The position numbers were made by a program, and so were the translations under genes. From Bacteroides sp. (GTDB taxonomy: Bacteria > Bacteroidota > Bacteroidia > Bacteroidales > Bacteroidaceae), in contig SUXW01000006.1 of NCBI GenBank assembly GCA_015060765.1, positions 1 to 64,000 on the forward strand: a DNA stretch of 64,000 nucleotides. The letters run 5' to 3'. Within the stretch, counting starts at the first letter, position 1; each line of letters opens with the position of its first letter. The notes under the pieces are model-generated. The model had not been told where the DNA came from and ran no database searches. It saw nothing but the letters and a program-made list of their open reading frames with translations. Of the stretch, positions 1 through 64,000 are shown in pieces.

Positions 1-338
1 ATTCCCAATGCCTGCAACGTCTTCATCATCAGACCGGCATATTCAGGATAATCACGTTCAAGATCCTCCGATGGCCCTACAATAGTATAATTCAGATCCC
101 CTCCATCGTGATAAACGGCTCCCCCTCCCGTTACCCGTCTGACCAACGCGATATCGTTCTCCTTCAGATAATTGAGATTCACTTCCGTATGAACATCCTG
201 ATGATACCCTACAATGACCGACGGCCGGTTCTGCCATAAATAAAAGACCGGCTCATCCAAATTCAGATGCTCCAGACAATATTCATCGAAAGCCATGTTG
301 AAATAGGGATCTGTACAGGTATTCCTCAAAAATCTCAT
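1..338 (-). CDS. lplA: Lipoate-protein ligase A family, N-terminal part (cut by window edge)
   Basis: The first 112 codons are visible on the minus strand, starting from the ATG at 336-338. The protein begins MRFLRNTCTDPYFNMAFDE and contains RRVTGGGAVYHDGGDLNY at about residues 68-85, the lipoate-binding signature of the BPL/LplA/LipB fold. Such enzymes activate free lipoate with ATP and attach it to the E2 and GcvH lipoyl domains. gcvP, whose partner GcvH is lipoylated, lies in the same window at 35 kb but not in the same operon. The C-terminal part is outside the window, so LplA cannot be told from shorter LplA-like variants. Confidence 0.85.
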   Translation of the reverse strand, partial: MRFLRNTCTDPYFNMAFDEYCLEHLNLDEPVFYLWQNRPSVIVGYHQDVHTEVNLNYLKENDIALVRRVTGGGAVYHDGGDLNYTIVGPSEDLERDYPEYAGLMMKTLQALG

Positions 339-358
339 CTTATCACTATATAAAACGA

Positions 359-388
359 CAAAGTGGATATATGAATATACCCACTTTG
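359..388. terminator. Stem-loop between the DUF1015 gene and lplA
   Basis: An 8-bp perfect inverted repeat, CAAAGTGG (359-366) and CCACTTTG (381-388), with partly pairing ATAT inside. No clean T-run follows on the minus strand, so it may be a weak terminator or an operator. Confidence 0.35.
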
Positions 389-404
389 CAACTTATTATA
401 CTAT

Positions 405-1652
405 TTATACCAATTTATGGATAACTAGACCAGAACGTAGTTTCGGTTCAAACCAAGTCGTCTTAGGAGGCATGATGTTACCGCTATCCGCAATATCCAT
501 CAATTGCTTCATGCTGACCGGATACAAAGCCAAAGCCACCTTCATTTCTCCACTATCCACTCGTTTCTTCAATTCACCCAAACCACGGATACCACCGACA
601 AAATCAATACGCTTGTCGGAACGTAAATCCTTTATGCCCAAGATTTCATCCAAGATCAAGTTGGAAGAAATGGTCACATCGAGTACACCAATCGGATCTT
701 CATCGTTGTAAGTTCCTTCCTTTGCAGTCAGGCTATACCATTTTCCTTCCAAATAAAGAGAAAAATTATGCAATGCTTGCGGCTTATAGATTTCTGCGCC
801 CTTTTCTTCCACCACAAAATTCTTACTGATGGCTGAAAGGAATTCTTCGGCACTCAAACCATTCAAATCCTTCACTACGCGATTGTAGTCAATGATAGTG
901 AGTTGATTGGCAGGGAAACAAACCGCCATGAAATAATTGTATTCTTCATCTCCCTTGTGATCAGGATTCTGCTTTGCCTTTTCGGCACCAACCAATGCTG
1001 CAGCAGCCGAGCGGTGATGTCCGTCAGCAATATAAAGAGCAGGCATTGCGGCAAAAGCCTTTGTAATGGCATCGATATCTTCCTGATGGTCAATGATCCA
1101 GAAAGTATGTCCAAAACCATCACCAGGTGCAATAAAGTCATATTCCGGTTGTTGAGCAGTATATTTGGCTACAATGGCATCCAGTTCCGCATTATCCGGA
1201 TAAGCAAAGAACACCGGTTCAATGTTGGCATTGTTTACACGTACATGCTTCATTCGGTCTTCCTCCTTATCACGACGGGTCAATTCATGCTTCTTGATGA
1301 CTCCATTCATATAATCGGGAACGTATGCACCTACGACCAAACCATATTGGGTCTTTCCGTTCATGGTCTGTGCATATACATAATAGTTTTCCTTTTCATC
1401 CTGCACCAACCATCCTTTGTCCTGGAACATTTGGAAATGTTGGGCAGCACTATCGTATACACAAGGATCATGTTCATCGGTTCCTACCGGGAAATTAATT
1501 TCCGGTTTAATGATATGATATAAAGACTTTTCATTATCTCCAGCTTCTTCACGGGCTTCAGCAGAATTCAACACATCATAAGGACGTGAGGCTACTTGTT
1601 CAACCAAAGCTTTGGGAGGACGAATTCCTTTAAAAGGTTTAATTACTGCCAT
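405..1652 (-). CDS. DUF1015 family protein, third gene of a serine operon
   Basis: This 415-residue soluble protein belongs to the DUF1015 family. It carries the conserved segment LYIADGHHRSAAA near residue 205, with a paired His and Arg, and begins VIKPFKGIRPPKALVEQVASRPYDV, the usual family N-terminus. No catalytic activity is established for the family. It starts 20 bases after the serA stop and completes a serC-serA-DUF1015 run, an arrangement common in Bacteroidetes and Clostridia, which suggests a role around phosphoserine or serine metabolism. That role is inferred from position only. There is no signal peptide or membrane segment. Confidence 0.85.
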   Translation of the reverse strand: MAVIKPFKGIRPPKALVEQVASRPYDVLNSAEAREEAGDNEKSLYHIIKPEINFPVGTDEHDPCVYDSAAQHFQMFQDKGWLVQDEKENYYVYAQTMNGKTQYGLVVGAYVPDYMNGVIKKHELTRRDKEEDRMKHVRVNNANIEPVFFAYPDNAELDAIVAKYTAQQPEYDFIAPGDGFGHTFWIIDHQEDIDAITKAFAAMPALYIADGHHRSAAAALVGAEKAKQNPDHKGDEEYNYFMAVCFPANQLTIIDYNRVVKDLNGLSAEEFLSAISKNFVVEEKGAEIYKPQALHNFSLYLEGKWYSLTAKEGTYNDEDPIGVLDVTISSNLILDEILGIKDLRSDKRIDFVGGIRGLGELKKRVDSGEMKVALALYPVSMKQLMDIADSGNIMPPKTTWFEPKLRSGLVIHKLV

Positions 1653-1672
1653 ACTATTGAATTATGGTTAGA

Positions 1673-2593
1673 TTACTTATTTACACGGAATCTTTCGCAA
1701 CCGTCTTTCAAGAAACCAACAATCTGTTGGGCTGCAGCGATACCAGCATTAATGTTGGCTTCAGCTGTTTGAGCACCCATCTTTTTGGGAGTTGAGAAAT
1801 AGCGTCCAGCAAACTTTTCAGCAAATTCCGCATTGGCTGCAGGCATAACATCTGTTACATACTTCAAGTCAGCGCGTTCTTCCATCAATTGGATAAGTTC
1901 CGCTTCATTGATGACTTCCTTACGGGCTGTATTTACCAACAAACCGCCCTTTGGCATCTTGTTCACCAATGCATAATTAATGGAATTCTTGGTTTCAGCT
2001 GTTGCCGGGATGTGCAAAGATACCACATCACAAGCAGCATACAATTCTTCTGCTGAATCCACAGCCTTAGCACCATCCGCTTCGATTACTTCTTTCGGAC
2101 AGAATGCATCGTATGCATAGATTTCCATACCAAAGCCTCTTGCAATGCGAGCTACATTACGACCTACATTACCGTATGCATGGATACCCAATTTCTTACC
2201 TTTCAACTCTGTGCCCGATGTTCCGTTGTACATATTACGTACAGCCATAACCATCATACCCAAAGCTAATTCGGCTACGGCATTGGAATTTTGACCCGGT
2301 GTATTCATGACACAAACGCCATGAGCAGTTGCCGCTTCCAAATCAACATTATCATAACCGGCACCGGCACGAACCACAATCTTCAATTCCTTGGCTGCAT
2401 CCAATACCTCAGCATCAATCACATCACTACGGATGATAATGGCATTCGCATCTTTTACTGCTTCCAGCAAATTGGCCTTTTCACCATATTTTTCAAGCAA
2501 CACAAGTTCATAACCTGCTGCTTCAATTTCCTTACGAATACCGTCTACCGCTACTTTGGCAAACGGCTTGTCTGTTGCTACTAATACTTTCAT
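1673..2593 (-). CDS. serA: D-3-phosphoglycerate dehydrogenase, short form without ACT domain
   Basis: The 306-residue protein catalyses the first step of serine synthesis, 3-phosphoglycerate to 3-phosphohydroxypyruvate with NAD. It has the D-2-hydroxyacid dehydrogenase fold: a Rossmann motif near 139-144 (AYGNVG) and the catalytic Arg in NTARKEV (R224). It lacks the C-terminal ACT or ASB domains of the E. coli type, so serine feedback through ACT is not expected. The usual catalytic His of the TPHIG motif is replaced by Lys (STPKKMG, K270), as described for the Entamoeba/Bacteroides-type enzyme. It lies 2 bases downstream of serC and is probably translationally coupled. Confidence 0.93.
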   Translation of the reverse strand: MKVLVATDKPFAKVAVDGIRKEIEAAGYELVLLEKYGEKANLLEAVKDANAIIIRSDVIDAEVLDAAKELKIVVRAGAGYDNVDLEAATAHGVCVMNTPGQNSNAVAELALGMMVMAVRNMYNGTSGTELKGKKLGIHAYGNVGRNVARIARGFGMEIYAYDAFCPKEVIEADGAKAVDSAEELYAACDVVSLHIPATAETKNSINYALVNKMPKGGLLVNTARKEVINEAELIQLMEERADLKYVTDVMPAANAEFAEKFAGRYFSTPKKMGAQTAEANINAGIAAAQQIVGFLKDGCERFRVNK

Positions 2594-2595
2594 GA

Positions 2596-3666
2596 TTAAT
2601 GTAGTTTTTCAAATTCCTGCATGCAGTCAATCAAAGCTTGAACACTTTCCTTCGGCATAGCATTGTAGCAAGATGCACGGAAACCACCAACAGAACGGTG
2701 ACCCTTGATACCTACCATACCCTTTTCTGTAGCAAACTTCAAGAAGTCTGCTTCCAATTCCTTGTATTCATCTGCCATTACAAAGCAAATGTTCATATAA
2801 GAACGGTCGGCCTTATCGGTAACAGTACCACGGAACAACTTGTTACGGTCAATTTCAGCATAAAGCATTTCAGCACGTTCCTTAGCACGTTTCTGCATTT
2901 CTTCCACACCACCTTCGGCCTTGATCCAACGCAAAGTCTGCAATGCTGCGTAGATAGGCAATACCGGAGGAGTATTGAACATAGAACCGCCATCAATGTG
3001 AGTCTGGTAGTTCAACATGGTAGGAATATAACGGGAAACCTTACCCAAAGCATCATTCTTCACGATAACGAATGTCACACCTGCCGGAGCCAAATTCTTT
3101 TGGGCACCACCATAAATACAGATGTATTTGGAAACGTCGATAGGACGAGAGAAAATATCCGATGACATATCTGCAATCATAGGAACCGGTGAATCCAAAT
3201 CTTCATGAAGTTCAGTACCATAAATGGTATTGTTGCTGGTTACATGGAAATAATCAGCATCTTCAGGTATAGTATATCCTTTTGGAATATAAGTGTAAAC
3301 AGATTCTGCAGAAGAAGCCACTTCTACCACTTCACCAAAGCCCTTGGCTTCCTTCATAGCCTTCTTGGCCCATACACCAGTATTCAGATAAGCTGCTTTC
3401 TTTTCCAAGAAATTGAAAGGAATCATGCAAAATTCCAAACTTGCACCACCACCCAAGAATAAAACGGAATATCCTTCCGGAATATTCAACAATTCCTTGA
3501 ACAAAGCAACCGCTTCATCCACTACGGGTTGGAAATCTTTAGCACGATGACTGATTTCCATCAAAGAAAGTCCTGAACCGTTGAAATCAAGAACGGCTTG
3601 GGCTGTTTTTTCTATTACCTCACGAGGCAAAATAGAAGGTCCTGCATTGAAATTATGCTTTTTCAT
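2596..3666 (-). CDS. serC: Phosphoserine aminotransferase
   Basis: The 356-residue class V PLP-dependent aminotransferase converts 3-phosphohydroxypyruvate and glutamate to phosphoserine, the second step of serine synthesis. It begins [13 protein letters not shown], the family N-terminus. It contains the PLP-lysine region [12 protein letters not shown] near residue 190 and the late motif [17 protein letters not shown]. Length matches the family. It is the first gene of the serC-serA-DUF1015 operon. The upstream 255 bases hold a near-consensus -7 element (TAATTTCG on the minus strand, around 3714-3721). No phosphoserine phosphatase gene is visible nearby. Confidence 0.95.
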
Positions 3667-3921
3667 TTTAATAGGTTTTATTGTTAGTTATTATTTCGTT
3701 TTCATTATGATTGGCGAAATTACACATTATTTTTAGTTCTCCAAAATAAATGATAATAAATTTACGAAATATCATTCATTTTTCTTTCATATTACTTTAA
3801 AGGTCTAATTATCGCTATCATTTTGATATACCCACTTACCAATTTGGAATCTTAAATCAAACAAACTTTATCTTTTTGAAGAAAAATTAGGATAATAGAT
3901 AGGCACGATAACAAAATGTCA

Positions 3922-5253
3922 TTATTTTGCCAACTCTATAATCGTTTTCACTCCTTTTATTTTTTCATTTTTGATTAAGTTCAGTGTTTGTTTGACTTTT
4001 TTTCTCGATATAGCGACAAACGCATAATGATCTTTCACATCAATACGGCCAATCTCTTCTTTTTTCAGATTACCTTTCTTGGCAAGGAAACCAACAATAT
4101 CTATTTTATTAATCTTATCTTTCTTCCCTTTACCTATATATAAGGTAGCAAACTCCGGTTGGGACGGCATAGGTATTTCACTGGGAAAAACAAAGAGTTC
4201 CAGTTCTTCCTGAATGTAAGACGGCAAAATTTCTTCCGAATGGGCAATGATATATGAATTACCTTCCGATTCCCACCGTGCCGTTCTACCATTCCGATGG
4301 ATATAACCATCTTCTTGAATCGGCAAATGATAATGAACGATGTTCTCTATATCAGGAATATCAAGCCCCCGAGCAGCTAGGTCTGTTGAAATCAAAACAT
4401 GACAACTGCCATTACGAAACTTATATAAGACACGCTCACGGTCTTCCTGCTCCATTCCTCCATGAAAGATTCCACAAAGATATTTTTGAGACTGAAGATA
4501 TTTACCGACACGCTCCACACTTTCACGATGATTACAAAATACGAGAGTAGACCGACTACCCAGCGTACACAACAACTGATACAGGGTTTCAAGTTTGTCT
4601 TTGATAGGAGAAATAACCTTATACGAATGTATACGATCGGCTGGTTGCCTGTCTCCTTCCAAAAAATCCAATTTGATTACTTGTTTCATTCCGGTGAAAC
4701 GAGGAATCTCTTCGGCATCGGTAGCAGACAACAAGAAACGTCTTTTCAATCCGGGCAACTGACTGATAACTTGTGACATTTCTTCCTGAAATCCAAATTC
4801 CAGGCATTTGTCGAATTCATCAATAACCAAGACACCTACACCCGACGGGTCGAAATTACTCTTACCCAAATGATCATTCATACGTCCCGGAGTACCCACA
4901 ATGACAGAAGGTCGGATTCCGTTCATCGTCCGATGTTCCTCCATCGCAGGTCTTCCTCCGTAACAACTCATCACCTTATAAGATGTATCCATCGCCTTGA
5001 ACACCTGTTCTATCTGCAATGCCAATTCACGGGAAGGAACCAATATGACTGCCTGTACCCCTTCTGCACGAGGATCCAACGATTCGAGCAAAGGCAACAA
5101 ATAAGCCAAAGTCTTCCCAGAACCAGTAGGCGACAACAAGATCAGATCCTTCTGTTCTTTCCATGCAAGAATGGAAGCTTCCTGCATCGCGTTCAATGAC
5201 TCAATCTTCAAATGCTTAAGCGCATGAAGCACCAATTCCGATTGTGTATGCAT
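3922..5253 (-). CDS. dbpA: DEAD-box ATP-dependent RNA helicase, DbpA-like
   Basis: This 443-residue helicase has motif I SPTGSGKT (41-48), motif Ia PSRELALQ, motif Ib TPGR, motif II as DEFD rather than DEAD (145-148) and motif III SAT (176-178). The second RecA domain contains STDLAARGLDIP and HRNGRTAR. The last 75 residues (from about 368) match the DbpA/CsdA RNA-binding domain, which in E. coli DbpA targets hairpin 92 of 23S rRNA, so a role in large-subunit assembly is likely. It lies 44 bases downstream of the UDP-glucose dehydrogenase gene on the same strand and may be cotranscribed. Confidence 0.88.
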   Translation of the reverse strand: MHTQSELVLHALKHLKIESLNAMQEASILAWKEQKDLILLSPTGSGKTLAYLLPLLESLDPRAEGVQAVILVPSRELALQIEQVFKAMDTSYKVMSCYGGRPAMEEHRTMNGIRPSVIVGTPGRMNDHLGKSNFDPSGVGVLVIDEFDKCLEFGFQEEMSQVISQLPGLKRRFLLSATDAEEIPRFTGMKQVIKLDFLEGDRQPADRIHSYKVISPIKDKLETLYQLLCTLGSRSTLVFCNHRESVERVGKYLQSQKYLCGIFHGGMEQEDRERVLYKFRNGSCHVLISTDLAARGLDIPDIENIVHYHLPIQEDGYIHRNGRTARWESEGNSYIIAHSEEILPSYIQEELELFVFPSEIPMPSQPEFATLYIGKGKKDKINKIDIVGFLAKKGNLKKEEIGRIDVKDHYAFVAISRKKVKQTLNLIKNEKIKGVKTIIELAK

Positions 5254-5297
5254 AACATCTTAATTATTAATGGATAAGTTTATATCGTTTCAATCAT

Positions 5298-6611
5298 TCA
5301 TTTCCCGATACAATAATAGACAAAGCCATTTTCGGTGACTTCATCCGAATCGAATATATTACGACCATCAAAAACTACTGGTTGATTCATCACCTTCTTC
5401 ACCACTTTCCAGTTGGGCATTCTGAATTCTTTCCATTCCGTAACCAGCATCAAAGCATCTGCATCAAGTACCGCATCGTATATATCACTTGCATAGTCGA
5501 TGGTATCTCCGATTCTTCTTTTGGATTCGGGAATGGCAACCGGATCGAATGCACGTACATGACATCCTGCAGCCTTCAATCTTTCAATCAACACCAATGA
5601 AGGAGCTTCACGCATATCATCTGTACCTGGTTTGAAAGCCAATCCCCACAACGCAATGGTCTTCCCCTTCAGATCGCCTTCAAAATGTTTGTTCAGTTTA
5701 TCAAACAAAATACTTTTTTGATATTCGTTGACCTCTTCCACTGCCTTCAGCACCCGCATATCATAACCATTCTGTTCGGCTGTCTTGATCAACGCCTTTA
5801 CATCTTTAGGGAAGCAGGAACCACCGTAACCGCACCCTGCATATAAGAATTTGCGTCCAATCCGACTGTCCGATCCGATTCCATCGCGAACAGCTGTCAC
5901 ATCCGCTCCCACCAATTCACACAGATTCGCTATATCATTCATAAAACTGATTCGGGTAGCCAACATGGAATTAGCTGCATATTTGGTCATTTCGGCAGAA
6001 GGGATATCCATGAAGATGACACGGAAATTCACATACATGAAAGGCTTATAAAGCTTAGTCATCAATTTCTTGGCACGTTCAGATTCCACACCTACCACAA
6101 CACGGTCGGGACTCATGAAATCATCAATGGCATTTCCTTCTTTCAAGAATTCCGGATTGGAAGCTACATCAAATTCCACATCCACTCCCCGCTTGTCGAG
6201 TTCTTCCTGAATGACAGCTTTCACTTTCTTTGCCGTTCCTACAGGAACCGTACTCTTGGTGACCACCAATGTATATTTATCAATGTGCTTACCGATGGTT
6301 CTTGCCACATCAAGCACATATTTCAAATCGGCACTTCCATCTTCATCTGGAGGAGTACCGACAGCACTGAATACAATCTGGACATCATCCAGACAATCTA
6401 CCAGAGAAGTTGTAAAATGCAGTCGGCCGGCTTTGACATTCCGCTCCACCATGCTTTCCAGTCCCGGTTCGTAAATAGGGATGATTCCCTTCTTCAAATT
6501 TTCGATTTTTTCTTCATTGACATCTACACAAGTTACATTTGCACCCGTTTCGGCAAAACATGTACCTGTTACTAAACCGACATAGCCGGTTCCTACAATT
6601 GCAATATTCAT
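5298..6611 (-). CDS. ugd: UDP-glucose 6-dehydrogenase
   Basis: The 437-residue enzyme oxidises UDP-glucose to UDP-glucuronate with two NAD, feeding capsule and surface polysaccharide synthesis. It starts MNIAIVGTGYVGLVTG (NAD-binding GxGxxG) and carries the catalytic cysteine motif GGSCFPKDV in the middle. Near the end it has the UDP-binding region FKPGTDDMREAPS. Length is typical. A minus-strand -7 box lies at 6640-6647. The divergent HU/SPOR gene shares the 113-base intergenic region. Confidence 0.94.
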   Translation of the reverse strand: MNIAIVGTGYVGLVTGTCFAETGANVTCVDVNEEKIENLKKGIIPIYEPGLESMVERNVKAGRLHFTTSLVDCLDDVQIVFSAVGTPPDEDGSADLKYVLDVARTIGKHIDKYTLVVTKSTVPVGTAKKVKAVIQEELDKRGVDVEFDVASNPEFLKEGNAIDDFMSPDRVVVGVESERAKKLMTKLYKPFMYVNFRVIFMDIPSAEMTKYAANSMLATRISFMNDIANLCELVGADVTAVRDGIGSDSRIGRKFLYAGCGYGGSCFPKDVKALIKTAEQNGYDMRVLKAVEEVNEYQKSILFDKLNKHFEGDLKGKTIALWGLAFKPGTDDMREAPSLVLIERLKAAGCHVRAFDPVAIPESKRRIGDTIDYASDIYDAVLDADALMLVTEWKEFRMPNWKVVKKVMNQPVVFDGRNIFDSDEVTENGFVYYCIGK

Positions 6612-6639
6612 ATCATTTGGTTAGTTGGTTAAACGCAGG

Positions 6640-6647
6640 CAAAAATA
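6640..6647 (-). promoter_or_regulatory. -7 promoter element for ugd
   Basis: TATTTTTG on the minus strand matches the Bacteroidetes -7 consensus TAnnTTTG, 29 bases before the ugd start. Confidence 0.55.
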
Positions 6648-6712
6648 CAACAAATTCAAACTTCCTCCACATTTTCTTGGTCGAAAAATGCGATGGAACC
6701 GAATAAAAAGCC

Positions 6713-6720
6713 TATATTTG
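6713..6720 (+). promoter_or_regulatory. -7 promoter element immediately before the HU/SPOR gene
   Basis: TATATTTG matches TAnnTTTG exactly and ends only 4 bases before the ATG at 6725. The transcript should start at or next to the start codon (leaderless or nearly so). Confidence 0.6.
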
Positions 6721-6724
6721 CAAT

Positions 6725-7801
6725 ATGATTGAACTAACGAGACATATTGAGCATCTGTTGTTGGATAATGATTGTGTAGTCATCCCAGAATTGGGAGGAT
6801 TCATCACTCATTATCAATCAGCTCATTATGAAGAGAGTGAAGGAGTCTATCTGCCTCCAACACGTACCATCGGATTCAATCCCCAACTAACAATGAATGA
6901 CGGATTGCTTGCCCAATCTTACATGCAAGCCTACCATACTGACTTCCCTGACGCTACCCGTAAAATCTTGTCGGCAGTAAACCAATTGAAAGAGACACTA
7001 TATGCAGAAGGAAGAGTAAATATACATGGTATAGGTATACTTCATTACAACATCAAAGGTCTGTATGAATTTCACCCTGATGAAAGCGGCATCCTGTCTC
7101 CTTCTCTTTATGCACTCGATGCCTTCACCATACCGATGCTGACTGAAAAGGTTGAAGCCGAAGAAATACATGCTGAGGCACCGATTCTGCCAGAAAAGAA
7201 GAAAGAACGTAAAGAATTCCATTTGAATCCGCATTGGTTGGGAAATGCTGTAGCCGTTGCTGTAGCAGCCATTCTATTCTTTATCCTTTCAGTGCCTGTA
7301 GAAAACACCTATGTGGATAAAGGGAATTATGCTTCTTTAGGAACAGAGTGCCTGTTTGATGCCATTCGTACCCAATCCATGGCAACAACCTTAACACCAG
7401 CATCCAAAAACAGTCCTCAATCAAAGAAACAAATTAAGCCTGTTGCCGTAAAAGAGGAAAAGGTAGCCCCTCTTCCTAAAGTAGAGGAAACGAACAAAGA
7501 AGTTGCTCCGGCGAAAAAGGAAATCAAGAGCGAACCGAAACAACCCATCCAAAAGGAAACGGCTCGCCCCCAAAAGAAATATCATATCATTGTAGCCAGT
7601 CTGGCCACTTCGGCAGATGCACAAAAGATGTTGCAAAATTTCCAACAGAAAGGTTATGAGCACGTTTCTATTGTTGAAGGTAGCGGACGTTTCCGTATTT
7701 CACTATACAACTTCACCAACAAGAACGAAGCCAATCAAAGACTCAATGAACTGAAACAGGAAGAGGCCTACCAAACCGCTTGGTTGCTGACTTCCAAATA
7801 A
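6725..7801 (+). CDS. CCDC81-like HU domain protein with transmembrane helix and SPOR domain
   Basis: This 358-residue protein has three parts. Residues 1-140 match the prokaryotic CCDC81-like HU domains (IEHLLLDNDCVVIPELGGF, then GRVNIHGIGILHY). A single transmembrane helix follows at about 175-192, then a Lys/Glu/Pro-rich linker, and a C-terminal SPOR domain at about 282-358 (KYHIIVASLATSADA...). SPOR domains bind denuded peptidoglycan, so the protein probably ties a cytoplasmic DNA- or protein-binding HU module to the septal cell wall. It is followed by an FHA gene 11 bases downstream. The start is fixed by the promoter element directly upstream. Confidence 0.85.
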   Translation: MIELTRHIEHLLLDNDCVVIPELGGFITHYQSAHYEESEGVYLPPTRTIGFNPQLTMNDGLLAQSYMQAYHTDFPDATRKILSAVNQLKETLYAEGRVNIHGIGILHYNIKGLYEFHPDESGILSPSLYALDAFTIPMLTEKVEAEEIHAEAPILPEKKKERKEFHLNPHWLGNAVAVAVAAILFFILSVPVENTYVDKGNYASLGTECLFDAIRTQSMATTLTPASKNSPQSKKQIKPVAVKEEKVAPLPKVEETNKEVAPAKKEIKSEPKQPIQKETARPQKKYHIIVASLATSADAQKMLQNFQQKGYEHVSIVEGSGRFRISLYNFTNKNEANQRLNELKQEEAYQTAWLLTSK

Positions 7802-7812
7802 ACTCTATCCGA

Positions 7813-8337
7813 ATGAAAAGAATCCTTTGTCCCAAATGTGACAATTACATCACTTTTGACGAAACCAAATACTCCGAAGGACAATCCTTGGTCTTCATTT
7901 GCGAACATTGCAAAAAGCAATTCAGCATCCGTATCGGTAGGACCAAACTGAAAGCGACCCGCAAGGAAGAAGTGCTCGACGAACAAGAGAACAGCAAGGA
8001 TTTTGGAAGCATTGTTGTTGTAGAGAATGTATTCGGATACAAACAAGTACTTCCATTGAAGGAAGGCGACAATATTATCGGACGCAGGAATAAAGGTACA
8101 GAAGTGGATGTATCCATTGAGACATCCGACCCTAGTATGGACCGTAGCCATTGTGTAATCAATGTTAGTCGGAATAAAAAAGGAAAAATCATTTATACGC
8201 TACGCGATAATCAAAGTATAACGGGTACTTTCCTGATGAATGAGATATTAGGTGAGAAAGATCGCGTCCGCATTGAAGAAGGAGCAATAATTACATTGGG
8301 AGCCACCACCCTCATCTTACGAACTGCTGAAGAATAA
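7813..8337 (+). CDS. Zinc-ribbon plus FHA domain protein
   Basis: The start at 7813 (MKRILCPKC) is preferred over an upstream in-frame start at 7780 that overlaps the HU/SPOR gene. The 174-residue protein opens with a two-CxxC zinc ribbon (CPKC at 5-8 and CEHC about 25 residues later). It continues with an FHA fold from about residue 75: IIGRRN, then DPSMDRSHCVI with the phosphothreonine-contacting Arg/Ser/His residues. FHA domains read phosphothreonine, so it probably works in signalling downstream of a Ser/Thr kinase encoded elsewhere. It overlaps the next gene by one base, so the two are likely coupled. Confidence 0.85.
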   Translation: MKRILCPKCDNYITFDETKYSEGQSLVFICEHCKKQFSIRIGRTKLKATRKEEVLDEQENSKDFGSIVVVENVFGYKQVLPLKEGDNIIGRRNKGTEVDVSIETSDPSMDRSHCVINVSRNKKGKIIYTLRDNQSITGTFLMNEILGEKDRVRIEEGAIITLGATTLILRTAEE

Positions 8338-8810
8338 TGGACATTCTTTTATTTATCATAGCATTCATACTGATTGTATTGGGAATAATAGGATGTATTG
8401 TACCCATGTTGCCGGGCATCCCTCTCTCTTATGTCGGAATTCTATTGCTACATATAACAGATAGAGTACAATTCTCTAATTCACAATTGATTATTTGGTT
8501 GGTGATAGTCATTGCATTGCAAGTGATAGACTATATCACCCCCATGTTAGGGAGCAAATTCAGTGGAGGTACCACCTATGCCAACCGAGGATGTATAGCC
8601 GGAACCATTATAGGGTTGTTCTTTATGCCATGGGGAATTATCATGGGCCCATTCCTTGGAGCAGTTATCGGCGAGATGTTAGGCGGCCGGGATTTGGACC
8701 ATGCGCTGAAAGCCGGATTCGGTTCACTGATAGGTTTCCTATTTGGGACATTGGCCAAACTAATCGTCAGCTTCTATTTCCTGATTAAAGCCATAGCAGC
8801 GGTCGTTTAA
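8337..8810 (+). CDS. DUF456 family membrane protein
   Basis: The 157-residue protein consists of three to four hydrophobic helices. Gly-rich turns (GIIGCIVPMLPGIPLSYVG, then MGPFLGAVIGEMLGGRD) are typical of the DUF456 family. Its start codon overlaps the stop of the FHA gene by one base. Its 3' end overlaps the convergent cobB-like gene by 4 bases. Family function is unknown; an inner-membrane location is clear from the sequence. Confidence 0.82.
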   Translation: MDILLFIIAFILIVLGIIGCIVPMLPGIPLSYVGILLLHITDRVQFSNSQLIIWLVIVIALQVIDYITPMLGSKFSGGTTYANRGCIAGTIIGLFFMPWGIIMGPFLGAVIGEMLGGRDLDHALKAGFGSLIGFLFGTLAKLIVSFYFLIKAIAAVV

Positions 8811-10087
8811 TTCCACCACTTCATAATATCCGTTTCACCCCAATACAGATGACCACAACATGCAATTACATTCTTGTAACGCATGATTGAATCTGTAGCG
8901 ATACCATCAGGAATTTGAAAGTAACGGTAATCATGCCCTTTCAATTCCATACCAGCCATTTCATATTTTCTGTATTTGGTCTGTATCCGATTGGCTGTCA
9001 ATTCAAAATCAAACGGGAATACTCCACTCATGGCATACGCCGTTCCCCCTTGACGAACAGTAAGCGAACGACTTAAGAAAATTGTTCCCCCACCTTCGGC
9101 CAATATCATCCCTCCCCGTTCTGCAAAAGCCTTCAAATCGTCCATCAATTTGCGACGACGATGCAACTGGCGGGCAAAAAGTTCTGGAAAACCGCTTGGT
9201 AAATAAACCAAATCGGCTTCGGGCAAATCACTACCGTATACAGGACTGAAATAAGTAATCTCCCCTATCCGTTTCAAGCTGGCTATATTTTCCCGATAAG
9301 TAAAATTGAAAGCAGCATCACGGGCAACGGCAATCTTAATCTTTCGTATAGGAGTCACAAACGAATCGAACTCCGTATCCGAGCTATATGGCAACATATA
9401 CCGACAGGGAAATCCTCCATTACATTTGCTCATCAAACGTGATATATCTACCTGATTGACTATTTGTTCGGACAATTTTTCTATCTTTTCATCCAACTCT
9501 TTCTTTACGGTCAAAGTAAGTCCTGTATGCTTGCTTGGCAATTTCCATTCTTCCGAAAAGCAAAGATAGCCCAAGGTATCGACCCCAGCATCCAGACAAG
9601 CTTCCTTTAACAAAGTATAATGGGCTTGCGAAGATACTTGATTAAAGACTACACCGGCAATCTTCAAAGACGGACAAAACTTCTTGAATCCATAAATGAC
9701 GGGAGCAACCGAATAACCTACCGCACGGGCATTCACCAAGAGCACAACAGGTATATCGAGCAACTTTGCCATATCGACATTACTACCCTGCATTTTTCGG
9801 ATACCGTCATACAAGCCACCGCTTCCATCCACTACACACACATCTGCCTTTTCACCATATTTATTATACAGATGTTGTACATGAGTGTACGAGGCCATCC
9901 ACGTGTCGAGATGCACCGTTTCATAATCAGCAACCAAAGAAAGGAATTGGGCATCCATAAAATCAGTTCCACACTTATAGGGCTGCACTTTCAAATCACG
10001 TTTCTGCAAGGCACGTATCAACCCCATAGCAAAAAGTGTCTTTCCGCTACCGGCAGTTATGGCTCCTATCATCAATTGTGGTTTCAC
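8807..10087 (-). CDS. Divergent cobyrinate a,c-diamide synthase (CobB/CbiA)-like protein
   Basis: The 426-residue protein has the CobB/CbiA architecture: an N-terminal dethiobiotin-synthetase-like ATPase domain (P-loop AGSGKT at 12-17, VQPYKCGTDFMD at 35-46) and a C-terminal class I glutamine amidotransferase-like domain. Canonical enzymes amidate the a and c side chains of cobyrinate using glutamine. Here the nucleophile motif AECGG reads AEGGG, with Gly332 in the Cys position, and the GPDYID and ERHLGL motifs are also altered. It may use free ammonia or have another role. No other cobalamin genes are nearby. Assignment to the family is firm; the reaction is uncertain. Confidence 0.75.
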   Translation of the reverse strand: MKPQLMIGAITAGSGKTLFAMGLIRALQKRDLKVQPYKCGTDFMDAQFLSLVADYETVHLDTWMASYTHVQHLYNKYGEKADVCVVDGSGGLYDGIRKMQGSNVDMAKLLDIPVVLLVNARAVGYSVAPVIYGFKKFCPSLKIAGVVFNQVSSQAHYTLLKEACLDAGVDTLGYLCFSEEWKLPSKHTGLTLTVKKELDEKIEKLSEQIVNQVDISRLMSKCNGGFPCRYMLPYSSDTEFDSFVTPIRKIKIAVARDAAFNFTYRENIASLKRIGEITYFSPVYGSDLPEADLVYLPSGFPELFARQLHRRRKLMDDLKAFAERGGMILAEGGGTIFLSRSLTVRQGGTAYAMSGVFPFDFELTANRIQTKYRKYEMAGMELKGHDYRYFQIPDGIATDSIMRYKNVIACCGHLYWGETDIMKWWN

Positions 10088-10110
10088 TATATCCTTTCTT
10101 TAATCCAGTG

Positions 10111-10118
10111 CAAATATA
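10111..10118 (-). promoter_or_regulatory. -7 promoter element for the CobB-like gene
   Basis: TATATTTG on the minus strand, 23 bases before the ATG at 10087. Confidence 0.55.
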
Positions 10119-10199
10119 GAATTAAAAACTGTCTTGCCCTAAAAAAAGTTGAATGAATTAACTACCGAAAATATCATTCACATCCGCCATCAAAACAAA

Positions 10200-10301
10200 G
10201 TGGCACTTTCTACATCGTAAAGCGCCATTTTCTACCTCGCAAAACATAGTTTTACCACTACTAACTCATAGTTTTATAAAAGGAAATCTACATCGCAAAA
10301 T
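10200..10301. repeat. Three degenerate copies of a ~22-bp repeat
   Basis: Copies lie at 10200-10221, 10222-10244 (directly adjacent) and 10282-10301. They share the core TCTA(C)(A/C)TCG(T/C)AAA preceded by GCCA-like bases; read on the other strand the core is TTTnCGAnGTAGAAA. The function is unknown. Confidence 0.5.
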
Positions 10302-10466
10302 TTATAGATCAAGCATTGTGAAGGATGGTGAATGAAGAATTTCACTCTACCCATTCACCGTTATGAATTGGATATAAGCAAGTTATAGCACCGTGACGGA
10401 TGTAAAGGATATTTTTATACCTTTTTCAAATAGCGAGTAGTCATTTTTGTTTTAAGTCAATCCAAT

Positions 10467-10497
10467 AAAAAAGCGGATGTTTTCACACCCGCTTTTC
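10467..10497 (-). terminator. Rho-independent terminator of uxaB
   Basis: AAGCGGATG (10471-10479) and CACCCGCTT (10486-10494) form a stem with one G-U pair on the minus-strand RNA, followed by a T-run (A-run at 10467-10472). Confidence 0.7.
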
Positions 10498-10518
10498 TTA
10501 TTGGTTTATCCGTATGGA

Positions 10519-11958
10519 TTAAAGAATGCTCTTAACTGTTTCAAGCATACCCTTTTCTTGAATAGAATTCAAATAACCAACAATAGCATCTGTCAAACCA
10601 GGGATATTGTTCAAGTTTTCACCCCAAATGGATTCAGTTGCCAATACACCTTCGGCTACCTTCTTGGTGCAACCAGTTGCCCAAAGTTCCTTCAACAGGT
10701 TCATGATTTCAGGAGCATCGTTTGGAACGATTTCAGCACCATCTTCGCGTACACCACCCTTGTAGTAAGTGATGATAGCAGCCAAACCAAGTACCAAACC
10801 CTTTGGCAATTCGCCCTTACGTTGCAAATAAGTCTTCAAACCTGGAAGGTCGCGAGTTTCATATTTCGGGAAGGAATTAAGCATGATGGAAGTAACCTGA
10901 TGATCAACGAACGGATTGTTAAAGCGTTCCAATACATCTTCGGCAAACTTCTGAAGTTCATCCTTCGGCAAGTTCAATGTTTCCATCAATTCTTCGAACA
11001 TTACCTTATTGATATACTTACCTACCACTTCGTGCTGACAAGCATCGCGTACGATGTTGATACCCGACAAGTAAGCCACCGGTGAAAGGACAGTGTGAGG
11101 ACCATTCAACAAAGTAACCTTTCTTTCGTGGTAAGGTTCTTCTGACGGTACGAACAATACGTTCAAGCCAGCTTGGTCTGCAGGGAATTCCTTAGCCACT
11201 TCTTGTGGAGCTTCGATAACCCAAAGGTGGAAGATTTCACCTTGAACAACCAAATTATCATCGTATTGCAATTTTTCCTTGATAGCATCGATTTCCTTGC
11301 GTGGGAAACCCGGTACGATACGGTCAACCAATGTAGCATATACACCACAAGCACCTTCGAACCACTTCTTGAAATCTTCGCCAAGATTCCACAATTCGAT
11401 GTATTGATAGATTGTTTCTTTCAACTTATGACCATTCAAGAAAATCAATTCGCATGGGAAGATAATCAAGCCCTTGCTCATATCGCCATTGAATGTCTTG
11501 TAACGATGATACAACAATTGAGTCAACTTACCCGGATAAGAAGAAGCCGGAGCATCTTCCAACTTACAAGTAGGATCGAAAGCAATACCTGCTTCGGTAG
11601 TATTTGAAATAACGAAACGCATTTCAGGCTGTTCGGCCAATTTCATGAATTCATCGTTCTGTGTATAAGGATTCAAAGCACGACTGATTACATCAATCTT
11701 GGTCAAGCTGTTTACTACTTCACCTTTATCCAGACCTTGCAAATTTACGTGATACAGACAATCTTGAGCATTCAGCATGTCTACCATACCTCTGTCAATC
11801 GGTTGTACTACCACTACACTACTATTAAAGTCTGTCTTTTCGTTCATGTTGAAAATAATCCAATCAACAAACGCACGAAGAAAATTACCTTCACCAAATT
11901 GAATGATTCTTTCAGGGCGCTGAGCTTTAGCGCATGTTTCCTTGTTTAATGCTTTCAT
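10519..11958 (-). CDS. uxaB: Tagaturonate reductase (altronate oxidoreductase)
   Basis: The 479-residue member of the mannitol dehydrogenase superfamily reduces tagaturonate to altronate with NADH in galacturonate breakdown. The N-terminal nucleotide-binding segment is RIIQFGEGNFLRAFVDW. The catalytic-domain signature is seen at LLNGPHTVLSPVAYLSG and later FNNPFVDHQVTSIMLNSFPK. Length fits UxaB. It is divergent from uxaC across a 228-base promoter region, and the other pathway genes lie 15-20 kb away. Fructuronate reductase UxuB is related, but the sequence and the uxaC/uxaA context favour UxaB. Confidence 0.9.
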   Translation of the reverse strand: MKALNKETCAKAQRPERIIQFGEGNFLRAFVDWIIFNMNEKTDFNSSVVVVQPIDRGMVDMLNAQDCLYHVNLQGLDKGEVVNSLTKIDVISRALNPYTQNDEFMKLAEQPEMRFVISNTTEAGIAFDPTCKLEDAPASSYPGKLTQLLYHRYKTFNGDMSKGLIIFPCELIFLNGHKLKETIYQYIELWNLGEDFKKWFEGACGVYATLVDRIVPGFPRKEIDAIKEKLQYDDNLVVQGEIFHLWVIEAPQEVAKEFPADQAGLNVLFVPSEEPYHERKVTLLNGPHTVLSPVAYLSGINIVRDACQHEVVGKYINKVMFEELMETLNLPKDELQKFAEDVLERFNNPFVDHQVTSIMLNSFPKYETRDLPGLKTYLQRKGELPKGLVLGLAAIITYYKGGVREDGAEIVPNDAPEIMNLLKELWATGCTKKVAEGVLATESIWGENLNNIPGLTDAIVGYLNSIQEKGMLETVKSIL

Positions 11959-12033
11959 AAGATATTAATTAAAGTGTAATTCAAATTTACTTGTTAAAGA
12001 TTCAAAGCATTTAAAAACTTTAAATATTCGGGA

Positions 12034-12041
12034 CAAAGATA
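12034..12041 (-). promoter_or_regulatory. -7 promoter element for uxaB
   Basis: TATCTTTG on the minus strand, 75 bases before the uxaB ATG. Confidence 0.6.
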
Positions 12042-12049
12042 CAAATTAT

Positions 12050-12080
12050 TTTGTTATCCCAAATAAAATATCTACTTTCG
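12050..12080 (+). promoter_or_regulatory. Promoter for uxaC (TTTG -33 box, variant -7 box)
   Basis: TTTG at 12050-12053 and TACTTTCG at 12073-12080 are 19 bases apart, the usual Bacteroidetes spacing. The -7 box has C for T at one position. The predicted leader is about 100 bases. Confidence 0.5.
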
Positions 12081-12186
12081 TGTTCGATAACGGTTAATAA
12101 ATCTAAAGAAACGGAGCCTTGCCGCCTTTACGTTTTTTAACTGTTTGAAATCATTTAAAACATTAACAATTTTAATAATACATTTT

Positions 12187-13593
12187 ATGAAAAACTTTAT
12201 GGATGAAAATTTCTTGTTGCAAACTGAAACTGCACAGAAATTATATCATGAACATGCTGCTAAGATGCCAATCATCGACTATCATTGTCACTTAATTCCC
12301 CAAATGGTAGCCGACGACTATCAGTTCAAGTCATTGACTGAAATTTGGTTGGGTGGTGACCACTATAAATGGCGTGCTATGCGTACCAATGGCGTAGACG
12401 AACGTTTCTGTACAGGTAAGGATACAACCGATTGGGAAAAGTTCGAAAAATGGGCCGAAACAGTACCTTACACATTCCGTAACCCATTGTACCACTGGAC
12501 ACACTTGGAATTGAAGACTGCTTTTGGTATCGACAAGATCTTGAATCCAAAAACCGCACGCGAAATTTACGATGAATGTAATGAAAAGCTTCAAAAGCCC
12601 GAATATTCAGCTCGCGGTATGATGCGTCGTTATCACGTAGAGACCGTTTGTACTACTGATGACCCCGTTGATTCTTTGGAATATCATATCAAGACGCGCG
12701 AAAGCGGATTTGAAGTAAAGATGCTTCCTACATGGCGTCCAGACAAGGCTATGGCTGTAGAAGTTCCAGCTGAGTTCCGTGCTTACATGGAAAAATTAGC
12801 TGAAGTGAGCGGTGTAACCATCTCTACTTTCGACGATATGGTAACTGCTCTTCGCAAGCGTCATGATTTCTTCGCTGAACAAGGATGTAAATTGTCCGAC
12901 CATGGTATCGAAGAATTCTATGCTGAAGACTATACCGATGCCGAAATCAAGGCTATATTTAATAAGGTATATGGTGGCAACGAACTGACCAAGGAAGAAA
13001 TCTTGAAGTTCAAGTCGGCCATGATGATTGTATTTGGTGAAATGGACTGGGAAAAAGGTTGGACACAGCAATTCCACTATGGTGCCATCCGTAACAACAA
13101 CACCAAGATGTTCAAACTCCTCGGTCCTGATACCGGTTTCGACTCTATCGGTGAATTTACTACCGCTAAGGCCATGGCCAAGTATCTTGACAAACTGAAT
13201 ACAGCCGGTAAGTTGACCAAGACTATCCTTTACAACTTGAACCCATGCGCTAACGAAGTTATTGCTACCATGTTGGGTAACTTCCAGGACGGTTCCGTAC
13301 CAGGAAAGATTCAGTTCGGTTCTGGTTGGTGGTTCCTGGATCAAAAAGACGGTATGGAAAAGCAAATGAACGCTTTGTCTGTACTTGGTTTGTTGAGCCG
13401 TTTCGTTGGTATGTTGACCGATTCACGTTCATTCCTCTCCTATCCGCGTCATGAATATTTCCGTCGCACCTTGTGTAACTTGTTAGGAAAGGATGTAGAA
13501 AACGGTGAAATTCCAGCAAGCGAAATGGAACGTCTCAACCAAATGGTAGAGGATATCTGCTACAACAATGCTAAAAATTTCTTCCAATTCTAA
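12187..13593 (+). CDS. uxaC: Glucuronate/galacturonate isomerase
   Basis: The 468-residue enzyme isomerises galacturonate to tagaturonate and glucuronate to fructuronate. I chose the ATG at 12187 (MKNFMDENFLLQTE), which matches the family N-terminus, over an in-frame ATG 42 bases upstream that adds an unusual hydrophobic leader. The amidohydrolase-fold metal motif is HCH in MPIIDYHCHL. Later segments ETVCTTDDPVDSLEYH and the C-terminal FVGMLTDSRSFLSYPRHEYFR are family hallmarks. It is divergent from uxaB. Confidence 0.94.
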   Translation: MKNFMDENFLLQTETAQKLYHEHAAKMPIIDYHCHLIPQMVADDYQFKSLTEIWLGGDHYKWRAMRTNGVDERFCTGKDTTDWEKFEKWAETVPYTFRNPLYHWTHLELKTAFGIDKILNPKTAREIYDECNEKLQKPEYSARGMMRRYHVETVCTTDDPVDSLEYHIKTRESGFEVKMLPTWRPDKAMAVEVPAEFRAYMEKLAEVSGVTISTFDDMVTALRKRHDFFAEQGCKLSDHGIEEFYAEDYTDAEIKAIFNKVYGGNELTKEEILKFKSAMMIVFGEMDWEKGWTQQFHYGAIRNNNTKMFKLLGPDTGFDSIGEFTTAKAMAKYLDKLNTAGKLTKTILYNLNPCANEVIATMLGNFQDGSVPGKIQFGSGWWFLDQKDGMEKQMNALSVLGLLSRFVGMLTDSRSFLSYPRHEYFRRTLCNLLGKDVENGEIPASEMERLNQMVEDICYNNAKNFFQF

Positions 13594-13611
13594 TTGAGAA
13601 GTTAATCATAC

Positions 13612-13647
13612 AAAAAAGCATCAGTTCTAAAAGCTGATGCTTTTTTT
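13612..13647 (+). terminator. Rho-independent terminator of uxaC
   Basis: AGCATCAG and CTGATGCT form an 8-bp stem flanked by an A-run and a seven-T run. Confidence 0.85.
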
Positions 13648-13671
13648 ATATAGGTTTCCATTTTTATTTCG

Positions 13672-13679
13672 TATATTTG
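13672..13679 (+). promoter_or_regulatory. -7 promoter element for the MBL gene
   Basis: TATATTTG lies 54 bases upstream of the ATG at 13734. Confidence 0.55.
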
Positions 13680-13733
13680 CGTTCCTTTTGCTAGCATTTT
13701 ATGCTATTCGCATTAAAAAGACGATTTAATTAA

Positions 13734-14537
13734 ATGAAAATAAGATTTTTAAGTCTTGCAAGCGGCAGCAGTGGAAACTGCTACTACTTGGGGACAGATA
13801 CATACGGAATATTGATTGATGCTGGAATAGGACCACGTACAATCAAAAAGATTTTGAAAGAACATGGAATCGGCATAGAAAGTATTCGAGCCATTCTCGT
13901 AACACATGATCACGCCGATCATATAAAAGCAGTTGGAAGTTTGGGTGAAAAATGCGGTATTCCCGTTTATGCTACTCCAGAAACGCATAAAGGTATCAAT
14001 AAAAGCTATTGCATGACGGAAAAACTTTCCACCTGCGTGCGACATCTTTTCAAGGAAACTCCCCTAACTTTAGAAGATTTTAAAATAACAGCTTTTGAAG
14101 TGCCCCATGACGGAACGGACAATGTGGGATATTGCATTGAATTGGATGGAAAAGTATTTTCCTTTCTGACCGATATGGGATACATAACCCCTACTGCTGC
14201 ACAATACATCTGCAAAGCAAATTACTTGATAATAGAAGCCAACTACGATGAGGAAATGCTGAAAATGGGACCGTATCCCCAATACTTGAAAGAACGTATC
14301 GTAAGCAATAACGGGCACATGTGCAATCGGGATACAGCCAATTTCTTGGCAGAAAATATTCACGAAGGATTGAGATACATTTGGCTTTGCCATTTGAGTA
14401 AGGACAACAATCATCCGGAACTTGCCTATAAAACAGTAGAATTGATTTTAAGAAGTAAAGGAATTTTAGTAGGCAAAGATGTGCAACTTGTTACATTAAA
14501 ACGAAATACCCCATCGGAGCTTTATGAATTCGAATAA
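13734..14537 (+). CDS. Metallo-beta-lactamase fold hydrolase, YycJ/WalJ type
   Basis: The 267-residue protein begins MKIRFLSLASGSSGNCYYLG and carries the zinc-binding THDHADH motif near residues 58-64, with further His residues at VPHDGTDN and LCHLSKDNNHPE. This pattern fits the YycJ/WalJ branch of the MBL superfamily, whose members have been linked to 5'-3' exonuclease activity and cell-wall/DNA-repair coordination in Firmicutes. There is no signal peptide, so it is cytoplasmic. It has its own promoter, and no terminator is seen before the tRNA promoter. The substrate is not proven. Confidence 0.83.
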   Translation: MKIRFLSLASGSSGNCYYLGTDTYGILIDAGIGPRTIKKILKEHGIGIESIRAILVTHDHADHIKAVGSLGEKCGIPVYATPETHKGINKSYCMTEKLSTCVRHLFKETPLTLEDFKITAFEVPHDGTDNVGYCIELDGKVFSFLTDMGYITPTAAQYICKANYLIIEANYDEEMLKMGPYPQYLKERIVSNNGHMCNRDTANFLAENIHEGLRYIWLCHLSKDNNHPELAYKTVELILRSKGILVGKDVQLVTLKRNTPSELYEFE

Positions 14538-14572
14538 AAAACGATGAAAAGGCAAAAAAACTTCAAAAAACG

Positions 14573-14604
14573 TTTGGCTATTTCGAATAAAACACATACC
14601 TTTG
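14573..14604 (+). promoter_or_regulatory. Promoter of the tRNA-Lys pair
   Basis: TTTG at 14573-14576 and TACCTTTG at 14597-14604 are spaced 20 bases apart, a full Bacteroidetes-type promoter 22 bases before the first tRNA. Confidence 0.7.
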
Positions 14605-14626
14605 CAACCGCAAATCGGAAGAGAAT

Positions 14627-14699
14627 GCATCCTTAGCTCAGTTGGTAGAGCAACTGACTCTTAATCAGTGGGTCCAGGGTTCGAATCCCTGAGGATGTA
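14627..14699 (+). tRNA. tRNA-Lys (anticodon CUU), copy 1
   Basis: This 73-base gene folds as a standard cloverleaf. The acceptor is GCATCCT/AGGATGT with a G1-U72 wobble, the D-arm is GCTC/GAGC and the anticodon stem is ACTGA/TCAGT around the loop CTCTTAA (anticodon CTT, reading AAG). The T-arm is CAGGG/CCCTG with TTCGAAT, and the discriminator base is A. CCA is not encoded. Confidence 0.97.
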
Positions 14700-14720
14700 C
14701 AAAGAAAAGCGATAAGCGAT

Positions 14721-14793
14721 GCACTCTTAGCTCAGTTGGTAGAGCAACTGACTCTTAATCAGTGGGTCCAGGGTTCGAATCCCTGAGAGTGTA
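14721..14793 (+). tRNA. tRNA-Lys (anticodon CUU), copy 2
   Basis: From base 8 to base 65 it is identical to copy 1. The acceptor stem is GCACTCT/AGAGTGT, changed on both sides so that all pairs, including the G1-U72 wobble, are kept. The 21-base spacer and the shared promoter suggest one transcript. CCA is not encoded. Confidence 0.97.
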
Positions 14794-14800
14794 CAAAGAA

Positions 14801-14830
14801 AAAGGCGGTTAATAACCGCCTTTTTCTTTT
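14801..14830. terminator. Bidirectional terminator after the tRNAs and the SGNH gene
   Basis: AGGCGGTT-AAT-AACCGCCT forms an 8-bp stem with a T-run on the plus side and an A-rich tract upstream that gives a T-run on the minus side, so it can serve both convergent units. Confidence 0.85.
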
Positions 14831-14844
14831 ATTCCCCTTCCCCT

Positions 14845-15708
14845 TTATTCTTCAAAAGTACAAGGATACATCAGTAATTGATACACCAAAGTTCTTGCCA
14901 TACGCACTTGTCCTTTGGTACTAGGATGGAGCAAATCTGTCTTTTCATTGAACATGTAGCAAGATTGTGCCTCTATCATTGGATTAATACCTGTTACCGC
15001 ATTGAAATCAATAACTGGAATTCCCCATATATTTCCCGCTTCTTTAATTGCATCAATATAGGGATCTATGTATTCACCAATACGGTTCTGATAGCATTCG
15101 GCAGGTTGGACATTCTTTTCACTGAAACGTGCATAAGAACGGTGCAAAGGAGTCAATAATATGATTTGTTTATCTGGAAACAGTTGCTTCAAATGAGTAA
15201 TGCCTTTATTTATCCGACCTTTGTACGTTTCATCAGACAATACAGGCATACGTTTCTTGCGAGTTACCAATTGTTCCATCTCTCCGCGAGCGAACATCAC
15301 TTGTTCTTCACTTTCAGTGAACCATTCACCAACGGGTACACCATGATTGAAGTCGTTTGTTCCAATAAAGACTAAAATGGCATCTACCTCTTCACCATGC
15401 TCCTTTTTCAGAAGTTCAGCCTGACGAGGTACATCGTTCCACTGACGACCACTTACTCCGTATACATAAGGAGTTATACCTAGCCATTCTTGCAAGAATT
15501 CCCAATACTTCTTGATCTTTCCTCCTCCGTTGCGTGGATCGGTAATGGAATCTCCGATATATCCTACCTTTTTTCCGAACCATGGATGTTGAATCCATCC
15601 GGATGAATGACAATTAACAGTATCCGACGGAAGATTTTCTGCCGCATGCATCATCGCTGGAAAACAGAATCCGCCAACCAACAAAACCGATAAAATGATT
15701 TTCTTCAT
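14845..15708 (-). CDS. Secreted SGNH/GDSL-family hydrolase
   Basis: The 287-residue protein has a signal peptide (KKIILSVLLVGGFCFPAMMHA). Its SGNH domain includes block I GYIGDSITD with the nucleophile Ser, block III IGTNDF, and a late DLLHPSTKG holding the Asp-x-x-His of block V. Such enzymes deacetylate or de-esterify glycans and lipids, so a periplasmic carbohydrate esterase is the likely role. Its own -7 box lies 38 bases upstream. It is not in a polysaccharide utilisation locus here and the substrate is unknown. Confidence 0.85.
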   Translation of the reverse strand: MKKIILSVLLVGGFCFPAMMHAAENLPSDTVNCHSSGWIQHPWFGKKVGYIGDSITDPRNGGGKIKKYWEFLQEWLGITPYVYGVSGRQWNDVPRQAELLKKEHGEEVDAILVFIGTNDFNHGVPVGEWFTESEEQVMFARGEMEQLVTRKKRMPVLSDETYKGRINKGITHLKQLFPDKQIILLTPLHRSYARFSEKNVQPAECYQNRIGEYIDPYIDAIKEAGNIWGIPVIDFNAVTGINPMIEAQSCYMFNEKTDLLHPSTKGQVRMARTLVYQLLMYPCTFEE

Positions 15709-15745
15709 ATAGAATTATTATTTTAGATGTATTAAACCTGTTATG

Positions 15746-15753
15746 CAAATATA
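15746..15753 (-). promoter_or_regulatory. -7 promoter element for the SGNH hydrolase gene
   Basis: TATATTTG on the minus strand, 38 bases before the ATG at 15708. Confidence 0.55.
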
Positions 15754-15803
15754 ATGAAATAAATTTAAAATACTTTTGTCATACTGTTGTAATGTAATAA
15801 TTA

Positions 15804-15811
15804 TATCTTTG
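15804..15811 (+). promoter_or_regulatory. -7 promoter element for the porin-like gene
   Basis: TATCTTTG lies 25 bases before the ATG at 15836. Confidence 0.55.
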
Positions 15812-15835
15812 TAAAATAAAAAAAAACAATAGAAA

Positions 15836-16810
15836 ATGAAAAGAATGAGAATCGTAATGTATGCATTGATATCATGCATCAGTTTCACTATCCAGGCTCA
15901 AGAAAAAAACTCAAAAGGAAAAGCTATCATCCAAGTATTCGGCAATTTTCATACAGGATTCGGGCACGATAATGATGACCGGGGATTTGAACTCGATAGA
16001 AGTTATTTAGGTTACCAATATAATTTGGGCAAAGGATTGGAGATTAAAGGAGTAATGGACGTAGGACAATCGGACGACGTGAATGACTATCATCGTATTG
16101 CCTACATCAAGAACGCTCAAATCAGTTGGAAAACGGGTAAACTAACTCTAAACGGAGGACTTATTTCAACGACCCAATTCAATATGCAGGAAAAATTCTG
16201 GGGATATCGCTATATCATGAAATCATTTCAGGATTTATATAAATTTGGCAACAGTGCCGATTTAGGGATTTCCGCTTCTTATCAATTAGCTAATTGGATT
16301 ACTGCAGATGTCCTGATAGCTAATGGTGAAGGATATAAGAAAATACAAAAGAAAGATGGATTATTGTATGGTTTAGGAGCAACTCTCACACCTGTTAAAG
16401 GATGGTTTTTCAGAGTATACTATGGTTTGAATGAAGGAACAAGCGATGAAATGGAAAACAAACAAAATCTTGCAACTTTCATTGGATATAAAAGAAATAA
16501 TTTCTCTATTGGTGCAGAATACAACCTTTATCAAAACGATGGAAATAAAAAAGATGCCGATTTGTACGGCTTTTCAATTTATGGGTCGGCCCGACTGAAT
16601 ACGACTACGGATGTCTACCTTCGTTACGATAATCTATCATCAAAAGATAATTGGAATGAAGCTAAAGATCAGGAAGCACTGATAGCAGGTCTACAATTCC
16701 AATTAGGTAAATATGTGAAAATCGCCCCCAATTTCCGTATGAACAAGCCTGCTATGAAAGGAAGCGAAAACCGATACATGGGTTATATCAGCTGTTATTT
16801 TGGATTATAA
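15836..16810 (+). CDS. Outer-membrane beta-barrel, porin-like protein
   Basis: The 324-residue protein has a signal peptide ending at about residue 22 (SCISFTIQAQ). The rest is alternating beta-strand sequence, with repeats such as FELDRSYLGYQYNLGKGLEIKGVMDVG and a terminal aromatic strand ending YISCYFGL, typical of outer-membrane barrels. It resembles the phosphate-selective porin O/P or DcaP-like group, but no specific substrate can be read from the sequence. It stands alone between its own promoter and a terminator. Confidence 0.75.
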   Translation: MKRMRIVMYALISCISFTIQAQEKNSKGKAIIQVFGNFHTGFGHDNDDRGFELDRSYLGYQYNLGKGLEIKGVMDVGQSDDVNDYHRIAYIKNAQISWKTGKLTLNGGLISTTQFNMQEKFWGYRYIMKSFQDLYKFGNSADLGISASYQLANWITADVLIANGEGYKKIQKKDGLLYGLGATLTPVKGWFFRVYYGLNEGTSDEMENKQNLATFIGYKRNNFSIGAEYNLYQNDGNKKDADLYGFSIYGSARLNTTTDVYLRYDNLSSKDNWNEAKDQEALIAGLQFQLGKYVKIAPNFRMNKPAMKGSENRYMGYISCYFGL

Positions 16811-16827
16811 TTATAGTTTTATATACC

Positions 16828-16859
16828 AAAAAGGTGGATGATGACATCCACCTTTTTTT
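16828..16859. terminator. Bidirectional terminator between the porin-like gene and aquaporin
   Basis: AAAAGGTGGATG and CATCCACCTTTT form a 12-bp stem around ATGA with a T-run on the plus side and an A-run that becomes a T-run on the minus side. Confidence 0.85.
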
Positions 16860-16874
16860 GTATGTATGCTCTGA

Positions 16875-17534
16875 TTATTCTTTACCGATAACCTTCCAAA
16901 TAAGAGCAGCAATAGCAGCACCTACAAACGGACCAACGATGAACACCCACAATTGGCTCAAAGCAACACCACCTTGGAACACTGCCGGAGCAATGGAACG
17001 AGCTGGATTTACAGAAGTACCTGTATAATGGATACCTACCAAGTGAATGAGGATCAATGACAAACCGATAGCCAAACCTGCGAAATTACCAGCACCTTTC
17101 TTTTCATCTGTTGTACCCAATACAACCAAAACAAAAATAGCAGTCAAAACAATTTCAGCAATCAATCCATTGATTACATCTCCAGAACATGCGTTTGCAC
17201 CAGTTGTCGTACCACCCGGAGTTAATCCCGATACCAATACAGCCAATAATGCAGAACCGATAAATGCACCAATAACTTGGAAAATCATATACATACCTGC
17301 ATCTTTACCACTGATACGTCCTGTCAAAAGACAACCCAATGTAATGGCCGGATTAATATGACATCCACTGATACCACCAATGGTATAAGCCATAGCTACA
17401 ACAGCCAAACCAAATGCCATAGCTGTACCAACTACAGAAGCTGTGTCAAGACCACAATTAAGACTAACGGCTGTGCCGCATCCCATCAGTACAAGAACCA
17501 TTGTACCAATCATTTCTGCTAAATACTTTTTCAT
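16875..17534 (-). CDS. aqpZ: Aquaporin Z-like channel (MIP family)
   Basis: The 219-residue inner-membrane protein has six hydrophobic helices and the two NPA half-helix motifs, GCHINPAITLG (about 60) and TSVNPARSIAPA (about 173). The Arg after the second NPA is the selectivity-filter arginine. The AqpZ-like start MKKYLAEMIGTMVLVLMGCGTAV favours water over glycerol transport. It is monocistronic, with a -7 box 36 bases upstream. Confidence 0.92.
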   Translation of the reverse strand: MKKYLAEMIGTMVLVLMGCGTAVSLNCGLDTASVVGTAMAFGLAVVAMAYTIGGISGCHINPAITLGCLLTGRISGKDAGMYMIFQVIGAFIGSALLAVLVSGLTPGGTTTGANACSGDVINGLIAEIVLTAIFVLVVLGTTDEKKGAGNFAGLAIGLSLILIHLVGIHYTGTSVNPARSIAPAVFQGGVALSQLWVFIVGPFVGAAIAALIWKVIGKE

Positions 17535-17569
17535 GATGTAGTAAAATTAAAATGTAAATAATATAGGTC

Positions 17570-17577
17570 CAAAAATA
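17570..17577 (-). promoter_or_regulatory. -7 promoter element for aqpZ
   Basis: TATTTTTG on the minus strand, 36 bases before the ATG at 17534. Confidence 0.5.
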
Positions 17578-17616
17578 TGAAAAAACTATTGAAATCACAA
17601 AAAAACTGTAAATTTT

Positions 17617-17835
17617 CTATTTTTCCAACACTTTCTTTATCTGTTGCAACAAGACAATACATCCCTGCATCTTGGGATTTTCATAACAAATATAAGCCTG
17701 CATAAACAACGATTCTACGGTTGTCGCTACATCAGGGATAAATGTAGATTGATTCAATTGCAATGTAGCCGGCAATTGCTGGGCATCAAACCATGCTTTG
17801 AGTTCATTGACTTCTTCAATTGTATGCGTCTTCAT
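17617..17835 (-). CDS. Small conserved protein, DUF6965-like
   Basis: The 72-residue soluble protein begins MKTHTIEEVNELKAWFDAQ and reads as three helices, resembling small Bacteroidetes proteins of the DUF6965 type. It starts 10 bases after the tamL stop and is probably cotranscribed with it. No motif suggests a function and there is no signal peptide. The family name is from recall and moderately certain. Confidence 0.6.
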   Translation of the reverse strand: MKTHTIEEVNELKAWFDAQQLPATLQLNQSTFIPDVATTVESLFMQAYICYENPKMQGCIVLLQQIKKVLEK

Positions 17836-17845
17836 ATATAACTTA

Positions 17846-20149
17846 TTAAAAAGGATAACCTACTGCAAAATGGAAAGCGAAATCACGGCTCATTCGAGGA
17901 CGAATCAACGGATATTTATCTTTTCCTTCCAACATTGGATTGACTGCTTTCATCCCTCCATCAAAACGTAAGATAAGGTAATCCAGATCCAAACGAATAC
18001 CCAAGCCATAAGCTACCGCTATTTGTTTATAGAAACTATCAAAACGAAAAGTTCCTTCTTCCTGGCCTTCGTATGTATTGATATTCCATATATTACCGGC
18101 ATCTATGAATGCCGCTCCATTAAATTTCCAAAATAAATGAGTACGATATTCAACATTCAAATCAAGTTTGATATCTCCTGTATGATTAATATAATTCACA
18201 ACTCCATCTGCTCCTTTGTAACTACCAGGTCCTAAAGAACGAACCGACCATCCACGTACACTGTTAGGTCCTCCTGAAAAATATCTTTTTTCAAAAGGAA
18301 GAGCTTGTGAATTTCCATATGGATAAGCAACACCCAAACCTATATGAAACACCAATGAATTACGATTATCTATAAGCAGATTCTGCGCAAAATCAAAATC
18401 TCCCTTTATGTATTGTGCAAAAGGTATATTGGCTATAACATATCCTTTATCTGTTTTCGGCCGACGATGAATCAATTTGGAAGCACCGTACAATAAATTA
18501 CCGGATTCTTCAATATTAAAACGGACAGAATATGAATTCCTATTTCCTATCATTTGGGAATTGTTTGCACTATTGTAACTGAATGTATAGCCCATTCGAA
18601 CAATCAGCAAATCTTCATAGCTCTTAATAAGAATCGAATTACGATCTGTCAAATTTTCCAAATAAGCCTTGAAAGTATTCGATTTCCAAGGTACATAGAT
18701 GTAGTTGACATCCAACAGATCGAATCTGTGTTGCGAACGGGTCTTATCCGTCCACCGATAGCTCCAAGATGCAGATGCCAACGTACGGGTAAACTCCGGA
18801 CGAAGTTGTGAATTGAACTTGACACCCACCTCCGATGTAGCTCTTATTTTTTTCTTGAATGCAGATGATAGAAAAGGGAACATGAATTCTGGGAAGTTCA
18901 AAGTACTTTCGATACCATATTCCTGATAGTCATCATTCTCATACCCTTCCTCCAAACCTGTAATGGCCTCATAAGCTCCACGCACTTTAAACGTAAACGT
19001 TTCGGAACCTTTAAATAGGTTTTTATGTTGGAATGTCATAGATGCAGCGGCTCCCAAGTCACCAGCAGAATTGGTACCCTCTATTTCAAAAGCAATGGAC
19101 TTGTCTTTATTTTTAGAAAGCAGTACATTAGCATCCAATAGCATGCTGTCTTTTCCCATGACCTCATTGAATCTGACATTCGTATATTTCAAGGCACGAA
19201 GACGTCCCATTGATGCATATGTATTCTGTACACTTTGTTCACTAAACAAAGTTCCCGGATTAATGTAGTTGAAATTAGCCAACACATTAGGACGAATATA
19301 AACATTATCTTTATAATAGATATTCAATCCTTTATAAAAAAGAGAATCATACGACTGATAATCATTATCAAACCGAGTAATATCATCAATCGTTATAAAA
19401 TTGACATTCCGGATTGAATATTGTTTATGAGAAACGGGTAAATCCTCTTTCCGCGCCCGATATGGCAAAAGTTTCATTGTAAGATCTACTTCAAAAGTAT
19501 TTCGGACAGTATCTGCCTGATAAACAATAAAATCTTTATTGAACTTAAAATAGCCGTTGTTTTGCAACAATTTGGTGATACGCTGACGTTCATTATCCAA
19601 AGCCACTACATCAAACGGCATCCCCTCTGACAATAAAGAATAAACGGAATCTTGCATTATCAATTCATTGATCATCCAATCATCAATTTGGTATGCAATA
19701 TGATTAATCCGATACAAACTATCCGTCTTGATGTTATAAGACAATTTAAGTTTATTCTTGTTGATAATGGTATCAAGACGAACCACAGCCCTCATATATC
19801 CCATATTACGGACTGCTTTCTCAATTTCACGTTGGGATTTTAATGCTATAGTTTCATCGTATATCTTCGGAGCATCTCCAATCTTTTGCAGAAAACGATT
19901 CATCCATTTAGAAGAATCCTTTCCCGAGATACAATATATACGCATAGGAATCTTTACCAGATTAAACCATTTTGCATTCGGATTCTGACGAATATAACTT
20001 GTAAACAGAGAAGGCTTCACTTCTTTGGAATCGGATACAACATCAACTTCATCCAACAGATATTGTTTATCCGGAATGAATTTATTGACCGAACACGAAC
20101 AAAGCATTAGGATTAATAACAAGCATATATGGATCCTTGAACTTTTCAT
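17846..20149 (-). CDS. tamL: TamL-type BamA/TamA-family outer-membrane lipoprotein
   Basis: The 767-residue protein has a lipoprotein signal (ICLLLILMLCSCS, lipidated Cys near 18-20) rather than the plain signal peptide of proteobacterial TamA. That is the mark of the Bacteroidetes TamL group of Omp85 proteins. POTRA-like repeats occupy about 25-370, including SIRNVNFITIDDITRFDN. The rest is a 16-strand barrel with the Omp85 motif FEKRYFSGGPNSVRGW (the VRGW/VRGF lid-lock element) and the terminal strand DFAFHFAVGYPF. It probably helps assemble or export outer-membrane proteins with TamB. No tamB is seen next to it. Confidence 0.85.
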   Translation of the reverse strand: MKSSRIHICLLLILMLCSCSVNKFIPDKQYLLDEVDVVSDSKEVKPSLFTSYIRQNPNAKWFNLVKIPMRIYCISGKDSSKWMNRFLQKIGDAPKIYDETIALKSQREIEKAVRNMGYMRAVVRLDTIINKNKLKLSYNIKTDSLYRINHIAYQIDDWMINELIMQDSVYSLLSEGMPFDVVALDNERQRITKLLQNNGYFKFNKDFIVYQADTVRNTFEVDLTMKLLPYRARKEDLPVSHKQYSIRNVNFITIDDITRFDNDYQSYDSLFYKGLNIYYKDNVYIRPNVLANFNYINPGTLFSEQSVQNTYASMGRLRALKYTNVRFNEVMGKDSMLLDANVLLSKNKDKSIAFEIEGTNSAGDLGAAASMTFQHKNLFKGSETFTFKVRGAYEAITGLEEGYENDDYQEYGIESTLNFPEFMFPFLSSAFKKKIRATSEVGVKFNSQLRPEFTRTLASASWSYRWTDKTRSQHRFDLLDVNYIYVPWKSNTFKAYLENLTDRNSILIKSYEDLLIVRMGYTFSYNSANNSQMIGNRNSYSVRFNIEESGNLLYGASKLIHRRPKTDKGYVIANIPFAQYIKGDFDFAQNLLIDNRNSLVFHIGLGVAYPYGNSQALPFEKRYFSGGPNSVRGWSVRSLGPGSYKGADGVVNYINHTGDIKLDLNVEYRTHLFWKFNGAAFIDAGNIWNINTYEGQEEGTFRFDSFYKQIAVAYGLGIRLDLDYLILRFDGGMKAVNPMLEGKDKYPLIRPRMSRDFAFHFAVGYPF

Positions 20150-20178
20150 CTTATCTATTTAGCTTCTCATTTTTTGTA

Positions 20179-20186
20179 CAAATATA
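20179..20186 (-). promoter_or_regulatory. -7 promoter element for tamL
   Basis: TATATTTG on the minus strand, 30 bases before the ATG at 20149. Confidence 0.55.
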
Positions 20187-20209
20187 GGTATAAATTGAAA
20201 ATATCTTTT

Positions 20210-20217
20210 TAGCTTTG
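20210..20217 (+). promoter_or_regulatory. -7 promoter element for the SpoU methyltransferase gene
   Basis: TAGCTTTG matches TAnnTTTG and lies 33 bases before the ATG at 20251, back to back with the tamL promoter. Confidence 0.5.
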
Positions 20218-20250
20218 CCATGAATTATTCGTTATTAACCGCAAATAATC

Positions 20251-21006
20251 ATGCTCAGTAAGAATAAAATCAAATACATCCATTCATTAGAATTAAAAAA
20301 GAATCGGAAGGAAGAATGTGTCTTTGTAGCCGAAGGTCCCAAATTAGTGGAAGAATTAATCAATCACTTCGCTTGTCGCCTATTGTTGTCAACTCCCAAT
20401 TGGTTGAAACAACATCCGCATCTGAACGCTCAAGAAATCATCGAAGTTACATCAGAAGAACTTACACGAGCCAGTTTGTTGAAAACCCCTCAAGAAGTAT
20501 TAGCCGTTTTTGTACAACCAAATGAAGAATCGGTTACCAATCATGCGAACCAAGGCTTATGTCTGGCATTGGATGATATACAAGACCCAGGTAATTTAGG
20601 TACTATCATTCGTATAGCTGACTGGTTTGGAATTGAACATATTTATTGTTCCTTAAATACAGTAGATGTATATAATCCCAAAGTAGTACAAGCCACTATG
20701 GGTGCCTTGGCTAGGGTAAAAATACATTATGTTGACTTACCTTCATTCATTACAACATTACCCACAAACACCCCTGTATATGGAACGTTCCTTGATGGTA
20801 ACAATATGTACGAAGAAAGTTTGTCACCCAATGGAATAATAGTTATGGGAAATGAAGGAAATGGTATCAGTGACAATGTATCAAAGCTAATCAACCAACG
20901 TCTTTATATACCCAATTTCCCTAAAGATAGACCTACATCAGAATCACTGAACGTAGCTACTGCTACAGCTATCATATGCGCTGAATTTAGAAGAAGACTA
21001 ACTTAA
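20251..21006 (+). CDS. TrmH/SpoU-family RNA 2'-O-methyltransferase
   Basis: The 251-residue protein has an N-terminal substrate-binding region (KKNRKEECVFVAEGPKLVEEL) and a SPOUT knot domain. Its three motifs are LDDIQDPGNLGTIIRIADWFG (motif 1), GNEGNGIS (motif 2) and SLNVATATAII (motif 3). It methylates a ribose in rRNA or tRNA using S-adenosylmethionine; the exact target cannot be read from the sequence. It is divergent from tamL and overlaps the convergent hypothetical gene by 9 bases. Confidence 0.88.
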   Translation: MLSKNKIKYIHSLELKKNRKEECVFVAEGPKLVEELINHFACRLLLSTPNWLKQHPHLNAQEIIEVTSEELTRASLLKTPQEVLAVFVQPNEESVTNHANQGLCLALDDIQDPGNLGTIIRIADWFGIEHIYCSLNTVDVYNPKVVQATMGALARVKIHYVDLPSFITTLPTNTPVYGTFLDGNNMYEESLSPNGIIVMGNEGNGISDNVSKLINQRLYIPNFPKDRPTSESLNVATATAIICAEFRRRLT

Positions 21007-21312
21007 TCTTTTCAAGGTACTGATTGATGAAAATTCCTCTTTATTGAAATCAAAATTCGAAATATGCCATGCATATAATAAAGCATTGGGAGAAGCTGAT
21101 GATTTTTGAAGCAACTGATGAAAATTTTGTTCGAACGTAATATCTTTGACCTCTGACAATATTACAACACCACCAATCCATTCTGTTGCATCCAATTCAT
21201 CTTTCAACAATGCAAAGGAAATAACACATCCTTCATCATCCAAACAAACAACAGATGGAGACAAATACTCATTAGATGAAAGATACAATCTATTGCAAGC
21301 GTATTTTTTCAT
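20998..21312 (-). CDS. Hypothetical protein after the DUF4296 gene
   Basis: I do not recognise this 104-residue protein. It is soluble, with no signal peptide, starts MKKYACNRLYLSSNEYLSPSVV and has a beta-rich first half (CLDDEGCVISFALLKDE, WIGGVVILSE) followed by helices. Its start overlaps the end of the DUF4296 lipoprotein gene by 23 bases in another frame, which indicates translational coupling. Its end overlaps trmH-like convergently by 9 bases. The tight packing supports a real gene. Confidence 0.65.
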   Translation of the reverse strand: MKKYACNRLYLSSNEYLSPSVVCLDDEGCVISFALLKDELDATEWIGGVVILSEVKDITFEQNFHQLLQKSSASPNALLYAWHISNFDFNKEEFSSISTLKRLS

Positions 21313-22153
21313 CTGGGGCTATCTCTTTCAATTTTTCCGAATGAATTTTAGGCTCACGTACTTGGGTAGTAGGAATCGAGTCTTGAGACACTTCGACCGA
21401 ATCTTTTTCCATATGATACTTAGTCATGGATAAATCATTGACCAACAAACTGGCAATTTGAGAAGAATCTGCCTTCAAATAAATAAAACCTTGGACTTTT
21501 CGAATATTGTATGCTGAATCTGAATGCAAATAAATACTATCCATACCCGACGATACAATTTGTTTACTTTGTCCTATTACAGAATCATTGTCAAACATCA
21601 CATTCAATGCCATAGTAGCTTGTCCTTCAGCCAAAAATGTATAATTTGCCTTCCATAAAAAAGCATCTTTTGAATGGAAATTACTATCGGCCGTCAATTC
21701 AAAAGTAAACATATTGTTCAACGGTGTAGAAGTCAACCAATAAAGAGTACGATAGGGCCATACACTAACGGTATCACCTGGCATAGAAACAAATTCACCC
21801 TCTTGACGTGCTTCCAAAAACATTGTAACATGTTGCTTTTCTTTTCTGAAACGTTCACTCAAATTGGTATATATAGCAGCAAGTTCACCTGTATGTCGAG
21901 TATACCAAACCATAGAAGAATCAAATTCAGCCTCTGTTATATTATGTTTCTGGTAAATATAATTCATATAAGAGGTTTTCATGTAGTTATCCGTATAATT
22001 GAGATTAGCCGACATCCCTAAAGACAAATGGTAATCATATAAAATATTTTCCATTTGTGCCGGTGGTATTACTTCATCAGGCATCTGATCTCCGCAACCA
22101 ACAATAATAAACAATCCTATTGTAAGGATAAGCCCATGAATCTTTCTTATCAT
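21290..22153 (-). CDS. DUF4296 lipoprotein
   Basis: I chose the ATG at 22153, one base after the lspA stop, rather than an in-frame ATG 21 bases upstream inside lspA. The 287-residue product starts MIRKIHGLILTIGLFIIVGC, a lipobox with the lipidated Cys at residue 20. The following PDEVIPPAQMENILYDYHLSLGMS matches the DUF4296 domain found in Bacteroidetes lipoproteins. Function is unknown. It lies directly behind lspA, the enzyme that would cleave its own signal peptide. Confidence 0.85.
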   Translation of the reverse strand: MIRKIHGLILTIGLFIIVGCGDQMPDEVIPPAQMENILYDYHLSLGMSANLNYTDNYMKTSYMNYIYQKHNITEAEFDSSMVWYTRHTGELAAIYTNLSERFRKEKQHVTMFLEARQEGEFVSMPGDTVSVWPYRTLYWLTSTPLNNMFTFELTADSNFHSKDAFLWKANYTFLAEGQATMALNVMFDNDSVIGQSKQIVSSGMDSIYLHSDSAYNIRKVQGFIYLKADSSQIASLLVNDLSMTKYHMEKDSVEVSQDSIPTTQVREPKIHSEKLKEIAPDEKIRLQ

Positions 22154-22154
22154 T

Positions 22155-22805
22155 TCATTTTTCTTTTTTAGCATCTATAACCGCATCAGATTGCTTCATG
22201 TTTTCATTCAAATATTTGCTGTAGAACAATATCAAAGCGATTATACCACAACTGATAGCCGCATCAGCAAAATTGAAGATTGGACTGAAAAAGATGAAAT
22301 GTTCGCCTCCTACAAAAGGTATCCATTCCGGCCAATTGGTATCAATGATTGGAAAATAAAACATATCAACCACTTTACCGTAAAACCATTCTGAATAACC
22401 TTCACCTATAGGAACACAGGTTGCAATGGAAGAATGAGTACTTTCACTGAACAATACTCCATAAAACACACAATCAATAATATTACCTATAGCACCTGCA
22501 AGTATCAAAGATATACATACAATATATCCCGTTTTCAATCCTCGTTTGATTATTTTAATCAAATAACCAATTATCAAAGCTACCGCTACAATACGGAAAG
22601 AAGTAAGAAACAGTTTCCCAATTATTTCCATACCGAAAGCCATACCGTTATTTTCAGTGAAATAAATAAAAAACCAATCTGTTACACGTATACTTTCATG
22701 CCAAAACATATGAGTTTTCACCCATATTTTTATCACCTGGTCTATGATAAGTACCACTAAGATGATGAGAATTGAAAGTTGTCCTTTAGTTAGAAATTTC
22801 TTCAT
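22155..22805 (-). CDS. lspA: Lipoprotein signal peptidase (signal peptidase II)
   Basis: The 216-residue membrane protein removes signal peptides from prolipoproteins after diacylglyceryl modification. Four hydrophobic helices are clear. Catalytic regions are ENNGMAFGM, AGAIGNIIDCVFYGVL and IFNFADAAISCG, holding the two active-site aspartates. Bacteroidetes LspA is longer than the E. coli protein because of a loop between the aspartates (SESTHSS...EWFYGKVVDMFYFP), as seen here. It is separated from dksA by a terminator-like hairpin and coupled to the DUF4296 gene. Confidence 0.93.
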   Translation of the reverse strand: MKKFLTKGQLSILIILVVLIIDQVIKIWVKTHMFWHESIRVTDWFFIYFTENNGMAFGMEIIGKLFLTSFRIVAVALIIGYLIKIIKRGLKTGYIVCISLILAGAIGNIIDCVFYGVLFSESTHSSIATCVPIGEGYSEWFYGKVVDMFYFPIIDTNWPEWIPFVGGEHFIFFSPIFNFADAAISCGIIALILFYSKYLNENMKQSDAVIDAKKEK

Positions 22806-22818
22806 TCAGTCTTTGTAT

Positions 22819-22877
22819 AAAAAAGCCATTCCAAACAAAGGGAATATCTGATGAGACCTCTTTGTATAGAATGGCTT
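22819..22877 (-). terminator. Large hairpin with T-run between dksA and lspA
   Basis: On the minus strand AAGCCATTC (22869-22877) pairs with GAATGGCTT (22823-22831). The inner segments ACAAAG and CTTTGT also pair, and six Ts follow. It lies in the dksA-lspA gap and may be a partial terminator that lowers lspA expression relative to ileS/dksA. Confidence 0.65.
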
Positions 22878-22888
22878 ACGCTCATTAA

Positions 22889-23269
22889 TTATTTGCTTCC
22901 TCCTTGTTTGGCTTCAATGCTCAAAGTTGCATGGGGAACAGCACGAAGTCTTCCTGCAGGAATCAGTTTACCTGTTTCACGGCAAATTCCGTATGTTTTG
23001 TTTTCAATACGAATCAAAGCAGCCTGAAGATTCTGAATAAATTTTTGCTGACGGGCAGCCAGACGGGTCGTTTCTTCTTTAGAAAGAGTATTGGCTCCTT
23101 CTTCAAGAATCTTATATGTAGGAGATGTATCGTCCACATCATTCCCGTCTTTATTCATAATTGTACTTTTCAATCTGTCATAGTCACGTTGTGCCAATTC
23201 TAACTTTTCCATGATAATGGCTCGAAATTCTTCGAGTTCCGCATCCGAGTATCTAGTCTTTTCAGCCAT
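22889..23269 (-). CDS. dksA: TraR/DksA-family transcription regulator with reduced zinc motif
   Basis: The 126-residue protein has a DksA-like coiled coil (about 10-85, EEFRAIIMEKLELAQRDYDRLK... with an Asp-rich NKDGNDVDDTSPT tip region). The C-terminal segment is TYGICRETGKLIPAGRLRAVPHATLSIEA. Only one of the four zinc-ligand cysteines is present, as in many Bacteroidetes homologues. It probably binds the RNA polymerase secondary channel. It is 25 bases downstream of ileS. Confidence 0.85.
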   Translation of the reverse strand: MAEKTRYSDAELEEFRAIIMEKLELAQRDYDRLKSTIMNKDGNDVDDTSPTYKILEEGANTLSKEETTRLAARQQKFIQNLQAALIRIENKTYGICRETGKLIPAGRLRAVPHATLSIEAKQGGSK

Positions 23270-23294
23270 AACATATAGTATTTAAAGGTTAATA

Positions 23295-26200
23295 TTATTC
23301 TTTCATTACATTTATCCATAATGTAAAACCGTCAAATTCGAGTTCGGTTCCTTCATTTATATTCGCTAAATCCAATGAGTGAGCCAAAACCTGATTACAA
23401 ATATAGTCATTGTATTCATTGATTGCAGCATCTGTATGTTCATTTCTTGAAAGAACGACACGAATCTTGTCGGTTATTTCAAAACCACTACTCTTACGGA
23501 TATTTTGAATCTTGCTTACCAATTCACGGGCAATACCTTCACGACGAAGTTCATCGGTTACTACAGTATCCAAAGCTACAGTTAGAGTTCCCTCATTCGT
23601 AACAACCCATCCCGGAATATCTTCGCTGAAGATTTCAACTTCGCCAGCTTCGATTTCAACCGGTGTACCATTCAAGTCGAGAGTGAGCTTACCGTTGTTT
23701 TCCAATTCTGCAATTTGTTCTTGGCTCATAGCGGTTACAGCAGCAGCCACTTGCTTCATCAACGGACCGAACTTTTTACCCATAATCTTGAAGTTACACT
23801 TAACCTTCTTCACGAGAATGTCTGATGCACCTTCCACAAAGTCGATTTCTTTGATATTCACTTCGTTCATGATGAGCGACTTCACTGCTTCAAGACGTTC
23901 CTTTGTCAAGGCATCTACCGGAATCATCAACTTCTGGAGCGGTTGCTTCACGATGATGTTGATTTTCTTACGGAGAGCCAAGCCCATAGAAGATACCTTC
24001 TGAGCCAACTCCATACGATTTTCGAGTTCCTTGTCAATGATGCTTTCGTTGCATACCGGGAACTTGGCGAGGTGTACAGATACCACGTTGTCACGGCCGG
24101 TAGCTTCGATGAGGTTCATGTACATTTGGTCGGCATAGAATGGAGAAATCGGAGCCATCAACTTAGCTACAGTTTCCAAGCAGACATACAATGTCTGATA
24201 AGCGGCAAGCTTGTCTTGTGAGTAACCTGTACCCCAGAAACGCTTGCGGCAAAGACGAACGTACCAATTAGAAAGGTTATCGTTCACGAAGTCATTGATG
24301 AGACGACCTGCCTTGGTTGGTTCATAGTCAGCATAGCAAGCATCCACTTCTTTGATCAACGAATTGAGTTCTGAAAGAATCCAACGGTCAATTTCCGGAC
24401 GTTCAGCTACCGGTACTTCAGCTTCAGCGTATGTAAATCCGTCGAGGTTAGCATACGGAGCGAAGAACTTGTAGGTATTGTGGAGGGTACCGAAGAACTT
24501 GCGGGTTACTTCCATCACGCCTTCCACGTCGAACTTCAAGTTGTCCCATGGCGATGCATTGGTAATCATGTACCAACGCAATGGGTCGGATCCGTATTGT
24601 TCGATGGCACCGAACGGGTCAACGGCATTACCCAGACGCTTCGACATTTTGTTACCGTTCTTGTCGAGCACGAGACCGTTCGAGATAACATTCTTATAAG
24701 AGATGCTATCGAATACCATGGTTGCAATGGCATGGAGGGTAAAGAACCAACCACGAGTCTGATCCACACCTTCGGCGATGAAGTCGGCCGGATAGTAAGT
24801 GCGGTTATCCACGATTTCCTTGTTTTCGAACGGATAGTGGAGCTGAGCATAAGGCATTGCCCCCGAGTCGAACCATACGTCAATCAAGTCAAGTTCACGC
24901 TTCATTGGCTTTCCTGATGGAGAAACCAAAGTGATGTCATCCACGTACGGACGATGGAGGTCAATCTTGTCGTAGTTCTCCTTATTATATATACCGGGTT
25001 CGAAGCCCATTTCCTTGTAGGGATTCGAGATCATGAAACCGGCAGCGATAGCCTTTTCGATTTCGTTGTAGAGTTCTTCCACCGAACCGATGCAGATTTC
25101 TTCGCCTTCTTCGCTACGCCAGATAGGAAGCGGAGTACCCCAATAACGTGAACGGCTCAAGTTCCAGTCGTTCAAGTTTTCGAGCCACTTGCCGAAACGG
25201 CCTGTACCGGTTGATTCCGGTTTCCAGTTGATGGTCTTGTTGAGTTCCATCATGCGTTCCTTGGCGGCGGTAGAGCGGATGAACCAGCTATCAAGCGGGT
25301 AGTACAATACCGGCTTGTCGGTACGCCAGCAGTGCGGATAGTTGTGCACATGCTTTTCAATCTTGAAGGCCTTGTTTTCACCCTTCATATTGATGCAGAT
25401 AAATACATCGAGAGACTCAGCTTGTTGAGCAGCCTTTTCATCGTACTTTCCATCCACGGTGAACTGAGGGTCGTAAGCGTTCTTCACCCAACGGCCTTCA
25501 TACTCCTTATATAGTTCTTTATTTACGCAAGCGTTTAAGAATGTTTCATCCAATTCATCCATCTTGTAAAACTTACCTGTAAGGTCTACCATAGGACGAG
25601 TTTCACCCTTTTTGTTGATCATAAAGAGTGAAGGTATACCAGCCGCTTTCGCTACAAAGGCGTCGTCCGCACCAAATGTCGGAGCAATGTGTACAATACC
25701 TGTACCATCTTCTGTTGTAACATAATCGCCTGGGATTACGCGGAATGCTTGAGCCGAAGCATCAGACCAATTACCATTTTCATCCACACTTACAGGCTTC
25801 ACCCATGGAAGGAGTTGCTCGTACTCCATGTCCACGAGATCAGTACCTTTGTACTCGCCTACCACCTTAAACGGAACGAGCTTGTCACCCGGCTTGTAAT
25901 CTTCAAGGGCAAGTTCAGCGGCCTTCGGGTTGAAATGCATATTCAGAAGAGCCTTGGCCAATACCACGGTCATCTTTTCACCCGAGTAGCTGTTGTAAGT
26001 CTGAACGGCTACATAGTCAATCTTCGGACCCACACAAAGCGCCACGTTCGATGGCAATGTCCATGGAGTGGTTGTCCAAGCGATAAAGTACGGAGTACCC
26101 CACTCTGCCATTTCCGGTTTTGGGTTCTTCATCTTGAACTGACCGATCACGGTAGTGTCCTTCACGTCACGATAGCAACCCGGTTGGTTCAATTCGTGCG

Positions 26201-26777
26201 AGCTCAAGCCAGTACCTGCAGCTGGAGAATACGGTTGGATAGTGTAACCCTTGTAGAGCAAGCCCTTGTTGTAAAGTTGCTTCAAGAGCCACCAAAGGGT
26301 TTCAATGTAACGGTTATCATAAGTGATATATGGATCGTCCAAGTCCACCCAATAACCCATTTTATGAGTAAGGTCGGTCCATTCCTTGGTAAATTTCATC
26401 ACGTCCTTGCGGCAAGCAGCATTGTATTCAGCTACAGAAATAGTCTTACCAATATCTTCTTTGGTAATACCCATTGCCTTTTCCACACCGAGTTCTACCG
26501 GAAGACCGTGGGTGTCCCAGCCTGCCTTACGCTTTACCTGAAATCCCTTCATAGTCTTGTATCGGCAGAAAGTATCCTTGATAGTACGTGCCATTACGTG
26601 ATGAATACCAGGCATACCGTTTGCTGAAGGAGGACCTTCGTAAAAGACGAAAGAAGGACATCCTTCACGTTCTGTCATACTTTTGGAGAATACATCATTT
26701 TCATCCCATTTAGCCAACACTTCCTTGTTCACTTGCGAAAGGTTGAGCTGGGAGAGTTCTGCGAATTTCTTACTCAT
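23295..26777 (-). CDS. ileS: Isoleucyl-tRNA synthetase
   Basis: The 1160-residue class Ia synthetase charges tRNA-Ile. The HIGH-type motif is GMPGIHHVMAR near residue 55. The CP1 editing domain occupies about 190-400 (IAWTTTPWTLPSN...) and the KMSKS motif reads KMSKRLGNAVDP near 698. An anticodon-binding domain and a long C-terminal part follow. The length fits the eukaryote-like long form common in Bacteroidetes. It heads the ileS-dksA-lspA run and has a consensus -7 box about 50 bases upstream. Confidence 0.97.
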   Translation of the reverse strand: MSKKFAELSQLNLSQVNKEVLAKWDENDVFSKSMTEREGCPSFVFYEGPPSANGMPGIHHVMARTIKDTFCRYKTMKGFQVKRKAGWDTHGLPVELGVEKAMGITKEDIGKTISVAEYNAACRKDVMKFTKEWTDLTHKMGYWVDLDDPYITYDNRYIETLWWLLKQLYNKGLLYKGYTIQPYSPAAGTGLSSHELNQPGCYRDVKDTTVIGQFKMKNPKPEMAEWGTPYFIAWTTTPWTLPSNVALCVGPKIDYVAVQTYNSYSGEKMTVVLAKALLNMHFNPKAAELALEDYKPGDKLVPFKVVGEYKGTDLVDMEYEQLLPWVKPVSVDENGNWSDASAQAFRVIPGDYVTTEDGTGIVHIAPTFGADDAFVAKAAGIPSLFMINKKGETRPMVDLTGKFYKMDELDETFLNACVNKELYKEYEGRWVKNAYDPQFTVDGKYDEKAAQQAESLDVFICINMKGENKAFKIEKHVHNYPHCWRTDKPVLYYPLDSWFIRSTAAKERMMELNKTINWKPESTGTGRFGKWLENLNDWNLSRSRYWGTPLPIWRSEEGEEICIGSVEELYNEIEKAIAAGFMISNPYKEMGFEPGIYNKENYDKIDLHRPYVDDITLVSPSGKPMKRELDLIDVWFDSGAMPYAQLHYPFENKEIVDNRTYYPADFIAEGVDQTRGWFFTLHAIATMVFDSISYKNVISNGLVLDKNGNKMSKRLGNAVDPFGAIEQYGSDPLRWYMITNASPWDNLKFDVEGVMEVTRKFFGTLHNTYKFFAPYANLDGFTYAEAEVPVAERPEIDRWILSELNSLIKEVDACYADYEPTKAGRLINDFVNDNLSNWYVRLCRKRFWGTGYSQDKLAAYQTLYVCLETVAKLMAPISPFYADQMYMNLIEATGRDNVVSVHLAKFPVCNESIIDKELENRMELAQKVSSMGLALRKKINIIVKQPLQKLMIPVDALTKERLEAVKSLIMNEVNIKEIDFVEGASDILVKKVKCNFKIMGKKFGPLMKQVAAAVTAMSQEQIAELENNGKLTLDLNGTPVEIEAGEVEIFSEDIPGWVVTNEGTLTVALDTVVTDELRREGIARELVSKIQNIRKSSGFEITDKIRVVLSRNEHTDAAINEYNDYICNQVLAHSLDLANINEGTELEFDGFTLWINVMKE

Positions 26778-26826
26778 ATCTTGTATTATTTTTCTTAATC
26801 GATTAAGTCCTTTATTTTTAAAGGTG

Positions 26827-26834
26827 CAAAGTTA
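26827..26834 (-). promoter_or_regulatory. -7 promoter element for ileS
   Basis: TAACTTTG on the minus strand, 49 bases before the ATG at 26777. Confidence 0.55.
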
Positions 26835-26939
26835 CAAAAAATTAGATAGATAGAAAGTTTTGCTGATTCTTTTTTATATATCCATTCTTTGAATTATTTC
26901 ATATACCATCTCTTTTCACGTGGTCTGCGGCACCAACAC

Positions 26940-26967
26940 AAAAAAGACCATCGCTATGCGATGGTCT
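26940..26967 (-). terminator. Rho-independent terminator of the kdgK-eda unit
   Basis: AGACCATCGC (26945-26954) and GCGATGGTCT (26958-26967) form a perfect 10-bp stem with a three-base loop. The A-run at 26940-26945 becomes a T-run on the minus strand. Confidence 0.85.
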
Positions 26968-27047
26968 CTCCCATTAATTATACACCTTTAAACAAAATGA
27001 TATCCACCATTCATAAATAATCCGTGAAGGGCGGATTATAACAACTC

Positions 27048-27722
27048 TTACTTATTAGCACGTGCTTCAGCAACGTAAGCCAAAGCTTCCTTACATTTTT
27101 CTGTTACATATGCCCAATCTTCAGCCTTCACCTTATCGCTTGGGAAAAGCTTGGAACCCATACCAACGCAGAATACGCCAGCCTTAATCCAAGAAGTAAT
27201 GTTTTCCTGAGTAGGTTCTACCCCACCTGTTACCATCAACTTTGACCATGGCATAGGAGCCATCAAACCTTTTACCAATTTAGGGCCAAGAACATCACCT
27301 GGGAATACTTTACAAAGATCGCATCCAACTTCTTGAGCAGCACCCACTTCGGATACACTACCACAACCAGGAGTATAAGCAACCAAACGACGGTTACAAA
27401 TCTTTGCTACTTCAGGGTTGAACAACGGGCCTACTACAAAACAAGCGCCCAATTGCAAATAAAGAGCAGCAGTTGCCGAGTCTACAATAGAACCAACCCC
27501 CATTGCCATTTCAGGACATTCCTTTGCTGCGAACTTCACCACTTCTGCAAATACTTCATGAGCAAAATCACCACGATTAGTGAATTCGAATGCACGAACA
27601 CCACCTTCGTAGCAAGCCTTTACCACTTTCTTTGCAACTTCTGCATCTTTGTGATAGAATACAGGAACCATACCTGTAGAGCCGATTTTATTCAATACGG
27701 CTACTTTATCAAATTTTGCCAT
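27048..27722 (-). CDS. eda: 2-dehydro-3-deoxyphosphogluconate (KDPG) aldolase
   Basis: The 224-residue class I aldolase splits KDPG into pyruvate and glyceraldehyde 3-phosphate. It has the family phosphate-site and Schiff-base segments: VYHKDAE-like [15 protein letters not shown] at the start, [12 protein letters not shown] with the catalytic Glu, and [10 protein letters not shown] with the Schiff-base Lys. It lies 21 bases downstream of kdgK in the same operon and completes hexuronate breakdown together with uxaC, uxaB, uxaA and kdgK in this window. Confidence 0.93.
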
Positions 27723-27743
27723 TATTACTTTCTATTTTATAGA

Positions 27744-28766
27744 TTAACGTTGTACACGACCGTTAGCATTACCACCAGCCAAACTTTCCACTTCTTCTAC
27801 AGATACCAAGTTGAAGTCACCATTGATAGTATGCTTCAAAGCTGAAGCTGCTACTGCAAATTCAAGAGCCTCACCTTGATTAGGCTTAGTAAGCAAGCCA
27901 TGAATGATACCACCTGAGAACGAGTCACCACCACCTACACGGTCAATAATCGGATTGATATCATAACGCTTTGATTCATAGAATTCTTCTCCATTATAAA
28001 TCATAGCTTTCCAACCATTATGAGTAGCAGAGAATGATTCACGCAAAGTAGAGATAACATACTTGAATCCAAATTCCTTGGCCATAGCCTTGAAGATCCC
28101 CTTGTAACCTTCTGCATTGGTTTCACCACCTTCTACATCAGCATCTGGTTTGAATCCCAAACAAAGTTCAGCATCTTCTTCATTACCAATACATACGTCT
28201 ACATATTGCATCAATGGCTTCATAATAGATTGGGCCTTTTCCTTTGTCCACAATTTCTTACGGAAATTCAAGTCTACAGAAACGGTTACACCATGACGCT
28301 TAGCAGCTTCGCAAGCCAACTTTGTCAATTCAGCAGCTTTATCAGAGATAGCTGGAGTAATACCCGACCAGTGAAACCAGTCAGCACCTTCCATAATAGC
28401 ATCGAAATCAAAATCACAAGGATCAGCTTCAGCAATTGAAGAATGTGCACGGTCATAAATAACCTTACTTGGACGCATAGAAGCACCTGTTTCCAAATAA
28501 TAAATACCAACACGGTCACCACCACGGGCAATGAAATTAGTGTTCACACCATATTTACGAAGAGCATTTACTGCAGATTGACCAATTTCATGTTTTGGCA
28601 ATTTAGTAACGAAATATGCATCATGGCCATAATTAGCGGCACTTACTGCTACATTAGCTTCACCACCACCATATACGACATCAAAAGAATCAGATTGAAC
28701 AAAACGTGTGTTTCCCGGAGTTGATAATCTCAACATGATTTCACCTAAGGTTACAATTTTTCCCAT
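27744..28766 (-). CDS. kdgK: 2-keto-3-deoxygluconate kinase (PfkB family)
   Basis: The 340-residue carbohydrate kinase phosphorylates 2-keto-3-deoxygluconate to KDPG. It has the PfkB N-terminal signature (GGGEANVAVSAANYG near 33) and the C-terminal signature RVGGGDSFSGGIIHG with the catalytic Asp. Genes with this context, next to eda and uxaA, are KDG kinases. A palindromic operator-like site overlaps the predicted transcription start, suggesting control by the divergent LacI-type regulator. Confidence 0.9.
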   Translation of the reverse strand: MGKIVTLGEIMLRLSTPGNTRFVQSDSFDVVYGGGEANVAVSAANYGHDAYFVTKLPKHEIGQSAVNALRKYGVNTNFIARGGDRVGIYYLETGASMRPSKVIYDRAHSSIAEADPCDFDFDAIMEGADWFHWSGITPAISDKAAELTKLACEAAKRHGVTVSVDLNFRKKLWTKEKAQSIMKPLMQYVDVCIGNEEDAELCLGFKPDADVEGGETNAEGYKGIFKAMAKEFGFKYVISTLRESFSATHNGWKAMIYNGEEFYESKRYDINPIIDRVGGGDSFSGGIIHGLLTKPNQGEALEFAVAASALKHTINGDFNLVSVEEVESLAGGNANGRVQR

Positions 28767-28839
28767 AATTATTGAATTTAAAAATTAACAATTGCTTTTT
28801 TCTTACATAAACATCAATAATACGAACGACAAATATATC

Positions 28840-28851
28840 GTGTACGTGCAC
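28840..28851. promoter_or_regulatory. Palindromic operator candidate at the kdgK-eda start site
   Basis: GTGTACGTGCAC is a near-perfect 12-bp palindrome (two opposing mismatches). It sits immediately downstream of the kdgK -7 box, the right place for a LacI-family repressor site. Confidence 0.45.
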
Positions 28852-28858
28852 AAAGGTA
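28851..28858 (-). promoter_or_regulatory. -7 promoter element for kdgK-eda
   Basis: TACCTTTG on the minus strand, 85 bases upstream of the kdgK ATG, abutting the palindrome at 28840-28851. Confidence 0.6.
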
Positions 28859-28889
28859 GTGTTTATTTTTATAATACAAAAAAAAAGTC

Positions 28890-28897
28890 TATATTTG
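28890..28897 (+). promoter_or_regulatory. -7 promoter element for the LacI-type regulator and uxaA
   Basis: TATATTTG lies 43 bases before the regulator ATG at 28941, back to back with the kdgK promoter. Confidence 0.6.
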
Positions 28898-28940
28898 TTG
28901 CGTAATTTTTTTTAGAGAATGTATTTATATTATAAGGTAT

Positions 28941-30014
28941 ATGAATAAATTACCTGATAGAATCAGAATAAAGGACATAGCCCATATGGCAAATTTGTCT
29001 GTAGGTACTGTCGATAGAGTACTACACGATAGAAGTGGAGTTTCAGAAAGCAGTCGTAAAAAAGTAAAAGACATCTTAAAACAATTGGATTATCAGCCCA
29101 ACATGTATGCTAGTGCATTGGCATCCAATAAAAAATACCATTTCATTTGTCTGCTTCCCCAACATAATGCTGACGACTATTGGTCTGACGTAGAAAACGG
29201 GATGAACAATGCTGTAGAAAGTTTTTCTGACTTCCACATCAAAATTTCCATCATTTATTATGACCAATATGTCTATTCTTCATTCATAGATTCCGGAATT
29301 CAAGCTATAGAGCAAGAACCTGATGGTGTTATCCTTGCTCCAACAATCTCTGAAACAACGTCCATACTTGTATCACAATTAGACGAACACAATATACCTT
29401 ATATATTTATAGATTCCAATATACCTTCTTTAAATCCACTTGCCTTTTATGGACAAAAATCAGAACAAAGCGGATATTTTGCAGGACGAATGATGATGAT
29501 GCTTGGAGAAAATCCCCAAAATATCGTTGTATTTCGCCAAATCAATGAAGGACGACTTGGATCCAACCAGCAAGAAAACAGAGAAAAAGGATTTCGTAAG
29601 TACATGGATGAACATCATCCGTCATGTAATATATATGTTATGAACATGTACGCTAAAAAGTTGGATGAGAATGAGTCTTTATTAAACCAGTTTTTTGAAG
29701 AACATCCTGATGTGAAATGTGGACTGATATTCAGTTCAAAAGTGTACATGATTGGAGAATATCTGATTAAATATAATAAAACAGATTTCAAATTACTGGG
29801 ATATGACTTATTGAAAAAGAATGTAAATTGTCTAAAAAAAGATGCTGTTGATTTTTTGATTGCACAACAACCAACCGCTCAAGGATATAATAGCATTGAA
29901 AGTCTATGCTCACATCTAATATTCAAAAAAGAGATCAAACAATATAATTACATGCCTATCACTCTGTTGACAAAGGAGAATGTAGATTACTATTTGGAAA
30001 TATATCAAAAATAA
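28941..30014 (+). CDS. LacI-family transcriptional regulator
   Basis: The 357-residue protein has an N-terminal LacI helix-turn-helix (RIKDIAHMANLSVGTVDRVLHDRSGVSESSRKK, written here in part: IAHMANLSVGTVDRVLH at about 12-28). A hinge helix and a periplasmic-binding-protein-like sensor domain follow from about residue 60. The HTH has VGTVDRV, a variant common in Bacteroidetes regulators of this type. It is divergent from kdgK-eda and 21 bases upstream of uxaA, so it probably responds to a hexuronate intermediate such as KDG. The effector is inferred from context. Confidence 0.88.
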   Translation: MNKLPDRIRIKDIAHMANLSVGTVDRVLHDRSGVSESSRKKVKDILKQLDYQPNMYASALASNKKYHFICLLPQHNADDYWSDVENGMNNAVESFSDFHIKISIIYYDQYVYSSFIDSGIQAIEQEPDGVILAPTISETTSILVSQLDEHNIPYIFIDSNIPSLNPLAFYGQKSEQSGYFAGRMMMMLGENPQNIVVFRQINEGRLGSNQQENREKGFRKYMDEHHPSCNIYVMNMYAKKLDENESLLNQFFEEHPDVKCGLIFSSKVYMIGEYLIKYNKTDFKLLGYDLLKKNVNCLKKDAVDFLIAQQPTAQGYNSIESLCSHLIFKKEIKQYNYMPITLLTKENVDYYLEIYQK

Positions 30015-30035
30015 TAAATCTAATAGACTGATAAT

Positions 30036-31529
30036 ATGGAAACGAAGTATTTAAAAATTAATTCAGCGGATAATGTGGTAGTTGCCATATCAAACCTGAA
30101 GATTGGTGAAATTATTCAGGACGGTGATACATCAATCGTTCTTAAAGATGATGTACCGGCCGGACATAAAGTAACTTTGAAAGACTTTGCCGAAGGCGAA
30201 GATGTTATAAAGTATGGCTACCCCATCGGTCACGTACGTCATTCAGTGGAAGCAGGAAAATGGATTAACGAAAACCAAATCCAAACCAATTTGTCCGGTT
30301 TGTTGGAATACACCTATAATCCAGTAAAAGTAGAATTGGATATTCCACAAAAGAACCTCACTTTCAAGGGTTACCGTCGTAAGAATGGCGAAGTGGGTAT
30401 CCGTAACGAAGTATGGATTATCCCCACAGTAGGTTGTGTTAACGGTATTGTCAATCAGTTGGCCGCCAACTTGCGTCAGGAAACTGGTGGCGAAGGTGTA
30501 GATGCTATTGTAGCATTCCCGCACAATTACGGTTGTTCACAATTGGGTGATGACCATGAAAACACCAAGAAAATTCTGCGTGACATGGTAAAGCACCCCA
30601 ATGCCGGTGCCGTATTGGTAGTAGGTTTGGGATGCGAAAATAACCAACCTGACGTATTCCGTGAATTTATTGGTGAATACGATGAAGAACGCGTGAAATT
30701 CATGATATCCCAAAAAGTGGAAGGCGACGAAGTGGAAGCCGGAATGAAAATTCTTCGCGAAATTTATGCCAAAGCCAAAGAAGACAAGCGCGAAGATGTG
30801 CCATTATCGGAACTTCGTGTAGGTTTGAAGTGCGGTGGTTCCGATGGTTTCTCCGGCATTACAGCCAACCCACTACTCGGTATGTTCTCCGACTTTCTGG
30901 TAGCTCAAGGAGGTACTTCCGTATTAACTGAAGTTCCCGAAATGTTTGGTGCAGAAACAATCCTGATGGACCGTTGCCGTACCAAGGAACTCTTTGACCA
31001 AACCGTATCTCTGATTAACGACTTTAAGGAATATTTCTTGTCGCATGGTGAGCCTGTTGGTGAAAATCCATCACCGGGTAACAAGGCCGGCGGTATTTCT
31101 ACCCTTGAAGACAAAGCATTAGGATGTACCCAAAAATGTGGTAAGGCATATGTAGACGGTGTAATGGCTTACGGAGATCGTCTGCAAGTAAAGGGTTTGA
31201 ATCTCCTCTCCGCTCCCGGTAATGATTTGGTAGCTTCTACCGCATTGGCTTCATGCGGATGCCATATTGTATTGTTCACAACCGGTCGTGGTACTCCATT
31301 CGGCACCTTCGTACCTACTATGAAGATTTCCACCAATTCCAATTTAGCCAAGAACAAGCCCATGTGGATTGACTTCAATGCCGGTGTTATTGTAGAAAAC
31401 GAACCGATGGAAAAGACTTGCGAACGCTTTATCGACTACATCATCCGTGTAGCAAGTGGCGAACAAGTGAATAACGAAAAGAAAGATTACCGCGAAATTT
31501 CCATCTTCAAGAATGGCGTAACGTTGTAA
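30036..31529 (+). CDS. uxaA: Altronate dehydratase
   Basis: The 497-residue enzyme dehydrates altronate to 2-keto-3-deoxygluconate. The N-terminal SAF domain (about 1-95, DNVVVAISNLKIGE...YPIGHV) is fused to the UxaA catalytic part with GLGCENNQPD, GLKCGGSDGFSGITANP and LGCTQKCGKA, whose cysteines fit the iron requirement known for the family. It has no promoter of its own and is cotranscribed with the LacI regulator, ending at a strong terminator. Confidence 0.94.
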   Translation: METKYLKINSADNVVVAISNLKIGEIIQDGDTSIVLKDDVPAGHKVTLKDFAEGEDVIKYGYPIGHVRHSVEAGKWINENQIQTNLSGLLEYTYNPVKVELDIPQKNLTFKGYRRKNGEVGIRNEVWIIPTVGCVNGIVNQLAANLRQETGGEGVDAIVAFPHNYGCSQLGDDHENTKKILRDMVKHPNAGAVLVVGLGCENNQPDVFREFIGEYDEERVKFMISQKVEGDEVEAGMKILREIYAKAKEDKREDVPLSELRVGLKCGGSDGFSGITANPLLGMFSDFLVAQGGTSVLTEVPEMFGAETILMDRCRTKELFDQTVSLINDFKEYFLSHGEPVGENPSPGNKAGGISTLEDKALGCTQKCGKAYVDGVMAYGDRLQVKGLNLLSAPGNDLVASTALASCGCHIVLFTTGRGTPFGTFVPTMKISTNSNLAKNKPMWIDFNAGVIVENEPMEKTCERFIDYIIRVASGEQVNNEKKDYREISIFKNGVTL

Positions 31530-31550
31530 TACGGTTTTTACAAACCATTG

Positions 31551-31594
31551 AAAGCGCTTCATGTCTTTTATAAACAGACATGAAGCGCTTTTTT
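31551..31594 (+). terminator. Strong Rho-independent terminator after uxaA
   Basis: AAAGCGCTTCATGTCT and AGACATGAAGCGCTTT form a perfect 16-bp stem around a 9-base loop, followed by Ts. Its 3' arm contains an ATG (31580) in frame with the NhaC gene, which is therefore unlikely to be the NhaC start. Confidence 0.9.
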
Positions 31595-31638
31595 CTTGTC
31601 ATTATGTTGAATCATTTCTATTCAAGCGAAAAAATATA

Positions 31639-31646
31639 TACCTTTG
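31639..31646 (+). promoter_or_regulatory. -7 promoter element directly before the NhaC gene
   Basis: TACCTTTG ends 5 bases before the ATG at 31652, predicting a leaderless or nearly leaderless transcript. Confidence 0.55.
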
Positions 31647-31651
31647 TATCC

Positions 31652-32956
31652 ATGAAAGAAAACCATTTATCTCCCATCAAAAGCAAATCCGGCTTGTGGG
31701 CTTTAAGTCCCCTATTCGTATTCCTTTTCCTATACCTCGTTACTTCACTCATTGTAAACGATTTCTACAAAGTACCTATTACTGTCGCTTTTTCCGTATC
31801 TTCCATTTATGCAGTATGCATCACCAAAGGGTTATCTTTGAATGAACGCATCATGCAATTTTCACAAGGAGCGGCCGACAAAAATATCATATTAATGATA
31901 TGGATATTTATTTTGGCCGGTGCTTTTGCACAAAGTGCCAAGGATATAGGTGCCATCGATGCAACGGTAAACCTTACCCTGCAACTGCTACCAAGCAATT
32001 TGTTGTTAGCCGGTTTTTTTATAGCAGCTTGTTTTATTTCGTTGTCAATCGGTACATCTGTAGGAACAATTGTGGCTTTAGTACCAGTCATTGCGGGTAT
32101 AGCAGAAAAAACAGGTATGGATATGGCATTTATGACAGCTATTGTGGTAGGAGGAGCTTTCTTTGGCGACAACCTTTCCTTCATATCAGATACAACCATT
32201 GCTGCTACCCGTACACAAGGGTGCGCTATGCGCGACAAATTTCGTGCCAATTTCCTCATCGTACTACCCGCAGCCTTATTGGTATTGGGTTACTATATTT
32301 ATGCCGGAATGGATATATCAGTAATACACGAAGCGAAACCCATTGAATGGATAAAAGTCACACCTTATTTTATTGTGCTGGGTACAGCATTCATCGGACT
32401 AAATGTAGCTCTTGTATTGGTTTTAGGCATCATATCAACAGGTATTGTAGGTATTGCCACTGGAAGTATTGACATGTTTGAATGGTTTGGTTCCATGGGG
32501 ACTGGAATTACCAACATGGGTGAATTGATCATTGTCACCCTCATGGCAGGAGGTATGTTGGAATTGATACGATTCAACGGTGGAGTTGACTATATATTAA
32601 AAGTTCTCACAAACAAAGTCTGTGGTAAAAGAGGAGCCGAATTCTGTATTGCCGCTTTGGTAAGCATTGCAAATTTATGCACAGCCAACAATACCATTGC
32701 TATTATAACAGTAGGTCCGCTTGCTAAAGACATTGCCAATAAATATGGTGTAGACAACCGTAAAAGTGCCAGTATACTCGACACCTTTTCGTGCATGGTT
32801 CAAGGTATCATTCCCTATGGTGCCCAACTTTTGATAGCTTCCAAGTTAGCTTCTCTTTCTCCTCTATCCATTATAGGTTATTTATATTACCCTATATCCA
32901 TCGGAATAATTGCAACATTCAGCATTATGCTTAGATATCCCAAGAAATATTCTTAA
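31652..32956 (+). CDS. NhaC-family Na+/H+ antiporter
   Basis: The start at 31652 (MKENHLSPIKSKSG) is preferred because the longer frame begins inside the uxaA terminator. The 434-residue inner-membrane protein has about 11-12 hydrophobic helices. NhaC-type segments include SIGTSVGTIVALVPV, GGAFFGDNLSFISDTTIAATRTQGC (the conserved polar core) and ANNTIAIITVGPLAKDIA. Members exchange Na+ for H+, and some carry amino acids or organic acids, so transport of a uronate-related acid cannot be excluded given the neighbour. It is followed after one base by an HD-domain gene. Confidence 0.85.
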   Translation: MKENHLSPIKSKSGLWALSPLFVFLFLYLVTSLIVNDFYKVPITVAFSVSSIYAVCITKGLSLNERIMQFSQGAADKNIILMIWIFILAGAFAQSAKDIGAIDATVNLTLQLLPSNLLLAGFFIAACFISLSIGTSVGTIVALVPVIAGIAEKTGMDMAFMTAIVVGGAFFGDNLSFISDTTIAATRTQGCAMRDKFRANFLIVLPAALLVLGYYIYAGMDISVIHEAKPIEWIKVTPYFIVLGTAFIGLNVALVLVLGIISTGIVGIATGSIDMFEWFGSMGTGITNMGELIIVTLMAGGMLELIRFNGGVDYILKVLTNKVCGKRGAEFCIAALVSIANLCTANNTIAIITVGPLAKDIANKYGVDNRKSASILDTFSCMVQGIIPYGAQLLIASKLASLSPLSIIGYLYYPISIGIIATFSIMLRYPKKYS

Positions 32957-32957
32957 T

Positions 32958-33620
32958 ATGAATAAAGACATTCCCCTCTCTCTACAGACCTATATCGAAC
33001 AAGAAATTATTCCGTGTTATGAACAGTTTGATACGGCACATCAAACCGATCATGCAAGAACAGTCATTGATGAAAGTTTGAAAATTGCTCCATATTACAA
33101 GGTAAATCCTATCATGGTTTACACTGTAGCAGCCTATCATGACATTGGGTTATGTGAAGGTCGGGAATTACACCATATAATATCGGCACAAATGCTAAGA
33201 GCAGACAAACGATTGAAAGAATGGTTTACAGATGAACAAATTTGCATAATGGCAGAAGCCGTCGAAGACCATCGTGCATCCAATCAAAACGAACCCCGAA
33301 GCATATACGGTAAAATAATCGCTGAAGCCGATCGCATAATCGGCCCTACTACTACCTTGTTGCGAACGGTACAATATGGTTTATCCCATTATCCTCAACT
33401 CAATCAAAAAGAACAATATATCCGGTTCCGTAAACATCTCCTTGAAAAATATGCAGAAGGAGGTTATTTAAAACTATGGATTCCCGAATCCGACAATGCT
33501 ATACGACTTACTGAATTACGTCACATTATTGCAGATGAAATAAAACTCAAAAAAGTATTCAACCGTCTCTTCGGATCCGAAATGACAAAAAGAAAAAATA
33601 ATCAGCGAAATTCTTTGTAA
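32958..33620 (+). CDS. HD-domain phosphohydrolase
   Basis: The start at 32958 is one base after the NhaC stop; a longer in-frame version would overlap NhaC. The 220-residue protein has an HD-superfamily metal site: HQTDHARTV at about 24-32, then AAYHDIG with the His-Asp pair, HHIIS and a later Asp in EADRIIG. Such enzymes hydrolyse phosphate esters of nucleotides; the substrate is unknown. It is cytoplasmic and probably cotranscribed with the antiporter. Confidence 0.8.
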   Translation: MNKDIPLSLQTYIEQEIIPCYEQFDTAHQTDHARTVIDESLKIAPYYKVNPIMVYTVAAYHDIGLCEGRELHHIISAQMLRADKRLKEWFTDEQICIMAEAVEDHRASNQNEPRSIYGKIIAEADRIIGPTTTLLRTVQYGLSHYPQLNQKEQYIRFRKHLLEKYAEGGYLKLWIPESDNAIRLTELRHIIADEIKLKKVFNRLFGSEMTKRKNNQRNSL

Positions 33621-33647
33621 TCTGTGGGGAATACCAAAAACTTATTC

Positions 33648-33655
33648 TATATTTG
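33648..33655 (+). promoter_or_regulatory. -7 promoter element for rsmG
   Basis: TATATTTG lies 25 bases before the ATG at 33681. Confidence 0.6.
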
Positions 33656-33680
33656 TAGTGCAAGTATTAGCATTAAGATT

Positions 33681-34301
33681 ATGGAATTGATTACCAAATA
33701 TTTCCCCAACATAACAGAAAGCCAAAAGGCACAATTTGCTGCACTATACGATCTGTACATGGATTGGAACAGCAAGATTAACGTCATATCACGTAAGGAC
33801 ATCACCAATCTTTATGAACATCATGTACTACATTCATTAGGGATTGCACGCTTCATAAATTTCACACCTGGGAGTCATGTCATGGACTTGGGTACGGGAG
33901 GAGGATTCCCTGGAATCCCTCTTGCTATTCTTTTCCCGGAAGTCAAGTTTCATTTAGTGGACAGCATAGGCAAGAAAGTACGTGTAGCAACCGAAGTAGC
34001 ACAATCTATCGGGTTACAGAATGTGACATTCCGTCATTGCAGAGCTGAAGAAGAGAAAGCCAAGTTTGATTTTGTTGTAAGTCGTGCCGTCATGCCCTTA
34101 TCCGATCTTTTGAAAATTATTCGAAAAAATATTTCCACCGAACAGAAGAATCCCATACCCAATGGATTGATTTGCTTGAAAGGCGGAGAATTGGAAAAAG
34201 AAACTCTCCCTGTAAAAAACAAGACCATCATTCATGATTTGAAGAACGATTTCACGGAAGAGTTTTTCGAGACTAAAAAAGTGGTATATGTACCTATGTA
34301 A
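33681..34301 (+). CDS. rsmG: 16S rRNA (guanine-527-N7)-methyltransferase
   Basis: The start at 33681 (MELITKYFPNITESQ) lies just downstream of its promoter; an upstream GTG in frame would precede the promoter. The 206-residue enzyme has the SAM-binding motif VMDLGTGGGFPGIPLAILFPE and the RsmG-typical NVISRKDITNLYEHHVLHSL. It methylates G527 in the 530 loop of 16S rRNA. It is followed by an MBL hydrolase 23 bases downstream. Confidence 0.93.
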   Translation: MELITKYFPNITESQKAQFAALYDLYMDWNSKINVISRKDITNLYEHHVLHSLGIARFINFTPGSHVMDLGTGGGFPGIPLAILFPEVKFHLVDSIGKKVRVATEVAQSIGLQNVTFRHCRAEEEKAKFDFVVSRAVMPLSDLLKIIRKNISTEQKNPIPNGLICLKGGELEKETLPVKNKTIIHDLKNDFTEEFFETKKVVYVPM

Positions 34302-34324
34302 GAAATCACCCGTATAAATAGACT

Positions 34325-34963
34325 ATGAAAATCAAGAAATTTGAATTTAATATGTTTCCCGTAAACTGCTATGTTTTATGGGATGAGACCAATGAAGCCG
34401 TAGTCATCGATCCCGGTTGTTTTTATGAAGAAGAGAAACAAACATTCAAGAATTTCATCCAAACTCAAGGATTGACATTAAAACATCTGCTCAACACCCA
34501 CCTACATTTGGACCACATATTTGGAAATCCTTTCATTATGCGGGAATATAACCTGAAAGCAGAAGCCGGACAACAAGATGAATTCTGGTTGGCTCAAGCA
34601 CCCAATCAAAGTCGGATGTTCGGATTCCAAATCAATGAAGAGCCGGTTCCTTTAGGGAAATATGTATGTGATGGAGACATCATCTGTTTTGGGAACACCC
34701 AATTGGAAGCCATTCATGTACCCGGACATTCCCCCGGTAGTATGGTTTATTACTGCAAAGAGGAAGCCTGTCTTTTTAGTGGTGATGTTCTATTTCAAGG
34801 AAGTATCGGTCGAGCCGATTTAGCCGGAGGCAATTTTGATGAGTTGCGCGAACATATTTGTAGCCGTCTGTTCATACTTCCCAACGATACAAAAGTCTAT
34901 CCTGGCCATGGCCCATCGACCAGTATCGGAGAAGAAAAAAGCAACAACCCATTTTTCAGATAA
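34325..34963 (+). CDS. Metallo-beta-lactamase fold hydrolase, glyoxalase II-like
   Basis: The 212-residue protein has THLHLDH at about 60-66, VPGHSPGS with the third-ligand His, FSGDVLFQGSIGRADL with the bridging Asp and YPGHGPSTSIG with the last His. This is the complete glyoxalase II-like binuclear site. It resembles the YcbL subgroup, which lacks the C-terminal domain of true glyoxalase II. The substrate is likely a thioester or related compound. It lies between rsmG and gcvP on the same strand. Confidence 0.87.
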   Translation: MKIKKFEFNMFPVNCYVLWDETNEAVVIDPGCFYEEEKQTFKNFIQTQGLTLKHLLNTHLHLDHIFGNPFIMREYNLKAEAGQQDEFWLAQAPNQSRMFGFQINEEPVPLGKYVCDGDIICFGNTQLEAIHVPGHSPGSMVYYCKEEACLFSGDVLFQGSIGRADLAGGNFDELREHICSRLFILPNDTKVYPGHGPSTSIGEEKSNNPFFR

Positions 34964-34981
34964 TTCTATAATTTAAATACC

Positions 34982-37831
34982 ATGAAAACAGATTTATTGA
35001 CCGACAGACATAACGGAATTCGCGAAAAAGACCTTCCTGTTATGTTGGAGAAAATAGGTGTAAGTAGTTTGGAAGAGCTAATCAATAAAACAATTCCGAC
35101 TCAAATCCGTTTGAAAGAACCCTTGCCATTGGCTGCACCAATGACCGAACGGGAGTTTGCCGAGCATATCAATAGTTTGGCAGCACAAAACAAGCTCTAT
35201 ACATCCTACATCGGAATGGGATGGTACGATTCTATTACCCCAGCAGTTATCCAACGCAATGTATTCGAAAATCCGGTTTGGTATACATCATACACTCCCT
35301 ATCAGACGGAAGTGTCACAAGGACGCTTGGAAGCATTGTTGAATTTCCAGACAGTTGTTTCCGATTTGACCGCTATGCCGCTTGCCAATTGCTCTCTTCT
35401 CGATGAAGCTACGGCAGCAGCCGAAGCAGCTGCCATGATGTTCGCACTCCGCAGTCGCGACCAACAGAAAAAGGGTGCCAATGTATTATTTGTCGACGAA
35501 CATATTTTCCCACAGAATCTGGCTGTTATCCAAACGAGAGTCATTCCACAAGGTATGGAAATCAAAGTCGGTAATTATAAAGAACTGGAATTTACACCCG
35601 ATATTTTCGGTTGTATCATTCAATACCCCAATTCAAACGGTAACGTAGAAGATTACCGTACATTTGTAGAAAAAGCCCATGCATCCAACTGCAAGGTAGC
35701 TGTCGATGCTGACATCTTGAGTCTCGCCATCTTGGTTCCTCCCGGAGAATGGGGAGCCGATATTGTATTCGGAAGCACGCAACGATTGGGTATTCCCATG
35801 TTCTATGGCGGTCCATCGGCAGCATATTTCGCCACTCGTGATGAATACAAGCGTAACATGCCCGGACGTATCATAGGTATTTCGAAGGATAAGTATGGTA
35901 AGACAGCTTACCGAATGGCTTTACAAACCCGCGAACAACATATCAAACGAGAAAAAGCCACTTCCAATATTTGTACGGCTCAAGCCTTACTGGCTACTAT
36001 GGCAGGATTCTATGCCGTATACCACGGTCAGGAAGGTATCAAGCGTATAGCAAACCGCATCCACAGTATCACTACCTATCTCAACAAGACATTGACTCAA
36101 TTGGGATACATACAACAGAATGAACAATTCTTCGATACCCTTTGCTTTGCATTACCCGAACATGTAAGCCAGCAAAAGTTACGTACCATCGCCCTAAGCA
36201 AAGAAATCAATTTACGGTATTTTGAAAACGGAATGGTAGGTATCAGTATTGATGAGACTACCGACATCAAGAAGGTCAACATTCTGATATCCGCTTTTGC
36301 CATTGCCGCCGAAGAAGTCGTTCAAGAAATAACCGATATTCCTGATGCATCGTCCTTGAACAGTGAAATGAGTCGTCAAACTTCATTCCTCACTCATGAA
36401 GTGTTCAATCAATATCATACGGAAACAGAAATGATGCGTTACATCAAACGGTTGGAACGGATGGATATTTCGTTGGCACATTCCATGATTTCTTTGGGCT
36501 CCTGTACCATGAAACTGAATGCAGCACAAGAAATGCTCCCTTTGAGCAACGCTGCTTGGATGAACATCCATCCTTTAGTACCCGAAGACCAAGCCAAAGG
36601 TTATCAGGAACTGATTGCCAATTTGAGTGAACAACTGAAAATCATTACCGGTTTTGCCGGTGTTACTCTACAACCCAACTCGGGAGCGGCAGGAGAATAT
36701 ACCGGACTACGTGTCATCCGAGCTTATCAAGAAAGCATCGGACAAGGCCACCGCAACAAGATTTTGATTCCAGCATCGGCCCACGGCACCAATCCGGCAT
36801 CGGCTATTCAATGTGGATATACTACCGTTACTTGCGCTTGTGATGAAAAAGGAAATGTGGATGTAGAAGATCTTCGCGCCAAAGCAGAAGCAAACAAGGA
36901 CGATTTGGCAGCTCTGATGATTACTTATCCTTCCACTCACGGAATCTTCGAACCTGAAATTGTAGAAATATGCAACATCATTCATACATGTGGTGCACAA
37001 GTCTACATGGATGGTGCTAATATGAATGCACAAGTCGGATTGACCAATCCTGGAACTATCGGTGCCGATGTATGTCACCTGAACTTGCATAAAACATTTG
37101 CCAGTCCTCATGGTGGTGGCGGTCCCGGTGTAGGTCCCGTTTGTGTAGCCGAACATTTGGTACCTTTCCTACCGAAGCACTATTCTTGGGGAGATTCATC
37201 CAATCAAGTATCCGCTGCTCCTTATGGCAGTGCCGGTATCCTACCCATTACTTATGGTTATATCTGTATGATGGGAGCCGAAGGACTGCAACGGGCAACC
37301 CAAACAGCCATTTTGAGTGCCAACTACTTGGCAGCCTGCTTCAAGGATACTTACGGCATAGTCTATACTGGAGCTACCGGGTTTGTAGGTCATGAAATGA
37401 TTTTGGACTGCCGTTACCTACATGATATGGCAGGTATCAGCGAAAACGATATAGCCAAACGTTTGATGGACTTCGGTTATCATGCACCTACCCTCTCCTT
37501 CCCTGTACACGGAACCTTAATGATTGAACCGACCGAAAGCGAAAGCCTTTGGGAACTCGATAACTTTGTCAAAGTAATGCTTACCATCTGGGAAGAAATT
37601 CAGGAAGTGAAAGACGGACGGGCCGACAAAGCCGACAATGTATTAATCAACGCTCCTCACCCTGAATACGAAGTGGTAGCCGATGAATGGAATCATAGCT
37701 ACAGCCGTTCCAAGGCTGCTTATCCCATCGATTCAGTTCGTGAAAACAAGTTCTGGATCAATGTAGCAAGAGTAGACAATACATTGGGCGACCGCAAACT
37801 GTTGCCTACTCGTTACGGTACATTTGAATAA
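34982..37831 (+). CDS. gcvP: Glycine dehydrogenase (decarboxylating), P protein of the glycine cleavage system
   Basis: The 949-residue single-chain P protein decarboxylates glycine and passes the aminomethyl group to lipoylated GcvH. The N-terminal half starts TDRHNGIREKDLPVML. The PLP lysine lies in the C-terminal half, in LNLHKTFASPHGGGGPG near residue 705. The glycine-rich segments of both pseudo-repeats are intact and the length is normal. GcvH and GcvT genes are not in the window. It ends at a bidirectional terminator. Confidence 0.96.
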   Translation: MKTDLLTDRHNGIREKDLPVMLEKIGVSSLEELINKTIPTQIRLKEPLPLAAPMTEREFAEHINSLAAQNKLYTSYIGMGWYDSITPAVIQRNVFENPVWYTSYTPYQTEVSQGRLEALLNFQTVVSDLTAMPLANCSLLDEATAAAEAAAMMFALRSRDQQKKGANVLFVDEHIFPQNLAVIQTRVIPQGMEIKVGNYKELEFTPDIFGCIIQYPNSNGNVEDYRTFVEKAHASNCKVAVDADILSLAILVPPGEWGADIVFGSTQRLGIPMFYGGPSAAYFATRDEYKRNMPGRIIGISKDKYGKTAYRMALQTREQHIKREKATSNICTAQALLATMAGFYAVYHGQEGIKRIANRIHSITTYLNKTLTQLGYIQQNEQFFDTLCFALPEHVSQQKLRTIALSKEINLRYFENGMVGISIDETTDIKKVNILISAFAIAAEEVVQEITDIPDASSLNSEMSRQTSFLTHEVFNQYHTETEMMRYIKRLERMDISLAHSMISLGSCTMKLNAAQEMLPLSNAAWMNIHPLVPEDQAKGYQELIANLSEQLKIITGFAGVTLQPNSGAAGEYTGLRVIRAYQESIGQGHRNKILIPASAHGTNPASAIQCGYTTVTCACDEKGNVDVEDLRAKAEANKDDLAALMITYPSTHGIFEPEIVEICNIIHTCGAQVYMDGANMNAQVGLTNPGTIGADVCHLNLHKTFASPHGGGGPGVGPVCVAEHLVPFLPKHYSWGDSSNQVSAAPYGSAGILPITYGYICMMGAEGLQRATQTAILSANYLAACFKDTYGIVYTGATGFVGHEMILDCRYLHDMAGISENDIAKRLMDFGYHAPTLSFPVHGTLMIEPTESESLWELDNFVKVMLTIWEEIQEVKDGRADKADNVLINAPHPEYEVVADEWNHSYSRSKAAYPIDSVRENKFWINVARVDNTLGDRKLLPTRYGTFE

Positions 37832-37845
37832 AGAAAGTCCCCATA

Positions 37846-37892
37846 AAATATTCCCTCCCATAAGTTTTCAGTACTTTTGGGAGGGAATATTT
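37846..37892. terminator. Bidirectional terminator between gcvP and the exonuclease gene
   Basis: AAATATTCCCTCCCA (37846-37860) and TGGGAGGGAATATTT (37878-37892) form a perfect 15-bp stem that ends in A/T runs on both sides. Confidence 0.8.
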
Positions 37893-37953
37893 AATTCATT
37901 GATAATCATCTGAAATACAGTGTCAAAAGGATACAATTCTCTTGCCACTCTTG

Positions 37954-38448
37954 TCACAATATCTCTCTCGCAATCCAAGCACAAGCCTCTGCATCGGCAA
38001 GGGCATGGTGATGATTCCTTAATTGGTATCCACATCGGGCGGCTACCGTATGCAGTTGATAATTGGTCAATCCTTTTGGGAAGACTTGACGGGCTGCTTG
38101 ATAGGTACAATGAAATTCATAATCGGGATAATCCATCCGGTAGCAACGGAATACAGCCTTGAGGCAACTCTCATCGAACGATTTGTTGTGTGCAACAAGC
38201 GGTAAACCTTCTATCAGAGGTTCAATCTGTTTCCAGACTTCAGGAAAGAGAGGAGCCGATTCTGTATCGTCTCGAGTGATGCCATGCACCTTCGTACACC
38301 AATAGTTGTAATAATTGGGTTCTGGTTGGATCAGGGAATAGAATGAATCCACAATTTCTCCATCCCTAACTATCACCACCCCTACACTACATACACTTGT
38401 ACGTTCTTGGTTAGCCGTTTCAAAATCTATTGCAGCAAAATCTCTCAT
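37954..38448 (-). CDS. DEDDh 3'-5' exonuclease (DnaQ/PolC-epsilon type)
   Basis: The 164-residue protein carries the four DEDDh residues: Asp8 and Glu10 in AAIDFETAN, the Asp in VAHNKSFDESCL, and His and Asp in HHALADAEAC. It matches small stand-alone epsilon-like exonucleases that trim DNA or RNA ends. It is 33 bases downstream of a short WYL-like remnant and shares that remnant's promoter. The in vivo role is unknown. Confidence 0.88.
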   Translation of the reverse strand: MRDFAAIDFETANQERTSVCSVGVVIVRDGEIVDSFYSLIQPEPNYYNYWCTKVHGITRDDTESAPLFPEVWKQIEPLIEGLPLVAHNKSFDESCLKAVFRCYRMDYPDYEFHCTYQAARQVFPKGLTNYQLHTVAARCGYQLRNHHHALADAEACAWIAREIL

Positions 38449-38481
38449 GGTTTCAGCTTCTATACTTATCCCACATCTATT

Positions 38482-38577
38482 TTATTGCAGCGATAACCTT
38501 TCTTCAAAGGTGATTCGTTTGGCTTTGTGAATTGTTTCAACCAACCAGATATATTTATTCAATAAGTTTACTGCCAT
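38482..38577 (-). pseudogene. Remnant of a WYL-family regulator N-terminus (31 codons)
   Basis: The minus-strand ORF starts MAVNLLNKYIWLVETIHKA, continues KRITFEE and then reaches a stop after RLSLQ. The first 26 residues match, from memory, the start of Bacteroides WYL-domain transcription regulators (usually about 300 residues), after which homology ends. A perfect -7 box lies 24 bases upstream, so the piece is probably still transcribed and leads into the exonuclease gene. It could instead be kept as a short leader ORF. Confidence 0.6.
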
Positions 38578-38600
38578 AGCTAAAAATTTTAATCATACTA

Positions 38601-38608
38601 CAAATATA
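38601..38608 (-). promoter_or_regulatory. -7 promoter element for the WYL remnant and exonuclease
   Basis: TATATTTG on the minus strand, an exact TAnnTTTG match. Confidence 0.6.
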
Positions 38609-38693
38609 AAAAATAGCTATGCAATATGGAGACATAAGATGAGAAAAAGTTAATATGACATGTTACTATAATAGATTTATACATCTTTTTGTA

Positions 38694-39455
38694 CTACCAC
38701 TCTTCCAGGTGACATTCTTTTTCAATCCTATTTTCTATATCATCCGGTAAATCAGGGAAAAAGTCCAATCCCGTAATACGCTCCACCTGATCGATGGAAT
38801 TTACATACGAATCGAGCGGCTTGTTACCGGTCGTATTCTTATATATAAAGCCAATGGCACGTGGTTCACCTTTCTCCACACCTGCCAATATCACTTTAAA
38901 GAACGCCTCCGGCACACGTATTTTATGTTCCTTCCCGATGGTTCCATAAAGCGGATTCTTATAAAGAATAGGGCCACATACTATATAGATAGTACTTTCC
39001 ATGGCCCATCTACGACATGCCTTCTCCAACTCATGCCAATCTCCCCCATTCAAGTTAGGATGTTGCGGACAAATGTTCGTCATATAAAAGCTCTCTTTCA
39101 TGGCCTGTCCACTCCAACGGCTATCCCCTGCCGGACACATGTGCCCCCTGTCATAACCACTATTGGCATAATCTTGCGTTACAACCGCATCTTTCTCATT
39201 TATATCTGGATCAGGATTGAAGCGATACCCTTTCCTGCTCACCTTTTCCGCCAATCGGTTCTTATCCAACTTCCATGCCACCCAGTTAGGAATGTTATAT
39301 TCTTTATTGAAAGAAACCGTATATCCTGTTCTTCGAAGTATAATTCCTTTCGACGGATTCTTGGATTGAGGAATTTCAAGATGGGTTTGAGCAGATAAAG
39401 GTGCTATTAAAAAGAACAATAATAACCCTACATATTTCATAAATATTCTTTTCAT
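38694..39455 (-). CDS. Secreted DNA/RNA non-specific endonuclease (NUC1 family)
   Basis: The start at 39455 (MKRIFMKYVGLLLFFLIAPLSAQ) gives a clean signal peptide; an alternative ATG is five codons later. The 253-residue protein has the beta-beta-alpha-metal nuclease motif DRGHMCPAGD with the catalytic His, followed by FYMTNICPQHPNLNGG with the metal-binding Asn. It is probably periplasmic or secreted and degrades nucleic acids for nutrients or in defence. It is 26 bases downstream of a TPR lipoprotein gene, the last gene of the minus-strand run that includes the tubulin-like system. Confidence 0.88.
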   Translation of the reverse strand: MKRIFMKYVGLLLFFLIAPLSAQTHLEIPQSKNPSKGIILRRTGYTVSFNKEYNIPNWVAWKLDKNRLAEKVSRKGYRFNPDPDINEKDAVVTQDYANSGYDRGHMCPAGDSRWSGQAMKESFYMTNICPQHPNLNGGDWHELEKACRRWAMESTIYIVCGPILYKNPLYGTIGKEHKIRVPEAFFKVILAGVEKGEPRAIGFIYKNTTGNKPLDSYVNSIDQVERITGLDFFPDLPDDIENRIEKECHLEEW

Positions 39456-39481
39456 GCCAGCAAAAGAATTATATGAGTGCC

Positions 39482-40417
39482 CTATTTGGACAACAAACTG
39501 TTTATATGAGCTTCCGCATTCTCTGCATCCATTTCTTTGGCAGCCTTCAAACAATCATCCGCTTTATCATCTTCTCCTAATTTTCTGAAACATGCCGATG
39601 CATAGCAATAGATCAGATAACCAAACTCACTGACTGTTTCTTCATCTTCAGCAGCCGAATTCAATAAAGACAATGCATTCTTATAGTCTTCCAACTCAAA
39701 TAAAGACATTGCCATAAATACTTGATTGGTATAACAATCTTTAGGATTATTTTGTGCCACACAATGATTATCTATATCCAATCCTATTGCTAAAGCAGAA
39801 CGATGATCTCCTTTTCTTATAAAATAATATTGCAGGAATTTCTCCAATTCAATATTGGTAGAATCCAGTTCTAATGCTTCAGCAGCATAAGAACCCATTT
39901 CTTCATAAGCTTCATGTTCTGCAAATATACGAACTGCTGCTATATAATGATTGATAGCCAATACCTTTTCATTTCTGTTCCTATACACATCTGCCAATAT
40001 CACATACGGCCGTGCGTAAGACGGATTACAATCAATGGCCAGCTTATATGCAATGATAGCTTGAGCCGTATCCCCTTTAGCCAATAATACACCACCCATT
40101 TCATTATAGAGTAATTGTGGTTTGGAAGATACCGGCAAACTATCTTTCAACACCTGAAGAGCCTTATCATAATCACCCAAGAAAGCATAAGCATCAGCAC
40201 AATACAAGACACCGTTATTAGTCTTCACCCCCATAGACTTTAATGAATCCAACAACGAAAGCATTCGTTCCCCTTCTCGCCTGTCTTTACATGCATTAAG
40301 AGAGTCTAACAGTTGAACAATAACCTTTTCTTGGTTTTCTTTTCTCGTATTACTACATGACAAAAGAAATACTGACACTAAAGACAGTATGTACCATTTA
40401 TATGAACGGATAGTCAT
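39482..40417 (-). CDS. TPR-repeat lipoprotein
   Basis: The start near 40417 (MTIRSYKWYILSLVSVFLLSC) gives a lipobox, with the lipidated Cys near residue 21. The 311-residue protein consists of helical TPR-like repeats (NGVLYCADAYAFLGDYDKALQVL, ARPYVILADVYRNRNEKVLAI and further units). It is probably an outer-membrane or periplasmic lipoprotein that acts as a protein-binding scaffold. It starts a few bases after the NAGPA-like gene stop and is cotranscribed with it. Confidence 0.8.
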   Translation of the reverse strand: MTIRSYKWYILSLVSVFLLSCSNTRKENQEKVIVQLLDSLNACKDRREGERMLSLLDSLKSMGVKTNNGVLYCADAYAFLGDYDKALQVLKDSLPVSSKPQLLYNEMGGVLLAKGDTAQAIIAYKLAIDCNPSYARPYVILADVYRNRNEKVLAINHYIAAVRIFAEHEAYEEMGSYAAEALELDSTNIELEKFLQYYFIRKGDHRSALAIGLDIDNHCVAQNNPKDCYTNQVFMAMSLFELEDYKNALSLLNSAAEDEETVSEFGYLIYCYASACFRKLGEDDKADDCLKAAKEMDAENAEAHINSLLSK

Positions 40418-40421
40418 AATT

Positions 40422-41135
40422 CTATTTCTTAAAAATGATCCAGTTTGTTGCAAAGTTATGAGTTTTTGGATGAATCTCTATTACATCTCCATCATTTTTT
40501 CTATACCATGAATGATTCCATCCGCGTCCCATATCCAAATACAAAGCATGAGTCACTCCTAATTTTTCAAGAAATGAAATAAAGTCAGCATAACTCACTA
40601 CTCTTTTCGAATCTATAATACACAACTTACCTTTATATTCACATAGTGCCCGATATTGAAAACGACTCTGTAGCTTACGAAAGGAAGGTTGTGTTACACC
40701 ATTATAAATTATCATATTTTGTGCAAACCCCATTCCTTTATTGCTTGCTGATATTTTTATATCTTCATTGTATGATTGAAGAGAAAACTTCCATCGATTA
40801 TCGTAATAGAGAAATCCGCCAGTATTTGGTTTACATTTAAATCCTTTGTATAATACTCCTCCACTAACATGGTTTCCAGCAATATTACTATGTTTAAACT
40901 CCTTTAAAAGTTCTCCTGTAAAAGAAGCACCGCAACAAAACAATACATCCTTACTATCCTTATCCGGCATATTTCCACAAACCAAATCAATAGTTGAATA
41001 TTGAGGATAATAAATGATTAATTCAGATATAGACTCAATCAAAACTGTTGGTTCTTGCTTTTTAAAATCTGTTGTTTGAGCAGATGTAAAATTTAAACCT
41101 ATCAATATAATAAAAGTCAATAACAATAATCCCAT
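40422..41135 (-). CDS. Secreted NAGPA/phosphodiester glycosidase-like protein
   Basis: The 237-residue protein has a signal peptide (LLLLTFIILIGLNFTSAQ). The core includes CCGASFTGEL, AGNHVSGGVLYKG, GMGFAQNMIIYNG, ALCEYKGKLCIIDS and THALYLDMGRGWNHSWYR. The order resembles the NAGPA (phosphodiester glycosidase, DUF2233) fold, where LNLDGGGS is the usual late motif. Here that motif is LYLDMGRG, so activity may be altered. It is 118 bases downstream of the small broken ORF behind the papain-like protease gene and may belong to that operon. The family call is tentative. Confidence 0.5.
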   Translation of the reverse strand: MGLLLLTFIILIGLNFTSAQTTDFKKQEPTVLIESISELIIYYPQYSTIDLVCGNMPDKDSKDVLFCCGASFTGELLKEFKHSNIAGNHVSGGVLYKGFKCKPNTGGFLYYDNRWKFSLQSYNEDIKISASNKGMGFAQNMIIYNGVTQPSFRKLQSRFQYRALCEYKGKLCIIDSKRVVSYADFISFLEKLGVTHALYLDMGRGWNHSWYRKNDGDVIEIHPKTHNFATNWIIFKK

Positions 41136-41252
41136 TTATTCTCTATAATACCGTTTTTCTACTTATACATAAAACTAATAATAATATGGCTAACCTACAT
41201 CAAACCATATTTCAAACTTCTCTTCCTAATGGTATTTAATTAATGTATGACT

Positions 41253-41410
41253 TTAATCACTTTGAGCTTCTTCCATAGATGCAATATCTAAATCCAAATC
41301 AGATTCATTGAATGAGACCATTGGTATAGCTTCTGCACCATGAGTGCCTGCAATTGCAGCAATAGATGTAGTAACAATTCTCCTAATTAGATTCTTAAAG
41401 TTTTTTTCAT
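41253..41410 (-). pseudogene. Small peptide gene with frame broken at an A7 tract
   Basis: Fifteen bases after the protease stop, with AAGG upstream, an ATG (41408-41410) is followed by seven As. Read straight, it stops after seven codons. With one extra A it would encode 52 residues: MKKNFKNLIRRIVTTSIAAI, then AGTHGAEAIPMVSFNESDLD, then LDIASMEEAQSD. The coding-like remainder has a basic, weakly hydrophobic N-terminal half and an acidic tail, like a short exported or precursor peptide. The in-frame version lacks any start codon because a TAG lies just upstream. Explanations are a real one-base loss, slippage at the A-tract during transcription, or a sequencing error. Confidence 0.5.
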
Positions 41411-41425
41411 ACTACTTATACCTTA

Positions 41426-44400
41426 TTAATTATCGCTTACCAAATCAACTATATCAACCATTTCTAAATTTATTTTTTGAAAAACAATTAGTTTATATGG
41501 TGCAACAATACTTTCAGACGATGGTTTTTTCTGGAAGTACTGTGGATAATCTTTATTCCATTTATCTCTATCTTCTTGAGTTTCTAAATGAAGAAAAATA
41601 TGTTTACCTATTTCATTCCTTTTGTCTATGTTTTTAATTGCTGTTTGTAGGAAATACTCACTTTTCCTTTCCAAAAGTGGTAATAAGATACTTACACTAG
41701 AATATGATTGATTAAGATATGGATACTCTTTTCCTTGAATGTATGATAATAAGTTGAAATCTTTAAGTGGTTCAAATAATATATTAATCAATTCACGTTT
41801 AATTTTAGTTTTGTACTCTTTTATACCTTCCTCACTCAAATTATATCCATTCAAATAATCATATAGATACAATCCTTCAGTTATTCTTTCTCCTTCTTTT
41901 TCAAAATATTCATTCAATATGTTATTAGATAATAATGAAACGAATGGTTCCATTGTTGGAGAATCCATATTGTCTACTTTTTCTAATTCTTCTTTATACC
42001 ATACGGATAAATTACCAACATATGATTTCATTAATATGTATTTGTTGTTTAGTTCCTTTTGTAGGTCACTTAGTTTGTCTATAATCATTCCTGCGAAATA
42101 TAAACGTAAGTGTAAAAGGTCATTTTCTTTTTTCTTCCGATTTATATCCAATGCTATTTGTTGCGCTTTTTCTTCCAATTCATCTTTTAGTATCCGATAA
42201 TAATGTTTTCGTTGAGAAACATAACAAACTAATATGACAGAAGCTAAAAAAGCACCTCCAATTAAATACCAATTCCAATCATAGGTAAGCCAATCTGAAA
42301 TTTCATTAAATAGATAACTCCAAGCAAAAATTATAAATAAAATAATAGATAATATTGTTATAAACACTTTATCAAATATTTTATATCCACCAAGAATATC
42401 GCTCCTTTCTTTATTGATAAAAGTATTATATTTTTTTGTTGTATTAATTATTTCCTCTTTAATCCGACCTTTTGCTTTTTCTATAATTTCATTTCTTTTA
42501 CTATTATTGCATAAGGTTTGAATCAATGATTCATAATTAATGCGAAGATTTTCATATTTTTCTTTATTATCATTCAACAATTGCTTTTCTTCATCTATTA
42601 AAATACGAATGATAGAATGTCGAATTTCCATATCCATTTTATTAAAAGCAATAGAGGCCTGTTCTCTTACTCCTTTTACTTCTTCTCCATCATTTATTGC
42701 GGTAATAATACATGCCGAATTTGTGAAATTCTTATCATCTATATACGAAAAAGGAATATAGCAATAGCCATTATCTCCGAATCCCTTTCCCCACGAATTT
42801 CTGACAATATAAACTTTGTCCTCTTCACTGTATCCACAGATAACCATAGCATGATTACCAAATTTATTCTCTTCTATTTCTATATCAGTAGGCCTATATA
42901 TAAAACCTCTTGATTGATTTCCGAATGAATCATATATTTTCAAAGAAATAGTTACAGGATATCCTTCAGACAAAGCGGAAGTTATATCATTATGGTTAAT
43001 CTTTACATTCTTTGCAACCTTAATTCTATGAGACATTGCATCAGTATATGCATCTTTTGAAGGCTCTAAATCATACTGACCTATATCATATTTACAATGT
43101 TTTTCTGAACAGACACCATATTTTGTCATAGATTCGACAACTCCATATAAAGAGGAACCGGTGTCCTCCATGTTTCCTGAATCTTTTAAAACATTAAAAT
43201 ATACAAACCGTTCACTTAAATCTTCTTCCCTTTTAGTCTTCTTCAATATGTATTCATATATAGAAACCATAGAAAAAACGGAACATGTCCCTAATTGACC
43301 TTGATCTTTTACATTAGTAAACAATGGGCGAAGATCAACAGATTGCCTATGGGTATTGTGCGCTTCATAATCTTCCTGTAAAGGTTTTTCTTCTATGTTT
43401 AACAACTTGTATGTTGTGTTTCCATAAGTAAAACCATTTTCAGTCAGACGTATATTACTTTGTTCGTTTTTATGTAATTGTTCTCTTAGTTCATCAAGTT
43501 CCTTACTTTTTTGTCTAATATAATTGGTAGATTCTTTTATATCTATTCTTAACTTTTTAAGTTCATCCAATGGTAAATATACATTCCCTTCATTATCACA
43601 AGGAGTATTAAGAACACCAGGAATGATAATCTTATCCCCATTTTCATCTGTTATTCTTTCTATTAGTTTATTATTTTCTGTAATATATAGATTTACAGCT
43701 TCTGCATCACAATCATCAATCGTTAACTGTTGCTTATGAAATTGATACCCTTTCAATAATTCATCATCCGTTCCTAATATTTGTGCTAAAACTGCTTGTT
43801 TTTCTGGCAATGACAAATCTTTCCTGTTAATAAAATCTTGAATATTTCGCGTTATTTTAGCTATTTGTTCATCTAATTTGGGAGCTATTTCTACAATAAT
43901 TTCATCATCTGATTTTCCTTTTTTAATCAGTGGTTTTACAATCTTTTCATAAAAGTCAGATACTAAATTAACATGACCTTCTAAACTGTTTTGTGCTATT
44001 TGAGAAACTTTATTTACTTCAACTTCTTCTTGAGTAACATTTTCTCTATCCAAAACTTTTAAATATGCTTTTCGTAACAAATAATGAACAAAATGAAACT
44101 TATCAAGTCTCAATACAGATAATCCAACTGCATTAATTTCACATTGTTCGTATTCTTCAGAAAGCGGGAAAATGGAAGTATAATTTTCAATACATACTAA
44201 TGCTAATTCTCCAATAATAGCAATCATCGAATCGTGATTTAAATTCAATGCAACACCTTTTGCATTACGATTTTGTATCATAATGAAACGGTGTTTAGTT
44301 GAATTCTTATAGTTTATTATTTCTTTGCTTATAGTTTTTGTATTCTCTTTAAACTCTTTATAATGTAAGGATAATTGTTTACAATCTTCATCACTTAAAA

Positions 44401-44866
44401 ATAAATGTGACATATCATCAGAGAAACCAACAATATCGACTTTGTATGATTGCCTGATCTTTTCCAAACTTTTCATTATCAACTTGGTTTCATGCCATAA
44501 TAATTTGCTATATAGTGGCAATAAAAGAAACAAGTGTAAAGAATCACTATCCCCTTGATTGTTTATAGTTAAGGTTTTATCGTAAAAGTCCGAGAAGAAG
44601 TGTTCCAACTCCTCCTCGGTCTTTAAGGTAACAGCATTCTGTATATCAGTCATGTACTCATCTTCCAATCCTGAACAAAACTCGTTGTTCATAATCAGAC
44701 TTTTTTCAGCTAAACTTATAGTACGTATTCCGTCTTTGTTTTCCATATTGATTACATGAAAGAAACTGTCGGTATTACCTTCACCGTACATCATTACGTA
44801 CTTTTTCAAATCGATGCTAATATTGTTGTAATCAGTACCTAATACAAGAAATGCTGTATGTCTCAT
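41426..44866 (-). CDS. Large membrane protein with embedded papain-like (C1A) cysteine protease
   Basis: The 1146-residue protein has an unknown N-terminal region (1-500, with a coiled coil near 440-475). A C1A-type peptidase domain follows at about 510-725: oxyanion Gln522 and nucleophile Cys528 in DQGQLGTC, His672 in GNHAMVICGY and Asn690 in VRNSWGKGFGDNGY. A helical region leads to two transmembrane helices at about 833-851 and 866-883, then coiled coil and an unknown C-terminal domain. There is no signal peptide, so the protease domain is probably cytoplasmic, unusual for papain-like enzymes. It starts 12 bases after the tubulin-like gene and looks AT-rich compared with housekeeping neighbours. 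Confidence 0.8.
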   Translation of the reverse strand: MRHTAFLVLGTDYNNISIDLKKYVMMYGEGNTDSFFHVINMENKDGIRTISLAEKSLIMNNEFCSGLEDEYMTDIQNAVTLKTEEELEHFFSDFYDKTLTINNQGDSDSLHLFLLLPLYSKLLWHETKLIMKSLEKIRQSYKVDIVGFSDDMSHLFLSDEDCKQLSLHYKEFKENTKTISKEIINYKNSTKHRFIMIQNRNAKGVALNLNHDSMIAIIGELALVCIENYTSIFPLSEEYEQCEINAVGLSVLRLDKFHFVHYLLRKAYLKVLDRENVTQEEVEVNKVSQIAQNSLEGHVNLVSDFYEKIVKPLIKKGKSDDEIIVEIAPKLDEQIAKITRNIQDFINRKDLSLPEKQAVLAQILGTDDELLKGYQFHKQQLTIDDCDAEAVNLYITENNKLIERITDENGDKIIIPGVLNTPCDNEGNVYLPLDELKKLRIDIKESTNYIRQKSKELDELREQLHKNEQSNIRLTENGFTYGNTTYKLLNIEEKPLQEDYEAHNTHRQSVDLRPLFTNVKDQGQLGTCSVFSMVSIYEYILKKTKREEDLSERFVYFNVLKDSGNMEDTGSSLYGVVESMTKYGVCSEKHCKYDIGQYDLEPSKDAYTDAMSHRIKVAKNVKINHNDITSALSEGYPVTISLKIYDSFGNQSRGFIYRPTDIEIEENKFGNHAMVICGYSEEDKVYIVRNSWGKGFGDNGYCYIPFSYIDDKNFTNSACIITAINDGEEVKGVREQASIAFNKMDMEIRHSIIRILIDEEKQLLNDNKEKYENLRINYESLIQTLCNNSKRNEIIEKAKGRIKEEIINTTKKYNTFINKERSDILGGYKIFDKVFITILSIILFIIFAWSYLFNEISDWLTYDWNWYLIGGAFLASVILVCYVSQRKHYYRILKDELEEKAQQIALDINRKKKENDLLHLRLYFAGMIIDKLSDLQKELNNKYILMKSYVGNLSVWYKEELEKVDNMDSPTMEPFVSLLSNNILNEYFEKEGERITEGLYLYDYLNGYNLSEEGIKEYKTKIKRELINILFEPLKDFNLLSYIQGKEYPYLNQSYSSVSILLPLLERKSEYFLQTAIKNIDKRNEIGKHIFLHLETQEDRDKWNKDYPQYFQKKPSSESIVAPYKLIVFQKINLEMVDIVDLVSDN

Positions 44867-44878
44867 AACTAAAATATT

Positions 44879-47617
44879 TTAAAGTTCTTTTTTTACATAT
44901 TCCAATTCTTCTGTAATTAATTTGCGAATTGCTTCAAACCCCTTTTGCTTGATTTCATCTTTCGTCAAATTAATCTGAGAATATTTCATGAAATAATCAG
45001 CTTTTGCATCTTCTACTTTTCTTTGCATTCGATTGACACCTTTAGTCTTTTGGTATTGATTGAAGAATTCATTAAACTCTTTTCTAATAGTGGCTTTATG
45101 ACGTTTAAACTGTTCAAACGCTTCGTCACGATATTGGCCCAATTTAACCCAATTATCATCCAATGCATCTCCCAATTCTTCACTCTTGAAATAGTACATA
45201 TTATCTTCATTCTTGATAAGATTAAAAATAAGACCTTTGACCCATAATTCAAGGCTATCATCAATTGCAGCTTTAGGATAAATACTATAATCTTCACGTT
45301 GCATTTTGTTATAAATATTTATATCAAAATGACAGCAACAATTACAATTATCATACTTATCTTTATAGGTAACTATAGGAGAAATTGCATAAGCAGGTAA
45401 CACTCCTAACTGGCGATATATAATGACTCTATCTTTCACTCCAATGCTTGCAAAATCCACATCAATATTACCTTGTAATAATTTCTTAAACTTATTGTCT
45501 TTATATAAACGAGAATCTTTCTTACTAGGAACACCTATATAATAACTGTTAGAAGGTCTTTCGTTAGGTGTATAACCTCTGTAATCATATTTAAGAAGAG
45601 GATTTGATTTATTAATGGCTATACGCAACATTTTTTCAAAACTATCTTCTTCCATATCATCCAAGACATTGTCTATTGTTTTATTAGCAAGTTCTTTAGA
45701 TGTAGTCAATCTATTTGTGTAATCCAATAGGACGTTTATAATCTCATCAGCATTTTTTAAATCAAAATCAAATATTCCATTCGTTAATGTCAAACCTTTT
45801 AGAAATTCTGAGATTTGTATTTCTTCATCTTTTATTTGTATCTGACCTACATATTGTTGAGCCAAATCAATTTGGAACGTTTGTGAAGCTCTACCTACTC
45901 GGTTTTGTATCTCAGCAATTCTATTAGTCAACTCTGCTGATATACCCATCAACATTTTCTTGATATTGCTTATTTTAGTATACATATCAATCAATGCGGT
46001 TTGCAAACCATTATAAAATGTAATAGCAGCATTTCGTCTGATTATTTCACGTTCACATATTGCCTTTCGTGTTGCTACTTCCATTACACCATTAGCATAT
46101 TCTTCAAGAACACTTCCTCTCTTGAAAAATCTACCATTGTAGTCAGATAAATCTTTAATAGCTATTTTTAAAGATGATTCAATTTTTGGCAATTGTTCCT
46201 TTAGCTCTTCAACTTCATTATTCATTTCATTTAAAAAAAGATTAACCTGTGCTTGAATGGCAACGATGATGTTTTCAACACCGCCTATACCACATTCTTG
46301 ATTAATCTCCTTTTTAATTAACTTATGAAGTTCATCAACAACTCTATTGCTTAATTCTTTAATTTTTCCATCAACAATACCATCTTTAGGCTTTGCAGTA
46401 TTTAAATAGCTATCAACTTCCGATGTAGCATTAGCTTTATCATCAATGGATGTGAATTGGAATGATGGTTGTTTAGGCAAAATATAATCAATAACATTGT
46501 CAAATCCATTATTTTCCCTAATGTTTACTTCAGGTGAGTCTATCCATGCATTAACAATGGTATCAGTATCTATACAACTATTCAACAAACGTTCAATTAA
46601 TCTTTTGGCTGCTTTGTCTGCATAAATATCTCTAAGATCTTCTCCATGAAACATGATTTCGCATACACCAAGACCCGCAGCCCAAGCTTTCTTTTTCTCA
46701 ATATCCATAGAGCCTTCACGGATATTCTTCTCAAGATTATCACTAACACTGGCTGCAGCAGTTGATAATTCACCAGCAGATGTAACCAAAGCCAAGCTAA
46801 CCATTTCAGTTAATTGGTCAACATGCAAATAAGTATCATTGTTTGAATTTTTATTGTCTACAAAAAAGAATGCATTAAAAGGTTTGTCATTGGTGTGTTG
46901 TACATAATTAATGTAGTCAAAAGCAACTTTATCACTATTTAAATTCAAATGCATCAACCAATCCAAATCCTGAATAGCACCATATGCATTCGGCTTTACT
47001 TTTGCCATACCCGTTGTTGACATTGCTTCAAATACATCTGGTAAAATACCATATCCTGTCAACTTACATTGCGGAGCACATTTACGCAATAAATATGCCA
47101 TATTTAAGAATGTACCACATCCAGTTCCACCACATACAGAGAATATCATGTGAATTTCCACTTCGGTAGAAAGTAATTCATAACCCATATTACTGGATAT
47201 TGTTGCATTTGTAATATCATCTATACGTGTTCTAATTTTATGTTCAACATCTACATGATTAACAGTCAAAGCAAAACGGCCGTTACTTCTTACTTGTCCG
47301 GCTCCCAATGTCATTGACGTTAATGCATATAAATTCTCTTCAGGCAACCATCCAAAATGATTCTTATTTACTTCGTATATAGGTCTGGCATCATCCACTC
47401 TAATAGGTAATTGTTCATCAGGACTTAACGAAACTTTACCATATTTAGATTCCAGTTCTTTTTTATAAACGCCTCCATCTGTATCTACACCCAAGAATCC
47501 TATCATAGGAGGGACTTTTCCATAAGTCTCCAAAAAAGTCTTTTTTGTATTGAGCAATGCACTCATACCTGTACCGCCTAATCCAACATATAGGCATCTT
47601 CTAATCTTTGTTGCCAT
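44879..47617 (-). CDS. Tubulin/FtsZ-like GTPase (Tubulin_2 type)
   Basis: The 912-residue protein starts RRCLYVGLGGTGMSALLNTKK, a glycine-rich nucleotide-binding loop (12-17). It has GVDTDGG near 43 and the tubulin signature as VCGGTGCGTF (162-170). The segment FEAMSTTGMAKVKPNAYGAIQDLDWLM is typical of the divergent Tubulin_2 family. Residues after about 400 are long helices and coiled coil. Such proteins are distinct from cell-division FtsZ (about 380 residues) and have been proposed to act in membrane remodelling. It is the central gene of the lipoprotein-vWA-membrane-tubulin-protease operon. Confidence 0.82.
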   Translation of the reverse strand: MATKIRRCLYVGLGGTGMSALLNTKKTFLETYGKVPPMIGFLGVDTDGGVYKKELESKYGKVSLSPDEQLPIRVDDARPIYEVNKNHFGWLPEENLYALTSMTLGAGQVRSNGRFALTVNHVDVEHKIRTRIDDITNATISSNMGYELLSTEVEIHMIFSVCGGTGCGTFLNMAYLLRKCAPQCKLTGYGILPDVFEAMSTTGMAKVKPNAYGAIQDLDWLMHLNLNSDKVAFDYINYVQHTNDKPFNAFFFVDNKNSNNDTYLHVDQLTEMVSLALVTSAGELSTAAASVSDNLEKNIREGSMDIEKKKAWAAGLGVCEIMFHGEDLRDIYADKAAKRLIERLLNSCIDTDTIVNAWIDSPEVNIRENNGFDNVIDYILPKQPSFQFTSIDDKANATSEVDSYLNTAKPKDGIVDGKIKELSNRVVDELHKLIKKEINQECGIGGVENIIVAIQAQVNLFLNEMNNEVEELKEQLPKIESSLKIAIKDLSDYNGRFFKRGSVLEEYANGVMEVATRKAICEREIIRRNAAITFYNGLQTALIDMYTKISNIKKMLMGISAELTNRIAEIQNRVGRASQTFQIDLAQQYVGQIQIKDEEIQISEFLKGLTLTNGIFDFDLKNADEIINVLLDYTNRLTTSKELANKTIDNVLDDMEEDSFEKMLRIAINKSNPLLKYDYRGYTPNERPSNSYYIGVPSKKDSRLYKDNKFKKLLQGNIDVDFASIGVKDRVIIYRQLGVLPAYAISPIVTYKDKYDNCNCCCHFDINIYNKMQREDYSIYPKAAIDDSLELWVKGLIFNLIKNEDNMYYFKSEELGDALDDNWVKLGQYRDEAFEQFKRHKATIRKEFNEFFNQYQKTKGVNRMQRKVEDAKADYFMKYSQINLTKDEIKQKGFEAIRKLITEELEYVKKEL

Positions 47618-47641
47618 AATATTTATAATTTTAGTTACTAT

Positions 47642-48553
47642 TTACGATAATGTTATTTTAACTTTCACATTTAATGATGAATGTTCTATTTCATATTCCA
47701 TTTGTTTATTCAACGATGTTGTGAAAGGATTAATGGTATACTTACGGTTACCGACAAATCTACCTCCTTTTCCTTTGGGTTGAATCTCCCATTCGTCAGG
47801 CCACAATTCATTTTTTTCATATACAATCTTTCCCGTAAACATTCTATTGATGGGACCTTGTTTTTTAGAGGAATTAGTTATCACTAATTTTCTTGCACCA
47901 TATATACGTTTGGTGGAAAAATAGATTCCATCAGTAAATTGTATATTGCCTATTTTAAAAGTAGGATATATTATAGGTTTTATAATGAAGAACCAAATCA
48001 AAATAAGACCAATCAGCACTAACAAACTGATATTCAATCCCAATTTCAAAGGATTGACGATGTCATTCTTTTCAGCTTTTAATTCTAAGAGCAAAGGCAA
48101 TGAATCTTCTTCTGTAGCAAACTCATTGATACGATCAAAGCCTCCATTATCCAAGACTTTCAAGAACCATTTGTGTATTCCTTCTTTAGCTTCCGGAGTA
48201 AATTCAATACCTAATTGAATTTCTTTATCTTGAGGTGTAATTAACAATATATTGTTTTCACAAAGGACATCGTTTTTATATAGACGTATTTCATCCTTTA
48301 CAGGAATATAAGACTCTTCTTCTGTCTTTTTATACAATCCGAACTTTACATTGCCCACACGACCATTTGCGTCTTCATTAGTTTCAAAGCAAATTGTCTT
48401 AGTCATTTTTATGGGTTCATAATCCTTGAACAGAAAATCTGTATAATAATCTGTTTCTCCCCACAACATTGAAGTATCCATTTCTTTCTCACCACAAGAA
48501 ACAAATATACTCGCAATGAATGCTATAACGATAAAATGATTAATCCTTAACAT
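47642..48553 (-). CDS. Lipoprotein with an internal transmembrane helix and cytoplasmic tail
   Basis: I do not recognise this 303-residue protein. It has a lipobox (IAFIASIFVSC, Cys20), a periplasmic region of about 150 residues, a strong transmembrane helix at about 171-194 (LGLNISLLVLIGLILIWFFI) and a C-terminal beta-rich domain of about 105 residues that should face the cytoplasm. This could link the secreted vWA protein to the cytoplasmic tubulin-like protein. It overlaps the vWA gene end by 14 bases and lies 24 bases before the tubulin-like gene. Confidence 0.7.
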   Translation of the reverse strand: MLRINHFIVIAFIASIFVSCGEKEMDTSMLWGETDYYTDFLFKDYEPIKMTKTICFETNEDANGRVGNVKFGLYKKTEEESYIPVKDEIRLYKNDVLCENNILLITPQDKEIQLGIEFTPEAKEGIHKWFLKVLDNGGFDRINEFATEEDSLPLLLELKAEKNDIVNPLKLGLNISLLVLIGLILIWFFIIKPIIYPTFKIGNIQFTDGIYFSTKRIYGARKLVITNSSKKQGPINRMFTGKIVYEKNELWPDEWEIQPKGKGGRFVGNRKYTINPFTTSLNKQMEYEIEHSSLNVKVKITLS

Positions 48554-49541
48554 ACACTTTCAATATTTTTTCGGGTTTATTTATCAATTCCAAACAACAT
48601 TCTTCATTCAGTAATGAAACCAAAGGATACAATTCTTTATTCTCCACTTCAAAATAAAGAGAAATCTTTTCATTGGCATCCTGAGGTAAAGCATGCTTCA
48701 AAGAGTCATAACTTTGTTTTTGCTTAAGATCAAGTTTAATTTGACCATTATTAATGGTAGTTGTTTGGTCAATTTCTACATATGGATTAGAATTACAATA
48801 ACAATGCACTTTCAAATCGTCAGGTATAGTTGTTTTCTTTTTACAATCTACCCTAACTATCAGTTTCTTTCCTGCATCATCCTTTATGTTATACTTTAAA
48901 TTGTCTTGAGGTAACAATTCCACGAAGTTAAAATCGGTTCCTTCACCTTTATACATACGACATGCTCCATCAATCGCTTCTATCAACTTGTCGTTTTTCG
49001 CAAATTGAGTGAGCATAACATAAAATGCATATGCATCATTCTTTTCTGCAAAATCACACCATTTACGTATAACATCCAATAGTGTTTCCAATGGGTATCT
49101 CTTATCATTTTGTTCTCCATCAGTCAAAAGAATAAGGACATTACGCTTATCCGGTTTTATTAATGTATTCATGACTTCTGTCATGGGTACAGTGATATTG
49201 GTACTTGTTGTATCTATATATACTGCAGACTTTATCTTATTAATGATTTCTTTTTTTCCAGCATCTGTAGCTTTTACATTCCATTTATCAAGAATACTTG
49301 TTTGGAATGGAAATACCCATATTTCTGTTTGTTCATCAATGATTGTATTGATGTCTTTTTCTAATGCAGTTATTACTTTATCATAGATATCAGGTGTTCT
49401 ACCTTGAAATCCTTTCATAGACAAAGTAACGTCCCACAGATAAATTCGTCTTTCGTTCTTAAAACGATTTTGTTGTGCCACAACATCTACTGAAAATGCA
49501 TAAACGACACAAAAGAAGAAGAATAATTTAAAACCTTTCAT
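48540..49541 (-). CDS. Secreted von Willebrand factor A (vWA) domain protein
   Basis: The start at 49541 (MKGFKLFFFFCVVYAFSVDVVAQQ) gives a signal peptide and sits 4 bases after the preceding lipoprotein gene; a longer frame would overlap that gene. The 333-residue protein has a vWA fold with a MIDAS variant: DVTLS (37-41, DxTxS instead of DxSxS), a Thr near 114-117 and LLTDGEQND at about 139-147. A beta-rich C-terminal part follows. vWA domains bind partner proteins through a metal ion, so it is probably the periplasmic adhesive part of the operon's complex. Confidence 0.8.
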   Translation of the reverse strand: MKGFKLFFFFCVVYAFSVDVVAQQNRFKNERRIYLWDVTLSMKGFQGRTPDIYDKVITALEKDINTIIDEQTEIWVFPFQTSILDKWNVKATDAGKKEIINKIKSAVYIDTTSTNITVPMTEVMNTLIKPDKRNVLILLTDGEQNDKRYPLETLLDVIRKWCDFAEKNDAYAFYVMLTQFAKNDKLIEAIDGACRMYKGEGTDFNFVELLPQDNLKYNIKDDAGKKLIVRVDCKKKTTIPDDLKVHCYCNSNPYVEIDQTTTINNGQIKLDLKQKQSYDSLKHALPQDANEKISLYFEVENKELYPLVSLLNEECCLELINKPEKILKVYVKD

Positions 49542-49545
49542 CGTT

Positions 49546-49911
49546 TTATTCCAATATATCATTAATAAATTCAGAAGCCTGTTCACCCAAATCCTTTAAA
49601 GCACTACCTACATCTTTCAAACCTTGTTTGGCCATAACAGCATAGTACCGGGTTTTCAGTTCGAGAATCAAATCTTCATCATTAGAAGATAATTCATTCT
49701 CAAATTTATTGTAGTAAGTTTCACTAAAATCAAGATACTTTTTCTTAATGGAAGTAAGTTCTTCGGAAGAAAAACTTTTTTTCTGTTCTATACCAATTAC
49801 AAAGTTTTCAAAAGACTTCAAATAAGCTTCTTTTGTATTGATGCCGCAAGAAATAAGCAATACGACCATACATAAACAAAGAAATGAACTAATCAATCTG
49901 CGTATGTTCAT
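49546..49911 (-). CDS. Small lipoprotein, first gene of the tubulin-like operon (DUF6565-like)
   Basis: The 121-residue protein has a lipoprotein signal (FLCLCMVVLLISC, lipidated Cys near 22) and a mature part of about 100 residues predicted to be helical (EAYLKSFENFVIGIEQ..., SETYYNKFENELSSNDEDL). It resembles small Bacteroidetes lipoproteins of the DUF6565 type, a recall-based comparison. No catalytic residues are evident. It heads the operon and lies 4 bases before the vWA gene. Confidence 0.7.
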   Translation of the reverse strand: MNIRRLISSFLCLCMVVLLISCGINTKEAYLKSFENFVIGIEQKKSFSSEELTSIKKKYLDFSETYYNKFENELSSNDEDLILELKTRYYAVMAKQGLKDVGSALKDLGEQASEFINDILE

Positions 49912-49947
49912 AGTAGTACATTTAAGGTTTATAGCCTATTGTCCGCA

Positions 49948-49959
49948 GATTCCCGAATC
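49948..49959. promoter_or_regulatory. Palindrome upstream of the tubulin-like operon
   Basis: GATTCCCGAATC has 5-bp inverted arms (GATTC/GAATC) and lies 37-48 bases before the first ATG of the operon. It could be an operator. Confidence 0.3.
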
Positions 49960-49984
49960 AGACGATTTATTGATTATTATATAC

Positions 49985-50024
49985 AAAAAAGACGTGGAAC
50001 CTGTACCTGTTACTCGTTCCACGT
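49985..50024 (-). terminator. Rho-independent terminator or attenuator upstream of the tubulin-like operon
   Basis: On the minus strand ACGTGGAAC (50016-50024) and GTTCCACGT (49992-50000) form a perfect 9-bp stem followed by C and six Ts. It lies 74 bases upstream of the operon's first gene and on the same strand. Confidence 0.75.
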
Positions 50025-50086
50025 TTAGAGGCCTTCGCATTGCCCAGCTTGTCGAAACGAGCAACGCAGAAGCCCCACGCCGATAT
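49985..50086 (-). ncRNA. Candidate structured RNA ending at the terminator
   Basis: Directly upstream of the terminator on the minus strand, 50029-50074 folds into a long interrupted hairpin: GGCTTC, GCGTTGC and CTCG pair with CAAG, GCAATGC and GAAGGCC around a TTTCGA loop. A long stem with bulges followed by a terminator is the look of an independent small RNA such as 6S/Bacteroidales-1 RNA, or of a leader that controls the operon. The class cannot be assigned without a covariance search. The 5' end is not determined. Confidence 0.45.
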
Positions 50087-50297
50087 GTATATAACAATCT
50101 ATCCGTACTTATAAACTATAAAGTACGTTAGTGTATATAAACACACCCGGGACATCTACCGTTGCTTAGTTTTTGACAAGCTTTTGAAAGGTGCGAAGTT
50201 TCTAAACGTCAAAACATAAGCGTAAGTAAACGCCTTTTCCTAAAATATTCCCCACCCCCCAGCCTCTTTTAAAAAGCTTCGGCGTGAAGAACATTTG

Positions 50298-50305
50298 CAA
50301 ACATA
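50298..50305 (-). promoter_or_regulatory. Possible -7 element driving the candidate RNA or operon
   Basis: TATGTTTG on the minus strand matches TAnnTTTG. It is the only clear match I found between the deacetylase gene and the tubulin-like operon. Confidence 0.35.
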
Positions 50306-50369
50306 TAAAATTAATTTATAAAAAGAAAAGAAATGTGAAGAAAAATATAACAAGAGTTTAAATGTGCAT

Positions 50370-50485
50370 TTTTACCTACATCCCTACAGCGTCCCTGTGT
50401 ATCAAGACATTAACCCTTACGGGAGCTTGATTTTACCTACATGAAAAGGCATTTTTCCCTACATTATTAGGTGTTTTACCTACAT
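50370..50485 (+). repeat. Four TTTTACCTACAT motifs
   Basis: Copies lie at 50370-50381, 50431-50442, 50453-50464 (TTTTCCCTACAT) and 50474-50485. The last three are spaced 22 and 21 bases apart, about two helical turns. A related inverted pair, AGGTAAAATGCA (50523-50534) and TGCATTTACCT (50582-50592), follows. Confidence 0.65.
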
Positions 50486-50606
50486 TTTTGGGATAATAAC
50501 AACGCATTTAAAAGATGAAACGAGGTAAAATGCAACTATAAAAAGAAGGTATATCCATATAAATTCACTTAAAATGCTATATGCATTTACCTAAAAAAGT
50601 AGTTCT

Positions 50607-50700
50607 AAAACCAAATCAGCGTCGCCGATTCTGTGATCCGCGTGGCCGATTGACGAATCAGCGTCGGCGATCGCAGAATCGGCACCGCTGATTTGGTTTT
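50607..50700. repeat. 94-bp palindromic element made of four 21-bp units
   Basis: Outer arms AAAACCAAATCAGCG (50607-50621) and CGCTGATTTGGTTTT (50686-50700) are perfect 15-bp inverted repeats. Inner arms GCCGATTCTG (50624-50633) and CAGAATCGGC (50674-50683) are also perfect, and GATC pairs with GATC further in, closing on GATT-GACG-AATC. Unit starts at 50615, 50636, 50657 and 50678 are exactly 21 bases apart, each of the form ATCnGCGnnGnCGATT. Confidence 0.85.
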
Positions 50701-50805
50701 CTTTCGGCATTTTTAGTACTTTACATATAGATTATTTATACTTTATATAGGGATATAATCATTTTTATTCTTCAGGAAAGATTCAATCAGGTCCGACCCC
50801 ATCTG

Positions 50806-50909
50806 TTGCAAGAGTGGCAAGAACACGAATGCTCTTGCCACCTTATTTCCGATGAATATCAATGATTTAGAACCCCGTTGCAAGAATGGCAAGGGATTCG
50901 ATGTTCTTG
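50806..50909 (+). repeat. Pair of 32-bp direct repeats
   Basis: Copies at 50806-50837 and 50878-50909 share TTGCAAGA(G/A)TGGCAAG, then CGA and ATG(C/T)TCTTG, with about six differences. The first copy also contains an 8-bp hairpin (TGGCAAGA/TCTTGCCA). They lie just past the deacetylase 3' end. Confidence 0.6.
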
Positions 50910-50920
50910 TAGTAGAAGTA

Positions 50921-51634
50921 TCAATCGGTCAGTACATTGCTATAAAGTTTATTTCTTTCGGGAGTAACATTCTTGACCTTGAACAGTTCGGGAACGGTAA
51001 CAAACTGGTATCCCTGTTCCTTCAAGGTTGGAATGATTACATCGAGAGCAGCAACCGTCGAATCATTGCCTTCAAAGTCGTGCAAGAGGATAATCTGTCC
51101 GTCGGCAGCATTCTTGATGACCATTTCTGCACGTTGGGCAGCAGTTACTTGGGGTTCCCAATCGTTGCATCCTATACCACAAATAAAGGGTAGTTCGATG
51201 TTTTCGTACATCACATCATTGACCGCAATGAATGGAGGACGGAAGAAAGTAGGACGTACTCCTAAATACTTTTCGACCATGGCCGAAGTATATTCTATTT
51301 CATCCTTTATCTGTTGGGCAGTGAGTTGAGGCATGGCAGTGTGTGTCTGCGAATGGTTCTGAATATCGCATCCCATATCGAATGCCCGCTTCATCACCAC
51401 TGCACTCTCTTCGTTGATATTCTTTCCAATAACGAAGAACGATCCTTTTACATCATGCTTTTCCAGCATATCGAGCATCTTGACGGTGGTAGTGACATTG
51501 GGTCCGTCATCAAAGCTCAATGCTATGAGTTTCGAAGATTCAATGCTGTCGGTCTTTACTTCCTGACCGGCTTTCTGATTTTGTCCGCAACCGAAGAACA
51601 TACCTACAGCTGCCATTAACAATAACTTTTTCAT
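50921..51634 (-). CDS. Polysaccharide deacetylase lipoprotein (CE4 / NodB fold)
   Basis: I chose the ATG at 51634 (MKKLLLMAAVGMFFGC), which gives a standard lipobox; an upstream ATG at 51655 overlaps the fhs stop by one base and is also possible. The 237-residue protein has the CE4 motifs: SFDDGPN (catalytic base and metal Asp), NHSQTH (metal His-x3-His), RPPF and a late LLHDFEGN. It removes acetyl groups from a cell-wall or extracellular polysaccharide. It is the last gene of an SPFH-fhs-deacetylase run. Confidence 0.88.
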   Translation of the reverse strand: MKKLLLMAAVGMFFGCGQNQKAGQEVKTDSIESSKLIALSFDDGPNVTTTVKMLDMLEKHDVKGSFFVIGKNINEESAVVMKRAFDMGCDIQNHSQTHTAMPQLTAQQIKDEIEYTSAMVEKYLGVRPTFFRPPFIAVNDVMYENIELPFICGIGCNDWEPQVTAAQRAEMVIKNAADGQIILLHDFEGNDSTVAALDVIIPTLKEQGYQFVTVPELFKVKNVTPERNKLYSNVLTD

Positions 51635-51654
51635 GGTCTTATGTTTTAGATTCA

Positions 51655-53322
51655 TTATGACAATCCTTCTATTTCTCCATTAACGATATCAATATGCAAG
51701 GCCTGAGGTTCTTTAGGCAATCCCGGCATACGCATAATTTCTCCGGCAATCACCACCAACATTTCGGCGCCGGCATTGATGACTATATCCTGTACATGGA
51801 ATTCAAAATCGTTCACCGCGCCATAGAGTTTCGGATCTGTAGAGAAAGAATATTGCGTCTTCGCTATACAGATAGGGAAACGGGTGTAACCCAATGTTTC
51901 GATCATCTTCAATTTTTTGCGGGCTGTAGCACCATAAGTAATCAAATTGGCTCCATACAAGTTGCATGCTACCTTTGACACTTTTTCTTCCACCGTATCC
52001 TCATCTACATAGGTGTGGTTAAGAGGTTCCGATGGTTGCTTTTCAATCGTTTCCACTACCAGTTGCGCTAATTCCTTCGCTCCTTCTCCTCCATCGGTAA
52101 AGGCATTGTTGACGGCAAATCCCACTCCTTGGTCCTCGCAGTGCTGGCGTACATAGGCTATTTCTTCATTACTATCATCACCATAACGATTGAAAGCCAC
52201 TACCACTTGTTGACCGAAGGAATGCAGATTGCGCAGATGCTTGTCCATATTGGCAATACCTTTCTTCAGCGCTTCAAGGTTGGCTTCCTTTATCTTGTCT
52301 TGCGATACTCCGCCATGCATCTTCAAGGCACGGGCAGTAACTACCAATACCGTAAGTTTCGGTGCGATACCTGCTTTCCTACATTTGATGTTATAGAATT
52401 TTTCGGCACCCAAGTCGGCACCGAATCCAGCTTCCGTAATGGTATAGTCACCGAAAGTCATGGCCAACTTAGTAGCAAGGATGGAATTGCATCCATGAGC
52501 AATATTCGCAAAGGGTCCTCCATGTATAAAGGCAGGCGTATGTTCGGTTGTCTGCACCAAATTGGGCGACAAGGCATCTTTCAGCAATACAGTAATGGCA
52601 CCGGCTACTCCCAAATCCTTGACAGTAAAAGGATTTCCTTCGTAAGTAAATCCAAGCAGGATATTCTCAATGCGTCGACGCAAGTCGTCTTCGTCTGTCG
52701 AAAGACAAAGGATAGCCATAATTTCGGATGCCGGTGTGATATCGAATCCCGATTCTTGCGTAATGCCGTTGGTCTTCGGTCCCAATCCGGTAACGATATA
52801 ACGAAGCGAACGATCGTTCACATCGAGAACGCGTTTCCACAACACTTCCTTCAACCCGATACCATTGTCGCGGTTCTGATACATATAATTATCGAGCAAG
52901 GCCGAAATCATGTTATGAGCCGAAGTGATGGCATGGAAATCGCCCGTAAAATGCAGGTTTATCTTTTCCATAGGTAATACTTGGGCGTATCCCCCTCCTG
53001 CTGCTCCACCTTTCATTCCGAAACAAGGTCCCAACGATGGTTCCCGAAGAGCAACGATGGCCTTCTTACCTATCTTGTTCAATCCAAGTGCCAACCCGAT
53101 GGATACCGTAGTCTTTCCAATACCTGCTTTCGTGGGTGTAATGGCAGTTACCAATATCAGGTTGTTGTTCCGTACTTTTTCGTCATCTATCAGTTTCTCG
53201 TCTACTTTAGCTATATAGCGTCCGTAGTTGCTGATATGCTCCAATGGAATATCAGCATCCATGGCTACCTTCTTAATCTTTTTCAGCTCGATGCTACGAG
53301 CTATTTCAATGTCTGATTTCAT
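51655..53322 (-). CDS. fhs: Formate-tetrahydrofolate ligase
   Basis: The 555-residue enzyme makes 10-formyl-tetrahydrofolate from formate, THF and ATP. It has the P-loop [19 protein letters not shown] near residue 65 and the family signature [20 protein letters not shown]. The C-terminal region includes [13 protein letters not shown] and [18 protein letters not shown]. Length is normal. It lies 13 bases after the SPFH gene. It supplies one-carbon units alongside the glycine and serine genes in this window, though not in their operons. Confidence 0.96.
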
Positions 53323-53335
53323 TCTTTATATATTC

Positions 53336-54154
53336 TTATTTCTTCAATTCCAAGAAAGGCAAGGTATTTCCACTGGTAGAGAGCGGAAGTTTACCATCCC
53401 ATTTTTCTACAGCCTTCAACTGAATCAATTCGGGAGTAATGGATTGTTGGAGGATACGGTTGGCATCTGCTTTCCCTTTTGCAGCAGCAACTACCTTTTC
53501 GGCTTCGGCTATGGCAGCCTTTTTTTCGTTTTCCACCTTCAAAGCATTCTGTACGGCTGTATTCTTCTCATCGATAGCAGCTTGAAGTACATCGTTGGGC
53601 TTGACGGACGACTGGATATTACTGAACGTAAAGCCACGCTGACTGAGACGTTCTATAAGCAAGGTTTCCACTTCCTTTTCAAAAGCCGGACGGTTGTTGA
53701 TGAGAGAGTCCGTTTCGTATAAACCAGCAATATCCTTATAGGCATTCTTCACTTCCGTAAGAATGACAGATTGTTCCAATTCTTCAGTAGTCTTTCTGTA
53801 ACGTAAGAAAACGACTTTGGCATTCTCACGCTCAATGTAATATTCAATGGTTGGATCGGTTTTGAAAATAGTTCCTTTTTTATCCTGAATATCGAACGGT
53901 TCATAATCCACAATTTGTGCAAATGCCGGATATTCGAACAATTGTTTGGTAAACCGATTGTAAAAGACCCATCCTGTTTCTACCTTCGCATCATCTACCC
54001 CTCTTTCACTTCCTGCCAAATTCACAATAATACCTGTTTGTCCCGAATCAATACGTTCGATGGCAAACATGGTCATACACAATACAATGATACCAATAAT
54101 CACTACACCACCGATACCTACTTGCATACTTTTCTTCGTTTTTGATGTATTCAT
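53336..54154 (-). CDS. SPFH (stomatin/prohibitin, Band 7) domain protein
   Basis: The start at 54154 (MNTSKTKKSMQVG) is preferred over a longer version that runs into the promoter. The 272-residue protein has one N-terminal membrane helix (VGIGGVVIIGIIVLCMTMFAI) and a prohibitin-like SPFH domain (about 35-200). An Ala/Glu/Lys-rich coiled coil follows (ALKVENEKKAAIAEAEKVVAAAKG). Such proteins form membrane scaffolds and often modulate FtsH. It heads the operon with fhs and the deacetylase. Confidence 0.87.
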   Translation of the reverse strand: MNTSKTKKSMQVGIGGVVIIGIIVLCMTMFAIERIDSGQTGIIVNLAGSERGVDDAKVETGWVFYNRFTKQLFEYPAFAQIVDYEPFDIQDKKGTIFKTDPTIEYYIERENAKVVFLRYRKTTEELEQSVILTEVKNAYKDIAGLYETDSLINNRPAFEKEVETLLIERLSQRGFTFSNIQSSVKPNDVLQAAIDEKNTAVQNALKVENEKKAAIAEAEKVVAAAKGKADANRILQQSITPELIQLKAVEKWDGKLPLSTSGNTLPFLELKK

Positions 54155-54182
54155 TTCTATAATTATTAAAAATTGTATGATG

Positions 54183-54190
54183 CAAATGTA
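54183..54190 (-). promoter_or_regulatory. -7 promoter element for the SPFH-fhs-deacetylase unit
   Basis: TACATTTG on the minus strand, 28 bases before the SPFH ATG. Confidence 0.55.
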
Positions 54191-54202
54191 CAATTAATTT
54201 TC

Positions 54203-54210
54203 TAAATTTG
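54203..54210 (+). promoter_or_regulatory. -7 promoter element for the 142-residue membrane protein gene
   Basis: TAAATTTG lies 19 bases before the ATG at 54230, back to back with the SPFH promoter. Confidence 0.55.
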
Positions 54211-54229
54211 CGGAAACAATTGATGTACA

Positions 54230-54658
54230 ATGGAAGAAAAGAAATACAATTATCGCTCTTATATCAAAGAGGAAGCAAACAAAGCGAAGGAAGAAGAAGC
54301 CCAAAAGAACTGGAAACGTAATATTATGGGTGTAGCCGTATCTTCTGTTCTCTTTTTAATTATCCTATTACCTATCCTGTTTGGAGTACGTATTTCGTAC
54401 AATTTGTCCGTATTAGGAATTGCCGTTTCAATGACCGGGGTATTTTATTTCAGTCGGGAACTCCGTATCCTTCCTAAAGGACAACTGATTGCATCGGGTG
54501 TCAAAGCCGGTCTTTGTTGGCTGATGGGAATAGTCTATCTGTTTATGCATCAAGGTAATTTTGACAGCATGGATGGAGTACTGCTATTCGTGTTGTTCGG
54601 ACTCCCATTACTTGATTTACCAAAGGTCATCAAAGCATACCGCCATATTTCCCAATAA
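54230..54658 (+). CDS. Small membrane protein of unknown function
   Basis: The 142-residue protein has a charged N-terminus (MEEKKYNYRSYIKEEANKA) and about four hydrophobic helices (IMGVAVSSVLFLIILLPILFG, LSVLGIAVSMTGVFYF, AGLCWLMGIVYLFM, GVLLFVLFGLPLLDLP). I do not recognise the family. It is followed 18 bases later by a methyltransferase gene and is probably cotranscribed with it. Confidence 0.7.
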   Translation: MEEKKYNYRSYIKEEANKAKEEEAQKNWKRNIMGVAVSSVLFLIILLPILFGVRISYNLSVLGIAVSMTGVFYFSRELRILPKGQLIASGVKAGLCWLMGIVYLFMHQGNFDSMDGVLLFVLFGLPLLDLPKVIKAYRHISQ

Positions 54659-54676
54659 CACTCATTTGATAAAGAT

Positions 54677-55417
54677 ATGGATAGTTCTCTTCTTAGCCTC
54701 AAGAAAGATCCGATGGGAACTGCTATTTCCGATTATTACCACCATGGAAAAGCAGCCAAACTCCGTGTTTATTCATCGCAATTTGATGAGGACGAGATAC
54801 CGGTATCCCAATTGTTCCGTACATACGAGGAAATGCCTCCATTGGAGCAAAGAGCGTTACAATTGGCCAAAGGGAAAATATTGGATTGCGGTGCAGGAAG
54901 CGGATGTCATGCATTGGCTTTACAAGATATGGATAAAGAAGTGCAGGCTATCGACATTTCTCCATTATCCGTAGAAGTAATGCAACAACGGGGTGTAAAA
55001 CAAGCTTTCCAAATCAATCTGTTTGATAAGAACTACCTGGAAAAATTCGATACGATTCTGATGTTGATGAATGGGTCAGGAATCATAGGGAAGCTTGAAC
55101 GTATGCCTATCTTCTTTCAAAAAATGAAGCAGCTGCTCAATCCCGATGGATGCATTTACATGGACTCCAGCGATTTGCGTTATCTATTCGAGGAAGAAGA
55201 CGGTAGTTTCCTTATTGACCTGGCTGGAGATTATTACGGTGAAATTGATTTTCAGATGCAATACAAGCAAGTAAAAGGAGATGTATTCGACTGGCTATAC
55301 GTAGATTTCCAGACGCTTTCACACTATGCAAATGAGAATGGATTTACGGCCGAACTGATAGCCGAAGGAGATCATTATGATTATTTAGCATGTTTAAAGA
55401 TGAAACTTTACCAATAA
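54677..55417 (+). CDS. Class I SAM-dependent methyltransferase
   Basis: The 246-residue protein has the SAM-binding motif ILDCGAGSGCHALALQD near residue 72, the acidic motif II EVQAIDISPLS, and LMLMNGSGIIGKLERMP in the position of motif IV. This is a small-molecule-type Rossmann methyltransferase. The substrate is unknown. It ends at a bidirectional terminator shared with the GH28 gene. Confidence 0.8.
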   Translation: MDSSLLSLKKDPMGTAISDYYHHGKAAKLRVYSSQFDEDEIPVSQLFRTYEEMPPLEQRALQLAKGKILDCGAGSGCHALALQDMDKEVQAIDISPLSVEVMQQRGVKQAFQINLFDKNYLEKFDTILMLMNGSGIIGKLERMPIFFQKMKQLLNPDGCIYMDSSDLRYLFEEEDGSFLIDLAGDYYGEIDFQMQYKQVKGDVFDWLYVDFQTLSHYANENGFTAELIAEGDHYDYLACLKMKLYQ

Positions 55418-55445
55418 AAAAAGAGCCGATTGGCTCTTTTTTATT
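55417..55445. terminator. Bidirectional terminator between the methyltransferase and GH28 genes
   Basis: AGAGCC-GATT-GGCTCT with flanking A7 and T6 runs forms a compact terminator usable from both sides. Confidence 0.85.
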
Positions 55446-55460
55446 ATTTTAATTCATTCG

Positions 55461-57107
55461 TTATTTCCAAATTTCCAAATGCTTTGTTGACTTAATTGCT
55501 TTGTCCTTTACTCCTTCAAAGTCAGTTATCTCAACATCGTTCACGTTCTTCAATACAAAATAAGGAGCATCTGCAGATTTATCCACTTTCATATCCGTGA
55601 GTTTTATCCCATCCACTTCCATCAATACAATTACAGGACGTTTATCTTCTTTAATGGTTTCGAATTCAACGTTATCGATTGTCACGTTCTTTGCATGCTT
55701 GACAAACAATCCATAAGCCGGCAATATTCCATGCGATGAAGGTTCCGGATAACCTTTTTCCATATCCGGCACATCAAAAGGATCACGCTTTCCTGTTTGT
55801 GGAGAATCATCTGCACCATTCGATTGTTGGGGAGTACCATGAGCTGCCGAATTCACTTTGGTAAAGAAACTGTTGGCTCCCCTTTGTTCTATTACATCAT
55901 CCATAGTCAGTCCACCTTTATACTGAATATAGATATTGCTCAATACAACGTCTTCTATCGGATGTCCGTCAATTCCAAAAAGAATGGAAGCATATCGACA
56001 ATCGGCCTCCTTGACAGTTATGTTACTTAATTTGACACGACGTACTACAGATACTGGAAGTTCTTTAGGACCACGTGCACGATTTCCCAAACGAATATAA
56101 ATAGGAGAATTAACAATATCGCGCATGGATATGTTGTCGATAGTGATATCTTCAATGATGGCACCATCGACCGTTTCAAGAGCTATTCCTCTACAATGAT
56201 CGAATACACAATTGCTGATAGTGATGTTCTTGAATCCACCATTTGATTCTGTACCGAATTTGATACGTCCCGTCGGGCCATCGCGATCCGGAGCCTGAGT
56301 TATCGTTTTCTTAAAAGTTCCATCCAACAATGTTCCCGGATCATATCCCGATACTTGACAATTAGTGATGGTTACATTCTCTGTAGCCTTGGCATAACCC
56401 AATCCATAGGAGCTTTTCAATACTATTCCATCATCATTCGTTGTATTTACATAGCAATTGGATATACGTACATTGGCACAACAATCAATATCGAAAGCAT
56501 CTCGATTGGTATCACAACGCACATTGTCTATCGTCAAATTATCCACTCCTGTCAATAACATAGCAAAATGCCCACATTGCAGCATACTGATGTCACGGAT
56601 ATTCACATTACGACATTCTTTTAAAGCAATAGCTTTATTGGCAGCAGGAAATCCGTTCATTTTAGCTTGACCGCGTGTTATTCCTTCTGTTCCATCTATA
56701 AGACCGAATCCTTGTATGGATATATCATGAAGACCAATCCCCCAAATCAATGAATTTTTCCAATGGCTATGTCCAAAGTCTTGATAGGTGGACCAATTTT
56801 CTTCCGGCAAATCATAATGTTCCTTTTCATTGGGTACAGCCGCCTTTAATATGGCACCATGATCCAAATACAAAGAAATATGATTTTGAAGACGAATGGA
56901 ATAACTTGAATAGGTACCGGCTGGGAAATACACGGTTCCCCCTCCCGCTTCACTGGCTGCTTGAATGGCTGCATTAATAGCAGGGCTATCCGTATGTACT
57001 CCATCCCCTTTAGCCCCAAAATCTTTCACATTGAAATAACCGCCGGGTACGGCCCATAAGCTCATGACAAAGCATAATACCCCCCATAAAATAATCGTTC
57101 TTTTCAT
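55461..57107 (-). CDS. Glycoside hydrolase family 28 (polygalacturonase-like)
   Basis: The 548-residue protein has a signal peptide (RTIILWGVLCFVMSLWA). An N-terminal FNVKDFGAKGDG segment, typical of GH28 and pectate-lyase-like beta-helices, is followed by a right-handed beta-helix. Active-site residues fit GH28: Asp203 region (NRDAFDID), Asp225-Asp226 (TTNDDGIVLKS) and the RIK substrate-binding pair (281-283). It probably releases galacturonate from pectin in the periplasm or at the surface, supplying the uxaC-uxaB-uxaA-kdgK-eda pathway. It lies 41 bases downstream of atpG with no terminator or promoter seen between. Confidence 0.88.
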   Translation of the reverse strand: MKRTIILWGVLCFVMSLWAVPGGYFNVKDFGAKGDGVHTDSPAINAAIQAASEAGGGTVYFPAGTYSSYSIRLQNHISLYLDHGAILKAAVPNEKEHYDLPEENWSTYQDFGHSHWKNSLIWGIGLHDISIQGFGLIDGTEGITRGQAKMNGFPAANKAIALKECRNVNIRDISMLQCGHFAMLLTGVDNLTIDNVRCDTNRDAFDIDCCANVRISNCYVNTTNDDGIVLKSSYGLGYAKATENVTITNCQVSGYDPGTLLDGTFKKTITQAPDRDGPTGRIKFGTESNGGFKNITISNCVFDHCRGIALETVDGAIIEDITIDNISMRDIVNSPIYIRLGNRARGPKELPVSVVRRVKLSNITVKEADCRYASILFGIDGHPIEDVVLSNIYIQYKGGLTMDDVIEQRGANSFFTKVNSAAHGTPQQSNGADDSPQTGKRDPFDVPDMEKGYPEPSSHGILPAYGLFVKHAKNVTIDNVEFETIKEDKRPVIVLMEVDGIKLTDMKVDKSADAPYFVLKNVNDVEITDFEGVKDKAIKSTKHLEIWK

Positions 57108-57148
57108 AATAATTTTTGCATTTATAATGGTTAAATAATTTCATATCA

Positions 57149-58018
57149 CTATGCCATCTGCCCGCCTACTATATCAAGCAGTTCATTGGTAATGGCTTGT
57201 TGACGCGTTTTATTGTACATCAATGTCAGTTCTTGTAACAAATCGTTTGCATTATCCGTAGCTATTTGCATGGCCATTGTACGGGCAGCATGTTCGGATG
57301 CATTGGAATCGAGCAGAATGGTATATAGTTTCAATCGGAGAACTTTAGGAATAAGCTGTTCCAGCACTTCTTCCTTTGAAGGTTCCAATATATAGTCCGT
57401 TTCGTATTTCTGACCATCTGCAGGTCCATTATCACTAAAATCAATAGGTAAATAGATTTGCTTGGTCAGCACTTGCGAAGCGGTATTCTTGAAATGGTGA
57501 TAAAGAACATCAACTTGATCTATTTCTCCTTTCTGATACATTCCCATTAGATTTTCAGCCAAAAGAGCTGCTTCCTGGAAAGAGGGCTTGGCAGCCATTT
57601 CCTGAAAATCGCCTTCTATTGAATATCCTTGCTTAATCAATGCATCTGCAACTTTTTTACCAACAGGATAGATCAGAATATTTTCTCTTCCCAAATACTC
57701 ATATTGCTTGATCCACCCATCGGCTTCACGAATTATATTCGAATTGAAGGCACCACATAGACTGGAATTGGATGAAAAAACGACTAATGCTATTCGCTTC
57801 ACTTCCCGAGAAACTGAAAAATCCGACGATATTTCGGAATTACCTGACAATAAATTAGTCAGCAACGTATGTAGTCGCTGTTCATAAGGAAGCATATTGC
57901 CAATCGCCGTCTGAGCTTTATGCAATTTGGCCGAAGCAACCATTTTCATTGCAGAAGTTATTTTCTGCGTATTAGTAACTGTAGCTATTCTTCCTTTGAC
58001 TTCTTTCAGTGATGCCAT
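57149..58018 (-). CDS. atpG: ATP synthase subunit gamma
   Basis: The 289-residue central shaft subunit starts MASLKEVKGRIATVTNTQKITSAMKMVASAKLHKA (shown here in part: VKGRIATVTNTQKITSAM), the N-terminal rotor helix. It ends with the C-terminal helix ANDLLQELTLMYNKTRQQAITNELLDIVGG. Length is normal. It is the last ATP synthase gene of the operon, 5 bases after atpA. Confidence 0.95.
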   Translation of the reverse strand: MASLKEVKGRIATVTNTQKITSAMKMVASAKLHKAQTAIGNMLPYEQRLHTLLTNLLSGNSEISSDFSVSREVKRIALVVFSSNSSLCGAFNSNIIREADGWIKQYEYLGRENILIYPVGKKVADALIKQGYSIEGDFQEMAAKPSFQEAALLAENLMGMYQKGEIDQVDVLYHHFKNTASQVLTKQIYLPIDFSDNGPADGQKYETDYILEPSKEEVLEQLIPKVLRLKLYTILLDSNASEHAARTMAMQIATDNANDLLQELTLMYNKTRQQAITNELLDIVGGQMA

Positions 58019-58023
58019 AATGA

Positions 58024-59610
58024 TTAAACTTTATATGTAGAAGCAATATCGTTTGCTACTTTTTCTATCAGACCGGTAACCTGTTCGTTAATGCTTCCTG
58101 ATGCCAATACATCCAATACATCCGATGAATGATTATCACGAAGATATTCCAAAAACAGATTTTGAAAATCAGAAACACGTTCCAATGGTACTTCACGTAA
58201 CAAGCCATGGATACCACAATATAAAATAGCTATTTGCTCTCCGACTGGCATCGGACTATATTGTGGTTGAATCAACAATTTGTTGTTCTTGCGTCCTCTA
58301 TCAATAGCCATGGCAGTTACCGCATCCATATCACTACTAAATTTAGAGAAAGCCTCCAATTCACGATATTGTGCCTGGTCTATTTTCAATGTGCCAGCTA
58401 CCTTCTTCATACTCTTGATTTGGGCACTACCTCCTACACGCGATACGGAAATACCTACATTGATAGCCGGACGGAAACCTTGATTAAACAAGTCTGTTTC
58501 CAAGAATATCTGGCCGTCGGTTATTGAAATCACATTAGTAGGAATGTATGCCGACACATCACCAGCTTGTGTCTCGATAATTGGAAGTGCGGTCAGTGAG
58601 CCACCACCTTTCACTTTACCTTTCAGACTTTCGGGAAGGTCGTTCATCTGTTCGGCCACTTCTTGTTGGTTGATAATCTTGGCAGCACGTTCCAACAAGC
58701 GTGAGTGCAGATAGAAGATATCACCTGGATAAGCTTCACGACCCGAAGGACGACGAAGAATCAAGGACACTTCACGATAGGCTACCGCCTGTTTGGATAA
58801 GTCATCGTATACAACCAACGCATCTCTACCTGTATCGCGGAAATATTCACCAATGGCTGCTCCGGCAAATGGAGCAAAATATTGTAATGCGGCGGGATCG
58901 GCAGCAGTAGCGGCTACTACAATGGTATAATCCATGGCACCCCGTTCTTTCAGAGTATTGACGATATTGGCTACAGTTGATCCTTTTTGACCTACGGCTA
59001 CATAAATACAATATACAGGTTTGCCTGCTTCGTAAGCGGCCTTTTGGTTAATGATGGTATCAATGGCGATGGCCGTTTTACCTGTTTGACGGTCACCGAT
59101 AATCAATTCTCGCTGTCCGCGACCGATAGGAATCATGGCATCGACCGATTTCAACCCCGTTTGCAACGGTTGGTTCACCGGCTGACGGAAAATAACACCA
59201 GGAGCTTTACGTTCGAGAGGCATTTCACAAAGTTCACCCCCAATCATACCCATTCCATCGAGTGGTTCACCTGTAGGGTCAATAACTCGTCCCAACATAC
59301 TCTCTCCCACTTTGATAGAAGCAATTCGTTTGGTACGTTTCACCACCATTCCTTCCTTTATCTGATCGGTAGGTCCCAAGAGTACAGCACCTACATTATC
59401 TTCTTCCAAATTCATCACAATGGCTTTGATACCATTGTCAAACTCCAGAAGTTCATTTGCTTCGGCATTGAGCAAACCATAGATTCGTACCACCCCGTCA
59501 CTTACTTGAAGTACGGTTCCTACTTCCTCAAACTGGAGTGAAGTATCGATATCTTTCAGTTGTTGGAGCAACACTTCAGACACTTCACTTGGTCTTATAT
59601 TTTCAGACAT
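58024..59610 (-). CDS. atpA: ATP synthase subunit alpha
   Basis: The 528-residue F1 subunit has the P-loop [13 protein letters not shown] near 170. The alpha signature is [23 protein letters not shown]. The catalytic Arg finger lies in the same VSRVGG segment. The N-terminal beta-barrel includes [14 protein letters not shown]. Length is slightly above the E. coli protein. It is 10 bases downstream of atpH. Confidence 0.97.
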
Positions 59611-59620
59611 ACTATTATCT

Positions 59621-60175
59621 TTATACTATTCTTCGATTCTTCTCTATAAACTGCTGTTTGATTCTCCTTATCTGGTTGGCAACACTTGCATCAAGTCTGT
59701 AGGTGCCTATCTCAAAAATGAATCCTCCTTCGATAGACGGATCTACCATGGTTGAAAATTCAGCGGTTCCACCTTTATAATCGACTACAATCTTTCGGAT
59801 ACGTTCCACTTCTTTTATGTCCATAGGAACAGCTGTTGTCAATTTCCCGATGCTGATATTTTCCTGTCTTCGATAGAGTGCGATATAATTCCGCACCATG
59901 CCATAGAGGTATTTCTCGCGTCGTTGTTGTAGAACCAATTTGAAGAACCGTTCCAATTCCTTGACTATATCTCCCCCCGATGCCAATCCCAACACCTTAA
60001 TCTTTTCTTTTTGCGGGATGACAGGACTCTCCATCGCCGATTTCAGTTCTGGAACTTCCTTGAAACTCTTTTCCAATATTAATGCTTGTTGATATACTAT
60101 ATATGCTACCTTTCCTTCATTGGCAAAGGCCAATAAGGCTTTAGCATATCGCATAGAGATTGTACCTATATACAT
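59621..60175 (-). CDS. atpH: ATP synthase subunit delta
   Basis: The 184-residue stator subunit (OSCP) starts [17 protein letters not shown] and ends with [25 protein letters not shown], both typical of the delta family. It connects the alpha/beta head to the b-subunit stalk. It lies 2 bases after atpF. Confidence 0.93.
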
Positions 60176-60177
60176 AA

Positions 60178-60681
60178 TTATTGGTTATTAGAGCCTGTCA
60201 ATTCATCAAGCATCCGGTCAATCATTTCCATCTGCTCCTCCTCACTATCGAGATTCTTGCGTAATATCTTTTCAGCAATGTCTACCGAAAGTATAGCCAC
60301 TTGTCTGCGAATGTCTCGAATGGCATCTTCTTTTTCCATTTTTATTTGTTGGCGAACTTCTGCCATCAGTTTTTCGCCTTCCAATCGAGCTTGTTCTTTC
60401 GCTTCGCGAACAATGCGTTCGCGTGTAGCAGCCGCTTCTTTCAATATCACGTTCTGTTCCTCGTGCGCCTTAGCCAGAATAGTTTCACCTTCGGCCTTGA
60501 TATGAGCCAATTGTTCGTTTGCTTCTTTAGCAATCACAAGCGAGTGATCAATATACTCTTTCCGTTCGTTCACCATCTTAGTAATCACGGGGAAACCGAA
60601 CTTTGCCAGTACAAAGAACACAATGCCAAATGAAAGCACCATCCAGAACAGCAAACCACTATCGGGCATTAACAATGACAT
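60178..60681 (-). CDS. atpF: ATP synthase subunit b
   Basis: The 167-residue subunit has one N-terminal membrane helix ([26 protein letters not shown]), then a long charged helix ([23 protein letters not shown]...) that forms the peripheral stalk. Length is normal. It is 12 bases downstream of atpE. Confidence 0.93.
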
Positions 60682-60693
60682 ACGCCTTTCGAA

Positions 60694-60957
<264 letters not shown>

Positions 60958-60999
60958 TTAATAGTTTATATTCATATATTTTTTTCTCATATCCTTTTT

Positions 61000-62067
61000 T
61001 TATTTATGATGTGCTTCCACTCTAGACATACCAATAAAAACCGATGAAAGCATAGTGAACACATAAGCTTGTATAAAAGCCACAAGTACCTCCACACAGT
61101 TCATAAAAATGCTGAACAGAACCGAAACAGCTGTCATAGAGCCACTCACAACAGGTCCCATACTAGCAGTAACAAAAACAATACTGGTCAATGCCAAAAT
61201 AATAGAATGTCCTGCCATAATATTGGCAAACAAACGAATCATCAATGCAAACGGCTTAGTGAAAATACCAAACAATTCAATTATAGGCATTAAAGGAATC
61301 GGACATTTCAAAAATACAGGCACATCAGGCCATAGTATTTCTTTCCAATATTCTCTAGAACCGAATAAATTAATGGCCAAAAAAGTACATATTGCCAATA
61401 CCATAGTAACCGCAATATTACCGGTAACATTCCCTCCTCCAGGAAATACTGGTATAAGCCCCATAATGTTATTGATAAAGATAAAGAAGAAGGCGGTGAG
61501 CAAATAAGGGGAATATTTCTTATAATCTTTCCCTATACAACTCTTGATAACATCTTCTTCCACCATCATAATAAACATTTCCATAAATCCTACAAAACCT
61601 TTGGGAGCTGGGCTATCGGGACCTCGTTTCTTATACCATCGGGCCACAAATAGAATCACCGCTATTACTACCAAGCTGTTGATAAACAAGGATAATACGG
61701 TTTTTGTAATGGATATGTCAAACGGACGAATTTCCTCACCATTGGCTTTAATTTCCACGACCTTTCCTTCATAATCACCTTCGGTTGCAATCTTAAAGCC
61801 TTGATAGGTCTGGCCTTCATTATGAAGTATATGAGAAGACGAGAAAAGATGCCATCCTGTATCCTTACTATAAACTATTATAGGAAGCGAAATACTGATA
61901 TGATGTCCATTCCATGCGGTTATATGCCATTCGTAGGCATCTTGAATGTGATGGAATACAATCCCTTTAGCATCTACTTTCTCTCCCGTCTGATGATCGG
62001 ACGCATGAACACTTATTATGTTCGACATAATAAGAATGATACATATAATATACTTCAAACGATTCAT
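61000..62067 (-). CDS. atpB: ATP synthase subunit a with N-terminal periplasmic extension
   Basis: The 355-residue Fo subunit is about 85 residues longer than E. coli subunit a. It begins with a signal-peptide-like helix (YIICIILIMSNIISVHA) and a polar region of about 100 residues. Five to six membrane helices follow, including the essential Arg in ALMIRLFANIMAGH and the late segment VAFIQAYVFTMLSSVFIGM. The extension is usual in Bacteroidetes. It is 4 bases downstream of the AtpI-like gene. Confidence 0.94.
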   Translation of the reverse strand: MNRLKYIICIILIMSNIISVHASDHQTGEKVDAKGIVFHHIQDAYEWHITAWNGHHISISLPIIVYSKDTGWHLFSSSHILHNEGQTYQGFKIATEGDYEGKVVEIKANGEEIRPFDISITKTVLSLFINSLVVIAVILFVARWYKKRGPDSPAPKGFVGFMEMFIMMVEEDVIKSCIGKDYKKYSPYLLTAFFFIFINNIMGLIPVFPGGGNVTGNIAVTMVLAICTFLAINLFGSREYWKEILWPDVPVFLKCPIPLMPIIELFGIFTKPFALMIRLFANIMAGHSIILALTSIVFVTASMGPVVSGSMTAVSVLFSIFMNCVEVLVAFIQAYVFTMLSSVFIGMSRVEAHHK

Positions 62068-62071
62068 GCAA

Positions 62072-62485
62072 TTATTCTTTAATCAATTCCCTTTCTTTCT
62101 TCTGTTTCTCATATCGATAGAAAAACATACTCTCAAATGTCAAACTCAACAAATAAAATCCGAATAGAGTAATGGCAAAATCTACTTTATGAACATTGAC
62201 TTTTACTATATAGAATAGTAATAACAATAGTGTGAACAGAAGTTTAATACATTTCATTCCCAAATATACTAATTGAATCTTTCGTGGAGCATGCTTGATG
62301 CAAGCATCAAACATATAAATGTAGAACCAACCAAAAACATAAAAGAATAGAGGTACAAACGGATACCAAACAAAATAATGTTCGGGAATGAATGTTTGTA
62401 TTCCCAATCCAACTATCCATCCGGCAAATATCATCAACAAGGTGTATCTGACGAGGAAATGTTTTTTAATTGATGACTCATTCAT
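62072..62485 (-). CDS. AtpI-like small membrane protein in the ATP synthase operon
   Basis: The 137-residue protein has four hydrophobic helices (LLMIFAGWIVGLGIQTF, WYPFVPLFFYVFGWFYIYM, KLLFTLLLLLFYIVKV, AITLFGFYLLSLTFESMFF) and a charged C-terminus. Its place between atpC and atpB matches the AtpI/uncI position of other atp operons, where the product helps c-ring assembly. Sequence similarity to AtpI is weak, so the role is inferred from position. Confidence 0.7.
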   Translation of the reverse strand: MNESSIKKHFLVRYTLLMIFAGWIVGLGIQTFIPEHYFVWYPFVPLFFYVFGWFYIYMFDACIKHAPRKIQLVYLGMKCIKLLFTLLLLLFYIVKVNVHKVDFAITLFGFYLLSLTFESMFFYRYEKQKKERELIKE

Positions 62486-62499
62486 TCGTATTTGTTTTA

Positions 62500-62751
62500 T
62501 TATACTTCAACACAAGCGGATATCACATTCTTTTTTACCTCTACAAATCCGCCTTTGATGGAGATTTCCACAGATGGTTGTTCTTCTTGTTGGCATACAA
62601 TCTTTCCTGCCGTCAGCAAGGAGATGATAGGCGCATGTTGAGGTAGAACGGCAAAGCTTCCTTTGGCACCCGGAAACTTGGCACTTACCGCCTTTCCTTG
62701 AAAAACCACACCTTCAGGGGTATAAATATGGATATCCAACAACTCTTTCAT
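62500..62751 (-). CDS. atpC: ATP synthase subunit epsilon, short form
   Basis: The 83-residue protein contains only the N-terminal beta-sandwich domain (DIHIYTPEGVVFQGKAVSAKFPGAKGSFAVLPQHAPI, shown in part: VVFQGKAVSAKFPGAKG). The C-terminal helical domain that inhibits ATP hydrolysis in E. coli is missing, as in other Bacteroidetes. It is 6 bases downstream of atpD. Confidence 0.93.
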   Translation of the reverse strand: MKELLDIHIYTPEGVVFQGKAVSAKFPGAKGSFAVLPQHAPIISLLTAGKIVCQQEEQPSVEISIKGGFVEVKKNVISACVEV

Positions 62752-62757
62752 ATCCTG

Positions 62758-64000
<1,243 letters not shown>

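What the first reader, a model, noticed from the sequence alone, without database searches (positions are those of the whole stretch)
41253..49911. Uncharacterised operon: lipoprotein, vWA, membrane lipoprotein, tubulin-like GTPase and membrane-bound papain-like protease
Five minus-strand genes packed with 4, -14, 24 and 12 bases between them encode parts on every side of the inner membrane: periplasmic lipoprotein, secreted vWA protein, a lipidated protein with a transmembrane helix and cytoplasmic tail, a cytoplasmic polymer-forming GTPase, and a large membrane protein carrying an intact Gln-Cys-His-Asn protease site. This suggests an envelope-spanning machine in which a tubulin-like filament and a protease are coupled to an outside sensor. 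Divergent FtsZ/tubulin-like proteins with vWA neighbours are known, but I know of no described function for this combination. The genes look more AT-rich than flanking housekeeping genes, hinting at horizontal transfer. A defence, stress or membrane-remodelling role is possible.
Basis: partly seen in the sequence, partly recalled or inferred. Interest (0 to 1): 0.8.

Follow-up and report, generated by a model that had tools for sequence, protein, structure and literature searches.

The report
Tubulin-like operon with built-in protease
A bacterium that seems to belong to the Bacteroides group has acquired a gene set, found in many relatives, that pairs a tubulin-like cytoskeletal protein and an outside-facing sensor with a membrane-anchored, apparently tubulin-derived partner carrying a papain-type protease; no test of what it does was found.

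Summary
The five genes and their spacing are as described, except that the protease gene ends at 41426, not 41253; the extra stretch is a truncated HxsA-like fragment. The operon looks foreign: GC3 0.21-0.28 against 0.42-0.47 in flanking genes, and 1 of 61 genomes of the genus has the tubulin-like gene. That protein belongs to the FtsZl1 (Tubulin_2) family, which Makarova and Koonin predicted in 2010 to work with vWA proteins in membrane remodelling. New here: in 57 related loci the next gene is the papain-type protein in 48 of the 53 that can be read; the other five have a large papain-less gene there. This partner ("B") looks like a degenerate, membrane-anchored FtsZl1 paralogue with an inserted papain domain, its active site almost invariant. 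The vWA and lipoprotein genes are one membrane-spanning protein in 28 of 49 loci. The fifth gene (DUF6565) is optional. I propose a vWA sensor whose transmembrane tail controls A/B assembly at the inner membrane, which switches on a cytosolic protease. Parts and conservation are shown; polymerisation, coupling and substrate are inferred. Defence is possible but without positive support. New variant of a known, uncharacterised kind.

The parts
49546..49911 (-). DUF6565 lipoprotein (121 aa); optional accessory
   Evidence: Pfam DUF6565 1.7e-9; lipobox residues 19-22 read from the N-terminus; relatives at 4 of 57 loci
48540..49541 (-). secreted vWA-domain protein (333 aa), MIDAS-like D-V-T-L-S
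   Evidence: Pfam VWA 9.5e-7; D-x-[ST]-x-S by pattern in 21 of 21 split and 26 of 28 fused relatives
47642..48553 (-). bitopic lipoprotein (303 aa): lipobox, periplasmic domain, TM about residues 173-191, about 110-residue cytosolic tail
   Evidence: hydropathy; corresponds to the C-terminal half of vWA fusion proteins (hhalign 5.9e-65, fusion columns 344-609); lipobox pattern in 12 of 21 split relatives
44879..47617 (-). FtsZl1/Tubulin_2 protein 'A' (912 aa)
   Evidence: Pfam Tubulin_2 1.4e-46; G-G-T-G-x-G invariant in 53 of 53 aligned rows
41426..44866 (-). partner 'B' (1146 aa): degenerate tubulin-like N-domain, papain domain, TM hairpin, helical C-terminus
   Evidence: Pfam C1 2.7e-19; AF2 pLDDT 87.6; B profile without papain vs Tubulin_2 paralogues 4e-13
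43907..44866 (-). B residues 1-320: probable tubulin-like (Rossmannoid) domain
42689..43444 (-). B residues 475-726: papain-type protease domain (Q522, C528, H672, N690)
42215..42367 (-). B residues 834-884: two hydrophobic segments; N- and C-terminus predicted cytosolic (inference)
   Evidence: hydropathy; all 46 relatives have at least one such segment, 45 of them near residues 796-921, the short L033 protein at 592
41253..41411 (-). truncated HxsA-like fragment, no in-frame start codon
   Evidence: tblastn to genes downstream of the same operon in L005 (47%, 2e-8), L020 (55%, 4e-6) and L017 (44%, 0.002)
38694..39554 (-). secreted DNA/RNA non-specific endonuclease; possible accessory
   Evidence: Pfam 2.2e-56; same family downstream on the same strand at 9 of 40 loci
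39482..40453 (-). TPR lipoprotein, probably part of the same acquired block; role unknown
   Evidence: TPR hits; 1 of 61 genus genomes at E <= 1e-30; GC3 0.30
40422..41135 (-). secreted protein, sub-threshold phosphodiester-glycosidase similarity; same block
   Evidence: NAGPA 0.036, below cut-off; GC3 0.22

Best explanation
This is a horizontally acquired FtsZl1-class operon. Its core is (i) a periplasmic vWA sensor attached to, or fused with, a single-pass protein with a cytosolic tail, (ii) the FtsZ-like protein A, and (iii) partner B, a degenerate tubulin-like paralogue of A, anchored in the inner membrane by a hairpin and carrying a papain-type protease on the cytosolic side. Proposed working: the vWA/lipoprotein unit reports a change in the envelope through its transmembrane helix; the tail nucleates or releases GTP-dependent A/B assembly at the membrane; assembly brings B protomers together and switches the protease on, which cleaves a cytosolic or membrane substrate (in some genomes perhaps HxsA-type proteins encoded next door). 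SHOWN by computation: gene content, conservation, fusion, catalytic residues, homology of most of B to Tubulin_2 paralogues. PREDICTED: topology and folds. INFERRED: that A polymerises, that A and B form one assembly, that the vWA unit gates it, that the protease is switched by assembly, and the substrate.
For: A is Tubulin_2 at 1.4e-46. B directly follows A in 48 of 53 readable loci; the other five carry a large papain-less gene there (L051, L053, L057, L058) or after one short ORF (L055). In the Ignavibacteriae locus L058 that gene is itself Tubulin_2 (1.5e-9) and matches A at both ends (2.8e-7 and 5.4e-8). B with the papain part removed matches that group almost end to end (4e-13). The B N-domain model has CetZ2 and FtsZ as its two best chains in the VIA second look. 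The catalytic residues are near-invariant and the fold is papain. vWA and lipoprotein are one polypeptide in 28 of 49 assigned loci; the split genes map to adjacent, non-overlapping halves of the fusion (columns 52-340 and 344-609), with about 8 changes between fused and split on the A tree, so they act as one transmembrane unit. A distant FtsZl1 locus (L109) has a gene with a sub-threshold vWA match and, directly after the tubulin gene, a trypsin-like peptidase with an N-terminal hydrophobic stretch seen by eye (PF13365 7.2e-22): an unrelated protease in the same place.
Confidence: 0.4

Rival explanations
1. Membrane-remodelling/vesicle machine as predicted for FtsZl1 in 2010: A/B filaments shape the inner membrane, and the papain domain only trims or disassembles the filament.
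For: FtsZl1 + vWA are the core of that prediction (PMC2875224); B has membrane segments; papain-less B-like genes exist.
Against: It does not by itself explain the near-invariance of the protease site; no evidence for remodelling in any member was found.
Confidence: 0.25
2. Maturation and export of a modified surface protein: the protease cuts HxsA-type precursors made and modified by the adjacent HxsBCD enzymes.
For: In L005, HxsB, C and D are over the NCBIfam cut-off and an HxsA-like gene is below it; relatives of B, C and D follow in L017, L020 and L026. That is 4 of 32 loci with at least 5 kb downstream, against HxsB anywhere in 9 of 198 genomes of the order. The window keeps an HxsA-like remnant.
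Against: 28 of 32 such loci show no Hxs module; the window's genome (84% complete) has no HxsB over cut-off; 3 of the 4 loci belong to one tubulin clade.
Confidence: 0.15
3. Anti-phage or abortive-infection system: envelope or phage sensing triggers a suicide protease.
For: Patchy and horizontally moved; sensor plus amplifier plus hydrolase logic; secreted nuclease as a frequent neighbour. Some neighbouring proteins in relatives match defence models (66 PADLOC families over 123 proteins).
Against: No PADLOC match for six proteins of the window; no PADLOC family matches more than 2 of the 123 neighbours, though the number of different proteins is not shown and there was no control; the site in this genus carries efflux, peptidase and glycosidase genes.
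Confidence: 0.12
4. Chance cluster of unrelated genes.
For: Only the optional DUF6565 gene fits this.
Against: Same-strand tubulin-papain order in 48 of 53 loci and gene fusion.
Confidence: 0.02

Closest known systems
FtsZl1 / Tubulin_2 (PF13809) vWA operons, Makarova & Koonin 2010 (PMC2875224)
   Same: Same tubulin-like family, vWA neighbour in the majority of operons, several membrane-associated partners.
   Different: The words protease, peptidase, papain and lipoprotein do not occur in the paper's main text (supplements not readable here). No OmpA, kinase or P-loop GTPase hit among the five proteins. Here the partner appears to be tubulin-like itself, with an inserted papain domain.
Peptidase family C1 (xylellain, cathepsins)
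   Same: Fold and Gln-Cys-His-Asn site.
   Different: Domain sits inside a large membrane protein between a tubulin-like domain and a helical/TM region; predicted cytosolic.
Alpha/beta tubulin and BtubA/B (recalled, not tested)
   Same: Two tubulin-superfamily proteins encoded side by side.
   Different: B is degenerate and membrane-anchored; no filament shown.
HxsABCD His-Xaa-Ser peptide system (NCBIfam TIGR03976-03979)
   Same: Modules follow the operon in four relatives; truncated HxsA-like remnant in the window.
   Different: No HxsB over cut-off in this genome; association optional.

Membership tests
[quoted passage not shown]
   PF13809 159.9 bits against cut-off 27, residues 9-341
FtsZl1 (Tubulin_2) | GTP-binding loop GGGTG(S/T)G (superfamily signature in PMC2875224) | tested here: inconclusive
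   Window reads C-G-G-T-G-C-G; G-G-T-G-x-G invariant in 53 of 53 rows, the two other positions vary
FtsZl1 (Tubulin_2) | Central coiled coil and mostly helical C-terminal domain | not tested
   No coiled-coil program or fold was run on A
FtsZl1 (Tubulin_2) | Operon with a vWA gene (majority of operons in the paper) | tested here: met
   Window; a vWA/lipoprotein gene directly upstream of the tubulin gene at 53 of 57 loci
FtsZl1 (Tubulin_2) | Polymerisation / membrane remodelling | not testable with these tools
   Prediction only, also in the literature seen
Peptidase C1 (papain) | Papain fold | tested here: met
Peptidase C1 (papain) | Catalytic Gln-Cys-His-Asn | tested here: met
   Present in window; near-invariant in relatives, one Cys-to-Ser row
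Tubulin superfamily (partner B) | Homology to a Tubulin_2 protein over most of its length | tested here: met
   hhalign 4e-13, columns 44-786 vs 13-798, papain removed
Tubulin superfamily (partner B) | N-domain recognisable on its own | tested here: inconclusive
Tubulin superfamily (partner B) | GTP-binding loop | tested here: not met
   No GGxGxG-type loop in the B consensus; only G10 and G248 invariant. B is therefore called degenerate and tubulin-like, not filed as a GTPase
HxsABCD system | HxsB radical SAM maturase in the genome | tested here: not met
   Best match 71.6 bits against cut-off 370; assembly 84% complete
Known anti-phage defence systems | Match to a PADLOC-DB v2 model | tested here: not met
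   0 hits for 6 proteins at E 0.1

The most novel reading that the evidence does not exclude
A two-subunit tubulin-superfamily assembly in which one subunit is a membrane-anchored, degenerate tubulin with a papain protease inserted in it, so that assembly of a cytoskeletal filament, controlled from outside the cytoplasm by a vWA receptor, directly gates proteolysis: a filament-switched protease.
Probability: 0.3. Interest if true: 0.87.

Novelty: new variant of a known kind. Interest (0 to 1): 0.62.

Why it matters
FtsZl1 proteins have been known since 2010 and I found no report of a test of their function (searches, in an open-access library only). The version described here supplies what earlier context lacked: an enzyme with a readable activity, an intact catalytic Cys to mutate, and gene fusions that show which parts belong together. 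If B is a tubulin-derived subunit, it would be a cytoskeletal protein that became a protease platform, and the open question of what FtsZl1 systems do becomes testable by ordinary substrate-trapping.

Tried and rejected
Rejected or left open: (a) Defence island. No PADLOC hit for six window proteins. Of 133 neighbouring proteins picked I gave 123 to (10 dropped by hand, among them three DUF6565-type genes and several overlapping or doubtful ORFs). They matched 66 PADLOC families at 1e-10, none by more than 2 members (25 families shown), and 115 Pfam families at 1e-8, where only Endonuclease_NS (8) exceeds 3 members (25 shown). How many different proteins matched is not shown and there was no control set, so enrichment is neither shown nor excluded. 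(b) Plasmid or phage carriage: 6 of 72,556 plasmid and 1 of 50,697 phage records, all distant partial matches. (c) Papain protein as a free-standing gene: in 393 order genomes only the window's genome matched full length; 21 others matched the papain part only (at most two candidates scored per genome). (d) The gcvP-fhs site as a special island: 24 genus genomes have both genes on one contig, 114 bp to 148 kb apart (22 of them under 20 kb); the ten cargo proteins I tested include efflux, S9 peptidase, GH3, GH92 and an AAA/nuclease protein. (e) B-like protein of Myroides as query in 296 phylum genomes: nothing, which without a positive control shows nothing. (f) First HMMs for vWA and lipoprotein hit each other because of fusions; one search assigned fused and split loci but its lipoprotein profile was blurred by L060, whose split may be a broken gene; without L060 gave two adjacent, non-overlapping halves. 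Whole-protein Foldseek and VIA lists were filled by papain chains, so the N-domain was folded alone. Foldseek's first 50 rows for it hold no tubulin, which stands against the reading; the VIA second look put CetZ2 and FtsZ first.

Limits: the 57 loci come from a scan with two peptide patterns, so relatives lacking both are missed; close kin of the window's genome may be left out. ORF starts are mechanical. The fused/split label is by length.
Full report
What is there. Pfam hits over cut-off are DUF6565, VWA, none, Tubulin_2 and Peptidase_C1. No NCBIfam model reaches its cut-off and no PADLOC model matches.

Foreign origin. GC falls to 27-33% over 41-50 kb; GC3 is 0.21-0.28 in the five genes and 0.42-0.47 in gcvP, polysaccharide deacetylase and fhs. 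Of 61 genomes of the genus only the window's own has the tubulin-like gene at E <= 1e-100, and likewise the TPR gene at 39482-40453 at E <= 1e-30, so the acquired block probably reaches there. gcvP is found in 59 of 61 and fhs in 52 of 61. In 24 genomes both lie on one contig, 114 bp to 148 kb apart, with different cargo: a variable insertion site, here 13.8 kb. In the nearest relative held, L004 (77% identical tubulin), the operon is also AT-rich (GC 0.313 against 0.465 in its flanks), but over 48 loci with enough flank the mean difference is only -0.011, so low GC is not a general property. In the order the tubulin gene is rare: 3 of 393 genomes at E <= 1e-30; Tubulin_2 of any kind over its cut-off in 7 of 198. 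In a protein database of 5.8 billion, 1092 relatives at E <= 1e-3 were found among the 7996 candidates that were scored.

Comparative anatomy. An alignment of 13 tubulin-like proteins found 57 loci in named genomes. The gene after the tubulin gene is the papain protein in 48 of the 53 loci where it can be read; in four more (L051, L053, L057, L058) it is a large papain-less gene, and in L055 such a gene follows one short ORF. A vWA/lipoprotein gene is directly upstream in 53 of 57. 28 loci have one fused gene, 21 have two, 8 are unassigned. Leaving out L060, whose split may be a broken gene, the upstream gene maps to fusion columns 52-340 and the downstream gene to 344-609 (1e-52 and 5.9e-65). 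On a FastTree tree of the tubulin gene the state changes about eight times, L060 counted (L005, L017, L051, L056 unassigned there). The fusion has a hydrophobic segment near residue 450 in most members, hence a cytosolic tail. The DUF6565 gene has relatives at 4 of 57 loci: accessory.

Tubulin-like protein A. It falls in the FtsZl1/Tubulin_2 family. The G-G-T-G-x-G loop is invariant in 53 of 53 rows. No solved structure matches a 13-sequence profile of it at E 0.1.

Accessory genes. A secreted Endonuclease_NS gene lies downstream on the same strand in 9 of 40 loci with at least 1 kb downstream, 7 of them within 300 bp, in tubulin clades only about 46% identical; the window has one at 38694-39554, 1.9 kb downstream. 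In L005 the downstream genes are HxsD, HxsB and HxsC over the NCBIfam cut-off and an HxsA-like protein below it (42.9 against 121.65 bits); relatives of HxsB, C and D follow the operon in L017, L020 and L026: 4 of 32 loci with at least 5 kb downstream, while HxsB occurs anywhere in 9 of 198 genomes of the order. The window fragment 41253-41411 matches the HxsA-like N-terminus of L005 (2e-8), L020 (4e-6) and L017 (0.002) (E-values within 60 loci); it has no in-frame start codon and stops after 52 codons, and the genome, 84% complete, has no HxsB over cut-off: probably a remnant of a lost module, so Hxs is not needed here. Related FtsZl1 loci G152 (L106) and G427 (L107) have the vWA fusion, A and a papain-less third gene: L107's matches the papain-less family of L053/L057 (2e-97), L106's matches B only by hhalign (3e-5). 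G072 (L109) has FtsZl1, a gene with a sub-threshold vWA match, and a trypsin-like peptidase (PF13365 7.2e-22) directly after the tubulin gene.

Mechanism. The parts span the inner membrane: a vWA sensor with a metal-site motif outside, joined to a cytosolic tail, and inside a tubulin-like protein plus a membrane-anchored paralogue with a protease. The simplest working is that the sensor controls assembly of A with B and assembly controls proteolysis. The first half follows from fusion and gene order; the second is inference, supported by the near-invariant active site and by the trypsin-type peptidase in the same position of one distant FtsZl1 operon.

Known or new. Makarova and Koonin (PMC2875224; I read parts 1 and 2 of 5 and searched passages) defined FtsZl1, its vWA association and the membrane-remodelling prediction, and used a Bacteroides caccae sequence. 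The words protease, peptidase, papain and lipoprotein do not occur in the main text; supplements were not readable. PMC9871819 (passages) treats Tubulin_2 proteins as a separate, sparsely distributed group. PMC5898192 (passages) repeats the vWA/FtsZl1 link. PMC9062424 and PMC6952346 (passages) add nothing on function. Searches combining tubulin-like or FtsZ-like with vWA or von Willebrand and papain, peptidase, Bacteroides or gene neighbourhood gave no paper or one jumbo-phage survey that I did not open (PMC7824862). The family and product names gave nothing further on function in the 15 titles listed or no paper. Of 12 other listed papers that cite the 2010 paper I saw the listing, and passages of three of them (PMC9871819, PMC5898192, PMC6952346). 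The library is open-access only. I therefore call it a new variant of a known, uncharacterised kind.

Noticed in passing
L003 10320-13394 (G000 contig C41): The same genome has a second FtsZl1 protein (1024 aa, Tubulin_2 2.5e-56) followed by a Big_2/MORN protein and five genes without a Pfam hit, no vWA hit among the eight tested; L108 and L110 show a similar gene order and lengths.
   Followed up: partly
L109 1258-7167 (G072): Another FtsZl1 locus with a sub-threshold vWA gene upstream and a trypsin-like peptidase right after the tubulin gene.
   Followed up: partly
L026 8787-13666: Hxs module with three short proteins bearing His-Xaa-Ser repeats (84, 153 and 78 aa; read by eye, the 153-aa one also by pattern) next to the tubulin/papain operon.
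   Followed up: no
window 50614-50692: Four imperfect 16-nt repeats at exact 21-bp spacing (AATCAGCGTCGCCGAT-like) in the intergenic region upstream of the operon; function unknown.
   Followed up: no
window 37831-51655: The gcvP-fhs interval varies between species of the genus and carries different cargo (efflux pump, GH3, GH92, S9 peptidase).
   Followed up: yes
L005 8033-8713, L017 17057-17767, L026 8106-8765: A conserved protein of about 220 aa sits between the papain gene and the Hxs genes, in two loci after the endonuclease; no NCBIfam hit in L005 and L026 and no Pfam hit in L005 (L017 not tested).
   Followed up: no
L020 19735-20589, L017 21012-21767, L038 17904-18638: Ion-channel-like genes recur downstream of the operon (L020 matches a K-channel model below its cut-off; the others by similarity).
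   Followed up: no
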